Shown piece by piece: positions 1 to 64,000 of a DNA stretch of 64,000 nt. The stretch covers positions 35,305-99,304 of the forward strand of contig FN648637.1 of the NCBI GenBank assembly GCA_000310025.1, in the 5' to 3' direction. The notes under the pieces were generated by a model that made no database searches, was not told where the DNA came from, and was given only the letters and a program-made list of their open reading frames with translations. This DNA is from Ectocarpus siliculosus. Lineage: Eukaryota; Sar; Phaeophyceae; Ectocarpales; Ectocarpaceae. The position numbers and the translations under genes are program-made. The first letter of the stretch is position 1. Each line of letters begins with the position of its first letter.

Positions 1-1
1 C

Positions 2-867
2 ACCGATGAGTTGGTGCTTGAAGCGAAGCTTTCGCTCAACTATACCGGACCGTATAAGATCCTTGCTGTTGGCCTGGCGAAAGCGGAGGATTCACCGGAT
101 GGAAACCTGTGGAGTGCAAACTTCTCTACTTGGACCTGCCGTCAGACATGCTGGGACCACAATCTCGCAACCGTGTCTCAGTCTTGCGGTGCAAACCGTG
201 TACCAACCCATACAACACGGATGACCTGCCTAAGTATATGCCGGCCAATCGGTCGAAATATGTTTTGCACTCGTATAGTGACAAGTCTCCCCCGTATTAT
301 TTGACTGCTGATGATATTTTAGCGGAGTCTAGTCGTCTGGATGTTGAGAATATTTCAGGACACCAAATTGTTCGTGGACGCGGTGGTGTGGCAGCCGTCT
401 TGTACCTGACTCATTGGATGGGTTTGTTGACACCGTCGTGGCAAAGGGAGTCTTATTTGCAGGAATACAGAAAACACATTCTGCTTTACTGGTCTGGTAA
501 CGCTAGTCAGCGCGTACAAGCAAACCGAGCTTATCGTAATGCTTGGATAGCTTCGGCCGCCCGAGAACTTGCTCGGAATCAGGCCGAACGTTTCATTGTT
601 CCCGGGTACGAGTTGGTTTCGCGTGACACTTGGTTGGCTCGCTTCTCTGTTTCTGCTTTGCCTGTCGGAGCCCACATTTGGTACCAAGCTTTGGATGGAC
701 TTTGGTGGCTTGGGCAGAGTAGTACTTTCGTAACAGGCCAGTATATTGTTCGATTTTTGGACACCCCCGGCCCTCCACAGCTTTCTCTCCCGGAGTGTAA
801 TTACTCCACGGTTTTGGATGCTCCTTGGGTTCTTGGTGCTTGCAAAAACACCGTAGTCGTGGTTTGA
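2..867 (+). pseudogene. 3' end of Ty3/gypsy pol: integrase C-terminus, chromodomain, Tudor-like tail
   Basis: This is the C-terminal part of a retrotransposon polyprotein whose body lies upstream of the window. Frame 2 opens with KLSLNYTGPYKIL, the linker that follows the integrase core in chromoviruses. Frame 1 carries the rest from about position 118 (KLLYLDLPSDM), so there is a frameshift near 105-118 and this copy is probably not functional as it stands. Residues about 76-130 of the frame-1 segment form a chromodomain: GRGGVAAVLYLTHW, then PSWQRESYLQ, then LLYWSG. Chromodomains on integrases are known to bind modified histones and guide insertion. About 50 residues later, PVGAHIWYQALDGLWWLG followed by YIVRFLDTPGP looks like a Tudor/Agenet-type barrel. 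The stop is at 865-867. The same domain order is recalled from stramenopile chromoviruses; the assignment to Ty3/gypsy is firm, the Tudor-like label is inference. Confidence 0.8.
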
Positions 868-1689
868 CCAACCCTTCCACGGATGATGGCGTTACGTCGC
901 GAACACCGGGCGTTGTGGCACAGCTGGCTGTTGCCCCATCTGTATCTGTGCTTTGATATCATGCCGCCTACGGGCCGCTGCATGTTATTTTATGTTTTGG
1001 TCTACATCGTACGCATTGGTACGCTGGCGCGTGTTTGGGTGGTGTGAGCTTCTTCTATTGTTGCAAGGGTCACCCCGACTTTTGCGTGCCCAACGCGACC
1101 GAACCCCATTTTGATTCAGACTGGTTCCGTCGTTGGCGATGTGATTCTCAGTAGTCATCACTGTGTGGTGTGGGGATGGTTTGGAGTATTTGTCGGGGAT
1201 GAACTATTTTCTCCGACCCTAGTTGCTTTTATTTGAGGTTGAGTATTGGATTGAAGATAAAGTATCTGCATCTACGACTTCCCAGCGTGGGCTAATGTAA
1301 TGGAGCAACTTAGTGTATGAGCGTTGTACGAGCGTTTCATTAACATTGCATGAGCGCTTATTGAACATTTTGAATTTTCTTTGGATATGGATATTTGGCG
1401 ACGTTGAGGGGTATCGAAGTAGCTTGAAGGAAGATCAATCCCAGCCCCGCTCCCTCACTCTCCGAGTGGGCGCTGAGCGGACCTGGTCTAAGAAGGCTAA
1501 ACCAAGAGATCAAACAACAACTGTGAGTACCCGAAGCCAGGAGCAACGAACTTGCTCCCTTCCCTCTTTTATTTCTCTGTTCCTCCATAACAGGGGGGGG
1601 AATTGGCTAAAAGAAAATCAATCCGGCACGTATCACGCCACTCGGTCCGTCTCTTCTAGTTTATTTTCTTCCCTCGCCGTCTCATCATG
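868..1689. other. Non-coding 3' flank of the chromovirus
   Basis: There is no convincing gene here. It presumably holds the 3' untranslated region and LTR of the upstream retroelement, but the partner LTR is outside the window, so its boundary cannot be set. An open frame at 1313-1753 (+) has no recognisable domain and runs into the Helitron-like repeat. Confidence 0.4.
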
Positions 1690-2215
1690 CCCACCTTCGA
1701 CTTTCTTATCGACCAGACGCCGACTGTACATAGTCGGAGGAGTGTGGAATTAGCTGTGCTGTGACGGCATCTTCCACGCACCCACTCCTCCTACCCGTCC
1801 GTGCTGGTGTGTCGATGGGAGTCTTCTACGTCGGGATACAGCAGTGAAATTCTCGGGCTCTTTATGGAAGCAAGTTTGCCTGCAACCGCGAGAGCAAAAA
1901 ATTGCATGCATGCATTATTAAGATGTACAGCATATCCACTATGCTCAAAGTCAGCGCTGACTTGTAGCATAGTGGATATGCTGTACATCTTAACAAAAGT
2001 ACAACCGGGGTCCTTCAGCCCGTTAGAGCTGTTGGACCTCGGTAAACTCCAGGGTTATAATCCCTGTAACTATATGTAGAAATATCTTGATCACTGTTTG
2101 TTTATGCTTCACAGCAGTGTGGACCAGACGCCGGACGACGTCCGCCTATTACGGCAGGCAACGACCATGACTGGATGGGATGCCTCCTGCGACGGCGAGC
2201 CATACTATTACTATT
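1690..2215 (+). mobile_element. Diverged Helitron-like repeat fragment
   Basis: The stretch around 1713-1910 (GACCAGACGCCGACTGTACA, then TGCTGTGACGGCATCTTCCA, then GCAAAAAATTGCATGCAT) is paralogous to 15797-15980 and 19152-19340. The stretch 2105-2215 (GACCAGACGCCGGACGACGT) matches 16000-16108 and 19365-19460. Those positions lie in the two better-preserved Helitron copies. Between the two matching blocks, about 1911-2105 is extra sequence relative to those copies and contains the 76-bp palindrome. No terminal TC or CTAG is preserved. Confidence 0.6.
1918..1993. repeat. 76-bp near-perfect palindrome
   Basis: Arms 1918-1945 and 1966-1993 are perfect 28-bp reverse complements (5' arm begins TTAAGATGTACAGCATATCC). 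The 20-bp centre is itself a palindrome, AAGTCAGCGCTGACTT, separated from the arms by one mismatched dinucleotide on each side. The whole block is 76 bp with two mismatched pairs around the axis at 1955/1956. It could extrude as a cruciform or, if transcribed, fold into a long hairpin. Confidence 0.9.
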
Positions 2216-2221
2216 ATTACC

Positions 2222-2260
2222 ATGTCCTCAAATGGTACACACCATTCTACAACACCTGAC
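2222..2260. repeat. Direct repeat of the DIRS element 3' flank
   Basis: The segment around 2224-2256 (TCCTCAAATGGTACACACCA...) is nearly identical to 2789-2820, which lies just downstream of the tyrosine recombinase stop codon (minus-strand sense). DIRS/Ngaro elements are known for split direct repeats (A1-body-B1-A2-B2), so these could be B1 and B2. However, a Helitron-like piece (2327-2583) lies between them, and I could not find the matching A1/A2 pair. Confidence 0.4.
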
Positions 2261-2326
2261 TAGATACCGAATATTCCCGAACTTATGCCCCCACCTTCGA
2301 AAGAAAAGGGATGGGAGGGCGGGATT

Positions 2327-2583
2327 TTCTAAACTGCCGCCGCTACTGCGTTAGGCGGCTGCTGCTGTCCTTCTGTTGCTTCACGCGCTCTGTAGCTGTC
2401 ACACGTTACCTGACTTTGCTACAGCCCCTGCGTGGACTCGATCACGGAATGACACCCCCAAATAATTCCAAACACCGTGACCCTGGGTTTCCGGCAGAAA
2501 ATGAAGCCAAATTCTAATTCGACTGTTACAAAATAAACACCAGTTTATTCATTTTATCTGCTTCGCCGAACAAACCTTCCTTT
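2327..2583. repeat. Dispersed repeat shared with 12931-13195
   Basis: About 255 bp starting TTCTAAACTGCCGCCGCTAC and ending near CGAACAAACCTTCC recur at 12931-13195 with roughly nine in ten positions identical and one small insertion. At the second site it runs directly into Helitron-like sequence, so this is probably part of a larger element that was broken here. It has no coding potential. Confidence 0.75.
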
Positions 2584-2855
2584 TATTTTGTTTTCTTTCG
2601 AATTGCTTCATTATTTCTTCGGTTTCTAGGCTACGTGTTGGGGAGAGAGACGCACGAAACGCTCATCGTCTCTCCGGCCGCGTTAGCTGCAAAGGCCGGC
2701 GTCAACTCTTACAAATCCATGTCTCTCCCCACAAATACTAGCCGGGGGACTACGACTGCAAACGCAGGAGTCCCAAAACTGACCAAGTCCTCAATGGTAC
2801 ACACCATTCAACAACACCCACATCGAGGTCAGTTTCTGGACGATTACCGAATAAG

Positions 2856-3941
2856 TCAACTATCCGTTCCCCACACGGCCCCCTCCCCCGGCTGTCTCGA
2901 TACGATCCTACTGCCGTCTGTAAGTTTCCGTGACACTCGCCGCGAATCCTCTACATTGTTTCGCGCGTACGGCTTGTATGCATCCGACCTCCACTTCCCT
3001 TCTCTCTGAATCACTCGTTCTGCGATGTCTCCGTCCGATGCAAGAGCCGTCGCGCCTCCAATTCGCAACGAGTGCAACGCGTACTCCTGGGGGTTACGCC
3101 CCGACTTCGCTACCACTTCTCTGATTGCACGGAGGGCAGCACTATACCTCACTACTCTCACTGCTCTTCCACTACGGTACGAAGCCAACGGTGCGGAGTC
3201 TGGCAACGTCGCATGACACGATAACAGCTCCACCACAAGAGCCACCGCGCCGCCGCGTGCTCTCACACCTGACTGCGGTCCGGTGACTTCGTCTCGCGTA
3301 CGAACCCGTATGTTTCCTTTCTGCTCTTGATCGGCCTTGTGCCCTCTAAACCTCATTTCGACACAGTCTGCTCTACGATAGTGACTAAAGACTAGTTGCG
3401 TCTCGCCAGCAAACAATGCTACGTCCGCCCTCGTAAGACAGTGTGCCTCATGCACCCTGCCCGCATCATTCGCGAACACCTTATCAGACCTTGTGATGAA
3501 GAGATAGGACAAGCACAGACACAGCCACATCACTCTGCCCCCTTCCCCCCAGTTCTGGCTTGCGCTTTCCCCGTCCAGCAGCATACGCCAAGACACAGGC
3601 AGGCGCACACGGCGTACCGTCCCCAAAGCCACGTGGTTCCTCGCAATCCCCCTTAGCGCACATTTCAACATCGGAGACGAGAAGTCTAGCTCGACAGAAG
3701 CTTCCAGCCTATGAAAATGTTGCACAGCCGTGAGTTGTCCGGATATTGTACTCGCTAGATTACCCTCAGACTCGAAACACCAGGCTACGAAGTCTATCAA
3801 CTCCCACACATGAAGGTCCCCGGCACGTTGCCCTAGGGACTTGGGCTTCTCCGTCAGCCTCCGAAACGTGCACCAAGAGTTGAAGCCTGACGTGTAAGTC
3901 CTTCTAGACGAAGGCGCAACTGAGTGCTCGACGAGCTGCAT
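2856..3941 (-). CDS. Tyrosine recombinase of the DIRS-type element
   Basis: A 361-residue open frame predicted to integrate circular cDNA through a covalent phosphotyrosine intermediate. An N-terminal SAM-like DNA-binding region covers about residues 1-100 (SSRRTYTSGFNSW, then WELIDFVAWC). The catalytic set is visible: R151 in LFITRSDKVF, H290-x2-R293 in ALHSLRIGGAT, W317 in REGKWRSD, and the candidate nucleophile Y322 or Y325 in DAYKPYAR. This is the usual R...HxxR...W/H...Y array. It overlaps the end of the RNase H frame by about 90 bases, as is common in DIRS elements where recombinase and reverse transcriptase frames overlap. The frame is open over its full length, so this part of the element may still be functional. 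Confidence 0.85.
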   Translation of the reverse strand: MQLVEHSVAPSSRRTYTSGFNSWCTFRRLTEKPKSLGQRAGDLHVWELIDFVAWCFESEGNLASTISGQLTAVQHFHRLEASVELDFSSPMLKCALRGIARNHVALGTVRRVRLPVSWRMLLDGESASQNWGEGGRVMWLCLCLSYLFITRSDKVFANDAGRVHEAHCLTRADVALFAGETQLVFSHYRRADCVEMRFRGHKADQEQKGNIRVRTRDEVTGPQSGVRARGGAVALVVELLSCHATLPDSAPLASYRSGRAVRVVRYSAALRAIREVVAKSGRNPQEYALHSLRIGGATALASDGDIAERVIQREGKWRSDAYKPYARNNVEDSRRVSRKLTDGSRIVSRQPGEGAVWGTDS

Positions 3942-5646
3942 GCCAAGACGTCGGTAACAAAGTCCCGTCCTGCCTGTCCCAGGCCCTGAACCTGCCAGTC
4001 GATATCCGGTCGGAACGCGCGCAAGTTTGAGGCAATGCTATCGTGGTTCCACCGAGAGATGCCGTCTGCCAGTGTATTAGCGATGCCTTTCACGTGACGC
4101 GCGCGCGGAAGCACCACCCGCTTCGCATCTCGAAACATCCTAGAATACGCATTAACGCTCCCGACCTCGGCTCTCTAGGTCCCCTGCAACGGTTACACCA
4201 ATGGATGGAGCTCATGTTGTCCCCACGAAGCAAAACGCTTTGACCAGGATACTCGGGTGTAGAGTCTGCGTCTACCGTGAAAGCCCACGCTGTAACGACC
4301 ATCCCCAACAGCTCGAGGACGTTGATGCTTAAGTCGTCTCTACCGACTGCCTTGCGACGCAGCCGTTGTCGGACATCATCCGAGAAATCCATTCGCCAGT
4401 ATTGCCCCGACTCTAAGCAGTATCCTCCCATGGCGTCCCCACTCGCGTCACTCCACAGCGTTCGAGAGTGAGGTTGCAGATACATGCTGTAAAGCGGCAT
4501 CTCTAGCCTACCCTCGCTGTGAGGGCCGCTGGCCTCTGCTAGCATCATACGCCAGAACGACGCGTCGGCGCGGAACTCGGGACCCAGAGAAATGACCCGT
4601 CTCGATTGGCCCTGGCGTACTCCCCCCTTCGAGCCGATGTACTTCTCTTCCCACGGTTGGGAGGGGGGCATACCCAACTGGTTGAGCATGCGTCGCACAA
4701 AGAACTTTCCAGGGCGAACAACCACACACACGTGGAACAGCTTCCCCATCAGCGACCGGACTTCGGTCTCCGACGCGCTACGACGAACTACCCATCCTTC
4801 AAGCGCCTCACGCAACGTCGCTAACTTTGGTTGAGGAAGAGAAATCGACATAGCCTTCGTGTTTATCACCCAACCCAACACTTCCATGCTCGCCTCCCAC
4901 GACGTAAGTTTGCTAGCCGAAAATAGTGGTGGGAAACCGTGGGGTCTGTCACCGAAGAGTCGAAAGTGGTCAGAAACGAGAGATTCGGAAGAGATCACAC
5001 AACGGTCACCGCGGGGGTGGGACCAGTGCAACCCTACCCCTATAACATCGTCCACATACGCCCGCGCGAAAAACGGGTCGTCTACTCCTCCACCGGAACC
5101 GGGTGGGATTGCACACGCCGCTGGCAGCATCGTTTGAACTTCTGCTGATTCCACCACCGAAATATGTGCGGAAGCAAGCCGCCCTTGCGGCGTCGGCGTT
5201 GCGTTTGTGGCTGATGTTTTGTTGTGGGAGTGCTCAATCGCTGCTGTGCACAGGCAAAAATACGGGGGGCTGAGGTTCCATCCAAACTGCAGTTGCCTGT
5301 CTACAACAAGCGTGCCTCCAAACACGTATCCGAACTTCGGGGAATGCGCTCGCTCTACGGATACTTGCCGAAACGCGTCTTTGGAATCGACTTTAGCAAT
5401 CAGAACCGTGGGGGTGTCTCCATGGGCGTCACGCACAAACTTGCCATGCAGGTACAGCACGCGCCAAACCACATCACGCAATACGTGGCCCAGTTTGCAG
5501 ACCGGTGCCACGGAAGTGTTGGTGTCATCGTTTACACCCGAAAATCGGAGATCGTTGATGATCCTAGCTTTCTTGGCGTTCACTACTACTCCCAATGGAG
5601 ACAAGCGTAGGCCGGGAATCTGGTATGCCGCTGATCTGGGAAACAC
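3854..5646 (-). pseudogene. Reverse transcriptase and RNase H of the DIRS-type element
   Basis: The main frame (5646-4090, 518 residues) holds the reverse transcriptase. The fingers motif is ARIINDLRFSG (about 27-37), catalytic Asp lies in AKVDSKDAFRQV (about 84-94), GWNLSPPYF is at about 122, and the YVDD active site is at 197-200. RNase H follows with D400 (LWSDASGD), E445 (NVLELLG) and D476 (LRGDN). The last RNase H block, LADGISRW, lies in a different frame (4138-3854), and the two frames share the same stretch around 4090-4138. One frameshift therefore separates the third and fourth RNase H aspartates. The long insert between the SPPYF and YVDD blocks is typical of DIRS/Ngaro reverse transcriptases. 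The assignment is firm; activity is doubtful because of the frameshift. Confidence 0.8.
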
Positions 5647-5729
5647 GAATGCACGCCCGTACCGGACATCCTCCTTGATGCATGGTTACCGTACGCGAGA
5701 GCTTCATCTGCGTCACCGCCTGCTGCTAT

Positions 5730-6107
5730 CTACACCGGGACACCTCTAGACACAATCCGCACCAGGAGATCGATGGAGGGGAACTGTTTTACCCCAACAA
5801 ACCATTGACGCACGCTACGTGGGTCTGCTTGCGGCACGGGCAGTATTATTTCGAGTTGCGACATGGAATCGAAATCCCCTGCATGACTAAGAAGGAAAGC
5901 AAGGCTAACGTCCTCTACGCGACTCAACGCTTTCCTCACTGATTCGCCCCCCCCCGCGGCAATTAGTTCGTCCACCGCATGTCCATAAACACACACGTCG
6001 GCATCCACACCTGCTGATCGTCCTGGGGCCAACCTCGTGTAGACCGGCGTGCTGCCGTTCGATTTAGCCGCATGTGCGCTGCCATCCGAGATAGCCCCCC
6101 CCGCCAC
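5730..6107 (-). CDS. N-terminal segment of the DIRS pol frame, function unknown
   Basis: A 125-residue open frame between the gag and reverse transcriptase regions in the same orientation. It contains LTPVYTRL-like and AGDFDSMSQLEI stretches and a probable helical region (ESVRKALSRVEDVSLAFLL), but no motif I can name. It is separated from the reverse transcriptase frame by about 80 bases and a frame change. The most likely reading is the N-terminal leader of pol, or the link between gag and pol, interrupted by a mutation. Confidence 0.45.
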   Translation of the reverse strand: MAGGAISDGSAHAAKSNGSTPVYTRLAPGRSAGVDADVCVYGHAVDELIAAGGGESVRKALSRVEDVSLAFLLSHAGDFDSMSQLEIILPVPQADPRSVRQWFVGVKQFPSIDLLVRIVSRGVPV

Positions 6108-6125
6108 GCGGGAGAGCCCGCACCC

Positions 6126-7591
6126 CTATTTGTCTTTCCCGTGGGTGAAGAAGTCAGCGGCCTTGGGTCTCGCGCCGCCCTTGCCAGCGGCGCGCGCCTC
6201 TCCTCTGCGCCCTCCCCCGTTGCCGTGGCCAACGCTGCGACCGCGGTTCTTGTCGCTCGTGGCGCTCCCGCCGACACCGCCCCGGCCGACACGAAACGTC
6301 ACGCTGCTGGCTGCCCTCCCGCGCGCGCCGGTTGCCGGAGTTTCGGACGCTCCGCGCCTAGCGTGGGAAGGGTTCTGGGCGTGGATGTATGGGCAGTTAC
6401 GATCATGGCAACCGGACGACGAGTTGAAGGCGAAGCAGTAACCACGCGATCTTCCGGAAGAGGTCCCCCGGGCTCGCTTGGACGGCGATAGGAGCTGTTC
6501 TCCTGCCCGTATCTGAGGCTGGTAGAAGGCGGCGGCGCCGACCCCGCCCATGGCGATGAAGCCAGTAATCCTCTTCCGCTCGATGGTTACCACGGGCGGA
6601 AAGTCCTCGATGACAGTCGGCGGCGCAGAGTTCGTTGTCTTGAAACTGATGGCGGCGTCAAACCACCGCGATGCGAACAGGATTAGGTCGTCGTTGACGA
6701 ATCCCGCGAACCGGAGTTTGTTCGCGGGATTCCGCATATCGCCGCGGTTTTCACGACAGTGCTCGGTGACCATCTCCAAGCCGACGTTGAGGGACTCCTC
6801 GAGGATGCCCACGCGCTGGAGACTCTCAGAATCGGTAATATGCCTGTTTTGAGCAACGCCGATATGGTCGTGATGAGGATCGAGAGCGACTCTTCCAACG
6901 GAACCTCGGCGTTAGGCGTGTCAGATCCCGAACGGTAGTCTTCGACCCGGAAGTTTGAGAGCGTGTCGAGCGATGCCGCCACTTTCTCTGTCACCAGAAC
7001 GCCTTTGCGAAGCAAGGATTGCCACTCCATCTTCGACAGTTTTGAAACTGCCGGAGGCCGTCCCAGGATGAGCCACGCTTTTACCCGGCGGAGGTCCCCC
7101 CACATCCGCGCTCTATCCTTTGCCGCAGCCTTAGCAGCCTCGGCGCTGGGTGTAGCGGGGGCCCGAGAGGCCGGTGGTGGGGCGGTTGTGCCCGCCAGTT
7201 GCACCTCCCCCTGAAGGCCAGGTCCTGCTGCTTGGGTGGCGATCAGGTCGTCGATCGTTGCTTGAAGCTGCTGGCGATCGCCGGCAGCCTCATCGCGCTT
7301 CCGCTGCAGCTCCTCCCTCAGGCCGTCCACCAGCCCGCGGAGAGAAGCGAGCTCAGTCTCATCAGCGGGGGGGTCGCCGCGGGTGCCTGTCCCTCGCGCT
7401 CGCGAGGAGGATACCGCTCGACGCCTCGCGGGAGTACGTGATCCGCTGCGCGTCGAGGGGCGAGCCGTCGAGCTCGCCACCGATCGCGCGGTAGACCCCC
7501 TCGTGCGTGGTGTCGAGGGTGTCGCCGCCCGACCTCGCCCTGTTTGCCCAGCCGCTGCCCTGCCGCTCCGCGTGGAGGCCCGTGTCGGCAT
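6126..7591 (-). pseudogene. Gag-like protein with CCCH zinc finger, DIRS-type element
   Basis: Two overlapping minus-strand frames together make one gag-like protein. The upstream frame (start Met of MPTRAST at 7591) begins with a Ser/Thr/Arg-rich basic stretch, then a likely coiled coil (LRGLVDGLREELQRKRDE), then a conserved-looking helical core (AKDRARMWGDLRRVKAWLI). A frameshift near 6810-6840 moves the reading to the 6812-6126 frame. That frame ends in a CCCH finger, C126-x8-C135-x4-C140-x3-H144 (YCFAFNSSSGC, then CPYIH), and a Gly/Arg-rich tail. The finger and basic tail are plausible RNA-packaging elements in place of a retroviral CCHC knuckle. The role as gag is inferred from its position upstream of pol and from these features. 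Confidence 0.65.
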
Positions 7592-7984
7592 CTGGTCGCG
7601 GTTGGAGTCGTATAAGCAGCGAACCGGCGGCAGGCGGCGGGCGAACGTCAGGGCGGCGTTGCGGGAACACTTCATTTCCTCTTCATCGTGGGCGTAGTCG
7701 ATCGCGCGCCTGGATCTGCAGTTAGAATGGTCTACAGTTCCTATCTTCGGGCGAAACTATCTGACGAGGCTTTTCGTCGGGCCCAGAACGACGCGTTGTT
7801 ATATCGCGAGCTTGCGTTAGTTCGTTCTCGACGCCTGTGGATTGAGTGGAGTGATAATTGCTGCTGACGCTACGGTGACCGGACGTCGACAATCCCGAAT
7901 ATTTCTCTCTTCGGAACACTAGCGATGTTTTTTTTTATATATATTTTTTTTTTCTTGGATTCGGTGAACCCCGGTTCGCCATCG

Positions 7985-8630
7985 GCACGGGTGCTTCCAC
8001 TCATTCGCGCGTCCCGTGCGGATACGTGTTTTTTTTTTTCGATGCGTTGGATACGGTGAACTCCACTTGCCAACAGCGCGGGTGCTTCCACTCATTGGCG
8101 CGTCCCTCGCTGAAACTGACAACACATATGCAGCACGGGTGCTTCCACTCACTGGCGCGTCCCGTACTGATACTTGTACGCAGCGCGGGTGCTTCCACCC
8201 ATTGGCGCGTCCCTTGCTGAAACTGACAACACATATGCAGCACGGGTGCTTCCACTCATTGGCGCGTCCCGTACTGATACGCGTACGACTTCGTTTTCGA
8301 TGATTGGAGATCGGTTAACTCTACTCGCCAACAGCACGGGTGCGTCCACTCATTGGCGCGTCCCGTACTGATGCATGATTTGTGGTATTTTCCTACCGCT
8401 GCGTTGAATTCGGTCAGCTCTACTCGCCACCAGCGCGGGTGCTTCCACTCATTGGCGCGTCCCGTGCTGAGGCTGACAGCACCTGTACAGCACGGATGCT
8501 TCCACTCATTGGCGCGTCCCGTGCTGAAACATGTATGACTTCGTGTTTCGTTGCGTTGAGATCGGTTAACTTCCACTCGCCAACAACACGGACGAGTGCT
8601 TCCACTATTGGTGCGTCCCGTGCTGGTGCG
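7985..8630. repeat. Minisatellite, nine copies of a 37-bp core
   Basis: A core reading GCACGGGTGCTTCCACTCAT then TGGCGCGTCCCGT recurs at about 7985, 8076, 8133, 8183, 8240, 8334, 8433, 8490 and 8587. The intervals are 91, 57, 50, 57, 94, 99, 57 and 97 bases. Two classes of spacer are seen: a short one (AACTGACAACACATATGCA type) and a long one (a T-run or TTCG..., then TTGGAGATCGGTTAACT-like, then CTCGCCAACA). The array therefore mixes a short and a long unit rather than having one period. It has no coding function that I can support. Confidence 0.85.
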
Positions 8631-8639
8631 TGTCCGTCT

Positions 8640-8996
8640 TTATTTTTTCATTGAGATCACTTCCGCATAGACAATCCTACGGCAGGTTGACGAGTTCTGT
8701 GCATGCATCAATTGGCGTCCGGGCGTTTTTGGAACGGTCGCTTAATCGTCGTTGGATGTGACGTATAGTTATAGAAGGTTTGTGTCACGACGTCAGCACA
8801 TACGACTTGATGCCCCTCGAGACCTTGACTGACAGTCCTCACAGGTTCGAACCTCGCGTGTCACTTTCACCTCCCTTTTTTTTTCATCTTCTTTTTCCTT
8901 ATGCATACAACACGTAGTTCGCTGTCTCGTTTTCGTTTTTTTTTTTTTTTTTCTCGTCTTCTTTGTTTTTCAGTCTTTTTCTTTGAGTCTTTCTCT
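8640..8996. other. Non-coding spacer
   Basis: Between the minisatellite and the transposon there is no gene. The right half is T-rich (long T runs around 8875-8960). A GGTTCGAACC sequence at about 8843 resembles a tRNA T-arm box B, but no matching A box, acceptor stem or anticodon arm is present. Confidence 0.5.
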
Positions 8997-9003
8997 CGCA
9001 TGC

Positions 9004-9045
9004 CAAGGGCGCACAAAAAAACAATTTTCCGACACCTAACCCCCA
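9004..9045 (+). repeat. Left terminal inverted repeat
   Basis: Begins CAAGGGCGCAC and ends near ACACCTAACCC. Pairs with 12146-12187. It is flanked on the left by CGCATGC (8997-9003). Confidence 0.85.
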
Positions 9046-9284
9046 AAACCTTTTTTTGGGGCCCTTCGGGGGGGGGGGGGGGGGAACGAAGGTCCCATCC
9101 CCCCCCCCCAAACGCCATACAATTTCCTATATAAACAAGTCTATAGTAAATCCTACATATAAAGTGGGCACACAGGGGGTAGTACACTCCACGTAGCCCC
9201 TGCTCACCAGTACCGCAGCCCGCAGCCGCGGTACCGTCCGTAGCAGAGGAGCGAGAGAGCGAGAGCTTGGGGAGAGCGGTCACG

Positions 9285-9542
9285 ATGAGCACAGCCTCCG
9301 TGGGGAGGGGATTCCTATCAACAACCCCCTTCGACAAGACGGCTTGGCTAAACCGCGTCTGCCGAGAGCGAGCAGATGGCATGGAGTTTGTTTGCCGCTG
9401 CGGACACAACTTCGGCGACGGTTCAGGAGTCGACGAGGGCACCGCCTTGCAGCATGAGGCTTCGCACAAGCACGAGTGAGTGTAGAGGAATGAGGATCAG
9501 TTTGTGAGATTGCCTTGGTTACAAAATAGTATAATCTGCCTC

Positions 9543-9573
<31 letters not shown>

Positions 9574-11710
9574 TAGCAAGAACAACACACACACCACACA
9601 CCAAGGTTGGACGCACAAGAGTGCGCGAATGCGGAGCCCTTGCGATGCAACTGCCGTCGTGTTGCACACACCAAACGTTGTTGTACTGCTGCCCGTGTAG
9701 CTGGCAGCGGCAGCTGCGTATGTGTTGTGCTGCATACAATGTAACTGGAAGCAGCAATAGCGGCAGCCTCAACAGCAGAGGCAGAAGCCGCAGCGGTAGC
9801 TGAGCAGCATGACAACTTGTGACAACGTCAACTTGACAACGTTTGAGAAAAAAAAAGCGCGAAATGCAGACCGGCACCACCCACAAGGCTGTGTGCCACG
9901 GGGATATTCGTGCCTCTGCAGAACTGGCCTTTACATCAGTGTCCCCTGCCCTTGCCTGCCACTTTCCGCACGCCCATCGCATGCGAGCAGATCGCGTTCG
10001 CCTGTTGCGAAAATCGCTCAGAAGAATACTCGTGGCGACTGGGTTTGTACCACGTGCCAGCACTATTTCGGCTCCGGTGAAGGGCTGACCCAGTTTCATG
10101 TGAACCAGCACGAGAGGTCGACCGCACACATGTGAGGGCGATGGCGGTCGGTGTCCGCAGTTGCATACTCGAGTAATTTGGACTGCTCACTTTGTGCTTA
10201 CCAACATTTCAAGACCTCGCCAGACCCGTTACTTTGTCCATCCTCGCTGCACGCATGTCGCGCAAAGTATCAATGGGTGCATGCAGCTTTGTCGATGTGT
10301 GCGAATGCGTCGCCTACTACGCAACTTGACACAGTATGAACAGTAGAACGATTAGATCATTATTCCGTCTCTCAACGGCGGATCAATCAATATTTACTCA
10401 CATCCGCAGGCGTGGTGCTGAAGCTAAGCGTCAGAGGAATACAATGCTGAGGTTTTTTAAACCGACGAGCACTACGGGCGGCGAGAAGGGGTCGAGGGAC
10501 GTGATGGATAGCAGCGGTGGCGCAAGCAGTGACGTTGAGGTGCTCTCGACGGGAGTTGCAGGCGGGCGTGAGGGCGGAACAGGCGCGGGTAGCGACGCTG
10601 AGGTGGTTGCGACGGGAGTTGCAGGCAGGGGTGGAGGCGGAGCGGGCGCAAGCAGTGACGTTGAGGTGCTCTCGACGGGAGTTGCAGGCGGGCGTGAGGG
10701 CGGAACGGGTACGGGTAGCGACGGGGGGGTGGTTGCGACGGGAGTTGTGAACGGGCGTGAGGGTTGTGAGGGCGCAAGCAGCGAAATGGATGGAGCTTTC
10801 TCCGACGCTGCACACGAGAGTGGTTCGACCGATATGGTGCGCGCCCAAAACCCCCTCCGCTGCGCGGGATTGCGTCCGAATGTTCGGGAGCCTGTTATCC
10901 AACACTACCCAGCAGCTTTGCATGGTGTCGTCAAAAAGGGGTTGTCGTGGGAGGCTCGGATAGACACGAATGGCGTGGCTCTTTTCGCCGTGGAATCCGT
11001 CTCCCGCGGCATCCTGAGCCCAGGTTGTGCTGGAGCAGTGGAAGAACCAGGAGGCATGTGCGAGCCGTGTGTGGACATCAAGGGCAGTAAGGTTTACAGA
11101 GGTGAGACCACGTAGCGAAAAAAACGCGAAATAGGAAGGCACAACTAGGAAGGCAAAACAATTTAACTGTCGTACCCTCATTCCACCACACATGTATTTT
11201 TTTTTACTTGGATTGTTCCCTCTGCACCCCTTCCGTCTTGGAGCAGATCTGGTTCAACGATCATCGTTGGAGCCAGAAGACTCAAGGTTGAAGCACCTTG
11301 CTCTAGATTTATTGACTCCTCACCAGCAACGAGGCAGGCTGACGCGGTGGAAGAAGAAGTTCGAAGTGCAGAAACTGTACACTTTGAACCAACTCAGGAA
11401 GTGCGCGGCTTTGCATGGTCGTGTTGCACTCGCGAAGAGTATCTTCATTTACATGGCAGACAATGACGTGAATGGCATTCGAAGGTTGATGGCTCAAGCG
11501 CGGCGAGACGGCTTGTCGCTGAGTGGTATCATGCATAGGTTAGAGCAGGCGGTGAATGGCAAGTATAGTGCCGAAGGGTTCAGCGAGGATGAGTTTGACT
11601 TGGCAATACTGGAGGGGCTCCGGGGAGTGAAGAATAAGTACCATCCAAGACAAATTGCTATTATTTGTGGATGGGTGTTGCACGTGGCGAAGGTGATTCC
11701 ACCGCCGTAG
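9285..11710 (+). CDS. Four-exon transposon-borne zinc-finger protein, function unknown
   Basis: Exons 9285-9475, 9991-10131, 10410-11101 and 11247-11710 join in phase with GT donors (GTGAGTG, GTGAGGG, GTGAGAC) and CAG acceptors, giving 495 residues. Exon 1 ends in a finger C37-x-C39...H57-x3-H61. Exon 2 ends in a second finger C83-x2-C86...H100-x3-H104-x5-H110. Both exons end at the same point of the finger and in the same phase. Exon 3 starts with a basic segment and a PCNA-box-like TMLRFFKP (122-129), then four 21-residue Gly/Val/Glu repeats (about 148-236), then a Cys-bearing region (CAGLRP, CEPC). Exon 4 (342-495) is helical: KKKFEVQKLYTLNQLRK, then a block with RRLMAQARRDG and AVNGKYSAEGFSEDEFDL. 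Similar domains occur, from memory, in uncharacterised repeat-encoded proteins of basidiomycete fungi, where a longer C-terminal part follows; here it stops early. A DNA-binding accessory role in transposition is inference. Confidence 0.7.
9545..9573. repeat. CAG microsatellite
   Basis: About nine GCA/CAG units in the first intron of the transposon gene, followed by imperfect units. It is intronic on the plus strand and therefore not a polyglutamine tract of the predicted protein. Confidence 0.85.
10519..10785 (+). repeat. 63-bp coding tandem repeat
   Basis: Four units of about 63 bp encode 21-residue repeats alternating between GASSDVEVLSTGVAGGREGG and GAGSDAEVVATGVAG types, so the larger period is about 126 bp. 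The repeats keep the reading frame in exon 3 of the transposon gene. They are low-complexity, acidic and glycine-rich, most likely a flexible linker. Confidence 0.8.
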
Positions 11711-12145
11711 GCTCATCGACAGCCCCTCTTCGGTATGTTGCCGGCTTGAGTAAGCTTGGAATGATGACGTTTCGACGCATGGGTATGTGTCATTTGGTTG
11801 TGTCCTTTCGCCACATTCGACCGAGGTCAAATGTCGTCAACTTGTCGCAGAGGCTTGGAGAAGTTCTAAGTTACTTGTAGCTGAGGGGTTGTCCCCAAGC
11901 ACTACTGCTGTACTTCAAGACTTGAAAACCAAATAAGAGTGTCCCCAGCCCACCACAGCTTATTTCAGTACATGACGTGGCAATCTACACCTTCCTAGTA
12001 ACAAGGTCCTGCTTGCACGTCGTGCCGTGAACACCACCACACGCAAGCACACGCAATGGAGAAGGAGAAAGCCAAAAGAAAGCCTGTAAGAAAATATTCA
12101 AAAAAAGAAAACTTTTTTCACACCCCTCCCGGGGGGGGGAGGGGG
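11711..12145. other. 3' part of the transposon, no gene
   Basis: This lies after the stop codon of the four-exon gene. A short open frame at 11665-11880 (+) overlaps the gene end in another frame. It may be a frame-shifted remnant of the next part of a longer ancestral protein, but I cannot support it as coding. The segment ends in A-rich and then G-rich tracts next to the right inverted repeat. Confidence 0.4.
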
Positions 12146-12187
12146 GGTCGGGTTAGGTGTCGGAAAAATGTTTTTTGTGCACCCTTG
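12146..12187 (-). repeat. Right terminal inverted repeat
   Basis: The reverse complement begins CAAGGGTGCAC and matches 9004-9045. It is followed directly by the target duplication CGCATGC (12188-12194). Confidence 0.85.
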
Positions 12188-12194
12188 CGCATGC

Positions 12195-12930
12195 ATGTGG
12201 TTTTTGCTTTGATCCGTTCCCGTGAATGCTGTTGAAGGCACTTTCCGATTACGTATGCGGCCGCTTTGTATACCGTGGGACTTGTCAATACCATCAGTGG
12301 GGACTTGTCAATACCATCCGTGGAGACGATTGCTTACGTGAGTGAGCATATTATCGTCGATTCCTTCAGCTATATGCCCCTCTGTGCGCGGCACAGACAA
12401 GGTTGTACCGGCAAGTAGTCCCGAGTAAGCCGGGGGAAACAGAAAACAAGGCACCTTCCTCATGTGCATACTCTTGACAGCATCATGCCCTACTGGCGCG
12501 GGTCGATTGGTTATGTCCGATGCCGCAAGGTTCCTCCACCCCGTGCAGTACAATGGCTGCTATCGTGGCACGTACAGCAACCGCGACAAGTCAGCGTGCG
12601 ACCATACAACAGGCCCCGCTCTTTCTTTTTGCCGTTGAATTTTTGTTGAGCGAGAGTACGTCTCGGTTGGGATAAACCGCATCCCATGTTTGGGAAGGGA
12701 CCTATCTGAGCGGCGTGGCGAGCGAGACTGCGGTGGCTTGCCGCCGCTTATCTTACTGCACCCTCCCCCCTCGTGCTAAAATGCACGCAGGGGTGAGGTC
12801 ACAAGAGTAGCGGGACGCGAATAGGAACACGGCCGACACGATGGATGTTGGACACGAGTACACACCTTCCTATGGAGAGTCGCGTGCTGGTCGCTTCCCC
12901 AATGCTTGCGCCGTGTCCCGTCCCGCCCTT
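12195..12930. other. Non-coding spacer with a short tandem duplication
   Basis: No supportable gene. At about 12277-12323 a 23-24 bp unit, GGGACTTGTCAATACCATC, is present twice in tandem with one or two differences. Confidence 0.5.
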
Positions 12931-13761
12931 TTCTAAACTGCCGCCGCTACGGCGTTCGGCGGCTGCTGCTGTCCTTCCGTTGCTTCACGCGCTCTGTAGC
13001 TGTCACACGTTACCCGACTTTGCTACAGCCCCTGCGTGGACTCGATCACGGCATGACACCCCCAACTATAGACTAATAATTCCAAACACCGTGACCCTGG
13101 GTTTCCGGTAGAAAATGAAGCCAAATTCTAATTCGACTGTTACAAAATAAACACCAGTTTATTCTATCTGCTTTGACGAACAAACCTTCCTATTATTACC
13201 ATGCGATGCAAACATCCGTTCGCCTGTCGTGCGCCTGCCACGTGTCCACCAACAGGTACACGCAGACCTCCCGCTCTCTCTGTAGTTGTTGCCGCGCAAA
13301 GGCTCTCCTCGGGCACTTCCACATCGTATATACTACTGCGGTACTACTGTACATAGAAGTCGTGATGGGAGTGTCGAGCTACTTGTGTTGTCACGGCAGC
13401 TTCCTGCCGTTGCGATTGCCATGGTCGCTTAAGCGCTTGGCGTCTTCAAACCTTCTCAGCCGGCCTTCAAACTTCTTGTTGATAAGTCTCCGTGGAAACT
13501 TCTCCGCGCATGGATCATATGCAGTTATGACCTGTGCTTTGACTTTCACGATGGGTATTTTACTTCCCCGTCTTGCATTGGTGAGTACCTGTGTTATACG
13601 GAAGGATCGGTCCACGACGAAAACGTCGACGTCTCCGTTTTTTTTTTGTTCCCTTCGTACTCCTTCCTTGCGGCGGTTTTCACACCGACTTCGAGCGTGG
13701 GGTGCAATTTCCTCTCTTCGTACCTCCCTCGTCGGCCTTCTCCATCGTTATGTACATGTGA
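12931..13761 (+). mobile_element. Diverged Helitron-like copy
   Basis: The first 265 bp match 2327-2583. From about 13198 to 13350 (ATGCGATGCAAACATCCGTT onward) the sequence is paralogous to 16108-16260. From 13395 to 13755 (GCAGCTTCC..., TCAAACCTTCTCAGCCGGCC, CTTTGACTTTCACGATGGGT) it matches 16785-17135 and 21240-21580. It has neither the 5' TC end nor the 3' CTAG end, so it is a truncated or recombined relative. It also contains a third version of the minus-strand open frame seen at 16803-17153. Confidence 0.7.
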
Positions 13762-14041
13762 CTTCCATGGAAGCTATACACACTTTTGTCAATTTTTGTG
13801 CCAGCCAATAGGTTGTCAAATGCGCCACGGCAAAACCATGTTGTGAGATGTCTATATAGTGCTTACTGCAGGGAAGACGACTTTCTCCTTCCCCAGCGTT
13901 GTCATGTATTATACATATATATGTAGTCCACAGACCCACGCGCGTGACGCCACACTGTAGACTATTACTTCTGAAAAGTGAGTTCAAGAAACAACAACAG
14001 AGAGAGGCAGTCTGGGTATCGCAATCAGTTGTAAAATGATA

Positions 14042-14311
14042 CTAGCGTTAAGGATTGCCCCCCCGCCCCCCCATGGGGCTGGGGGCCAACATCCAGGACG
14101 GATGGTGGTGACTGTCCGGGAGGAAGGAAAGAAGAAGAAGGGGAGAGGATTTGTAGGGGCGGGAAGAAGGGACGGTGTTGGCAGAGGCGAGGAAGTGGTG
14201 AAGAATTTTGGCACTCGACGAGCGCGCGGTCCCGTCGGGGGTGAAAGGGACATGTCAGTCCGCAGTCTTGTCTATCGGAATCGAAAAGCCGAAAAATATT
14301 GGTATACATAT
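14042..14311 (-). mobile_element. Helitron 3' end, minus strand
   Basis: This is the reverse complement of the last 270 bp of the complete copies. Read on the minus strand it ends in the hairpin GGCCCCCAGCCCC/ATGGGGGGGCGGGGG, a short spacer, and CTAG (14042-14045), followed by T. Similarity to 17146-17414 stops near 14311, so only the 3' terminus is shared. Shared 3' ends with different bodies are normal among non-autonomous Helitrons. Confidence 0.7.
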
Positions 14312-14839
14312 CCTTCCAACCTTCGTCCAGTTTAACGCTGCCCTCACGTCGTCCTGGCGTGTGTGTATATCAGTGTGCAACCGTGTGTGATGCATATTTC
14401 ATCGCTCGCTGTCAAAGGATCGAAACGGTATCCACGCAATCAGAACGTGCGCAAACCGCACGAGGCCAACCGACCACAACGAACTGCTATCATACCGGGA
14501 AACATTTACGAATACCTGGCCAAGCAAGTCTTGCAGGAAAAATGGGACATCCCGCGTCCGCGCCTAAGTCCTGCTCTGTTCGTTGCACGAAACCAAATCT
14601 CTCCTCAATCGGCCATGACCAGCTGCAATCAAAGCGTTCTACTGTAATGTAGGCCAATCTGCTACCAACTGGTCCACATCAAAACTCTACTATTGTGGCA
14701 GACACAAAACACGACCGTTCACAGCTCGGGGCCTTTTCCCTCGACGTCCCAACACCCCGGCCCGTCCACGAAGTTGTACATCGCCGCTTTGTATATACTC
14801 AGAAGCGCATGGATCGGAGTCATCCCACCAGACTTCTAC
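14312..14839. other. Non-coding spacer
   Basis: No gene that I can support. The short open frames here (14299-14652, 14693-14941) have no recognisable domain. Confidence 0.4.
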
Positions 14840-15245
14840 ATTTCGTACTTTGCCATGGAACGTTTCATGGAATTCAGTGGAAGTCCATGGAACGGTTCCA
14901 TGGAAGTCCATCAAACAGATCATGAAACTTCTATGGAATGAATGGAAGGCCGTGAAAATTCCATGGTGTTCCGTGGAACTCCATGCAAGTTTCACCAACG
15001 TTCTGGAAATGTTCCATGGATGTCCATGACCTTACTGTCATGAAACATTCCATGAAACTATTTAACTTCTTGGCGTGAAAAATATTTCATGGAAACATTT
15101 CATGGACATGCATTCATGAATGTCCGTGAACGCTCATGAAATGTTCCATGGAGCTTTCAATAATGGACTTCCGTGGAAATTCCATGGAATATTTCATGGG
15201 AATCCATGGAATTCCATAAAAGTTCCATGAAATATTCCACCAATG
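14840..15245. repeat. Field of degenerate TTCCATGGAA palindromes
   Basis: Over about 400 bp, motifs of the type TTCCATGGAA, TTTCATGGAA, GTCCATGGA and ATTCATGAAT recur every 10-25 bases in both orientations. Examples are CCATGGAACGGTTCCATGGA around 14886-14906 and TTCCATGGAATATTTCATGG around 15180-15200. Because each core is its own reverse complement, the block is strand-symmetric at fine scale. It has no coding potential and the borders are sharp. Confidence 0.75.
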
Positions 15246-15674
15246 TATACCTAATGTAGATGACTGTCCCACATGGTGTGTGTACGTACGTTGAATTTTC
15301 AGGACCGAAGAATACTATGTACTCTTACAAGACTCCCCTTCGCGAGCTAGGTGCGCTTGCCTCTCGGGGGTGACGCAAGAGGACATGGCTACTGCTATCA
15401 TGGTTGCATCGTTGTATATCTCAACCTACCTTCGGTAGTGCCACGCTTGGTTCAGATACAAACCACCTGCAGTATACGTCGCATCACATTTATTTGCAGG
15501 GAAATTCATTTTTCAAAGCCACCCTTCGCGTGCGTTCTCGCGATGCCGTTGCCGTAGATCCCAAAAGCTGAAACACAGGCTGCTGCTGTGTTCTTGAACT
15601 CCACTGTCTCCGGTGGGTGTTTGTCATTGCTCGGACGTTTCTGCGCAGAATCTCTGTGACCAGTGGGCGGGTAA
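15246..15674. other. Non-coding spacer
   Basis: No gene that I can support lies between the palindrome field and the first complete Helitron copy. The base just before the Helitron 5' end (15674) is A. Confidence 0.4.
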
Positions 15675-17414
15675 TCATGTTATATATATACTCACAGGAT
15701 GGTCGTCGTGACGTGATACATTTCTTGTTATTAGTATGGGAAAAAAAAATAAAACGATGGCTCGATTATTGCATTTCTACAGCAGCAGTACTTGTATGGA
15801 CCAGACGCCGACTGTACATAGAAGTCGTACGAGTGTCGACTTAGTTGTGCTGTTACAGCATCTTCTACGCACTTCTGCCAGTGCTGGTTTGTTGACTGGA
15901 GTCTTGTAGGTCGAGATACAGCAGTGGGATTCTCGGGTTGTGGAGGCAAAAGTGAACCAGAGCAAAAAATTGCATGCATAGCCCGATTACTGCTGCTGTG
16001 TTTTTGCTACAGCAGCATGGACTAAATAGACGCCGAACGACGTCCGCGTACTATGGCAACGACCTAACTGGATGGGATACTTCCTGTCACGGCGAACCAT
16101 AGTACAATGCGATGCAAGCATCCGTTCGTGTGTCGTGCGGCTGCCACATGTGTCGACGACAGGTACACGTAGAGCTCTCGCCATGTTGCCGTTACCGCGC
16201 AGGAGGACCCGTCGGAGATCGTCCACATGGTGCTACAACGACAGCAGTACTACTGTACATAGATGTCGTAGGAAAGTGGAGTTGTGCTGTACGGCATATG
16301 CCACGCACTCTCCTACCGGTGCTTGGGTCGATTGGAGTCTTGTAGGCCGAAACACAAGAGTGGGTTGGGCTCCCGGGTTGTGGAAGCAAAACTGCCTGCA
16401 ACAACAGAGAAGGCGGTGTTCTATGTCCTCCGGTATCCCGCTCAACTTTTTCTTTTTTGCGATATGTGGTTGCATATTTCTTTGCCACTGCCGAAAAAGA
16501 CCGCTGGATCTTTACGCAGTCCATCTTTCGCATTTATTTATCATTTTACACCGAACGACGCAGGACGGATCGACCTTCTTCAACATTGTTGTTGTTGTTG
16601 TTGTGTCTTCGCATTAAAAACCGTTCCGATCTCTCTCTACCCAGTACCTTCATATGTCCGTACTTGCGGATTATCTGTTGGAAATTGTGGGAATCCCTGC
16701 ATTCCGAGAGAGCCATAGGTAGGTCGGCATCCTGCCTTTTCTTTTTTTGTATGCACTTTTCTTCTTCTTGTGAAGTTTTGACGTTGCGCTTGCCATCGTC
16801 GCTTAAGTATTTGAGTCTTCAAACCTTCTCAGCCGGCCTTCAATCTTCTTGTTGGTAAGTCTCCGTGGTAACGTCTCCGCGCGTGAGTCATATGCGGTTA
16901 TGACCTGCGCTTTGACTTTCACGATGGGTATTTTACCTCCCCGTCTTGCATTGGTGAGTACCTGCGTTATACGCAAGGATCGTTCCACGACGCAAACAAA
17001 CGGGACGTCTCCTTTTTCTATTTTCTTTCCTTCGCACTCCTTCCTGGCCGCTGTTCTCACACCGACTTCGAACTTCGAACGTGGGGTGCAATTTCCTCTC
17101 TTCGTAACTTCCTCGTCGACCTCCTCCATCGTTATGTACACAATGTATACCAATATTTTTCGGCTTTTCGATTCCGATAGACAAGACTACGGGGTGGCAT
17201 GTCCCTTTCACCCCCGACGGGACCGCGCGCTCGTCGAGTGCCGAAATTCTTCACCACTTCCTCGCCTCTCCCCAACACCATCCCATCTTCCCGCCCCTAC
17301 AAATCCTCTCCCCTTCTTCTTCTTCTTTCCTTCCTCCCGGACACTCACCACCATCCGTCCTGGATGTTGGCCCCCAGCCCCATTGGGGGGCGGGGGGCCA
17401 ATCCTTAACCCTAG
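15675..17414 (+). mobile_element. Non-autonomous Helitron, copy 1 (1,740 bp)
   Basis: It starts TCATGTTATATATATACTCA directly after an A and ends CCTTAACCCTAG. Just before the end is a strong hairpin (about 17366-17400; TTGGCCCCCAGCCCC pairing with GGGGCGGGGGGCCAA) placed 9 nt from CTAG. A 5' TC, a 3' CTRR with a hairpin 10-12 nt upstream, insertion after A and no target duplication are the defining marks of Helitrons. The base after CTAG here is A, whereas the other three termini in this window have the expected T. There is no Rep/helicase gene, so the element depends on an autonomous relative elsewhere. Copy 2 (19038-21851) is collinear with it. Confidence 0.8.
16803..17153 (-). CDS. Conserved antisense open frame inside the Helitron, unknown
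   Basis: A 116-residue minus-strand frame in copy 1. Its core, RITQVLTNARRG then KIPIVKVKAQVITAYD, then RRFED, is also open at 13615-13391 in the diverged copy, with mostly conservative differences. In copy 2 the same sequence runs over about 21440-21250 but is broken by a 5-nt insertion near 21312 (TACAA). I do not recognise the family. It is basic (many Arg/Lys). It may be a captured host exon, which Helitrons often carry, or simply non-coding sequence whose frame is open by chance. Confidence 0.35.
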   Translation of the reverse strand: MVYIVYITMEEVDEEVTKRGNCTPRSKFEVGVRTAARKECEGKKIEKGDVPFVCVVERSLRITQVLTNARRGGKIPIVKVKAQVITAYDSRAETLPRRLTNKKIEGRLRRFEDSNT

Positions 17415-18462
17415 AAAATAGTATTTCCTCTTGCGAAATACTCCGGCGGGTGATCGGGATTATATTGGATCCGGTATCGTTCCCTATTTGTCCGTGTTGT
17501 CCGCTGTGCAGCAGTTGGCGGGGTGAGTCCCAACCACACGTACGATAGGGTAGCGGCGTCGTTGCCCCAGATCGCTGCTCTTGCTCTCTCTCTCCCTCTT
17601 GTGTGGTGTACGCCGTCGCTCACGGTGTGTAGAACGTGTGTGGCTTGAGCAGGCGACAAAAAGTCAAATTTGTTCCCTCTTTTGCGGATGAATGGATAAT
17701 ATTGAATATCCGACATCCTGCGAAGGCTTTTGTGTCCCCGGGGTATTGAGCCAGTTTTTTCAACTTTGGGCGTCGAGTGCACGCGCCACTGGTGCCGACG
17801 GTCCTTGCGGGCGTGGACGGTAATGTACCTACGATCCCTCTGCTGCGTACCCCTGGGAAGGAGCGTGAGGGAAGATTGACTTCCGCCAGCGAAATATGTC
17901 CCTTAGCACAAAAAACAAAGGCGAAGGGCTACATACTTACACGAGGTCCCCCGTTCCGGGATGTAGGCACATGCCATCCCAAGATGAATAACATCTCAAC
18001 TGCTGCGCCGTCTGAAGAGGGAGACAAATACGACCATCTCGCACGATTTGCGGCATGCATACAATAGATTCTGTCTCTTTTCACTCATAGAACAGTCAGG
18101 TCTGAAAAATAATTGCCTATGGCGTGCGGCATCCTTATATTTGCACCAATAGCTGTGTGGGCACGTGACGCGTGGCGCGTGGCGAGGGGCAAAACCACAG
18201 TTCTGTAATCAGTTTCATTTTCAGTTCGAGGAGGCTTTTTTTTTGTTCGGATTCCCAACCCGTAAAAATAGAGCCAGTCCCAGCGACATTAGGCGGCCCT
18301 TAAAGCACTCCGCGGGTGCCTCGCCAGCCCCACACGTAACGGGTAAAGTATACCGACGGGTACTCTGCGTGCCATGCAGAAGAAGTGCGAGAAAAAACGC
18401 TGTGCCAGCAGAGAAAAAACGCGACCACCAAAAAAGTCGAGCTGTTACAACATATGCATATA
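17415..18462. other. Segment between two Helitron ends, no firm gene
   Basis: A minus-strand open frame of 123 residues (17782-17411) starts MHSTPKVEKTGS and ends inside the Helitron terminus; it has no motif I recognise. A 96-residue plus-strand frame (17777-18067) is equally anonymous. I would not call either a gene. Confidence 0.3.
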
Positions 18463-18545
18463 CTAGGGTTAAGTATAAGCCCCCCACCCCCCAATGGGGC
18501 GGGTGGCCAGAACGAGACGGATGGCGCTGGTGTTTTTTTTCACAG
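18463..18545 (-). mobile_element. Helitron 3' end of a related subfamily, minus strand
   Basis: On the minus strand it reads CCGCCCCATTGGGGGGTGGG hairpin, CTTATACTTAACC, CTAG (18463-18466), then T. The terminus and the preceding CATCCGTCTCG are related to the other copies (CATCCGTCCTGG there), but the body upstream is different. The 5' end was not found. Confidence 0.55.
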
Positions 18546-19037
18546 TGAGCACTCTACTCAAGCTGGCAAAATTACCTATGTAATGTGATAAAACTGCAGA
18601 AGAAGACTGCAAGCCTAAGGGCGGGTGCACAGCAATAGGTTCCTGATTGGTGTTCTGGGCGCACGACAGCGGCCCCAACTCTCTCTGCTTTCATTGCGAT
18701 GGATATGGACACGCACCAGACTGCAGTAGAAGAGTGCTTTATCTCGTGTAATGCAGAGAGTTGTTACGCGAAAAGGAAAACGTTGCTGTCGCGTACTGCT
18801 GGTGGTGCCGCTGTCGATAGGCATACACGTGCGTCCAAAGCTGCGCTTAAACCCTAGCTGGCTTGCGGTAGGTCTGCAAGTACGGCCGACCCGTGCTGCG
18901 CGTCTATTCTATGCTGTCAATCAGTTGCGACGTGTGTCGGCCTTTTATCTTGCGGCTGCGCGTGATTGAACGTGTGTATCTGTTGCTGTGCGCGCTGCTG
19001 TTGCGTAAAACAGCGTGGTGTGGATGCATGCGTGCTA
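18546..19037. other. Non-coding spacer with a repeat shared with 21876-21985
   Basis: About 100 bp at 18886-18985 (CCCGTGCTGCGCGTCTATTC onward) recur at 21876-21985 on the other side of Helitron copy 2. No gene is visible. Confidence 0.5.
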
Positions 19038-21851
19038 TCATGTTATATAAATACTCACAGGATGGTCGTCGTGACGTGATACATTTCTTGTTATTAGTAT
19101 GGGAAAAAATAAAAAAAAGATGGCTCGATTTTTGTAATTCTACAGCATTATGGACCAGACGCCGACTGTACATAGAAGTCGTACGAGTGTCGACTTAGTT
19201 GTGCTGTCACAGAATCTTCCACGCACTTCTGCCGGTGCTGGTTTGCTGATTGGAGTCTTGTAGGTCGAGATACAGCCGTCAGGTTCTCGGGTTGTGGAGG
19301 CAAAAAAAAGTGAACCAGAGCAAAAAATTGCATGCATAGCCCGATTACTGCTGTGTTTTTGCTACAGCAGCATGGACTAAATAGACGCCGAAGGACGTCC
19401 GCGTACTATGGCAACGACCTAACTGGATGGGACACTTCCTGTCACGGCGAACCATAGTACAACGCGATGCAAACAGCAGTTCGTGTGTCGTGCGGCTGCC
19501 ACATGTGTCGACGACAGGTACACGTAGAACTCTCGCCCATGTTGTCGTTACCGCGCAGGAGGACCCCTCGGAGATCTTCCACATGGTGCTACAACGACAG
19601 CAGTACTACTGTACATGGATGTCGTAGGAGAGTGGAGTTGTGCTGTCACGGCATCTCCCACGCACTCTCCTACCGGTGCTTGCGTCGATTGGAGTCTTGT
19701 AGGCCGAAATACAAGAGTGGGTTGGGTTCTCGGGTTGTAGAAGCAAACCTGCCTGCAGCAACAGAGAAGGCGGTGTTCTATGTCCTACGGTATCCCGCTC
19801 AACTTTTCTTTTTTTTTGCGACATGTGGTTGCATATTTCTTTGCCTTTGCCGAAAAAGACCGCTGGATCTTTACATTACGGTGTTTGCGAAGTTGAAATT
19901 TCAGTTTCATCTTGGTCTTTTTGATCCCCCCGAGCGCCGAAGACCGATGGATCTTTAGGAATTCAATCTTTTGCTTTATGGAATTGCCCCCAAAGACCGC
20001 AGGAAAGCTTGAATTCAGTCTTGCTCATTTTGGTCTTTGAAGGAACAATTTTTGATTGGCCTACAAACCCCGAGATACTCCCGACGTCCTCCCGACACCG
20101 CCGCACCATCCCGTGGAGCTGCCCAAACACACACACCTTGGCCGCCGTAGACGACACCATGGCGAACCAACTACAAACAGCAGCAGTGCCGCCAGACCAC
20201 AGACGGTCAGACAAACGTCGCTGCACCGCACACCCGGTGCGCATTGCATGCTGCCGACATGGTGCAACTTTTGCTTCATCTTAAATGTTTATGCGTGGAC
20301 AGAAGCATGCCGCTCTACATGCATGCTCATAATAATTAACACATCAAGCCGCGGCGTGAGGAGGGTGAGGCGGTGAGGCGGGCGGCATAGATCTCAGGAG
20401 TGCGGCACAGGTGGTGGAGGCGGAGGTGATGGAGATGGGGATGCTTCAAGCGGCGTGGGGGCGTGAGGAGCTGCAGCGCGTGCGTCCTGTGGACCGTGCT
20501 GTGGTGATTTGTTTGACAGGAAACGATCGACTCCGTCGACGACTGACTGCGATATGTATCACAACTTGTTCGCGTGCTGTAGGGGTACGTACACACATGC
20601 ATGCCTCCACTTTTTGTGGCGCTACGCTTCCCATGCACTCCCGGTAACTGAACTGGGCCAACCGCCTGTTCATGAATTAGTACGTTGTGCTCCATCAGTA
20701 TTCTCCATGACTGGGGGTGAGGGTGATAGTGGAGTATGTAGTAGTAGCCTTGTTGGGGTGAAAGCGGAAGCTCGGAAATAAATATGTTTGGTGTTCCGAG
20801 TCGGCTCAACCATCTGTCTGCCGCCGCCGGCAAAGGGGCTCCGTCGTATTGAACGCAACGTTCTAGGAAATTTCCGTATGTTCAAGACTGAAATATTGCG
20901 CTCCGGTCTTCGCAAGCTATTTTTGAAACCAAAATTCAATCTTGGGCCGGAATTCCTTCAAACTTCCAAGACTGAAATGGGAGACCATTTCGCAAACGCC
21001 CTATTGTACGCAGTCCATCTTTCGCATTTATCATTTTACACCGAGCGACGCAGGACGGGTCGACCTTCATCATTGTTGTTGTCGTTGTGTCTTCACATTA
21101 AAAACGGTTTCGATCTCTCTCTACCCAGCACCTTCAATGTCCTTACTTGTGGATTATACCTGTTGGAAATGGTGGGAATCCCTACATTCCGAGAGAGCCG
21201 TAGGTACAAGTATGCACTTTTCTTCTTGTGAAGTTTTGACGTTGCGCTTGCCATCGTCGCTTAAGTATTTGTGTCTTCAAAACTTCTCAACCGGCCTTCA
21301 AACTTGTTGTTGATACAATAAGTCTCCGTGGTAACTTCTCCGCGCATGAGTCATATGCGGTTATGACCTGCGCATTGACTTTCACGATGGGTATTTTACC
21401 TCCCCGTTTTGCATTGGTGAGTACCTGCGTTATACGGAAGGATCGTTCCACGACGAAAACATCTCCTTTTTTTTTTTCCTTCGCACTCCTTCCTTGCCGC
21501 GGTTTTCACACCGACTTCGAACGTGGGGTGAAATCTCCTCTCTTCGTACCTTCCTCGTCGGCCTTCTCCATCGTAATGTACATAATGTATACCTCGATTT
21601 TTCGGCTTTTCGATCCGATAGACAAAACTACGGACTGACATGTCCCTTTCACCCCCGACGGGACCGCGCGCTCGTCGAGTGCCGAATTTCTTCACCACTT
21701 CCTTGCCTCCCCCAACTCCGTCCCTTCCCGCCCCTACAAGTCCTCTCCCCTTTTTCTTCTTCTTTCCTTCCTCCCGGACACTCACCACCATCCGTCCTGG
21801 ATGTTGGCCCCCAGCCCCATTGGGGGGCGGGGGGCCAATCCTTTACCCTAG
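19038..21851 (+). mobile_element. Non-autonomous Helitron, copy 2, split by a nested element
   Basis: It starts TCATGTTATATAAATACTCA after A and ends CCTTTACCCTAG followed by T, with the same terminal hairpin as copy 1. It is collinear with 15675-17414 throughout except for an extra 1,133-bp block at 19874-21006. Without that block its length is about 1.68 kb. Like copy 1 it encodes no helicase. The two copies lie about 1.6 kb apart in direct orientation. Confidence 0.8.
19874..21006. mobile_element. 1,133-bp inverted-repeat element inserted at TA
   Basis: The ends read CATTACGGTGTTTGCGAA (left) and, reverse-complemented, CAATAGGGCGTTTGCGAA (right), 15 of 18 identical. The element is flanked by TA on both sides (19872-19873 and 21007-21008). 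The empty site is visible in copy 1 at about 16508-16522, GGATCTTTACGCAGTCC with a single TA, so insertion with TA duplication is directly demonstrated. Subterminal motifs such as GAAGACC and TTTCAGTCTTG recur near both ends. Internal open frames are short and anonymous, so it is non-autonomous. TA duplication and CA...TG ends suggest a Tc1/mariner-type transposase in trans. Confidence 0.85.
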
Positions 21852-21991
21852 TATACAATACCAAAGCTACGTTGGTGGCTGACTCGTGCTGTGCGTCTAC
21901 GCTACGCCCTGTCAATCACTTGCGACGCGTGACGTCCTTGATCATGCGGTTGCGCGTGACTGAACGTGAACCTTCTACGGTGTTTGGTCGA

Positions 21992-23130
21992 CTCGTAATG
22001 CCGTGAGGGCACTTCTGGAATCACGGCATGGCGTCTATGCATGGTGGGCACGGTACTCATATATCCGCCAAAGTTTCAACCCAGTCACACAACAACAAAC
22101 TCATACCCGCCAAGACTCCACCCAGTTAATCAACAACAGAAAATCAAACGGGATTTTTTTGTTGCAAATTTTACATACGGTCTATTTTTTTTCCTGTATG
22201 CATATGCATACCATCTTTGCCACAATATCGCACACCATGTGTACTCGCCTGCGTACGTCGTCTTCGTCGGTAACGAGGTGTCGTCGACCGGTGGCGAAGA
22301 CCATAGTATCACACAGGGTGATGTTGAAACGTTTACTTGTGGTCGATGGCAAGCGTGTGTATGTGTGTACCTGTCATAGCTTCCCGCGAGACCGTCGGGA
22401 ACGTTATGCGGAGACCGGGGAACGATCTTGATGTCGTTCGAAATTTCCAGTTGTTCTCGGGTGGTGTGGTTGGTTTGCTGGATGTTCCATGGATGGCACG
22501 ATCTTCACCCATCCCTGCGACAATGTCCCACATACCGTGTGTATTCGTGTCGTTATCAATGTCGCGTGAGGCCTCCTGTACGAACCTACAGTGTAGTGGG
22601 CACACCCTCGCAGGTTCAGGTGCTGTACGCACAGTGTACCCTGCATGCCGGGGAGTGAGTGTGCTGGTGCTGTACAAAGGGTGCCTTTCCCAGTGTTGAT
22701 GTTCAGCAACATACGCACACGCGTTCACCGTCTAGGCGCTGCGAAAGCTGAGGGAACGGTTGGGGTGGTATCATGAAGACGCGCACGCGGCTGTGCCGTA
22801 TCGTGCTGTGTAGGCAATTGCTGTACAACTGCTGTATAGTACTACTGCTGTTGCTTAGACCGTATGCGTTTGTATGTCCTGACCGCAACTACTGCTGACA
22901 GACCTCCTCCAGTATATATCTCCTGGACTGCCGTTCTCTCCGACGCGTTATGCAGTGAGGGCGCTCCTTGAATCATGGTATGGTGTCTATACATGGTGGG
23001 TACTGTACTCATATATCCGCCGAAGTGTCAACCCGGTCACACAACAACAAGCTCATATCCGCCAAGACTCCACCCAGATAAAATTGTACACAACAGCAGC
23101 AAACATTCTGATATTTTTTTGCATATATTA
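21992..23130. repeat. Pair of direct repeats of about 175 bp
   Basis: The segment 21992-22165 (start CGTAATGCCGTGAGGGCACT) recurs at 22945-23130 (start CGTTATGCAGTGAGGGCGCT). Shared internal landmarks are ACTCATATATCCGCC, CACACAACAACAA and CCGCCAAGACTCCACCCAG. They are in the same orientation about 955 bp apart. The 780 bp between them contain no recognisable gene. This could be a terminal-repeat miniature element or a local duplication; no target duplication was identified. Confidence 0.65.
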
Positions 23131-23848
23131 TGTAGTCTTTTTTCAAGTAAAAAGACGGCCGACGGTCGAAGACGTTCTGCGAGGAATTACTTAACGTTAG
23201 ATATTTTGATTTAAGTCATCGTTCTGAGGATCGGTCCTGACAGTCTCGCCAGAACCCACGGCAAGGAGTTTTTTTCTGTGACGCGTTCAGCATCCATCGG
23301 TTAATAACTTCCCACCGCGGAAATTGGTTGGGATCTCACATATGATAGAAGAAAGCCAGCAGACGGAAATTAAGGAGGAGGAAGAACTCGAAGGAAGGTG
23401 TCCACGAAGCAAAAGTAAATTGTGCTGGTCAAAGGAGGTTGACGGTGCCTAGTAGGAGCAACGACAGACGATGAAATGGACGAAGAGGGAGACAAATGGG
23501 AACATGAACCAAGAAGGAGTACAACCCATCTGATTTTCCTACAACAATCGCCGGAGAATTAGAGAACTACCCAGGGGTAGTAGTGAAAATGTTACCGAAG
23601 AGATAAGTGAACGCAAAGAGGTAGAAGAGGTAGAAACACCAAACGCACGAGAAGCACAGCCTCGGCAAACACCTCCATCTCTCTTTTTCTGTCTTTGATA
23701 ATCCGGAGAATAGACCTAGCCTCCCCCATGACGCCCCCACATAGGTTCCCAGACCATGCACAGATGGCCGCCAACGTCCCTATCTGAGGACCACAAGTCA
23801 TCCGCCGAAGTCAACCCGACAATCCGCGCTAATGAGCAGGTGGTGCCA
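23131..23848. other. Upstream region of the glycosyltransferase gene
   Basis: No gene and no clear TATA box that I would defend. It is purine-rich around 23340-23520. An in-frame upstream ATG at 23756 exists, but the second ATG cluster at 23849 better fits a signal-anchor start. Confidence 0.4.
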
Positions 23849-26800
23849 ATGAGGATGGTAATGTCGCGCTGGACTCTGTTGCCGGGGCCGCTTCTCCTGC
23901 TCACGCCGTTCCTTCACAAAAGTGGCTTGGCACCTGTAGTTGCAGCGCCAAGATGGGTGGAACCTGTCGACGCGTGCACCGATCTTGCACCTGGCCAATA
24001 CACCGGGTCAGGGTGGACGTTCGAAGACTGCTTGCACGTTTGGAACGACTTCAACGATATATTAATGCCGCGTTTCCATCCGCGTATGCCCGACGCGGAC
24101 CTTTGGATCGATACGGCCGAGGAGCTAAGACGGGCGGGGTCACCTTGCCTCGTTCGTACGAATCCGCACGGTGACGGTGCCGGCAGTACCACCATTAGGC
24201 ATCTGATGGCGTGGATATTTTCGAGAGAGATGGGGTGCGATTGGGTCACACCCGACTGGGGCAAGAGGTTGGTGGGCGGCGGCAACGGGACGGCGGTGAT
24301 ATACTGTCACCAAACCGGCACCATAGCAGAAGTGGAAAATTCGAAGACGGAAGCGGAGCGGAGAGCAATGAATCGATGTGCGGTCATTGACTGGTTGTCG
24401 TATTTCCAGTTCGATGTGCCGTCTGTCCCAGATCCGGTGCAGGAGAAGCTCTTGGTTGTCGAGGCAAGCGCGCAGGCTAGAGTCGGTTTGAGACCTTACC
24501 GTTTCGTCGACGAAATATACTCCCAATGGCCTCGGCCATCAGATTTCGTGTGCTTACAACAAAAAGGCGATGTCGTGCTCTCAGAATCAGAAACGTCAGG
24601 GGTATATAGGAGCAGTGCGAATCATCCACCACATGTCATGCGAAGTCTTCAGCGCTGTCAGGCACGTTCGCTTCTCAGACATGCGCATTCACTGTCGTCT
24701 GTTGTTCTGTCTCTCTCTCGACGTTTGACCCCGACAGCCTAAGAATAGGTCTTTCACTCAATCCATACTTGAGATACAGACCCAGCTGCAGCAATCGGAT
24801 ATCAAGGGCCAGCGCTGGGATCGTGTGGTTTTTTCCGTAGATCTAATGTTGGCAAGCTACCACCTCGTGAACGTTGGGTCATGGGACGAGAGGAAACGAA
24901 AAATCGTTCGGGAAGTTCTCCAAGAGGCCAGATCGAATTTTCATAGGCATCCACGCCCATGGTGAGTTCACAGCAGCACCGAAAACGTTTGAAATAGTGT
25001 GGGGGCTTGTCAATGCGGTTCGGTGTGAACCGCAGATGCTGGGTTCCCCACAACGCCGATTGCAACGCTTCCACACATTTCGTGTGGCAGTGATCCCGAA
25101 CGGCAGAGGAAAAGGGTAGCATGGCCGGTGCGGCCACCCGTGTCGCCCTGTCGTGACGAGTCCGTCTTAACACGTCAGCGATCATTCAAGTATCACGGAC
25201 AAGGCCGGGTTAACGACAAAGTTCCTGCTCTTGATGTCGGATGGTGGACGTCGTGGGAGTTAAAACCACGCAGCGAACATGGTATACGAAGAAAAATAAC
25301 GTAGGTGACACGAGATACCATACCCCTTCGACCCATTTTCAAAGCTCGACTACTCCACGACAAAGAGTATGATATGTTTTCGGAATGATCTCGACGAGGC
25401 GATCGCGACGCTGCCATTTTAGTCACCTCCACTCTACTGTGAAATATTCGAGTAATTGAAAACAGGTCCAGGGGGTGTGGCATCTGGTGTCACCTATGGC
25501 AGTTTAACGCCGTGCCCCGAAACGTCGGAATATCTTCAACGGGCGGTGCGTGGTTCGACTTTTAGCCAAAATGCTCATCTCCGCAGTCAGTTTTGGGAAA
25601 CGTTGCCAAAAGAGTACAATGTAGTGTTCGGCATGGTAGGTTTATGCCTGTGCCCATGGACAACATCCCCGGCCAGCGTGTATCAAACACCACCCTGTTG
25701 CCAGAACGACTTGATGATGCACCCTCCCGTGCACCAAGGGACCGCAAATGGTTGGGTAGTATATGCGGCGGCTTCAATATCAGAGGATGGACGGGGCGCC
25801 ACACCACCCTTCAATATCGGAGCCACGACTGCTGTATCGTTGTTTTGGTAGACCTTCAATATCGGAGCCACGACTGCTGTGTCGTTGTTTTGGTAGGACT
25901 CCTTTCCGGACGCCACTTGGTCCACAATGCCTCTCTCCCTCCGCTCTATCCAACCAGGTACGACGGGAACACCCGCTGCCACTTCGAGGACGACCGCTTT
26001 CATTTCGCCGTCCACATCCGCATGGGTGATAGACGCGCCTTTTACGACGGAAACCCACAGTACTTCCACAACGTGGAGTTGATCATGGAGATTGTTGCCG
26101 ATGAGTTCAGGCAAAGAGAGTTACCGGAGCCGTTGTTCCATGTTTTCTCCGAAACACTGAGTCCGTGCCCTTCGGCGGTCACTGGGCTGTTCGACGAATT
26201 CCCAACTTGGCCGGTCGAACTTGACCAGGTACGACCACCTCGAACCTGTGCGCAAATTGTGCTTGCCAGTTTCATGGTGCCAACTGTGTAAGGGAAACAT
26301 TCGACCACCGTTTGTCTTTGGCCAATACACGTCACGTTGCACGTTGACCAGTAGTCCGTATTATCACACGTGCTCTTCTGCAGGTGTAGAAACCACAATT
26401 TCATTCTCCTACCCACAACGTACAACTGAAAGCGGAATCCTTGGTCGTGTGTATCCGGGCACCGTGCGCAAGTATCCTCCATAATAGCATTAATATGCCA
26501 GGTAGCTTACGGTTGTTTCGCCTAAATTCCGACTCCGTATGAAACGTACTATTATACCTTGGATATCACGGTAGTCGTGCGCGCCTTGACAACCGTGAAC
26601 ATTTGATCTCTGTCATTGGAAACCGTTTAATGCCCGCAGGCGTCACTCATCACAGGGTGTGTGACATCCAAGCCCGTAAACACTAATAACAAGCAAGCGC
26701 CTAAATATTATGCCCAGGCGCTAACAAACTGTCAACGCTTGTTAGGCGTTGCTAACTACACACAAAGGGGGCCTTGCCAAGCTGCAAAGCAGACCCTATG

Positions 26801-27389
26801 CTTGTACGACGTCTAGCGGTTGGTCTGCCCAGAAGGGTGATGAAATTATTATCACCCCATGCACATGGCCAAATCTCGGGTGTTGACGTCCAACCCTGTG
26901 GGATTATCTGTCCGCCTTATTTTTGAATAGGGTTAAGTTCATTCACTCTGCTCTGTGTTCAATGACCAGATCGAGGAATGCTTGGTTGCCACCACGTCGA
27001 GAGATTGCCCGGACAAGCAAGCCGGAAGTTCCTGCTCCCCGAAACGATCCGGCATTTTTCGCGTTCGCGACAAGTCGTTCATCCTTCACGTCGGCTCCGA
27101 CGTTCAGAACGACCTGTCCTGCATGATTCAAGCCGACGGGGTTGTGATGGGGTGTAGCACGTTCGGCCAGATCGCCGGCTTGCTTACGAGAGGCATATCC
27201 TTCTTCTCCACGCGATGCAGCGGCGAAGCTACCTCTACTCAGTACAAGTCGATCCCTCCCGTCGCGATCGCGGAAAGAGGGCACCTGTGGGTTCCTATTG
27301 AGGGTTCGTGGCGCGATCCAGTTTTGTCCTCGACGTCGATCTTCAGAGCCGCGTTAGATACGTTACTTGTGGCCAAAGGTCGTCGCTAG
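23849..27389 (+). CDS. Multi-exon glycosyltransferase, fucosyltransferase-like
   Basis: The probable start at 23849 gives a short basic N-terminus and a hydrophobic stretch (WTLLPGPLLLLTPFL), fitting a Golgi type II anchor or signal peptide. Likely exons are 23849 to about 24610; about 24783-24960 (donor GTGAGT); 25467-25639; 25852 or 25897 to 26228 (donor GTACGA); and about 26990-27389. The junction from 25639 to either acceptor is in phase. Exon 1 has CLVRTNPHGDGAGSTTIRHL. The fourth exon has FHFAVHIRMGDRRAFYDG, resembling the HxRxxD nucleotide-sugar motif of alpha-1,2/1,6- and O-fucosyltransferases. The last exon has LHVGSDVQNDLSCMIQADG and GCSTFGQIAGLL, the usual acidic and S-x-F block at the end of that fold. 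A role in cell-wall or glycoprotein fucosylation is inferred. The 3' end of exon 1 and the intron before the last exon are uncertain. Confidence 0.65.
25807..25896. repeat. 45-bp tandem duplication containing a splice acceptor
   Basis: Units 25807-25851 and 25852-25896 (CCTTCAATATCGGAGCCACG ... TTGTTTTGGTAG) differ at one to three positions. Each ends in TTGTTTTGGTAG, a plausible 3' splice site, so the exon that begins here can start at 25852 or at 25897. The two starts are in the same phase and differ by 15 codons without a stop. Confidence 0.85.
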
Positions 27390-28083
27390 TCGCATCAAGC
27401 GCATCGGGATGTTAGAACCACTAACGGGGTGATGGGCGATTGTCGATTACAAGCTGAATATATTCGCCCTTTTGATCGAAGTTTACGTACATGTTGGCAT
27501 AGGGCGGGCTGTGATGTTGGGCTACGCGGGGATCGACTCGTCTTGGTGCGTAGGAGGGTTTGCTTAGGGGGGCCATGGGACCTCATTGGCCACCATGAGA
27601 TTATTCTAGGCGAAAAGAGCACAACGGCGAGCGCTAACTCGGAAAAGACCCCAGTCTGTCCCTCGGCTGTGGCGTGCCGTACCGATTGGCGACTACTACC
27701 TGCGGTGCAGTACGACGCGCCCACAGCAGTGTCGTTTGTTTGCTCCTTCTAGTTTGCCATGGGTCCCTCTTGTATGTTTGAGGTCCAGGCGACCTTATTC
27801 GCATGGTACCTGGGATGTTGGCTACATAGAGAAACATGAAGGCACGCAGGAGGAAGAGCACAGACACAAACGACATGAACACGCCATCGCGCATCCCGGG
27901 CCACCATATCTCGTGGCATTCGGACATAGCGACGACAGCCGCCATGGGGTCGGGTGCCGTGTTCGGCACATAAACGTTTATCTGTCGATCAGGAAAAAGT
28001 AAGGGCCTGAAGACAATATAATGAAAGAAAACAAGCTTCGGATCAGGGGTAGCTTTGGGTTTACATCATCATCAGTAAAGCAC
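27390..28083. other. Non-coding spacer
   Basis: Several anonymous open frames exist on both strands (for example 27969-27634 minus, with a hydrophobic stretch), but none shows a domain or splice structure I can defend. Confidence 0.4.
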
Positions 28084-28415
28084 ACCATGAAGAGGCGTCG
28101 GGCGTGATGGCACGTGCAGGCTAGGTCGCAGCAGCCTCTGAAACCAGTCCGAAATCTGCGCCGGAACCAAGCGGCATCCACCATTTGTCACAGCTTGTTC
28201 CCGCCACGGACCTTAAAACCCCTGAACTGCGGGTTGTCAGCAGTAGCTAGATGATTGGGGTCAGTGGTGGCCAGCACGCCGGTGGCAAATGTTGGATGCC
28301 CCTTGATTCGGGCGCAGATTTCGGACAGTTTTCAGAGGCTGCTGTGACCTTCGATATTTCAGCTTCAGTAGCAAAACCTCAATGTGCCAGGACGCACGAT
28401 GCCTCTTCATGGTGT
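28084..28415. repeat. Imperfect inverted repeat, arms about 110-135 bp
   Basis: The left arm 28084-28191 (ACCATGAAGAGGCGTCGGGC ... GCAGCAGCCTCTGAAACCAG ... CATCCACCATTTGTCAC) is the inverse of the right arm 28282-28415, which reverse-complemented begins ACACCATGAAGAGGCATCGT. The arms are roughly three-quarters identical, with a 25-nt insertion in the right arm, and are separated by about 90 bp. It may be a foldback element or an inverted duplication of a gene fragment. Confidence 0.65.
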
Positions 28416-29759
28416 CGTCTCTAATGGTGACAATAGACAAACTGAGCGCCTTCCGTTTTGGCTCTATTGCCTTGAAATTAGAGTGGTGTGATTTTTGTCC
28501 TTGATTTCGAAGGAGGCGTGCCGAGGTAGACGAGTGAAAAAAATGTTTGGAGCAGCCTCTACTGCCGCCCTGTGTGAGAACAAACGATTTGTGTTGTCGC
28601 GATGCCTTGCTACTGGTCTTGTTTCTCTCTTGTGCATTTTCTGGTGCTCTCGCGTTTGTTGTCAAAAGTGGTCATCATCGAAATACTTTGCCCTCAGACC
28701 CTCAATTGAGGTTATTGGTTTTAGTTGAGCATTTCCCCAGAAAGGGACGACCCAACAAACGCTCTACAGAAACGATTACCCCCTTCTGACGGTGATGCTC
28801 GATGATATTTTCTCTTCCGAGTCATCAACGAAAAAAAGAGACCCTGCAACGGCCGTTCGTCACACATACACCTTCCACCGCTTTGGTGCTTCGGTGATGT
28901 CTCCGAACAGAGTGAAGCAACACGACGACAAAGGTATCCGCCATGATCTGTGTGTATGGTCCGTCTTGAGTGATGGCTGTTAAGAGACCACAGGGCCATT
29001 GGAGGCACGGAAACTGAGGTGTTGGGAGTCAACAGCACCCACGCTGGAAAAATACCCACCGCGCCAGCAACCAGTTTTGACCAATACCCAAAAACGGGTA
29101 ACCCGGGTGGGTGGTTTATTACCAGTCATTTTAGGGTACGCTTACAGTGGAACTCAACGTATCTGCACCTCCAGGCAGCCAGCTGATTGCCCGAAACACC
29201 ATCGTACCCATTTTTGGAGAAACCTCCATCGGGTACAACCGGCGCTGGCATCTCGACCCTCTACTGTAGTGTCACCGATACTGGTTACTATTGTACCCGG
29301 TCGGGGCCGATTTTTTATCAAGAAATGGTGAAATTATTCCGGCGCCCGATGACTCTACCATAAAACCCGCAGAAAAGAAACATGTACCGCACATACATAC
29401 CCACAGCCAAACTACCAACAGCGCTCGTTGATGGGCACCGCCTCCATAGGATACCGGCCCCTCTCGACCGAGGGTCGGACTCGCTTGACGCGCGAGTTCG
29501 TTCGGTATGTATGGTGCTGATCAGTCAGTTGAAGTGGATTAGGTTAGCCATCATACTGCGCTCCACTCATGTGTAAACTGGGTCTACATTAGCATTTCCT
29601 CACCTGCTCAACACCACCGGCTAAGACTCAGTAGTCGATATGCTCCGTAATACTCCTCACGAGGGCTGCACGCACTCACGCCAGCGCTCCGTTAGCTCTT
29701 CGTCAGTTGGGTCAGGTTAGCTCAGGTTAGCTCATGTCACGATATCGGCTCAATTTAGC
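28416..29759. other. Non-coding spacer
   Basis: No supportable gene. A minus-strand frame of 112 residues (29059-28721) and a plus-strand frame of 110 residues (28999-29331) are anonymous. A short direct repeat, CAGGTTAGCTCAGGTTAGCTC, lies at about 29712-29732. Confidence 0.4.
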
Positions 29760-30122
29760 ATGCACTTCAGGCTTTCAGTTTCTTTCAGTTTCTCAGGGCC
29801 GTGTCTAAAGACACGAGGCTTGTCTGGGAGGCAGGGCCCTGCTGTTGGGAACCACCTCGCTGCCAACGGTTCCAAGATTGGATCACCGCGCCCTCCACGC
29901 CTAGACCGCAAAGTCAAGCCGCTTCGCAGTATTAATCCTTCGCCGGGGCAGCCACGGCTGCACCCCCCCAGCACCTTAGCGTGGATACGCCAGGATGCTA
30001 AGGAGGCGGCAGTCACGGCTTCCGTACGTGGGGCCTTGATCCCTCGCTCCCAAGGTTACTCCCCGAGTAATTTCAATCGGTGGAAGGAGTGTGCCGACCT
30101 TGAACGTAGACGTTGGTCTTGA
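29760..30122 (+). CDS. Unrecognised open frame downstream of gypsy element A
   Basis: A 120-residue frame with a Pro-rich middle (SPGQPRLHPPSTLAW) and a charged C-terminus (ECADLERRRWS). I do not recognise it. It runs opposite to the neighbouring retroelement. The flank of gypsy element B carries a short matching motif, ATGCTAAGGAGG, at about 55257, so both elements may share part of their 3' non-coding region. Coding status is doubtful. Confidence 0.2.
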   Translation: MHFRLSVSFSFSGPCLKTRGLSGRQGPAVGNHLAANGSKIGSPRPPRLDRKVKPLRSINPSPGQPRLHPPSTLAWIRQDAKEAAVTASVRGALIPRSQGYSPSNFNRWKECADLERRRWS

Positions 30123-30281
30123 GCCACGAACCTTCCTCTGCTTCTTCTGCTGAGTAGTGCAGAAGCTCTAGCAGCTGTAGAAAGCAGGAAATCCTCCTCA
30201 AGCATTACGCTGGCGTTACGCACCCCCCCAACTGGCGGCGTGTGCCCCAAGCTGACGGCAGTGGTTCGGAGGTTGGCAGCT

Positions 30282-30862
30282 TCAGATGTGCTCGGGGGAG
30301 CTTGCTCCTAGGCGGGTGGCGATGGCCATGTCTCTTCTGGTCAATTCCCCCCAGTCCCCATCGGGGTACTGCGCCCTCCAGTAGGGGTCGCTGAAGTAGT
30401 AGACTGTGCCCGAAAATGTTTTGGGTTTCCCTCCTGATCCGTGCACTCCCGTCCCACAGGGGTGCCCACAGGGTATTCGGTGAGAGCTGCTTTTCTGGAT
30501 TCGACTTCTCGTTCCCCACGGGTAGGCGGTCCCGCAGGTCGTTTGGCCGCGGGCGTGGGTCCATGGTAGTGTTCCCACATGGCGTGGAACACGTCGATCT
30601 GGGGAGGTGAGCAGCTGTGTTTGACGTCGTCTTCCGTGAGCCACGGTGACAGAGCGCCATCTTGGTACTTGCCCTTGTATTCCCACGCCCATGAAGTTGG
30701 CGCCCCCCCTATTCCTCGAACAACCCGTCGCTCAGTAAGTGTGTACAGCGGGACCGCGACGACTGAAACATCATGGAGCCCCAGCTCGGCAGACCAGACG
30801 TGGTGGGCGAACTCGTCAGCGAACGGGTGAATTGGCCGGCCGAGAGTGGAACGGCTTGTCAT
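30282..30862 (-). pseudogene. Element A pol C-terminus with Tudor-like module
   Basis: The first frame (30862-30341) has HHVWSAELGL, YTLTERRVVRG and SWAWEYKGKYQDGALSPW, all matching the C-terminus of element B. A frameshift near 30450 moves the reading to the frame with YFSDPYWRAQYPDGDWGELT, a compact barrel-type signature (aromatic, basic, DGDxxEL) seen in Tudor/Agenet-like domains. In element B the same module is in frame at the very end of pol. The binding target is unknown; reading modified chromatin is an inference by analogy with chromovirus chromodomains. Confidence 0.6.
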
Positions 30863-31121
30863 CTGCTGTGGACAACGTCCGTAGCCTGATTCTGCGACCG
30901 CTGAGTCTGACGGTGATGCTCAGACCTGCTCAAACGATGGTGATCAGACGCCAAGGCCCGGTGAAATGGTCGTGGGTCAATTTGGGATGAGCTCCGTCGC
31001 TGTATAGTTCACCGATGCTCTCCCTCACGAGGACCAGGTCGTTCAAGTTGACTATGGCTCCTGGGGACGTGCACGCGATGCCGGCGTTGTGGCGTTCGCG
31101 TTGTCGGTTCTTGTCGAGTTG

Positions 31122-32317
31122 TCATATTTCGAGGATGGTGCTAACTTCGCGTGCTGTATATCGTCGTTCGGTCACCGTCCTCTCCAGGCCTTGGCCAGGG
31201 GTGGGGTCGTCTCGTGTGGGTGCTATCTGATCTAGTTGCGTGCGAGGGTCTCGGTCATAGAGCATCTTGTACGGAGAGGCGTTGTTCGGGAGGCTGGCGT
31301 CCGACTCCACCCGGTGAATCCATGTCGCAACTGGTACGTACTCATCCCATTGAAGAGGCCATGACTCACACAGCTCGGCGTGTACTTCACATAGCGACAC
31401 CCCCAGCCTCTCACACGATCCTTGGCCCCGGGGGTGGTTGGCCGGTCCGAAGTCGAGGGAGACCTTCAGCCACCGGCATAGGTGTTGTGTCACCTCCGCG
31501 ATGAATTCACCTCCTGGGTCGCAGCGGATCAACAGCGGGAGCCCAAAGATGATGAGAAGCTCCAGCAGTTTGCGGCTGACACCTTCTACCACCTTTGGCG
31601 GTAGTGGAAAGGCGGCGAGGAACTTGGCTCTTCGATCCACCACCACCAACAAATACCTGTTGCCACTGCTGGAGGTGACCTTCATGTCTTGGATGTCCAT
31701 CTCCAGAACTTCCCACGGTTGTAGGAATCGTGCGGGCAGCATGGCTAGTTGTGTGGTCCACGTCGTTTCCATCGTCGACATCTGCAAGACAACACGTATT
31801 CCCGTGTGCCTTTCTTGAGGGTGGACCAGTGGTACCGTCTCTCGATGAGTAGGGTGGTGCGGGCAACGCCCGGGTGTCCAAAGGTGCTGTGGACGAGTGA
31901 CAGCACTCCGGGTACCAGGTCTCGCGGGGTCGCCACCGCATACTGTCGTCTGCGCGGCGCATGCCAGAAGAGTTGGTGATCGTCGAGGACATAATTTCCG
32001 CTCTCCCCTCGTGATTGCTCGAGTTCCCGCGTCACTGGTCCCAGGATTGGGTCTCGCCGTTGGCTTTTCATGAGGAGGCTGGCGTTGCGTAGGGTATGTT
32101 CGAGTTTCTCGAGCCGGGCGGAGTGTCGTTTGCCCAGCTCTTGTTGGGTGTTCTCCGGAGTGTGTTTCGTAAGGGTGGAGTCGATGTTGCAGTATATACG
32201 GTTCCCGGTTCCGACGCTGTGGTTTGTCTCCCTGAGGCTTGGTTGGGCGCTGCTGCGATGGTGTTGCTCGGGCATGTGTTGCTGTCTTTGTTTCGCCCCG
32301 GAGTTTTCGCGTCGCAC
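31122..32317 (-). pseudogene. Element A integrase
   Basis: The zinc-binding HHCC region lies in the frame 32317-31745 (STFGHPGVARTTL, then VLSCRCRRWKRRG). The catalytic core follows in the frame ending at 31122, after a frameshift near 31790. Core motifs are VLEMDIQDM (first Asp), IRCDPGGEF (second Asp) and PRGQGSCERLG (Glu). All three acidic residues are retained. The C-terminal domain after NNASPYKMLYDRDP degenerates. The frameshift between HHCC and core would prevent a full product. Confidence 0.75.
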
Positions 32318-32468
32318 TGCGCAGCAACGCTGGCATTACTTTGTATTCTGATGGCGTGTTGTGATGGTGCGCTGCTATCGTCGCCACGCCGGGAGAGTTT
32401 CTCGTGTCTGTGGTGCCGTCCCTTGGTTCGAGTTTTTCGTTTGCTAGGGCGAGTAAGAGTTCCTGTTC

Positions 32469-33400
32469 CTACCCCCCTGCGCTCATCTCTAGCATCTGAG
32501 CTTCCCGTAACATGGGCGGCAGGGTGAACTCCTCCAGGATTGTCGTTAAGTCACTCCTCCTAAGGGCGCGGGGGACTGGAAAGTTTTCGAGGGTTGTCGT
32601 CAGCTTCACGTAGTCCTCGAGAGAGAACTCTTGCGCATCAGTGAGTGGCCCCGCGTCGTTCGGGTGTGGCGTGTAGGTTCCCATCTCGGGTTTGCGGCCC
32701 ATCATGTGTGTTTGAGTGATAGCGGCTGTCTGTCGGTCGAAATTGAACACTCCCCTGTTGCCCTCCTTCCTCCTCAGGAAGAACGACCTTGCTTTCCCAA
32801 GAAGATGACCCACCGATGAGGGCCGCGGTTGTACGTTGTCGACCTGTTGTTTCCATGTCTTAAGTTGTGGTGCGATCGCGCCGTCTCCTCTCCGCCTGAC
32901 GGCTACGCAAAAAACCCGTCTCTTGCCGGTGGGGATGCCAGCAGCCGATGCATTCAGCGCTGCCGCTTCCACCGCGCACCCGGCATTCAGCAGCCGTGGT
33001 CGTAGGACATCCTGCCATCCCGTTGTCCCAGAGAACCCGACTGGTGACTCCAAGACCAGGGTGTGCGCTCGGGAGGTGAGGTAGACATAAGCAATTTCCG
33101 TCGCGTGTTCGAGGGTTCCTCTTCCTGGTTTGGTAGCCGGCTGCAGGCGTTCCCCATTGGAATGGCTGGTCGCATCTCTGAAAGGTCCTTGTGGCATTCC
33201 CTAGTGAAGAGGTGCATGTGCACGAGTTTGGCCTCTCCTGCGTCGCCGCTGGCTCAGGTGCACTCGGGCATCTTCCTGTCTGCACCGATAACCCCAACAA
33301 CGTCCAACATGTCCTTGACGGCCAAGAGCATGCCCCCAGCCCCAAGGCCAGGACTACTGCTCGTGGTCGATGTGTCGGACCTCCTCGTGAGCCTCGCGCC
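32469..33400 (-). pseudogene. Element A cytosine-C5 methyltransferase-like domain, frameshifted
   Basis: Between RNase H and integrase, three frames carry the pieces of a domain homologous to element B residues 735-1030. Motif I reads GLGAGGMLLAVKDMLDVVGV (about 33350-33290) in one frame. Motif IV reads IPMGNACSRL (33164-33135) in a second. The third (33197-32469) has motif VI LVLESPVGF (33048-33050 for Glu), motif VIII AGIPTGKRRVFCV and the motif IX-like HPNDAGPLTDAQ then EDYVKLTT. The order I-IV-VI-VIII-IX is that of cytosine-C5 DNA methyltransferases. GNAC replaces GPPC and ESP replaces ENV, exactly as in element B. The frameshifts make this copy a pseudogene. Confidence 0.6.
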
Positions 33401-33667
33401 GCGCGCCATCGCTCGCGTCCGCTCGCGTCCGGTTCATCCGGGGTGAGCTGTACGGCACGTAGGATGGAGAGGTTGCCCTCTCTCCTGCCCCGCACTGACG
33501 TGGGTCCCATGTCGGCCGACCGGATGCCGTCCAGTGTAGGTTCCTGCATCGGTTCCTCTACACGGCTTTGCGCGTCCTGGTCGTCCTCAGGTGGGGCAAG
33601 GTCTTTGAGCAGTGTTCCGTCGTGAGCCGGTCCCTCATGCCCTCGGCGTTCCGGTACTCCGGAGGTG

Positions 33668-35581
33668 TCATCGGGTAAGGACGTGTCGATGTCGGGTCCT
33701 GAGGGTCCTTGTCGTCGAAGGCGTGACAGGGCGTCTGGGATAAGGTTGTCGGTGTCGTTGCGCCATTGGAGGTCCATGTCGTAGCTCATCATTCGCAACG
33801 CCCACTTGTGCATCTTTGGTGAGAGGTTCTAGCTGGTGAAGAGCCAGATGATGGCTCCGAAATCTGTGATGAGGGTGAACCTTTGGTGCTGGAGGTACAC
33901 CTTGAAGTAGTCTAGGGAGTACATGCTGCCAACACCTCGCGGTCATTTGCCGAGAGCTTCTCTTCGGCTCTGGAGAATCATTTGGCGGTTGTGTTAGCAC
34001 CGACCCCACTGCCAGCGTGCTCGCGTCGGTGTGGAGAGTGAACGGCAAGTCCCAGTCCGGTAGAATGAGCACAGGGTGGGTCGTCAGGGTGTCGATGACT
34101 TTGTAGGCCGCGATAGTTTGTTCCCGTGTCCACGGCACCGGCATCTTGGGCGCTCGGCGCGAGCTGAAGTCCTTGTTTCGGAGGTCTGAGATTGGTGTGG
34201 CGATGGTGCTGAAGTCGGGAATGAATCCTCGTAGGTACCTAGCCAACCCGAGGAACGTTCTTCTCACCTCCCCCACGGTTGATGGCATCTCCTGTCCCTT
34301 CAGGGCCTTGACCTTGGGCGGCGCTGGCCTTGCTCCTTGTTGGCCAATGATGACCCCCCCAAAATCCAGTTCCTGGAAGCAGAGGTCGCATTCGTTGAAG
34401 TGTACGGAGTAACCTTTGTCCAAGAGCATCTGGAGCACCTCGTGGAGGAGAGCAAGCTGTTCTTCGAGGGTTTTGTTGTGGAGGAGGGTGTCGCCGAGCC
34501 ACTTGAGGACACCTTTCCTTATCACAGGCCGGAGGTCGTCGCGTAGGTGAGCAGAAAAAAACGGTGGAATGGTGGTGAGGCCAGAGCTGCTGACGTTGGA
34601 CTCGTACAGCCTCCCATCCGGCCCCCTGAACGCCGTCTTGCGTTTGCCTTCCTCCGCTATCTCCAGCTGGTGGTACGCTTGGCACAGGTTCAGGGAGCTG
34701 AAGTAATTGCTCCCGTTCAGTCGGTCGTGCATCCCCGTGATGTCGCCCAGCCCTCCACTGTCTGTCTTCAGGTGGGCGTTCAGCGCTCGGTAGTCGACGC
34801 ACAATCGGTAAGTGCCGTCGGCTTTCGGAGCTAGCGTGAGGGTTGAGCACGATGCCGAGTTTGAGCAGCGGATTATCCCCATGTCGAACATTCGGCCGAT
34901 GATGTCTAGTACAACCGGTTCCACTGGAGGGCTGAACTTCTGCTGTTTGCATGCGATCGGCCGAACGTTTTCGTCTTTCAAGGGTAGTGTGACTTTTCGC
35001 CCCGGGAGTGGCTTCATGTTGTCGGTTTTCGACCTAAACAACCCTTGAGAGTTGAAGTTCTCAAGGATGTTCAGGAGTTTCTCCCGTGTCTCCGTCCCCA
35101 GTTGACCCGTGTTCGCGTCCTCCACGCGTACCCGGGGGGTTGTCGATGTGCGCCCCTCTCGTGGGGCGGGTTGGGTCGGTTCTGTTGGCTCCGATGGCTT
35201 TGATGTGGGTAGAGGCTCCTTGAGAAGAAGCGTCCGTTGGGTGTCGCTGGTGTTGGTGGCGTACGCTGTGGCCACCGGGGTTCCTTTGGCTATGGACGCA
35301 GCTCGTATTGAGCGGTTGACCACCTTCAACCGTGGTGGTCTGTCCGGGTGCCACCACTGGACTCCCTTCGCGATCCCGGTGGGGCCCTCGCCTTCAAGAT
35401 CGAACGGTTTTCGTGGGTGTACCACGATCAGCGTCTTGTTGTTGGGTTGAGGTCCCGGGAGGTGTGCGTTGACCTCGGCGCTGACCCTCCCCGGTAGAGA
35501 CGCTTCCTCCGCTAGGGTCATTGACCATCTCAACGACCCTCCGTCTTCCCACGCGGCGGCGTCATGGTGCAGGGGGTCCAT
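33668..35581 (-). pseudogene. Element A reverse transcriptase and RNase H
   Basis: A 637-residue frame. The pol N-terminal region (GIAKGVQWWHPD, TLLLKEPLP) is shared with element B. The reverse transcriptase has YRLCVDYRALN, then YFSSLNLCQAYHQLE (first catalytic Asp changed to Asn), then KWLGDTLLH where the YxDD box should be (second Asp pair broken to GD), then FGGVIIG. RNase H starts FTLHTDASTLAVGSVLT and then drifts out of frame. At least two catalytic positions are lost, so the enzyme is dead. The family assignment rests on the whole pattern and on collinearity with element B. Confidence 0.8.
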
Positions 35582-35749
35582 TTTTGCGAACCCCAGTTCT
35601 TGGTTGGTTTAGGTGTCGGATGCTAAGTTATCTACTGCCGTTTGTTCCTCCTGGGCTGTCCACTCCATCGAGCAGTACTCCTCCGCTGATGTCTTGTAGT
35701 GTCGTTGGCTGTGGAGCACTTCGCCCGTCTTTTCGTCTCTGATCCATCC

Positions 35750-36340
35750 CTAGGTGACTCCAAATGGTGTCGCTCCCCACTGTGTGAGCGTTGTTCCCTC
35801 CACCATCATAGCTCCCGGAGGTGGCCTTCTCGGTGAGCTGTCCGGGAGCCGTAGGAGTGGGACGTTTGCGGATGTTGGGTCTGGTTGAAACCACCCTGGA
35901 CCGTGAAAGAAGAAAGGACTTTCATTTTGACGGAAGAAAGCTGTCCCGATGATGAGCTCGCACGGCAGACCCACTACCGATCTGACCGGTACCGTAAACA
36001 CTCGGTCCATCGGTGGGAAGACCAGGAAGAGGGTGCAGCTACCGAGAATACTCATGGGTGGTACGTTGCTATCCTGTGGGTTGGCAGCTCGAAGGTGTCC
36101 TCTGCCTCGTTTGGAGAGCATGCTTCTCCCCCCGTACTCCATGCGTTCTACCTCTCGGATGAACGACGCTGATGCGTAGTTGCCCCCGCATGCTCCCGTG
36201 TCCGGCAAGACCGTCATCATTCTGTGACCTAGTCTCCGGTTCCAGAGACGGGATTGTACCCAAGCCTGGTGTGTGCCCTTTTGTCTGCGCTTGTTGTGTA
36301 GGGGGGCCACGGTGTTGATCATGTCGCCGTCGTCGTTCAT
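35750..36340 (-). CDS. Element A retropepsin-type aspartic protease
   Basis: A 196-residue frame with MTVLPDTGACGGNYAS, the catalytic D-T-G-A of a retroviral-type aspartic protease. About 95 residues later comes LPCELIIGTAFF, matching the hydrophobic-hydrophobic-G block that closes the fold. It sits between gag and reverse transcriptase, as in Ty3/gypsy elements, and would mature the polyprotein as a homodimer. The frame is open, but the element around it is broken. Confidence 0.75.
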   Translation of the reverse strand: MNDDGDMINTVAPLHNKRRQKGTHQAWVQSRLWNRRLGHRMMTVLPDTGACGGNYASASFIREVERMEYGGRSMLSKRGRGHLRAANPQDSNVPPMSILGSCTLFLVFPPMDRVFTVPVRSVVGLPCELIIGTAFFRQNESPFFFHGPGWFQPDPTSANVPLLRLPDSSPRRPPPGAMMVEGTTLTQWGATPFGVT

Positions 36341-36480
36341 TCCGGGTGCCCCCCTGCGATGTCTGTGTGTGTTTCCCGGAGGATCCTCCTCCAGGGCGCA
36401 CCTTCAGGCGGTTCATCCACCCTCCTCTCCCTCGGCAAGGCATGGTTCGTCCCCCTCGTACCACCCCCGTTCCAAGTGTG

Positions 36481-38900
36481 TCAGGTACACGAGGTCGAGG
36501 CTTGTCTGTTCGCTCTTATTGTTCCGGGGGTATGCGCCGAACGGGATGGGTGTGGACTCCTCAGAGTAGGTCCACCTGCAGTGTCCTGCTTCAGCCATCT
36601 TGGGGCATGTTTCCCCCGGGCGTGGTAGAAGCACGTTTTCTTCTTCCGGACATACTGGGTAATGTCCCGTTCCGAGGCGGTGCTTTCCGGAGCATCGGTT
36701 GTTGTTGATGGCAGTGTCAACGACCGTTCGCCCGTCGGCGTGTCAGTTGGTCGTCCTGTCCGCTGGGCGTCCCCTTCCCGCCTAGGTCGCCGGGTGTCTC
36801 CATATGGTCGTGCCACCCGCTGGGTATTGATGTGTGGTTTTATATGATCATCTTCCCCGTTGCGGTACCATTTCCTTCCCGCTGATGTAGGAGGGGTAGG
36901 TTCCTGTCGCAGGGCCACGGCAGCTACCTCGCCTTCGTCGGCGTGCTCATATCCAGGTGGTTCCGAGTCCGTGTGGCGGTCGATCGCAAAGGCCGTCGAT
37001 TTGTGGGGCTTGGCGGGTTTGGCGGTGTTTGTTGAGGATTTCATGCCTGGCGGTAAGCGGAGGGAAAAGGCGTTCACGTTCGAGCTCCTATCCGCGGCTC
37101 CTCGGCCGCCCGGGCGGTGGTCCCGCTTTGCCTGTTGGCTGATCCCGTTGGTGATCTCGTAAAAACACCTTTTCACGTTTACTCCCCGGCCTACCATCCC
37201 GGGCGAGCCGATGGCGTGGCGGTTAAACGGGTAGTTGCGCAGCGTGGCCTCGTGTTGTTGTTTTTGGACCATTAGGAAGCCAGTGTACGACAGATGGTCG
37301 ATTTGTTTTGGCGTGCAGAGAGCTTCCGCTCGCTCAAGAATGTTGTCGAGGTCACGCGCGCTGAGAAATCGCCAGAAGCACTGTTCCTCGATTAAGTACG
37401 GTGCATTGTGGTCCAGCTCCGATGACCTTGCGCATTGGACCAGGCGGTTTATTGATGTAATCCACGCTTCCCTGTAGTTGAGACTGGTGTTGTTCAGGGC
37501 CACCTTGGTTGCTTGTGCAGCCAACTGCGATTGTCCTACTTCTTCCAAAAATGCGCGGATGATGTCCATGACCGTGGTTTTGGTCATGAGGGACGTCCAC
37601 GTACCCCCCGGTGACATTGTGGACTCGCATCATCCCACCCGAACGGTAGGCGTTGGCGACCGCTAGGTCCGGCGGGGTGCAGTCGAGGAAAAGTTCAATG
37701 CGGGCGTTGGAGAGGCCGTCCACCTGCGGCCGCATGACGTTCGCCACCCCCGCTGGGACGGGAACGTCGGTTGGGACGGTGAAAACTCCCCCGACTCTTG
37801 GCGCATTACTTCTAGGAAGGTGTCTGTGAGGAATAGTGGGTCGTTTTGCGCTGTCAGCGAGGCCGCTGAGGTAACGGACGGGCCCTGGTGCATTGACTCC
37901 CGTTTGGGAAGGTCTAGACGAATCCTGATCCGGGACATCGTTTGAAGGCGTTGGATTGGGGTGCTTAAGTTGATGCTGGTGGGGACCATATATGGTTTGT
38001 TGTTGGTGTGGCCCATAAGCTCCGCCCGGCTGGGACAGGGGCCCTCCTCTGTACGAAGACCAATGAGGTTCCTGTTGTCCCAATTGTTGGTGCAGCTGCT
38101 GTGGTTGGCTCCCATAATAGCCTCCTCCGTGGGGTTGTTGTTGGTAGTAGGGTTGGGCAGGCACCTGTGGGGCCGGGCGCTGTGGGTTAAACGCCTGATG
38201 AGTCTGCACCTGTCGTTGATAGGGGGGTAGCAGCTGTTGCTGAAGCTGGTGGTACTGCGGAACCTGTAGTGGTTGTGGCGTCCACTGGTGTTGAAGTGCC
38301 TGGTGCGGTTGGCGGAAAGGCTGGTGGTGGGGCAGCTGGTGTTGGAGCGCCTGCTGGGGTTGCTGCTGTTGTTGAGGCGCCTGTTGAGGTTGAGAGGGCG
38401 GCTGCGGTTGCTGTTGTTGCTCGGGTTATTGTTGAGGCACCTGTTGTAGTTGAGGGGGCAGATGTGGCTGTTGCTGCTGATGAGGCTGCTGTTGCTGGGG
38501 TTGCTGTAGTTGAGGCGCCTGGTGAGGTTGATGCTGTTGCTGAGGTGCCTGTTGAGGTTGCGGCTGCAGTTGTTGCTGCTGGTCAGGCTGTTGCTGCTGG
38601 GGTTGTTGTTGAGGTGCCTGTTGGGGATGCGGCTGCGGCTGCTGTTGCTGCTGGTTAGGCTGCTGTTGCTGGAGTTGCTGTTGTGGAGGCGCCTGTTGCG
38701 GCTGTTGTTACTGCTGGTCCGGTTGATCATGCTGAGGCTCCTGTTGAGGTTGATGGGGTTGCGTGGTTGGCGCCCCAGGAGGGCGGCGAGGGCGGCGGGG
38801 AGGTAAGGGGGAGGAGGGGGGATAGGGGGACGGGGTCCTCCGGGTCCCCCGTTTTGAGGTTGGGGGTGGTCGTGGGGTTGAACTGGCTGCTGATTCATTC
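36481..38900 (-). pseudogene. Element A gag, Gln/Pro-rich N-terminus
   Basis: The first 190 or so residues (38800-38230 on the minus strand) are Gln/Pro/Leu low complexity with one in-frame stop. A more complex part follows (38209-37640: NPQRPAPQVPAQPYYQQQ, then LDCTPPDLAVANAYRSGG). A frame change leads to the capsid-like helical core (37617-36481: IIRAFLEEVGQSQLAAQATK, NYREAWITSINRLVQC). Near 36640-36580, CPKMAEAGHCRW in another frame looks like half of a CCHC zinc knuckle. The role as gag follows from its position and this layout. The (CTGTTG)n-rich DNA gives long Val/Ala-rich shadow frames on the plus strand, which I do not regard as genes. Confidence 0.6.
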
Positions 38901-38960
38901 TTGTAGTCGAAGTTGTCGATGCCCTAGTCGATGCCCCTTGCCAGTGTTCCGTCTATCGTC

Positions 38961-39497
38961 CGAAGTCCTTGTCCGCTCCGCGGTCTTCGCTTGCTTGTAG
39001 GTCTCCGCGCTATGTAGGGCACGCTGTTTCTTCCTTCCGGTCGTCTTGCTCCCTGTCTGATGGTTGCCGCACTCCAGAGATTTCGTTGATCCGTGCGTTG
39101 TTCCGTATCGGTTGACTTCCTACCGTGTTTTTTCGTCCCGTTACTCACTATGTTTTTCTACACCCTTCTCGGCCGTATCTCCTCCTATTTCTTCCTTTCC
39201 TTGCCTTCCCTTATTTTTCTTGTTTTTTTCGTTTCTTTTAGGCCGAGTCTTCGTCGTCATTTCGGACTTTTGCTTTTGCTCTCGGTCGGGGGGGCTGCAA
39301 GGAAAACATTATCCAAACCCAAGCGACCTTCTTACGCTCCGAGCAGTTTGTTTTCGCGCGAGCGATTGTTCATGGGCCACGTGCATGGTGGGGGGCGTCT
39401 AAGTGACAGTCCCGTGCACACGGCTTTTTTTTGCTCCTCTCTCGACCACGACAGCACGCCACCGCTGTTTGGAGGTACACGAATCCATAACACCACC
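38961..39497. other. 5' flank of element A, no gene
   Basis: Presumably the leader or LTR region of element A (minus strand), but no repeat partner was found near 29.7-30.2 kb. A hydrophobic open frame at 39093-39674 (+) reads through T-rich DNA and is probably not a gene over its first half. Confidence 0.4.
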
Positions 39498-39890
39498 ATG
39501 GTCGTGGAGGCGCTACTTCTGCCCAGGGATGAACACTCCGATGATCTGCTGGAGTACCTCAGTCATACCAAACAGACTCCGAAGCACCTCTTGCTTATCC
39601 AGAACGCGGCAGCTTATTATCAGTGCCTTGTCACCAAGCGGGAGGCCGGGACCATGTCCACCCAACAAAGATAGATGCGCCCGCCAGGACCAACTACAAG
39701 AACTTCACCGTTCCAAGCTTCCGGTGTTGGTGGAAGACCGTGGTCATGCAACCCCCCCGAGTTGGCTGACCCAAGACCTTATGGGCATGACCACCGAAAA
39801 CGATTCAGGTAAAGAGATAGGCACGCACGAAGCAGGGTGCCTGTACAACTGCTGTACTGCTGTCGTACAATAGTGTAGGCGCTCTCTCCA
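39498..39890 (+). pseudogene. Possible gene fragment, unknown
   Basis: A plausible coding stretch starts MVVEALLLPRDEHSDDLLEY, continues LIQNAAAYYQCLVTKREAG, and then shifts frame near 39670 to QDQLQELHRSKLPVLVEDRG and WLTQDLMGMTTENDSGKE. The composition is protein-like across both frames. It may be an exon pair or a frameshifted remnant. I cannot name a family. Confidence 0.25.
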
Positions 39891-40464
39891 GCTGCTGCTG
39901 CGGTGGGTAGTCGTGCTGGTGATCAGAGAAAACACGAAGTAGGTACATCATGGCTTATTCGATATATTGGGGGTACTCGTAGCGTAGTATGACGGGTTAT
40001 CTTTGGTACACATACCTACGGAAATTGCAGTGATGAGATGCGGAGGGACCAGAACTTTCTGGGGATTTTCCTTGGACGTGAAAAGAGTTTGATGGAGATT
40101 CAGAGAGATCCGTTTGGTACTTTAAGCGTGATGAGCGCGACGCGTGCTTGATGCCGTGACAGATTTACGAGCGCAAGCACTCCCCCGAAGAATACAACAC
40201 GTTTCCCAACACGTTTTTCTACCCATCCACAGCCCGTCATGGCCTAGCTGCTCTACACTCCCAACACATAGAACTAAGCCACCCGAATTATCGATCACGC
40301 TAGCGTATGACACGTCGTCTACGAGATTCGCGGTCGAGCTTAGTTTATTGGAGTATCGCTTTGCGGCGATCAGGAGCAGGATCAAGATGTCCGAACCCGG
40401 GCGCGAGAGCGACGACGCCCGCCGAGCAGAGTAAGCACCAGCTGAGGAGGCGCGGGTCGAGCAG

Positions 40465-41615
40465 ATGGTGAACCAGAGGCTAGCAGCCAGGCTGGCCGAG
40501 ATGGAGGTACGACAACAAGACGAGCAGCGACGCACAGATGACATCCGGAGCGGGAACGAGCAACAAGGGGCACATCTACCGCAACACGTGGGGAGCCCAT
40601 CGGCCAAGCCCTCCGCCGACAACATCGCAAATGCGATCGCCAATGCCGTGACTGGTCGTCTTCAGACCACATCCGGGGGGGATTTTGGTAGAGTACCGCA
40701 AGTAGGGACACTACGCATGGCTGTGCCTAGACGACTAGAGCCTTGGGATGGGTCATTCAAACCAGGGGAGGATGAGCAGGCCAAACTCTTGATTTTCAAG
40801 TCCAACATGCTTGCAATATTTGCGCAGGAAGGTGTATATGAGGTCATGATGAGTGAAGAGGACACTCATGTTGGAAGAGATGGAGTAGACATGGCTCAAC
40901 TGAAGTCACAGTATGGAGAGCACAAGGTGAACAAGGCGATAGCAGCGTGGAATTTGCTGATCACCACCGTGACTTACATGCCAATCCTGACCCAGATAAT
41001 TTCCGATGGTAGCCCGAGTAGAGGATGCGAATGTTCCTCGAGTACTACGAGCCCCAAGTTCGTCAAGAAAGGACACGCCTCTCGTCAGAATATCACGGTA
41101 CTAGGATGAAGAAAGGAGAGACTCCTCAAGAGTACTTCGGAAGGTTTACTGTTTTGCGCAATAGACTAGCCTCGTACGGTGTCACGTTTTCCGATGATGA
41201 TGCTAACAGTCACTTGGCTTTCAACCATTCGTCTGATTATGATCTGGAGAGGAGGATGCTGGGTAATATGGAAGTGCTGACTCGCCAGAAGATAGAGAGA
41301 GCTGTGAGGAATGCCTATGCGAATAAGGCGCGCGCCCGGGAGGAGGAGCAGAACAGTGGCGTGGGGCACGCTTTCGTCGCTTCCGGTGCACCCCGGGGTG
41401 ACGGAGGTGTCCAAAATGGGTCGAGTGGGAAAGGCGGCAGACAGGACGGCAAAGGCGGCGGTCGGAGCAGGAGCATCGGAGCCAGAGGTTCACCCGTGGG
41501 CGTTTCACACCAACGCGGAGTGCGATGCTCAGAGGAAGCAGCGAGAGCGGCAGCAGCGGGCTCAGCAGCGACAGCAGCCCCAGCAGCAACAGCAACAGCC
41601 GCAGCCTCAACATGA
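40465..41615 (+). pseudogene. Copia gag
   Basis: The first frame (40465 to about 41025) has a charged, Gln-rich N-terminus (RLAARLAEMEVRQQDEQRR) and a capsid-like region (PRRLEPWDGSFKPGEDEQAK, LKSQYGEHKVNKAIAAWNLL). The second frame (41025-41615) continues FLEYYEPQVRQERTRLSSEY, KKGETPQEYFGRFTVLRNRL and GVTFSDDDANSHLAF, the usual arrangement in copia gag. The frameshift near 41025 breaks it. A Gly/Ser/Arg-rich stretch follows, and a degenerate His/Cys knuckle (PWAFHTNAECDAQ) sits at about 41490 in the next frame. Confidence 0.7.
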
Positions 41616-42897
41616 GCCGCAGCAGTACCAGCAGCCTCATCATCAGCAAGGCGGCCGCGGTGGGGGAGGCTGGGGTGGTGGACCTCAGCACGGACCCCAC
41701 GGCGGCCACGGAGCGCAGCAGTGGTATGGATACCCGGCTCACCCTCGCCCGCAGCAGCAGCACTGGCGACCCTCGCACGGGCATGCAAACGTGATGCACC
41801 AGCAGTATAGTGCCACCCCCTACGGGGGGCCCGCAAATGGTAGCGAGTATGAGGGTTGGGAGCAGCAGCAGCAACCGTACCAGCAGCCTCCGCCGGACTA
41901 CACCCAGCAGGAGCAGCCGTACTACCCGCCTCCGGCACCGTACTATCAGCAGCAGCCACCGCCGCAGCCTCCGCCTCCGCCGACGTTCCAGCAGCAGCAG
42001 CCTTCTCAGCAGCAGCAGCACTCCACCCATGCCCCGCCCTACTCATCTAATCCCGGAGCAGCAGCACCGTCCCCCGGCTCCCTTCACTTCTTGATGGCCC
42101 GTTTTGTGCCTGCAGTCGAGATCGTACCGAGTGGTGTGGAAGAAAGTAGCGAGCGTGAGAGTGATAGAGGATTTGCTTTGGCTGCACGAAACCCGGATTC
42201 ACATTTTGGCAGAGAGAGATTTTGGGCCGACAGCGGCGCGACCAACACGTTTGTTAGCAGCAGCCATCGAATGTTCGACTTGAGGCCAGTGCCGCCCGGT
42301 AAGGAGTGCATCCAAGTAGGTAACGGTGCCTATTTGCGCGTGCAGTGTGTTGGGAAGGTAAACATGGCGTTCCACATGCCCAGGCCTTCGGGTGAGACCG
42401 CTTTTTGCGTGCAGATGTCGGACGTAAACGTAGTCTCCGGCATTACCTTCAATCTGTTTTCCCTGCACCATACGCAGCGTAGGCAGAATATTACGTTAGA
42501 CGAACATGGCGTGCACCTCTTCGATTGCCGGCTTTCATTCGCTTACTCCGACGTAGGGTGTTCGCTTTGGGCCACTCGCTTGCCTCCGGAATGTACTGGT
42601 AGTGCTGTGACCTACAGCCCCGATGCCTCCCCCCGTGTTTCTGCCCAAGCCTCCCCGCCTAGCGTTGGCTCAGGCCTTGTCGCGGCAAACTCTCTTTCCC
42701 ACAGAGTGCAGGAGCGGGCACGACTTCGAGTGCGAGTGCAAGTACCGGCTTCCAGTCCGTCGCTGCGGCCCCGGCGTTGTACCTTCGACTCCTGGCGTCC
42801 AGCCCACCGGATCCGACGGTGTAGTACCTTCGAGTCCCAGCGTCCCCTCCACCGCTTCCGGTGTAGTGCTACCTCATTGTGCTTTTCAGCCCGTTGA
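41311..42897 (+). CDS. Copia gag-pol junction: polyglutamine region and aspartic protease
   Basis: A 528-residue open frame. The first third is a long Gln/Pro/Tyr-rich segment (about 41530-42060) encoded by CAG-rich DNA. The protease follows with FWADSGATNTFVSSSHRMF, where D-S-G is the catalytic triplet, then GKECIQVGNGAYLRVQCVGK and GITFNLFSLHH, matching copia proteases. The C-terminal part, after ECTGSAVTYSPD, is Ser/Pro-rich and looks non-structured. The frame is intact but isolated from gag and integrase by frameshifts. Confidence 0.75.
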   Translation: MPMRIRRAPGRRSRTVAWGTLSSLPVHPGVTEVSKMGRVGKAADRTAKAAVGAGASEPEVHPWAFHTNAECDAQRKQRERQQRAQQRQQPQQQQQQPQPQHEPQQYQQPHHQQGGRGGGGWGGGPQHGPHGGHGAQQWYGYPAHPRPQQQHWRPSHGHANVMHQQYSATPYGGPANGSEYEGWEQQQQPYQQPPPDYTQQEQPYYPPPAPYYQQQPPPQPPPPPTFQQQQPSQQQQHSTHAPPYSSNPGAAAPSPGSLHFLMARFVPAVEIVPSGVEESSERESDRGFALAARNPDSHFGRERFWADSGATNTFVSSSHRMFDLRPVPPGKECIQVGNGAYLRVQCVGKVNMAFHMPRPSGETAFCVQMSDVNVVSGITFNLFSLHHTQRRQNITLDEHGVHLFDCRLSFAYSDVGCSLWATRLPPECTGSAVTYSPDASPRVSAQASPPSVGSGLVAANSLSHRVQERARLRVRVQVPASSPSLRPRRCTFDSWRPAHRIRRCSTFESQRPLHRFRCSATSLCFSAR

Positions 42898-43297
42898 CGT
42901 AGACGTAGTCCCCACGACGATCCCCGACTTTCAGCCTGTCATCACGGCCGCTGTAGAATCGTCTGAGATTATGACTCCCCCTGCAGCAGGCACGACTGAT
43001 TTTCGCGAGATCGATATCAACCCCCTTGTATCCCAGGATAACTTACCGATCATGGACATGAGCATGTTCCCCCCGGTGATTTTTTTCCGGATGCGCTTGA
43101 ATTCCCTGAGTCTGCGGTGCCCCCCCCCTTGCATTTGCTGTGCAGCATGAGGAGTTGGACGTGTTAAGAGGTTTTCTTGCAGAATGCAGTGAGCAGCAGA
43201 CCGTAGTCCCCCTCTCCCTCTCGCATGCCTTGGCGATTATCGACCCCGGTGCTTCCCCATTTTCGGTAGGAGAATCCACGTCCACCATCGCATTAAC

Positions 43298-44100
43298 TTG
43301 TTCCATGCCTCCACCGGCCATGTCAACGAGTTCTTGATGCGTGAAACGCAGCAGGCCGTACGATTGGTGGGGGAGATGCAGCCGTGTATGGGCTGCGTGG
43401 AAGCGAAGGGTAGGCGGGCCCGGTGCCCCGGCGTGGCACCCGCGCGGCGGTACCGTTCGGCAAAGTTCACATCGATCTCACCGGCCCGTTCTCTGACGCG
43501 ATGGACGGCTCCCGGTACCTGATCATGTTCGTGGACAGCGCATCGCGGTGGCAACGGGGTTACGGGATGCGGGCCAAGAGCGACACCCTGAAGTTCGTGC
43601 AGCGGTTCCTAGCCGACATGAACGGCATGGGCACCCCGGGGTGTTTCCGCATGGACAACGGCGGCGAGTTCACCGGCACGGCGTTCACCACGTTCTGCGA
43701 AGCTGCTGGCATTCGGCGCGAGTACACCGCCCCCGACACCCCCACGAAAAGCGCGGTGGTCGAGAGCGCCATCTGGCGCGCCATGAAGGGGGGCCACGCC
43801 GCTCGACGTCACATCCTCGCCATGCGCCACACCAACCTCTCCTCCATCCCCAACGTCGGCGTCAACGGACATCGCCTGTGGCTTGCGTCGGCGCTGTGGG
43901 CCTCCGCCTACTTTAACCGCTCCGCGACAAAGGCCAACGTGGGCTGGATGTCGCCGTTCGAGGCCTTCTTCGGCAGGAAGCCGCCCCTCCCCGTCGTCCC
44001 TTTTTCCAGGAGGGGATGATGCGCATGAAGCGGGCCACCAAGGCGGACGTCCAATCCGTGCGGGGCTTCTACCTCCACGGCGACAACAACCACTCGACGT
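43298..44100 (+). pseudogene. Copia integrase
   Basis: A pre-integrase zinc-binding remnant lies in one frame at 43298-43420 (FHASTGHVNEFL, then MQPCMGCVEAKGR). The catalytic core is in the frame 43423-44019: FGKVHIDLTGPF (first Asp), CFRMDNGGEFTG (second Asp) and KSAVVESAIWRAM (Glu). It continues with WMSPFEAFFGRKPPLP, then after a frameshift near 44010 with VRGFYLHGDNNHSTST and LALTNNVVWVDR, the usual copia C-terminus. All catalytic residues are present; the frame breaks make it a pseudogene. Confidence 0.8.
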
Positions 44101-45011
44101 CTACCGCCGTCGTTTTTCGCCCTGACACCGGTCGCCTCGCCCTCACCAACAACGTCGTGTGGGTCGACCGCCGGGCAGGAGCGCCGGCGCCGGTGCCGGG
44201 CATCGGGGGGGGGGCTCCGGTCACCGCGGCGCCCTCGCCGGCCGCCGCCGTACCTGCGGCCGATGCCGCACCGCCGCCGCCCCCGCCAACAAGGACGTAC
44301 ACGTACACCCCGCCTGCACCAGCGACCACTGCACCGCCGCCGTCCGCTTCCCCGCCGATCTTCACGGGATCCTCAGCCCCGTCGCCGGTCTCCGTCACCC
44401 CATCATCAGCCCCACCGTCGACCGCAGCCACGCCGACCCGTTCGCCCCCGGGCCTGCCGCCGCCGCCGCAGCAGCCCGCCAGCGCCGCCGCCCCCGCTCC
44501 TCCGCACCCGCCGTTTTCGAAACGAGCCGTCAAGGAGTTGGGACGAGAGGACACGAGGGTTCACGGCCGCACGCGCGGCGATGGAGTGCAGTTCATGGAT
44601 GAGCAACAACAACCGCCGTCGCCACCGGGTGGCGGCACCGTTCTCCACCACCGCCTTGGGTTGTTGGACATGATGGGCATGGCCGCCCTAATCTCGTCGC
44701 TCGCCACCCGGGAGGCCGTAGATCAAGGACGCCGCGACCTATCGCCCCCGCCGCAGGCGGATCCGAGTCTTGGAGGCCGTGGAAGCGGGGGGGCTGTGGG
44801 AGCTGGGGGGGCCGTGGATTCCGGGGGGGGGGAGAGACCGCAGATGTTCGCAACGATGTTCGCCACCCGCGAGGGTGCGGACGCCGCTCTTCGCGCCGAG
44901 CGCCCGCCCGACAAGATGACGGACCTTCCTCACTGCCTCGCCAGCGACCTCCGCGTGCCGAAAAACGTTAAAGGAGGCCATGCGGTCTCAACATTCAGAG
45001 ACGTGGGATGA
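44100..45011 (+). pseudogene. Copia Pro/Ala-rich linker and start of reverse transcriptase region
   Basis: The frame 44016-45011 continues from the integrase C-terminus into about 150 residues of Pro/Ala/Ser low complexity (PSPAAAVPAADAAPPPPPPT and similar). A Gly-rich part follows, then EGADAALRAERPPDKMTDLP, the usual lead into copia reverse transcriptase. The frame is open to the stop at 45009-45011, after which the reverse transcriptase resumes only in pieces. Confidence 0.55.
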
Positions 45012-45191
45012 TGCAGTCGGTCGAAAGTTTTTCGGTTTGTTGGATGCAGGAACTTTTAGTCCGGTGTAGCAAGCAGTAGAGAACGCCATCAATGCTAAGT
45101 GAGTATTTTAACTGTAAGGCAGAGGAGTACGGGTGGCCGAGGCAATTCAAGGCAACACTTGTAGCGCGGAGGGACATGCAGAGGGCTTCGA

Positions 45192-46073
45192 TTGAATTTG
45201 GAGAATTGTTTGCACCCACCGTATCAGCGTCTAGTGTGCGCTTGTTGGCAGCATTGTGAGCAGAATCTTGACTTGTGCCATGTTTATATTCAGCAGACTT
45301 TTGTGCAGTCTGAGCTCGATGAGGATGCTTTCATGCGCTTACCGCAGGGGTGTGGTGGGTTATCTGGCCTGATCGTGAAGCTGTGCAAGAGTCTGTATGG
45401 TTTGAAGTAGGCATCACGACATTGGCATGCGCACCTGACGAGGTGTTTGTTACTTTTAGGTTTTTTGCAGTGTCTGGCGGATGCATGTGTTTTTCGATTG
45501 ATGGAGGAGGGTCGTGTGATCATGATCATCGTGGTCCACGTGGATGACATTGTTGCTGTAGGGCAGAAGGAGAGGTGTGACAAGTTTGGCAGGGATCTCA
45601 ACGAGATGGTCCCCGTGAAGAACCTTGGAGAGTTGAGGTGGTACTCCGCGTGCTTTTACGAGAGAGACGTAGAGAGAGGGCTGTTGAAGATTTAGCAGCA
45701 GAGGTTTGCCGAAGAGTTGGCTGCAGAGTACGGCATTGAGTGGGGGAGGAGTGTGCCCTTGCCTTTGAGCGTGAAGCTCGCTGACTTTGACGAGAACCAA
45801 GGCTGCTCTGATGTCCCTTCTCGCGAGTTGGTAGGATCTCTGATGTGGTTGGCCACTCAAACAAGGCCGGACATCGCGAACGCAGTACGAGCAGTAGCGC
45901 GGTATTGTGCATCTCCCAAAATGGTGCACTGGAAGGCAGCACTCGGTATTTTAGGGTACGTACGGAGGACGAGTTGGATGCGGATTACATTTGAGAGGGG
46001 AGTGGTGACTGGGATGAGCATGCAGGTGTTTGTGGATGCCGACTTGTACCACACCACACCGCTCCAAAGATAA
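45192..46073 (+). pseudogene. Copia reverse transcriptase with partial RNase H
   Basis: Recognisable blocks in order are HVYIQQTFVQSELDEDAFMR and GLIVKLCKSLYGLK (45270-45410), FLQCLADACVFRL (45456-45500), VVHVDDIVAVG with HVDD at the active site (about 45530-45560), KNLGELRWYSACF, VGSLMWLATQTRPDIANAV, and an RNase H start MQVFVDADL ending in a stop at 46071-46073. The first catalytic Asp block is lost (DVYIQQ-type changed to HVYIQQ) and there are stops at 45693 and elsewhere, so the enzyme is inactive. Confidence 0.75.
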
Positions 46074-46873
46074 AGGCATGCTAGGCGGCACCCGTGTGAT
46101 GAAACACAGCTTAGATACACTTCCTCGACCAACCACCACGGACAGGTTAGACAACTCAGGGCCGATGACGGGAGTCTGTGCGTTCGCGCGATGAGAAACA
46201 GAAACCTGGTGGTCTACTGCTAATGCTGTTGCAGTAGGCGGGAAGATGACACAAGCGCTTCGAGGGGCGCAAGCCAGGTAGGTGCGCGTCTCACAGCTGT
46301 AAGTCAGTCTTTCTGCAACTTGGGTCTACTTAACGTATACTATGCTGAAGCATGACACCAAAAGTGATTGGGCTAGACATAATAAGCGGTGACACCGTCA
46401 GGGCTCGAAGTATTTTAGACGCTCTACCGCGACATCGATTCTGCGAGCCAAAAGAACTCCCACTAATGCATACGGCAAGGTAGGACGACAGGCGTGCGGT
46501 GCCTAAACACGACTGAAGCGTTATCTTCACCTGTAAAATATGAAGTAGGAGCGGAAGCAGTTATGTTAGAGTGTTGATCGAGACCACCTTAACCTTCTTT
46601 AACCATCGCCGCATACATATTCCTGCTGCGTCTGTAAGCGGTATGTTAATGTAAGCGGACCTGAGGGGGTAAGGGTGTTGTTAGGAGGTTCGTCCTCTCG
46701 CTGTTGCCCCCCCATGATATTCCAGTCGGTAAGACAGTCGGCAAGCGTCATGAACGGTCGATGTAACAGTAGCAAGTACATGAACATTTGATGTAGCGTT
46801 GTATCGCTGTGTGCCTCGTGGCCAGGGAGGAGATGGAGATATATGCCCATCGCTACACTGTTGGCCATAGGGG
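46074..46873. other. Non-coding spacer
   Basis: No gene that I can support. It may contain the 3' LTR of the copia element, but no partner sequence was recognised upstream of 40.4 kb. Confidence 0.4.
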
Positions 46874-47075
46874 CAGGTTGGGCACCAACCACAACCTGGG
46901 GGGGGGAGGTTGGGTGGCCGAGTTCGAACTCGAACCCATTTTTTCTTCAGGGATGGAGCCCGCCGTTTTGGTTGGAATAACGCCAATATCCAAGACGCGG
47001 GATATCTTGCGCACTTTGGGTTGCAATCTCCGTGCAACCTCCCCCCCCCCAGGTTGTAGTTGGTGCAACAACCTA
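46874..47075. mobile_element. MITE-like element with G-tract inverted repeats
   Basis: The left arm 46875-46914 (GGTTGGGCACCAACCACAAC, then CTG9AGGTTG) and the right arm 47034-47073 (reverse complement GGTTGTTGCACCAACTACAA, then CTG12AGGTTG) form about 40-bp inverted repeats differing by two or three positions and G-run length. About 120 bp lie between, including a small GAGTTCGAACTC palindrome. No clear target duplication was seen. It has no coding capacity. Confidence 0.7.
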
Positions 47076-47174
47076 CGCACTACCTGCCTCTGGCCACCTG
47101 TGTACGGAGAAGCCCGCCGCTAGCTCCTCCTGGTGCGCACCCTGTAGATCTGCTTGCGTTTCAGGCTTTGATAT

Positions 47175-47759
47175 ATGGAGCGTAATTTTATCGACGACGT
47201 TCGAGGTTTGAGAGTGTATACGGAGCGCCGGATGACCGACGGTGTTGCCGGGTTGGCTAACTCGCACCTTGAACGTAAGGGTACAGGTGTGACCGTGTGT
47301 CAGCGTGAGAAAAGCTCGCTAAGTGATGAGGGTCTTTCCTGGGTAGTCCCGCATCGTGACAGCTTTGCGCTGATGTCTTTTGTCTGTGCTTTCAATATTT
47401 GCTCCGTCTCTATTCTGATCATTCTGAATATGTGTCTTGCGGCTTCCTCCATGGCCAGGGATGCCGTCGCTTTCGCCGCCGCTTGGAACAGGGGTTGGGA
47501 GAGAAAATGGAAAGAGGCGACGCCTGACGAAACCTTGAGCCCGGGTCCGCGACCGCCTCTGGTCGAATGGGGGCAAAGCGAGGTGGGAGATGTTGTGGCT
47601 ACCCTCGGATGGAAGACCGCTTGGTTGAAGTCGACTACTCTATTGTTTTCGGTTTGCAGAAGTAGGCGAGGCATTGATTGTCAACCTTTGCATGGGGGCT
47701 TGAAGGCTGGAGCTCACGCACAAGGGAGGACCCCTGCTCCGCCAGCGAGTTGGACGTAG
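47175..47759 (+). CDS. Unrecognised 194-residue open frame
   Basis: An open frame from ATG with a hydrophobic segment at about residues 64-92 (FALMSFVCAFNICSVSILII) that could span a membrane. The C-terminus is Pro/Gly-rich. The opposite strand has an overlapping 124-residue frame (47674-47300), so the open character may come from base composition. No family is recognised and no splice signals were assigned. Confidence 0.25.
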   Translation: MERNFIDDVRGLRVYTERRMTDGVAGLANSHLERKGTGVTVCQREKSSLSDEGLSWVVPHRDSFALMSFVCAFNICSVSILIILNMCLAASSMARDAVAFAAAWNRGWERKWKEATPDETLSPGPRPPLVEWGQSEVGDVVATLGWKTAWLKSTTLLFSVCRSRRGIDCQPLHGGLKAGAHAQGRTPAPPASWT

Positions 47760-50700
47760 GGATAAATAGTGGTTTCAACAGCAAGCTGGTAGAAGGTTCC
47801 GGGGTTGGCTTTGGTAGCGCCCTCAAGGTTGCTGTAATAGCGACAGGTTGGAAAGCGGCGGTATTATGTAAAAGGTCGACAGGCAGCGAAATTATTGAAA
47901 GTTCAAGGCACGTTGATCGTGTCTAGGCGAGAGTTGGTTTGTTGCTGTCTCTGTAGGTCGCATCAGGCAAGTAGGGATCTGAAATCTTGGCGGTCGTCTT
48001 TTGCGAACAGCATCCGTAGGTCAACACCTCATGCAGGTATAGGCGCGTGCTCGGTTTCCACGCCTGCCGTACTTGGTGGTGCGGTCCCCCACAAGCTTAA
48101 GCTGGTAGGTCCACGTCCGGTTCCGTGGAGTTATGTTCGTCCCCAACACGAAGGACCCTCAATTTTTATATATTTATGTGTTTATCGATGAGCGCCAATG
48201 GTCCAACTCTCGACGTTTTGAGATGGCAAAGGTATCAGGCATCAACAATCGAGGCAATTCCAACGCATGCTGGCCGCACAGGATACTTGGACGTAAAACG
48301 TGTGTGTGTTGTGGTGTATGCATCTGTATTGAAATAAGACTCTCTCCCCGCATTTGGGAGTTCTGCTGCCCTCGCATGTCGAAAGCCGTTGTTTTGAGGA
48401 CGGCAGTCCTGGAGAGGGTGAACCCTGCGCTCGTACAATTTTATACATATAACAGTTGCGTATTTCTTCGTACTATTTGCCAGCAGATCAGAATGAGAAG
48501 ATCCCTATGGCTCGTTTGGGTCGAATGGGGTGGCACTGTGGGCTTCTGCGTGTAACCCCGATATAAGAGACCGCCTTGTAAGACGTCTCTGGTATCGAAG
48601 AGGTTGGAAAGTTGTCGTCACGTATACTCGACTCAATTTGCTGAAGTGTAGCCGACCCTCTTATTCCGATCAGCTATCGCAGAGGGTCGGGGTCCCTCGT
48701 CGCGCCCCTATTGTATGTCGGAGCCGCGACCGTACCGGAGGTCCCGACAATTGGTACAGCGCATTTTGTTGGGAGAGGCCTGTCTGGAACCACGCTTTCT
48801 GTCCGTGACTGAGGATTAATGGAAAACGAGCATATGCCAACGTCGCGTCTGTACCACTATAACAGGTAGGCCCAGACCCTGCCAACGTACGCACAGCGAC
48901 GTTAGCCCAAGGGTGGGGTAAGCAACGTTTTCTAGGCCGACGCCCTCACTAGGGATTCGAGCATGACGTTTCTCAACAAGGTTATTTTTATATTGGGTCG
49001 CAGATCGTGCGGCCGACGAACGACAAGTCACACATGTCGGCCTCTGAAATCGCCCATCGTACAAAAACGCAGGGGCGAAAGCGCAACGCACTCCTCACCG
49101 CCCCCCTCACGGAGCTACAACATGAGAACAACGCGCATACGTTTGTTTCCCTCCCCTCGCGACGAGCGAAGTCGAGCATAGAGAAACACCCAAGGAGGCG
49201 TAGAGAGAGAACGGGCCTACATAATCCTTAAAGTACATGAACGTACGGATATGACCTCAGCAAATTGGGCTCAAGACTCACCCCGCGAATGTCACAGGCT
49301 CCCACACACAGAGTCCATGATGGGAACCATCACGCTGCGCCACATCAGAAAGAACACAGGAACAACAAAAAGTCTCACTAGGGTTGACTACAAGAATACC
49401 ACCAGGCGGCGCGCGCGGTCTCTCTCTCTCTGCGGTACGCATGTTTGATGGCATTTAAGACATCAGCCAAACAACACGCGAGATCACCACGCCAATGGCT
49501 GCCTGAACTACAGGCGACAACCGCGCCTGACTTTTACCACAGGGTGCACGTAAATAGAAAACCCACCATGATGCAATAAACTTAGATATATTCTGCGAAC
49601 GTGTTCAGAATATCAATACATCACATCTTTGTACACACTGATGTATGTGTGTATCTCACCGAAGATTCAAAAGAAATAGCGGAGCTACAAAATAGGAAGT
49701 TCTACTAAATACTACAATCCGGCGGCACGCGCAGTCTCTCCGCTCCTGCAGTACCTTACCACCTTCTTAAACACGCGAAGCCACACCATCACACCGCTAC
49801 CCTATTACCCATGATGCGTTAAAACAGGAAGGAAACACGAATTCATGAATCCCCGCGCCTGATGATGCCGGCAGCGAAGCGACATCAGGGCGTGACCGCC
49901 TGGACAGCTTCTGCCACGCGCCGTCGACCAGATATTCGTCGTCGTCGCTCGCGCCATCTCCGAATCGGCCGCCCGTGCGAGGGGCTGCCACAAAAGCGGG
50001 CACATGTGCAAGTTTGAGGAAATCAGATGGTGAGAACCGAATAGTGAAACAGACAAAATTGGAATGTGAGCGGATGTGCAGCTGATCAAAGTATGGTCAA
50101 CGACGGCATTGGAAATCACTGGGTGATGGTACAGGTGGGGTGCCTGCAGGGTATTCATGAGTAGCATGGGTATAGACATGAAAGCGAATGCGAAGACAAA
50201 ACCCAAAATAGATTTTGCGACCGCTGCATATGCACACCATGAAAAAATAGTGCGAGTGTTTGCTAGACTGTAATTCTAAAATCCCAAATAATGCTCTGGG
50301 GTGGCGAGCACGTCGAGAAACCTCTCATCAGATATGCACAGCAATCAATCCCACACAGGCGAAGCCCGGACATGCCCAACAGATAAGTGGCACCCAGGCT
50401 TACATGCAACGCACAACATTTGGATTTCGAAAACGTACCTCGCTTGGACAGGTAGGGGCACGCGTACTGGGTGAGATGCCAATCTTGCCAAACGCCTCCG
50501 CGACAAAATAAAGGCAGGGCTGCAGCGTCTGGTTCTCTCAAGTCACTTGTACGAAGAAGTTCTGGAACAACCTGTTGAGTTTTGAGAGGGGTTGCGGCGG
50601 GCAAGTGAAAAGGAGGTGCCCCGACGAAAATGCGGCCGGAAAAATTGGTGAAGGGGTAAGTTGTGTGAAATAATATTGATAGAAGGACGAATTCATGGGG

Positions 50701-52229
50701 AGTCGTAGAATCTTGCGAGAGCTGCGCAATCGTCTACATGGATCCTAAGGACACAAGCTGCTCCGGAGATAGTGTGGACGTATCATCTCGCATGAGGAGA
50801 ACAAGGCGTGCGCATGAGAGGGCTTGCTTAGATCGGAGAAGCACAGAAACAAAAGGGCCACGCCCGACAACATGTTTCAAAGCGCGCTGAAGCATACAGC
50901 GGTAGCGTTCGCTTTGAAGACACACCTCGTTTTCGCTTTTTCGTGCGTCTTGAAAGCCATTAGTTTCTTCAAGGTTTCAGGGGAGAGTACTCCGCCAACC
51001 CGGTGGTCAATGGAGGCGTGATATACATGAAGATGCGCCTTACGCGAGCGAAATCACTGTGCATGCATATCGGCGGGCAACGTCGTGGACGTACCGAAAT
51101 TGTTCTATATTTCTTAGACGTAAGTTTAAAGTGAAACTTTTGAGCTAGAACGCTAGCCTGATTCACGACGGCACGCTATCTACCCATGCAGTCTGGATAC
51201 AGTCAGGACTGCCACCGAATCGAACATAGTAAATTTGCCTTCCACGAAGTCGCGAATGGCGGCATGCTTCTCCCCTCGCCCATCCCTGTATTGTACGCAT
51301 AGCTAGCTCTCGAATAGGAACTCAAGGTGGCACGGAACGAGCCGATAGCTAAGTAAAGTCAAGGTAACGTCGAGGTCCAACCTCGAGTTTTGGTGGACTA
51401 AATGACGTCAAAGTGTTAATAGTACTGAAATGGGGGTCTGGTACCGAGTTTCCCGGTATTCGCCATCCGGTTTAAACTAGGACCGCCTGAATTGCTCAAG
51501 AGAAGAGCTGTTCTCAGCCTCTGTGCAGGCCTACCTCGTGCCAGGCTTACCGCGGTCACGACAGCCGCACTCAAAAGTCCAAGGTTACTCACCTCCTCAG
51601 ATGAACAAGGGTCTCATGCCCTCCCCCAGATCCTCCAAGTGCCAGACGGGTCCAGGGCATCCCAGCCTCCCGACATGTGGGCCTCAAGGTGCAGCTCGAG
51701 CGTGCAGCCGACAAACTCCATCACGCCCTGTGCGCGGGAACAAAGGGGACGAGAGGATCGACGGGAGCAGGTTGCTAGGGGGCAACGTCATATTATCACT
51801 TGCTGCGTAAGTACGCATGAGCTTCTCCTCTCCGCAGGCTGACGACCTCTGGTCCACCCCCACAAAACTGCTCAATCCAGGTATGGGGCTGCTAACTAGC
51901 TGTTGGTGCTCGTGCTGCTCTGTCTCGTGTACGATACCCAACGCGCGACAGGACCCACCCATGCTCCCTCCGCTTGGGCACTACAGTACATGAAATACAT
52001 ACTCACGTCGCACTACGTGAGAGTCTCGGTATCTTACGCCATCAGCCCGCGGCCACGACCCTCATCAGTCCGTACGCAGGCTTCTTCAACACGAACTCGA
52101 CCACGGCAGCCCGACGGCCTTGTGCCACTGGGCACGCGAAGATTGCAGTGGTGCACGAAATAATTATGTGTTTTGAGCGGCGAGAAAACGAATGAACGAC
52201 GATTCGAACGGACGTTCAGGTACACATAG
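47760..52229. other. Gene-poor region
   Basis: No gene I can defend in 4.5 kb. Open frames of 60-140 residues occur on both strands without domains. A degenerate direct repeat of about 60 bp (GGCGGCGCGCGCGGTCTCTC at about 49405; GGCGGCACGCGCAGTCTCTC at about 49721) recurs about 315 bp apart. No tRNA or other RNA gene was recognised. Confidence 0.4.
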
Positions 52230-52588
52230 ATGGAGGATGAGATATTTAGTCTCAACGAAGGAACCATTGAAAACCCCGGTAGATACATCGATCTCTTGTG
52301 GACAGACGGATCGATGTACGTGGCGGGAACGTGCGTTTACTGGGTGCAGTATCACGCAGCGACAAAGAAAAAGCAATCACTCTCCAAGGCAGACCAAGGG
52401 TAATCAGCCTGTCCGCACGCGTTCGGGAAGCGGCTGGTGTACACGGCCAACGAGACAGGTCGTTCGCCCGATTCCAACGCAAAACACCAAGCATTTTGTA
52501 CAACTTGGTGTGCGACGCCCGGTCAACTCTGCTGTATGTCCAGACTCAACTGCGCACTGAACAGACGAAGCTGCACAAGCTACCGTAG
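52230..52588 (+). CDS. Possible two-exon small gene, BAH-like segment
   Basis: A 58-codon frame from ATG 52230 to 52403 reads IFSLNEGTIENPGRYIDLL then WTDGSMYVAGTCVYWVQYH, which loosely resembles the core of a BAH domain (aromatic, G-R-I, W-x-D-G, VxW). A donor GTAATC at 52400 and acceptor GAGACAG at 52458 would join it in phase to a second open segment (FARFQRKTPSILYNLVCDAR ... TEQTKLHKLP, stop at 52586-52588). The intron would be only 59 nt. This is tentative; it could equally be a fragment of a larger, undetected gene. Confidence 0.25.
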
Positions 52589-54830
52589 TTCTGTTGGAGA
52601 GAGAGGACACGATCACCGCAGCTGCCCCGTCAACGGTTAGAAATTATGTACACCGTCACGGTTTTTCTGGTACGCCACGAAGACAGAAACAAACCAAGGA
52701 CAACACTTACTCATGAAGGCCTCGTAGTCGAGATCCGCGGGCCCCCATAACGCGCTCGTGCGCACTCGCGTTCTTGAGGTTCGATGATGGCGAAGCTCCA
52801 GCCGTAAAGCCTCGTACCGCGCCGCCGGTTGCTCTGCCCCCCTGAACTGCGCCTCCCGGAGAATCGATGACGAGCTGCCGCCGCCGCGGAGAAGTGGCGA
52901 AGGCGGCCTTGATCTGTGATGCACATTTTGGGCAAAATAACCGAGGAAGGGACATCAGGGAGATGTTGTAAGAGAGCATGTTATGAAGTGACACTGAAAG
53001 ACGTTAGAGGACAAACATCATCATGGAAAAAAAAACATATTGAGTGCAGCAAGCTGCGAAAGGTGTAGAAACAAGATGGTGAACCGACATATAAGACCGA
53101 AAAGTTGGTCAAATCGCCAAATCCCCTCCCTGACGATACGTTCGGAGGTAGCCGCGTTTTTTAAACGTGTTGGAGGTGGATATATTATTGGTTTCGGGGT
53201 TGTTTGGAGGTATTGTGCATATCTGGAACGAGTACGTTATGACGATTTTTGGAGGCCGACCCTTGGCCGACCACATGACCAATTATTGAACATGCGTAAA
53301 TTATTTCGTGCATGTAGTTTTAAACTGTACTGCGCTCTCTTTTGTCACAAGGGTGACGGCCAGGCAATGTGGGAAAATTTACGGGGGTCTGACAGCTAAG
53401 CGCAGGTTTCCTTCCGAGAGTACGCAGAGAGGGCTAGGGAGCAATACAGAAAAAATGACTCATTCAGTTCGTGGCACAGCTTGATCCAACGTCACGGCAT
53501 ATCACAGCTATAAAAATAGTGGAGAAATGAAATGACTGCTGTCTCGAGGCACCTCGCGGGTTGCACTACAGGTCGAGGTTCATGCAATGAGTGTCAGGGT
53601 TGGCTAAGGGCATGGGGTCGACTCATGCAAACAACTAAAAATCGAACTAAAAATCGAACGACGAAAGAGGGGGTCCCGGAGAATTGTTGGTTGGTATACT
53701 GAAGTACACAGCACAGACTCGGGTGGCCGTTTGGGTTTTTCTACTGCTTGTGCTGTTTTCGTCGGGTTAGCGGCAGAGAGGTGCTACGGACGATGCGAGG
53801 TGCGATGGAGTCACACAACGCTAGTAACACCAATGCAGTTCTGATATAGCACACTTGCTTCCCTGCCTCGGTAGGTGCTGCAGCTGTATATGTGTGTCGA
53901 AGGTGTGCTCACGACCAGGACCAGCTTTGGTAATTGTACAAGCTGTAGGAAGAAATTTAACTGCACCGCTGCTGCTGTGCTGCACAAAAATAATGCCAAG
54001 CAGCGTTGCCTCGATGTCGGTATCTCGACAAACCCTACTGCACTTACCATCTTCGGAAGGCTCGCGTCTTGAGAGCGCTCTCCCGGTGCTCGCCACTACA
54101 TGTGCAATCTCGAGTGGAAGGAGGAGATCGTCGTGCCGCCCAGTTCTCCGTGGGTCGAGACAAGCGCGCTAGCGCAAGCTGGTGCGCCCATGTTTGTAGC
54201 CCAAGCTGAAGGGGCCCCTGGGTTTGGCCGCTTGACCATGGCATCTCCATGGGCTTGGCATTGTGGGTCGTGCGTGTGTGTTGCATAGTAGTGGTGTGGC
54301 TTGGGCTGGCTGTTGGGTGTCGCACCCGAGATGCCAGCGGATCCCAACGGGCCGGGGCTCAACTGATCGGAATTTGATGAAGGGGTATGTACATGGCCCG
54401 GTCGCCCACAATAATTGCGCCGCTTCGCCAGAACTTCGCACTTCGCACCACTGCTGTGCATATCGATATGCATCATGATAATGGGACAAGAAGCACCACA
54501 ACAACACCTACCTATCCCGCTCCACGCCTTTGCGCATCGTGCTTCATACTTCGCACCCGACAGGCAAAAAAAAATCAATAATATTACTTCTTTCGGAGTA
54601 TATCTATGCGCCCGTTCACAACGGCCGAGGATGTGGCAGAGGATCCAACCGTACCTGATGGGCTTGTCCTGGCGTCCTTCACCTGACCTCGTTGGGGTAG
54701 ATTCCGTCTTGCGGAGGTATTCGCGATGACAGTCGTCACGGGAGGGGGGGAATATTGTCACAGTGGTTATAACGCTATCGCTTAGGGTAGCTCACTCATG
54801 TGTTAGCGTAACAAGCACTGGCTAGGGTTC
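52589..54830. other. Gene-poor region with anonymous open frames
   Basis: A 221-residue minus-strand frame (54761-54096) is the longest, Cys/His-containing but without a recognisable motif. A 119-residue plus-strand frame (53040-53399) is also anonymous. Neither has supporting features. Confidence 0.3.
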
Positions 54831-54995
54831 AATTAGTTTCTTCCATTTCATGGTCAGTTTCATCCATTTCATGGTCAGGTTCATGGTATCTTACCATTGG
54901 ATTCAAGTTGGGGGCTAGCAAAAGGGATACAATCCCGGTGGGTCTAGTCAAGGTGGGACTAATCAAGGGGGGACTAGCAAGGGGGGTCTACCTCC
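54831..54995. repeat. Short tandem repeats in the 3' flank of gypsy element B
   Basis: TTCCATTTCATGGTCAG is present about twice (54839-54880) with a 22-bp period. Next to it, a 16-bp unit of the type GGGACTAGTCAAGGTG occurs about four times (54937-54992) with G-run variation. Confidence 0.6.
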
Positions 54996-55494
54996 TGCAT
55001 TGACTCACAACTGGTTGCTGCTTAGCGATGTGGGTCAAAGTTCCTCTTCCGAGATTGGCCGCGTTAACAGTGAGCGATCACCCAAAACACGTGTTGAGGC
55101 GGAGCTCTAGAGGGGCTCCGCCAATGATTCAGGTACACCCTGGGGTATACCCTAGCCCTCCTCAAACCATCGTGAAATGGAATGATTCTCAGTATTTAGC
55201 GTCCGTTCATGCTACCGTGACACCCCCCCCAGCATACATGTGTTGAAAAACACAAAATGCTAAGGAGGTAGCAGAACGTGCTCTTCTCCCTCCTCAGATC
55301 ATACCACGCCGGGAATATAGATCTGAAAAGGAAGGATCGGATGCCGCCCTCCCCAAGTTAAACCACAACAAATGGATTTGAACCTCGGGAGAACGGATGC
55401 CGGTGTGTTCGCCGTCGATGTTACATTGCTGAAATCATCGACCCCGAATGACGGCCGTGAGTACTTTGGCCGCCGTATACCGGACTCCCTGACG

Positions 55495-55680
55495 ATGACG
55501 ATCTTGAACTGAAGAAGGCGATCGTCCACTGAAGAAGACGATCTTCCACTGTTGAAGACGTTCTTCCACCGACAGTCTCCCCAGATCGACGACTATCTTC
55601 CTCTGTCGACGACGATCTTGCATCTTGACCGACGTTCCCCGATTGTTGAGGACGGTCTTCGCTGCCGAAGACGATCTTGG
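55495..55680. repeat. Degenerate 24-bp tandem repeat
   Basis: Units of the type GAAGACGATCTTCCACTGTT recur seven or eight times with drift (GAAGAAGACGATCTTCCACT, GACGACGATCTTGCATCTTG, GAAGACGATCTTGG). GAAGACGATCTTC is nearly palindromic. The array lies just downstream of the pol stop codon of gypsy element B (minus-strand sense) and may belong to its 3' untranslated region. Confidence 0.65.
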
Positions 55681-55764
55681 AGCTCCTCATTCGTAGCACT
55701 GCCGCCACACACACACCCCCAGCTCCCCGCATGGGGAACGGAAGATGGCTGGCAGTGTACGCCT

Positions 55765-58700
55765 TCACGATTCTTGAGCGGTCAGCGGTGGGAGTCTGGT
55801 GGCAAGATCCATTCCACGCCTTAGCTCCCTGCGATTGAGCTCTTCCCAATCTCCGTCGCTGAACTCCACCCTCCAATACGGATCATAGAAGTCACAGACC
55901 TTTCCTCTGCTGAGCACAATGTTGTTCTCTTGATCCATGAGTTCCCGCCCAACCATGGTTCCACAGGGAAATTCCGCGAGAGCTTCGGCCCGTGTTGCTA
56001 CTTCGCGTTCTCCTCGTGACGGTGGTCCCTGGGGTCTCGGTGCTATATTTACCCCGTGAAAGTCTTCCCACAGGGCATGAAAAACATCAAGTTGCAGAGG
56101 CGAGAAACTGTCCCTGGCAGTGTCTTCGGTGATCCACGGGGAGGTGGTGCCATCCTGGTACTTCCCCCTATACTCCCATGCCCATGCGGACGCTATTCCT
56201 CCAGCGCCCTGGACCACCCGTCTATTCACCAAAGTATACAGAGGTGCCGCGACAACTGAGTCTTCCGCTAATCCTAAATCCGGTGACCATACAAAATGAC
56301 CAAAATCATCTTCGAATGGATGTCTGATGTCTTGTGGTCGCGAATGAAACAGCTTGAAGTCCGTGGCTGCCACCGTCCTCTGGCGAATTTGACGTCCATG
56401 CAGTCTTACAGTGAAGCTCAACCCCTCTCGCACGACGTGCACGACTTGCCACGGTCCTGTGAAGTGGTCATGGGCAAGTTTAGGGTGGACGCCATCCCTG
56501 TAGAGTGTACTGGCGCTCTCCTTGACCAATACCTTGTCGCCTACCTTAGCCTTGGTGCTTGGTGATGCACGTTTTATCTTCGCGTTCTGGAGTCCTCGGT
56601 GTCTATTCCGATTTTCCTGTCTCACTTTTAGCACTTGCATCACTTCCACAGTCTTCCTTCTCGTTTCCTCCACCGTCCTTTCCGACGGCAATGCTGGGCC
56701 CGAGTTGTCTAGTGATGGCGACATGTGGTCAAACGATGTCCTTGGCGCCCGTCCAAAAAGCAGTTGATACGCTGACTCTTTATTTGGAAGACTTTCATCC
56801 GGCGTCGTACGATGGGCCCAAGCGACTACTGCCACATACTCATCCCACCTGTTCGGCCATGCCTGGCAAAGTTCCGACAGCATCTCTTGCAGCACCGCTC
56901 CCATCCTCTCGACCGTTCCCTGTCCTCTAGGATGGTTGGTTGGTCCAAAATCGAGGGATATTTTGAGCCACCGGCACAGGTGTTCCATGATCGCCGAGGT
57001 GTTTTCTGCTCCCGGATCACAGCGCACTGATATGGGTAGTCCGAAGGTGAGGATGAGCTCCAGCAATTTCTTGCTGACCCCCAACGTTTCCTTCGTGGGG
57101 AGCGGAAAAGCGAAGAGGAACTTGGTTGCTCGATCCACTATCACCAGCAAATACCTGTTGCCCTTGTTCGATGTCAACTTCATGTCCAGAATGTCCATCT
57201 CCAAGACTTCCCATGGACGCAAGAATCGCGCCGGTAGCATGTGAATTTGTTTGCTCCACTGTCTCTTCCTCATACGGCATCGACATGACAGCACGTAGTC
57301 TCGCACATCTTTCTTCAGTGACGGCCAATGGTACTTGTCCTCCACAATGATAGTAGTGCGAGCTATCCCCGGGTGTCCGAAGGTGCCATGTGCCAGGGCC
57401 AGTACCGCAGACACCAGCTTGCGCGGTAGGGCTACAACATGTGCCACCCCTCTCGGCGCAAACCAAAGTAGACCTTGATCGTCCAGGATGTAGTCCGCCT
57501 GCTCTCCTTCGCCTTGCTCCAAATTATCCCGGATGGGCTTCAACCTCAGGTCTTCCTGTTGGGCATTTTTCAGTTGGCTACCGTCTCGTAGGACACGCTC
57601 CATTTGTTCCAACTGCTCGGAATGTCCCCGGCAGAGAGGGAAATCGTTGTCTGGCCGTTCTAACCTTGGTTGCGATTTCTCTTGGTCGGACCTCGATGGT
57701 GTTGTAGGCGAGCTCTCTGTCGACACTGATCGCCCCTTTTGTTGTGGCACCCCGGTCTCCTTCTCTGAAGAGGTGGTCGGCTTCACTATGGTGGATGGAG
57801 TGGGTGCTGTCGGCTGTCGTGCTCGCCGAGCCGCACTCCGAGTCTCCGCCGGGGTCACCTTAAAACGTGTGCGGTCGACGTGACGGTCGACTGCAACTCC
57901 CCTAGTCACCACTGCCGCTGTCTCATCTTCCGGATACAAGCTGGCCACGTCGATGAGCAGGTCGTCGTCCACTCGTTTGGTGTGACCTGTCTCTCCGTTC
58001 TTTGTACCATCCATTTGACGCTTCGACCTTCCTTTCAATTGTAGGAGATTCAGAACTTCTCTCAACATTGGCGCTAATGTGTGCTCTTGCATGACTCGAG
58101 CTACATCGCATCTTCTCAGAGTTGGTGGTACCTCGTAGTTGGCCCGGTTGGTGGTTAGCTTCACATAATCTTCCCATGAGAGCTCTTGCGCTTCCTGCAA
58201 CGACCCTGCGTCATTGGGGTGTGCCGTAAAAGTTGTTGGTAGGGGTTTACGACCCATGATGTGTTCCCTTGTAACCGTCACCACCGGCTCCTCAAACGAA
58301 AATATCTCCTTGTTCTGACGTCCCCGATTCAAGAAGAAGCATCCCTGTCTTCTCAAAAAGGCACCGACCGTAGGTGTTGACGGTGCGGTTCTCTCCACAT
58401 TCTTCTTCCACTGAGATAGTTTAGCTGTCAAATTAGGATCGTCGCTCTTCTTGATGGCTACCACAAACACTCTCCGTTTTGTTGTGGGTATCCCGACTGC
58501 TGTCGCTGACAAAGACGCGGTTGCCGTTTCACAGCCCGCCATGCGCAGTTCTGGTTGAAGAATGTTCTTCCATCTCTCTGACCCTGCAAAGCCTACTGGA
58601 CTCTCCATTACCAGGATCTGGATGGGGGACGACACGAAAATCTGCACAATGTTGTCTGCAATTCGCCCTGTCCTCGCTCCTTCGTCTTGACCATCCTCAA

Positions 58701-61143
58701 TGGCGCACGCATTGCCAATGAGAATTTCGGGTTTGTACTCGAGGATCGTTTGGCGTGTTGCGGGTTCTAACGGCTGACGAATCAATGTTGCATCACCGGC
58801 TCCCCCGTTGACTCTGATGCATTCCATGGTCTTCCAATCCGAGTCAATCACACATGTTACGTCCAGCATACCCTCAACGGCTTGTAATGCTCCACCTGCT
58901 CCTCGACCGAGAACAGCCGCCCTCGGCTGTCTTGGTGTAAAGAGACCTTGTGCTTGTTGATACGCCACTACGTACTCTTCGTCCCTCGGTGTCAGCGCAT
59001 CAGGTGTAATCTGCAATGCGTAGAACACACTGAGATTCTCCACTTCTCTGTCATCAACCTCTGTTGGCCCCAGGTCAGCTAAGCAGATTCCATCGAGCTT
59101 GATGTCTTCCTTGTGGAGAGTGGCTAACTTTGGTTGTGAGTCACTTTTCTCCTCTTCTTCCACAAGTTGTGATTGTGCCATCCTTTGGAGAGGAACCCAT
59201 TCCAACACTGGTCCTGCCGGCCCGCTCCCTCTTACTTCGCCGGCTCCATCACCCGGCAATGTGGTGTCGACATCGGGTTCGCCTGAACCTTGCCGCCGGA
59301 GTCTAGAAAGATCGTCTGGAACAACATGGTCTGTTCCCCTTCTCCACTTCAAGACCATATCATACGCCATCATCTTTAGCGCCCAACGGTGCATCTTTGA
59401 CGATAGGTTCTGGCTAATGAAGAGCCACATCAAGGCTGCACAGTCCGTGATGAGGGTGAACTGACGGTGCTGAAGGTAAACCTTGAAATGGTCTAGTGCA
59501 TACAACACTCCCACAACCTCCCGATCGTTTGACGACAGTTTTTCCTCGGACCTGGACAGTCTCTTACTGGCGTACCCGACCGGCGCCTCTCTGTTCTCCA
59601 CCTGCTGTGTCAGGACTGACCCTGCCGCGATCAAGCTGGCATCCGTATGCAGCGTGAAGGGTTCCAGCCAATTAGGTAGTACCAGCACTGGGTATGTGGT
59701 CAGTTTCTCCACGAGCTTCATATACGCCTCAATTTGTGGAGATCCCATGACGACTCGTTTGTTGCGTGCTCGTTTAGAACTAAATTCCTTGTTCCTCAGG
59801 ATGTCTGATAGTGGAGCGGCGATAGCGCTGAAGTCGGGTACGAATCCCCTCAAGTAGTTGGCCAGTCCAAGAAAGGACCTCAACTCTCCCACCGTCGACG
59901 GCATTTCCATTTCTTGCACGGCTGTTACCTTCGATGGTGCTGGTCGAGTTCCATCCCTTCCAACCATGACTCCTAAGAACTCGAGCTCTGGCAATAGAAA
60001 TTCGCTTTTCACGAAGTGACCTGTGTACCCTTTTCTTTTCAGGATAGTGAGGACCTTCTCCAGCAGTACGAAGTGTTCTTCCAACGTCTTGGTGTGAAGT
60101 GCGATGTCATCCAACCATTTCTCCAAGCCCTTGCCCAATACCTCTCGCAGATCATCACCCAACGTGGCTGAGAAGACGGCGGGGATTGTGGTGATACCAA
60201 AGGCGCATCGATTTGACTCGAGTAGACGTCCCGTGGGGTCCCTGAAGGCCGTCTTATGTTTGTCCGTCTCCTCAAGTTCCAGTTGATGATATGCCTGTGC
60301 CAAGTCGAGAGATGAGAAGAACTTACTCCCTTTCATCCGATCGAGCATGCCCGTAATGTCGCCATGTCCACCACTATCCTTCTTGATGAGCTTGTTGAGA
60401 GCTCTGTAGTCTATACAGATGCGGTATGTGCCGTCGGATTTAGGCACCGGCACAATCCGTGAGCACCACGAAGAGGTGGATAGCCTGAAGGTTCCCGCTG
60501 CCAGTCCCTGATTGAGCTGTTTCATCAAGATATCAGCCATAGGAGGACTCCACCTCTGAGCTTTGCAGGCGATTGGGGTGATGTTTTCGTCTATGAGTGG
60601 CAGTCCCACCTTCCTTCCATGTATAATCTTGACGACCTTCGTGTTCTTCGGGAAAAGGCTCCTGAATTTGTAGAGCAACGCTAATAGTCTCGCTCGCGTC
60701 GTCGGGCTCGTCTGTCCTGTCTTGGCCGTGCTTACGTCCACCGACGGCTCCTCGTGTCTCTGGCTCTGTTCCAAGGTCTGTCGTGCGCCCATTAACTCGG
60801 GTGTTGCTTTCCCCGGTAGTGGTTCTTTTAGGAGTAGCATTCTTTCGACATCACTACAGTTCACCGACATTGCCCGCGCGACTTGAGTTGACTCCGTAAT
60901 GGTCTCATAAGCGGTTGTTTTGTTAACCACTTTGATCTTCATCCTGACACTCGGGTCCCACCACTGAACACCTTTCGCGACTCCAAGTACTCCTCCCTTT
61001 TCCATATCGAAAGGTGCCACCGGAAAAACCAACACCAGAGTTTTGGTAAACAGTATTGGACCTGCCGATAATTTTTGTTTTGTTATCTCACGAGACCCCA
61101 TGGTGTCCCATTGGGCACCACGAGACACCATATTGATTCTCAT
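55765..61143 (-). CDS. Ty3/gypsy element B pol: RT, RNase H, methyltransferase-like domain, integrase, Tudor-like tail
   Basis: One uninterrupted 1,792-codon frame. The first 25 or so residues come from the adjacent satellite. Reverse transcriptase, about 205-400: YRICIDYRALN, FFSSLDLAQAYHQLE, WLDD (343-346), FLGVMVG. RNase H, about 495-610: D501 in FTLHTDAS, ITDCAALMWLF. Methyltransferase-like domain, about 735-1030: motif I GRGAGG (746-751), VIDSD (765-769), motif IV GNAC (810-813), motif VI ESP (847-849), motif VIII GIPTTKRRVF (884-893), HPNDAGSLQEAQ (975-986). Integrase, about 1215-1480: H1252, H1257, C1287, C1289, then D1317, D1376, E1412 with the exact D-x58-D-x35-E spacing. Tudor-like tail, about 1728-1780: YDPYWRVEFSDGDWEELN. 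Gag and protease are absent. The intact frame suggests recent activity; loss of the 5' part makes this copy non-autonomous. Confidence 0.9.
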   Translation of the reverse strand: MRINMVSRGAQWDTMGSREITKQKLSAGPILFTKTLVLVFPVAPFDMEKGGVLGVAKGVQWWDPSVRMKIKVVNKTTAYETITESTQVARAMSVNCSDVERMLLLKEPLPGKATPELMGARQTLEQSQRHEEPSVDVSTAKTGQTSPTTRARLLALLYKFRSLFPKNTKVVKIIHGRKVGLPLIDENITPIACKAQRWSPPMADILMKQLNQGLAAGTFRLSTSSWCSRIVPVPKSDGTYRICIDYRALNKLIKKDSGGHGDITGMLDRMKGSKFFSSLDLAQAYHQLELEETDKHKTAFRDPTGRLLESNRCAFGITTIPAVFSATLGDDLREVLGKGLEKWLDDIALHTKTLEEHFVLLEKVLTILKRKGYTGHFVKSEFLLPELEFLGVMVGRDGTRPAPSKVTAVQEMEMPSTVGELRSFLGLANYLRGFVPDFSAIAAPLSDILRNKEFSSKRARNKRVVMGSPQIEAYMKLVEKLTTYPVLVLPNWLEPFTLHTDASLIAAGSVLTQQVENREAPVGYASKRLSRSEEKLSSNDREVVGVLYALDHFKVYLQHRQFTLITDCAALMWLFISQNLSSKMHRWALKMMAYDMVLKWRRGTDHVVPDDLSRLRRQGSGEPDVDTTLPGDGAGEVRGSGPAGPVLEWVPLQRMAQSQLVEEEEKSDSQPKLATLHKEDIKLDGICLADLGPTEVDDREVENLSVFYALQITPDALTPRDEEYVVAYQQAQGLFTPRQPRAAVLGRGAGGALQAVEGMLDVTCVIDSDWKTMECIRVNGGAGDATLIRQPLEPATRQTILEYKPEILIGNACAIEDGQDEGARTGRIADNIVQIFVSSPIQILVMESPVGFAGSERWKNILQPELRMAGCETATASLSATAVGIPTTKRRVFVVAIKKSDDPNLTAKLSQWKKNVERTAPSTPTVGAFLRRQGCFFLNRGRQNKEIFSFEEPVVTVTREHIMGRKPLPTTFTAHPNDAGSLQEAQELSWEDYVKLTTNRANYEVPPTLRRCDVARVMQEHTLAPMLREVLNLLQLKGRSKRQMDGTKNGETGHTKRVDDDLLIDVASLYPEDETAAVVTRGVAVDRHVDRTRFKVTPAETRSAARRARQPTAPTPSTIVKPTTSSEKETGVPQQKGRSVSTESSPTTPSRSDQEKSQPRLERPDNDFPLCRGHSEQLEQMERVLRDGSQLKNAQQEDLRLKPIRDNLEQGEGEQADYILDDQGLLWFAPRGVAHVVALPRKLVSAVLALAHGTFGHPGIARTTIIVEDKYHWPSLKKDVRDYVLSCRCRMRKRQWSKQIHMLPARFLRPWEVLEMDILDMKLTSNKGNRYLLVIVDRATKFLFAFPLPTKETLGVSKKLLELILTFGLPISVRCDPGAENTSAIMEHLCRWLKISLDFGPTNHPRGQGTVERMGAVLQEMLSELCQAWPNRWDEYVAVVAWAHRTTPDESLPNKESAYQLLFGRAPRTSFDHMSPSLDNSGPALPSERTVEETRRKTVEVMQVLKVRQENRNRHRGLQNAKIKRASPSTKAKVGDKVLVKESASTLYRDGVHPKLAHDHFTGPWQVVHVVREGLSFTVRLHGRQIRQRTVAATDFKLFHSRPQDIRHPFEDDFGHFVWSPDLGLAEDSVVAAPLYTLVNRRVVQGAGGIASAWAWEYRGKYQDGTTSPWITEDTARDSFSPLQLDVFHALWEDFHGVNIAPRPQGPPSRGEREVATRAEALAEFPCGTMVGRELMDQENNIVLSRGKVCDFYDPYWRVEFSDGDWEELNRRELRRGMDLATRLPPLTAQES
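58054..58941 (-). other. Cytosine-C5 DNA methyltransferase-like domain within element B pol
   Basis: Domain entry for residues about 735-1030 of the pol above. The known family (Dnmt/Dcm type) transfers a methyl group from S-adenosylmethionine to cytosine C5. Motif I (FxGxG) binds the cofactor, the motif IV Cys attacks C6, the motif VI Glu protonates N3, and motif VIII Arg supports catalysis. Here a glycine-rich GAGG with an acidic VIDSD about 15 residues later, Cys 813, Glu 847 and Arg 890/891 are in the right order and spacing. The Pro before the catalytic Cys is replaced by Ala (GNAC) and ENV by ESP. Motif X (GN) is not evident. The fold assignment is fairly secure; enzymatic activity is uncertain. 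Confidence 0.65.
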
Positions 61144-64000
61144 GGGCGCCCATGAGATAACGGCATGTTGGCGATAAATTTTGTTTTGTTATCTCACGAG
61201 ACCCCATGGTGTCCCATGGGGCACCACGAGACACCATATTGATTCTCATGGGCGCCCATGAGATAACGCCATGTTGGCGATAAATTTTGTTTTGTTATCT
61301 CACGAGACCCCATGGTGTCCCATGGGGCACCACGAGACACCATATTGATTCTCATGGGCGGCCATGAGATAACGGCATGTTGGCAATACGTTTTTTTTTA
61401 TATCTCACGAGACCCCATGGTGTCCCATGGGGCACCACGAGAGACCACATTGATTCTCATGGGCGCCCATGAGATAACGGCATGTTGGCGATAAATTTGT
61501 TTTTGTGATCTCACGAGACCCCATGGTGTCCCATGGGGCACCACGAGACACCATATTGATTCTCATGGGCGCCCATGAGATAACGGCATTTTGGCGGTAA
61601 TTTTTTTGTTTTGTTATCTCACGAGACCCCATGGTGTCCCATGGGGCACCACGAGACACCATATTGATTCTCATGGGCGCCCATGAGATAACGGCATGGT
61701 GGCGAAAATTTTTGTTTTTTTATCTCACGAGACCCCATGGTGTCCCATGGGGCACCACGAGACACCATACTGATTCTCATGGGCGCCCATGAGATAACGC
61801 CATGTTGGCGATAAATTTTGTTTTGTTATCTCACGAGACCCCATGGTGTCCCCCGGGGCACCACGAGACACCATATTGATTCTCATGGGCGGCCATGAAA
61901 TAACGGCATGGTTGGCAATAAGTTTTTTTTAATATCTCACGAGACCCCCATGGTGTCCCATGGGGCACCACGAGAGACCACATTGATTCTCATGGGCACC
62001 CATGAGATAACAGCATGGTGGCGGTATATTTTTTTTGATATCTCACGAGACACCATACTGATTCTCATGGGCGCCCATGAGATAACGCCATGTTGGCGAT
62101 AAATTTGTTTTTGTGATCTCACGAGACCCCATGGTGTCCCATGGGGCACCACGAGACACCATATTGATTCTCATGGGCGGCCATGAGATAACGGCATTTT
62201 GGCGGTAATTTTTTTGTTTTGTTATCTCACGAGACCCCATGGTGTCCCATGGGGCACCACGAGACACCATATTGATTCTCATGGGCGCCCATGAGATAAC
62301 GGCATGTTGGCAATAAGTCTATTTTGTTATATCACGAGACCCCATGGTGTCCCATGGGGCACCACGAGACACCATACTGAATCTCATGGGCGCCCATGAG
62401 ATAACGCCATGTTGGCGATAAATTTTGTTTTGTTATCTCACGAGACCCCATGGTGTCCCATGGGGCACCACGAGACACCATATTGATTCTCATGGGCGGC
62501 CATGAGATAACGGCATGTTGGCAATAAGTTTTTTTTTTTATCTCACGAGACCCCATGGTGTCCCATGGGGCACCACGAGAGACCACATTGATTCTCATGG
62601 GCACCCATGAGATAACAGCATGGTGGCGGTATATTTTTTTTGATATCTCACGAGACACCATACTGATTCTCATGGGCGCCCATGAGATAACGCCATGTTG
62701 GCGATAAATTTGTTTTTGTGATCTCACGAGACCCCATGGTGTCCCATGGGGCACCACGAGACACCATATTGATTCTCATGGGCGGCCATGAGATAACGGC
62801 ATTTTGGCCGTAATTTTTTTGTTTTGTTATCTCACGAGACCCCATGGTGTCCCATGGGGCACCACGAGACACCATATTGATTCTCATGGGCGCCCATGAG
62901 ATAACGGCATGGTGGCGAAAATTTTTGTTTTTTTATCTCACGAGACCCCATGGTGTCCCATGGGGCACCACGAGACACCATACTGATTCTCATGGGCGCC
63001 CATGAGATAACGCCATGTTGGCGATAAATTTTGTTTTGTTATCTCACGAGACCCCATGGTGTCCCATTGGGCACCACGAGACACCATATTGATTCTCATG
63101 GGCGCCCATGGAATAACGGCATGGTGGCGAAAATTTTTGTTTTGTTATCTCACGAGACCCCATGGTGTCCCATGGGGCACCACGAGACACCATACTGATT
63201 CTCATGGGCGCCCATGAGATAACGGCATGTTGGCAATAAGTTTATTTTGTTATCTTACGAGACCTCATGGTGTCCCATGGGGCACCACGAGACACCATAC
63301 TGATTCTCATGGGCGCCCATGAGATAACGCCATGTTGGCGATAAATTTTGTTTTGTTATCTCACGAGACCCCATGGTGTCCCATGGGGTACCACGAGACA
63401 CCATATTGATTCTCATGGGCGCCCATGAGATAACGGCATGGTGGCGATAATATTTGTTTTGTTATCTCACGAGACCCCATGGTGTCCCATTGGGCACCAC
63501 GAGACACCATATTGATTCTCATGGGCGCCCATGAGATAACGGCATTTTGGCGATAAATTTGTTTTTGTGATCTCACGAGACCCCATGGTGTCCCATGGGG
63601 CACCACGAGACACCATATTGATTCTCATGGGCGGCCATGAGATAACGGCATTTTAGCGGTAATTTTTTTGTTTTGTTATCTCACGAGACCCCATGGTGTC
63701 CCATGGGGCACCACGAGACACCATATTGATTCTCATGGGCGGCCATGAGAAAACGCCATGTTGGAAAAAAGTTTTTTTTGATATCTCACGAGACCCCATG
63801 GTGTCCCATTGGGCACCACGAGACACCATATTGATTCTCATGGGCGCCCATGAGATAACGGCATTTTGGCGGTATATATTTTGTTTTGTTATCTCACGAG
63901 ACCCCATGGTGTCCCATGGGGCACCACGAGACACCATATTGATTCTCATGGGCGGCCATGAGATAACGGCATGTTGGCAATAAGTTTTTTTTTATATCTC
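61066..64000. repeat. 106-bp satellite array with higher-order structure
   Basis: About 27 units of 105-107 bp, running off the window. Each unit contains TTATCTCACGAGACCCCATG, GTGTCCCATGGGGCACCACG, AGACACCATATTGATTCTCA, the perfect palindrome TCTCATGGGCGCCCATGAGA and TGAGATAA, followed by a T-rich linker (CGGCATGTTGGCGATAAATT, then TTGTTTTG). TTATCTCA and TGAGATAA form an inverted repeat bounding most of the unit. Two units (near 62040 and 62645) share the same 32-bp deletion, and their neighbours match one to one, giving a higher-order period of about 605 bp. The array joins gypsy element B near 61066. Confidence 0.9.

Follow-up and report, generated by a model that had tools for sequence, protein, structure and literature searches.

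The locus described here raises the question of whether a retrotransposon of a brown alga carries a cytosine-C5 DNA methyltransferase (C5-MTase) within its polyprotein and, if so, whether this domain could still act as an enzyme. The window, i.e., the whole stretch of 64,000 nucleotides analyzed (C147:35305-99304), contains a reverse-strand reading frame (61143-55765) that a preliminary description, made from the letters alone, assigned to a Ty3/gypsy Pol with a C5-MTase-like domain between RNase H and integrase. The frame is a single one, open over all 1792 codons. Pfam detects in it reverse transcriptase (RT), RNase H, the H2C2 zinc finger and the integrase core (rve), in the order characteristic of Ty3/gypsy elements (Table 1), which confirms the location of the extra domain between RNase H and integrase. 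Among five homologues scanned with Pfam, integrase domains were found in all, and RT and RNase H as well in four. A Tudor-like match (PF21743) is present below the cut-off in the window Pol (P0001) and in the five scanned homologues (E 9.2e-5 to 0.036); this sub-threshold match at the C-terminus of the window integrase fits the Tudor-tailed gypsy elements reported for Ectocarpus.

The window copy is 5'-truncated. Homology to the element begins near residue 29 of the ORF, and the junction between the element and the satellite array marks the truncation. Gag, protease and a 5' LTR were looked for upstream of the window Pol ORF and none was found; the 3' LTR and the polypurine tract are the only terminal features retained. 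LTRs, a polypurine tract and a target duplication, as expected of LTR retrotransposons, are found in its relatives: in copy C59 the two LTRs are 98.2% identical and lie 8.4 kb apart. An 11.5-kb insertion (G000:C30:772550-784061, below C30) is bounded by 635-bp LTRs that are 99.1% identical; its Pol of 1943 aa is uninterrupted, and the target duplication is 4 bp long (GTTG). Two further elements were noticed in the window. At 30200-39000 (reverse strand) lies a degraded gypsy element from a related lineage, in which remnants of RT and of the MTase domain can be recognized beside gag-like and protease-like ones, and an ORF at 41311-42894 (forward strand) with a Pol_BBD match (E 2.7e-8) is probably part of a Copia-type element.

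Table 1. Features of the window element and of its surroundings (window positions; residues are those of the Pol ORF)
Feature	Position	Strand	Basis or remark
Pol ORF, 1792 aa	55765..61143	-	first ~26-28 codons satellite-derived
Reverse transcriptase, residues 233-393	59965..60447	-	Pfam RVT_1, E 3.8e-19
RNase H, residues 468-594	59362..59742	-	Pfam RT_RNaseH, 1.6e-26; RT_RNaseH_2, 3e-23
Predicted C5-MTase-fold domain, ~300 residues (736-1032)	58048..58938	-	AF2 model, fold searches, hhalign, PHROG
Motif I, GRGAGG (AdoMet loop)	58891..58908	-
Motif II-like, VIDSDW	58834..58851	-
Motif IV position, IGNAC, candidate nucleophile Cys813	58705..58719	-
Motif VI position, VMESP	58597..58611	-	Glu847 invariant across 12-row alignment
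Motif VIII, VGIPTTKRR	58471..58497	-
Motif IX-like, LSWEDYVKLTT	58150..58182	-	assigned by eye
Motif X-like, TLAPMLREVL	58051..58080	-	assigned by eye; not named in the preliminary description
Integrase H2C2 zinc finger, residues 1240-1293	57265..57426	-	Pfam, 5e-13
Integrase core rve, residues 1309-1405	56929..57219	-	Pfam, 8.3e-10
Tudor-like weak match, C-terminus, residues 1747-1775	55819..55905	-	Pfam PTM_DIR17_Tudor, E 0.0067, below cut-off
Polypurine tract, G8	55223..55230	-	downstream of Pol ORF
3' LTR, 467 bp, ends TGTCAC/GTGACA	54756..55222	-	matched to LTR pair of copy C59
106-bp satellite array	61066..64000	.	adjoins truncated 5' side of element, reaches contig end
Second MTase-domain copy, frame-shifted, in related gypsy element	32478..33358 (C147:67782-68432 + 68420-68662)	-

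All the motifs named in the preliminary description (GRGAGG, VIDSD, GNAC, ESP, GIPTTKRR and EDYVKLTT) were located by coordinates. According to the AF2 model of the slice 58006-59097, the region folds as a C5-MTase, as had been supposed: an AdoMet-dependent methyltransferase core is predicted, followed by a C-terminal part as in M.HhaI. In fold searches C5-MTases rank first for both structure models, whose sequence sets overlap, and they do so over the catalytic as well as the C-terminal part; identity to C5-MTases is 11-16% among the VIA-align matches listed. Profile comparison by hhalign aligns the motifs of the domain with those of C5-MTases, and its Cys falls on the catalytic Cys. Since motif IV is aligned there only with a one-residue gap, Cys813 is the likely nucleophile, short of proof. 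The domain is 46-62% identical across six other polyproteins, one of which (P0007) has it in part, and 11 of the 12 family members match a PHROG DNA methyltransferase family. Structural ranks do not separate DNMT2-, DNMT1- and phage-like origins, which are tied within ~1-2 Z.

A Rossmann-type fold other than that of C5-MTases, with motif matches arising by chance, could be suggested by several sequence searches. The PF00145 profile, which the preliminary description had proposed as a check, scores 13.7 bits on the window domain against a cut-off of 22 (E 0.042). A single-sequence search of PDB sequences gave no methyltransferase, its top matches being capsid proteins (E 0.077), and hhalign gave no match to one E. 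coli Dcm sequence. PF00145 was matched at E ≤ 10 in five of the 12 family members (best 0.0036). Evidence to the contrary comes from a profile search of PDB sequences, in which M.HhaI accounts for five of the seven weak matches. Chance does not explain conservation throughout the family, the PHROG matches and the C5-MTase-like fold of the models. With C5-MTases listed first for both models and the motifs aligned in the profile comparison, the chance explanation was rejected as highly improbable.

The genome searched comprises 189 Mb in 492 contigs and holds 88 matches (pieces) to the domain slice, several of them within other gypsy lineages, so that the domain does recur in other copies of the element. 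Outside this genome it is present in eight polyproteins (P0002-P0007 and P0009-P0010; seven full-length, P0007 partial). Pieces of it are found in 15 further short proteins, and its first residues in P0026, which is annotated in Ectocarpus sp. CCAP 1310/34 and is 91% identical to the window ORF over 618 columns; P0007, from the same strain, is 63% identical to that ORF over 998 columns. These identities point to an Ectocarpus-like brown alga as the probable host. The gag part of P0006 and P0007 has, by eye, a CCCH-like zinc finger in place of the usual CCHC knuckle.

Trees of the MTase domain, RT and integrase (10, 10 and 8 rows) agree on the same two clades with 99-100% support. Elsewhere they do not contradict each other at any supported node, although P0001 and P0004 have no settled order in the MTase tree. 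The window element belongs to clade A and the C30 element to clade B. This agreement makes it most likely that the domain was acquired once, before the lineages split, and was then inherited with the element. A free-standing close relative or donor was not recognized in a profile search in which 8000 candidates were scored; among the 16 proteins at E ≤ 0.001, only pieces of elements of the same kind were recognized. Viral contigs gave 24 pattern stretches and no relative among them.

The active site was read position by position in 27 genomic copies from fetched loci. The PCQ and ENV residues are important in C5-MTases; in alignment A4 the P, C, E, N and V columns are invariant, and Gln is present in most rows. 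Neither the PC(Q) signature with its catalytic Cys nor ENV is found in this form in the family. Wherever motif IV was read, both the Pro and the Gln of PCQ are missing. The Asn of ENV is missing in 12 of 12 aligned members, which have S, T, A or C in its place; an ENP with Asn occurs in genomic copy C143 and in fragment P0013. Motif VI Glu was found in 25 of 26 copies read, the sole miss (C288) being an artefact at the edge of a frame-shifted alignment, with LVLESP there. GxGG of motif I and Pro of motif VIII are retained at the positions read, and across the copies GxGG and the motif VIII Pro/Arg are mostly kept; both clades share the Glu, GxGG and the Pro of motif VIII despite ~34-35% identity.

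The motif IV Cys divides the two clades. Of the 22 genomic copies in clade A, 20 have it, C36 carrying Tyr instead and C5 Asp; all 11 clade A proteins from outside the genome that span the motif have it too. None of the five clade B genomic copies has it (Glu in four, Gly in one), nor do the two clade B polyproteins from outside the genome, P0009 and P0010. C30 belongs to this group and lacks the Cys, yet its LTRs are near-identical and its Pol is intact. The term "canonical", used in the preliminary description, is thus not supported for the motifs, given the missing Pro and Gln of PCQ, the ENV Asn missing from the aligned members, the PF00145 score below its cut-off and the lack of the Cys in clade B.

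Selection was estimated as dN/dS by comparing the window copy with nine out of the 15 remaining clade A copies, and C30 with four clade B copies; the comparisons within each clade share one reference and are therefore non-independent, and masking of locally dissimilar (frame-shifted) stretches before the calculation lowers dN/dS. In clade A the MTase domain has a pooled dN/dS of 0.28 (p ≤ 0.002 for a value below 1 in nine of nine comparisons), next to 0.23 for RT, 0.11 for the integrase core and 0.41 and 0.34 for linkers. In clade B the value is 0.39 (p ≤ 0.02 in four of four), next to 0.42 for the integrase core, 0.70 for the linker and 0.62 for RT, the last from one short comparison only. 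When 16 copies were compared in all pairs without masking, the medians were 0.48 (MTase), 0.31 (RT) and 0.49 (linker). Masked and unmasked values together indicate that purifying selection on the domain is real but moderate; in clade A, integrase is the more strongly constrained. The rate of evolution of the domain is also about threefold that of RT and integrase (end-branch medians 0.59 versus 0.19 and 0.20); because of this rate and of an unmasked dN/dS equal to that of the linker, the case for a function is only moderate.

The host offers a particular background for such a domain. Only two exonic PF00145 matches were detected in the genome, 2 kb apart on C2, one with DNMT2 as its best match (5.4e-15) and the other matched to PF00145 alone; they mark a DNMT2-like gene with introns (G000:C2:8124750-8127041), the sole PF00145 match in the genome. 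No other host DNMT was found by this six-frame exon search, which diverged genes may escape. The statement in the preliminary description that Ectocarpus is said to lack canonical Dnmt genes is thereby supported. The result also agrees with published accounts, in which brown algae are reported to lack DNMT1, 3 and 5 and to have DNMT2-like enzymes only (PMC13076208), Saccharina to have DNMT2-type genes only, yet ~1.4% of cytosines methylated (PMC6916402), and Ectocarpus to have negligible 5mC (PMC12477816). Early-branching brown algae with DNMT1 are mentioned elsewhere (PMC12344493).

Methylation of CG sites over long periods could be expressed in CpG decay, and no clear footprint of this kind is evident in the element copies from observed/expected (o/e) values or transition/transversion ratios. 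The element has a CpG o/e of 0.85, versus 0.99 for window positions 1-54755, and the values of 0.85-0.92 over the element copies correspond to little loss. Transitions at CG occur in clade A at 1.4 times the CH rate, and the transition/transversion ratio is lower at CG than at CH both in clade A (1.60 versus 2.01) and in clade B (1.15 versus 2.79); the C98 family differs in having a slightly raised ratio at CG (1.56 versus 1.42). The small CpG loss and the absence of a raised CG ratio in clades A and B leave long-term CG methylation of integrated copies unsupported. Transient methylation of cDNA or RNA may be compatible with these data.

The proposed explanation starts from the predicted fold, the anatomy of the element, co-inheritance, moderate purifying selection and the loss of Cys, which are established by the results above; the capture timing, the binding of ligands and the role are inferred from them. 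The element that captured a C5-MTase, once and between RNase H and integrase, would have been an ancestor within Ty3/gypsy, probably belonging to the Tudor-tailed elements of brown algae, and the capture would predate the split of the present lineages. Since then the domain has moved and diverged together with the Pol polyprotein, as trees and alignments show. It still has the predicted fold of a C5-MTase together with the AdoMet loop and the Glu of motif VI, but PCQ is lost, ENV is degraded and, in clade B, the Cys nucleophile is lost as well. Since one clade B element without the nucleophile has near-identical LTRs and an intact Pol, and fold, AdoMet loop and Glu persist, the function shared by both clades would most likely be binding rather than methylation: a clamp within Pol for AdoMet and nucleic acid, handling the cDNA or the RNA:DNA intermediate. 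Its location suggests that it could hold new cDNA between reverse transcription and integration. Clade A, the window element included, may retain residual C5-methylation of cDNA or RNA. That the domain was captured once and is now mainly a non-catalytic binding module of Pol, with clade A perhaps residually active, has about an even chance of being correct.

Several results do not sit easily with a binding module. Conservation of the Cys in clade A exceeds a purely structural need. C30 may have moved in trans by means of Pol from another element, in which case a recent insertion is no proof that the domain of C30 itself functions without Cys. Binding of AdoMet and nucleic acid is a prediction, and the domain evolves at about three times the rate of RT and integrase, with an unmasked dN/dS equal to that of the linker. 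Clade A could instead encode a working C5-MTase for its own cDNA, RNA:DNA hybrid or RNA (e.g., the tRNA primer), a role of the kind suggested for DNMTs of other retrotransposons, clade B having become inactive later. This would account for the Cys in 20 of 22 copies and in the 11 outside proteins, for the near-invariant Glu, for the GxGG and motif VIII residues, for the position of the Cys in the hhalign comparison and for purifying selection, and there is a precedent for de novo CG activity among retrotransposon DNMTs (PMC5890265). PCQ and ENV, however, are incomplete wherever they were read or aligned, a recent clade B insertion lacks the Cys, the copies have no clear CpG decay, and negligible 5mC in Ectocarpus (PMC12477816) and the lack of DNMT1/3/5 in brown algae (PMC13076208) are reported. 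An active clade A enzyme is accordingly possible but rather doubtful.

The domain could also be a passenger, that is, a decaying remnant of the capture tolerated as a spacer of Pol and weakly constrained by polyprotein folding alone. Lost catalytic signatures, evolution faster than that of RT and integrase, and an unmasked median dN/dS not below that of the linker are what a passenger would show. Against it stand the dN/dS values below 1 in all nine clade A and all four clade B comparisons, with the shared reference and the lowering effect of masking to be kept in mind, and the retention of Glu, GxGG and the motif VIII Pro in both clades at so low an identity; a mere passenger is unlikely. Of the two functions suggested in the preliminary description, the cofactor- or DNA-binding module agrees with the data no less well than self-methylation does. 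It can be proposed tentatively, at less than even chance, that a former DNMT is kept throughout the lineage as a non-catalytic part of replication or integration, in hosts reported to be without DNA methylation, in a manner similar to DNMT3L, and is perhaps active in one sub-lineage.

DNMT capture by retrotransposons has so far been discussed mainly as self-methylation within methylating hosts. Here, a domain with the predicted C5-MTase fold persists under selection in a host with reportedly negligible DNA methylation. Together with the recent insertion lacking the nucleophile, this makes it testable whether captured enzymes are of benefit through catalysis or through binding. If the binding explanation is true, the domain would be a DNMT-derived pseudo-enzyme with a new role in retrotransposition, perhaps with activity left in one sub-lineage, which would make it a candidate C5-MTase of the host besides DNMT2. 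Surveys based on the PF00145 cut-off, such as that reported in PMC5890265, would miss such a domain; the same model recovers only the DNMT2-like gene here.

C5-MTases carried by retrotransposons have been described in Symbiodinium (LINE and DIRS) and in Klebsormidium (gypsy) by PMC5890265, which confirms the dinoflagellate and charophyte precedents named in the preliminary description; the SymbioLINE enzyme tested in yeast is reported there to be inactive on DNA. Among the titles and opening lines of abstracts listed, none mentioned a gypsy element of brown algae that carries a methyltransferase domain; the subscription literature contributed little to this search. KnitGypsy-Dnmt3 of Klebsormidium nitens is alike in being a Ty3/gypsy Pol with a C5-MTase domain under purifying selection. 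It differs, by its description, in carrying a Dnmt3 with key residues reported as conserved, in a methylating host (PMC5890265), whereas the Ectocarpus domain stays below the PF00145 cut-off and is without PCQ, and PF00145 matches in its host are DNMT2-like only. SymbioDIRS-Dnmt3 and SymbioLINE-Dnmt of dinoflagellates are likewise C5-MTase-carrying retrotransposons, SymbioDIRS having the domain in Pol; they belong to the DIRS and LINE classes, and their key residues are reported as conserved (PMC5890265).

The catalytic domains of M.HhaI, DNMT2 and DNMT1 share with the domain the predicted fold, the motif order, the AdoMet loop, the motif VI Glu and motif VIII; unlike them, it is without PCQ, its ENV is degraded, clade B lacks Cys, and identity is as low as noted for the matches listed. 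The N4C/N6A-type methyltransferase described for Sola1, a DNA transposon of Ectocarpus (PMC12477816), belongs to another enzyme class, and Sola1 is another kind of element. Gypsy-10_Ec32 of Ectocarpus is reported with a Tudor domain (PMC12477816), and the passages covered give no methyltransferase for gypsy elements. As a brown-algal gypsy with a C-terminal Tudor domain, it resembles by description the window element, whose own Tudor-like match lies below the cut-off, and both probably belong to the same lineage.
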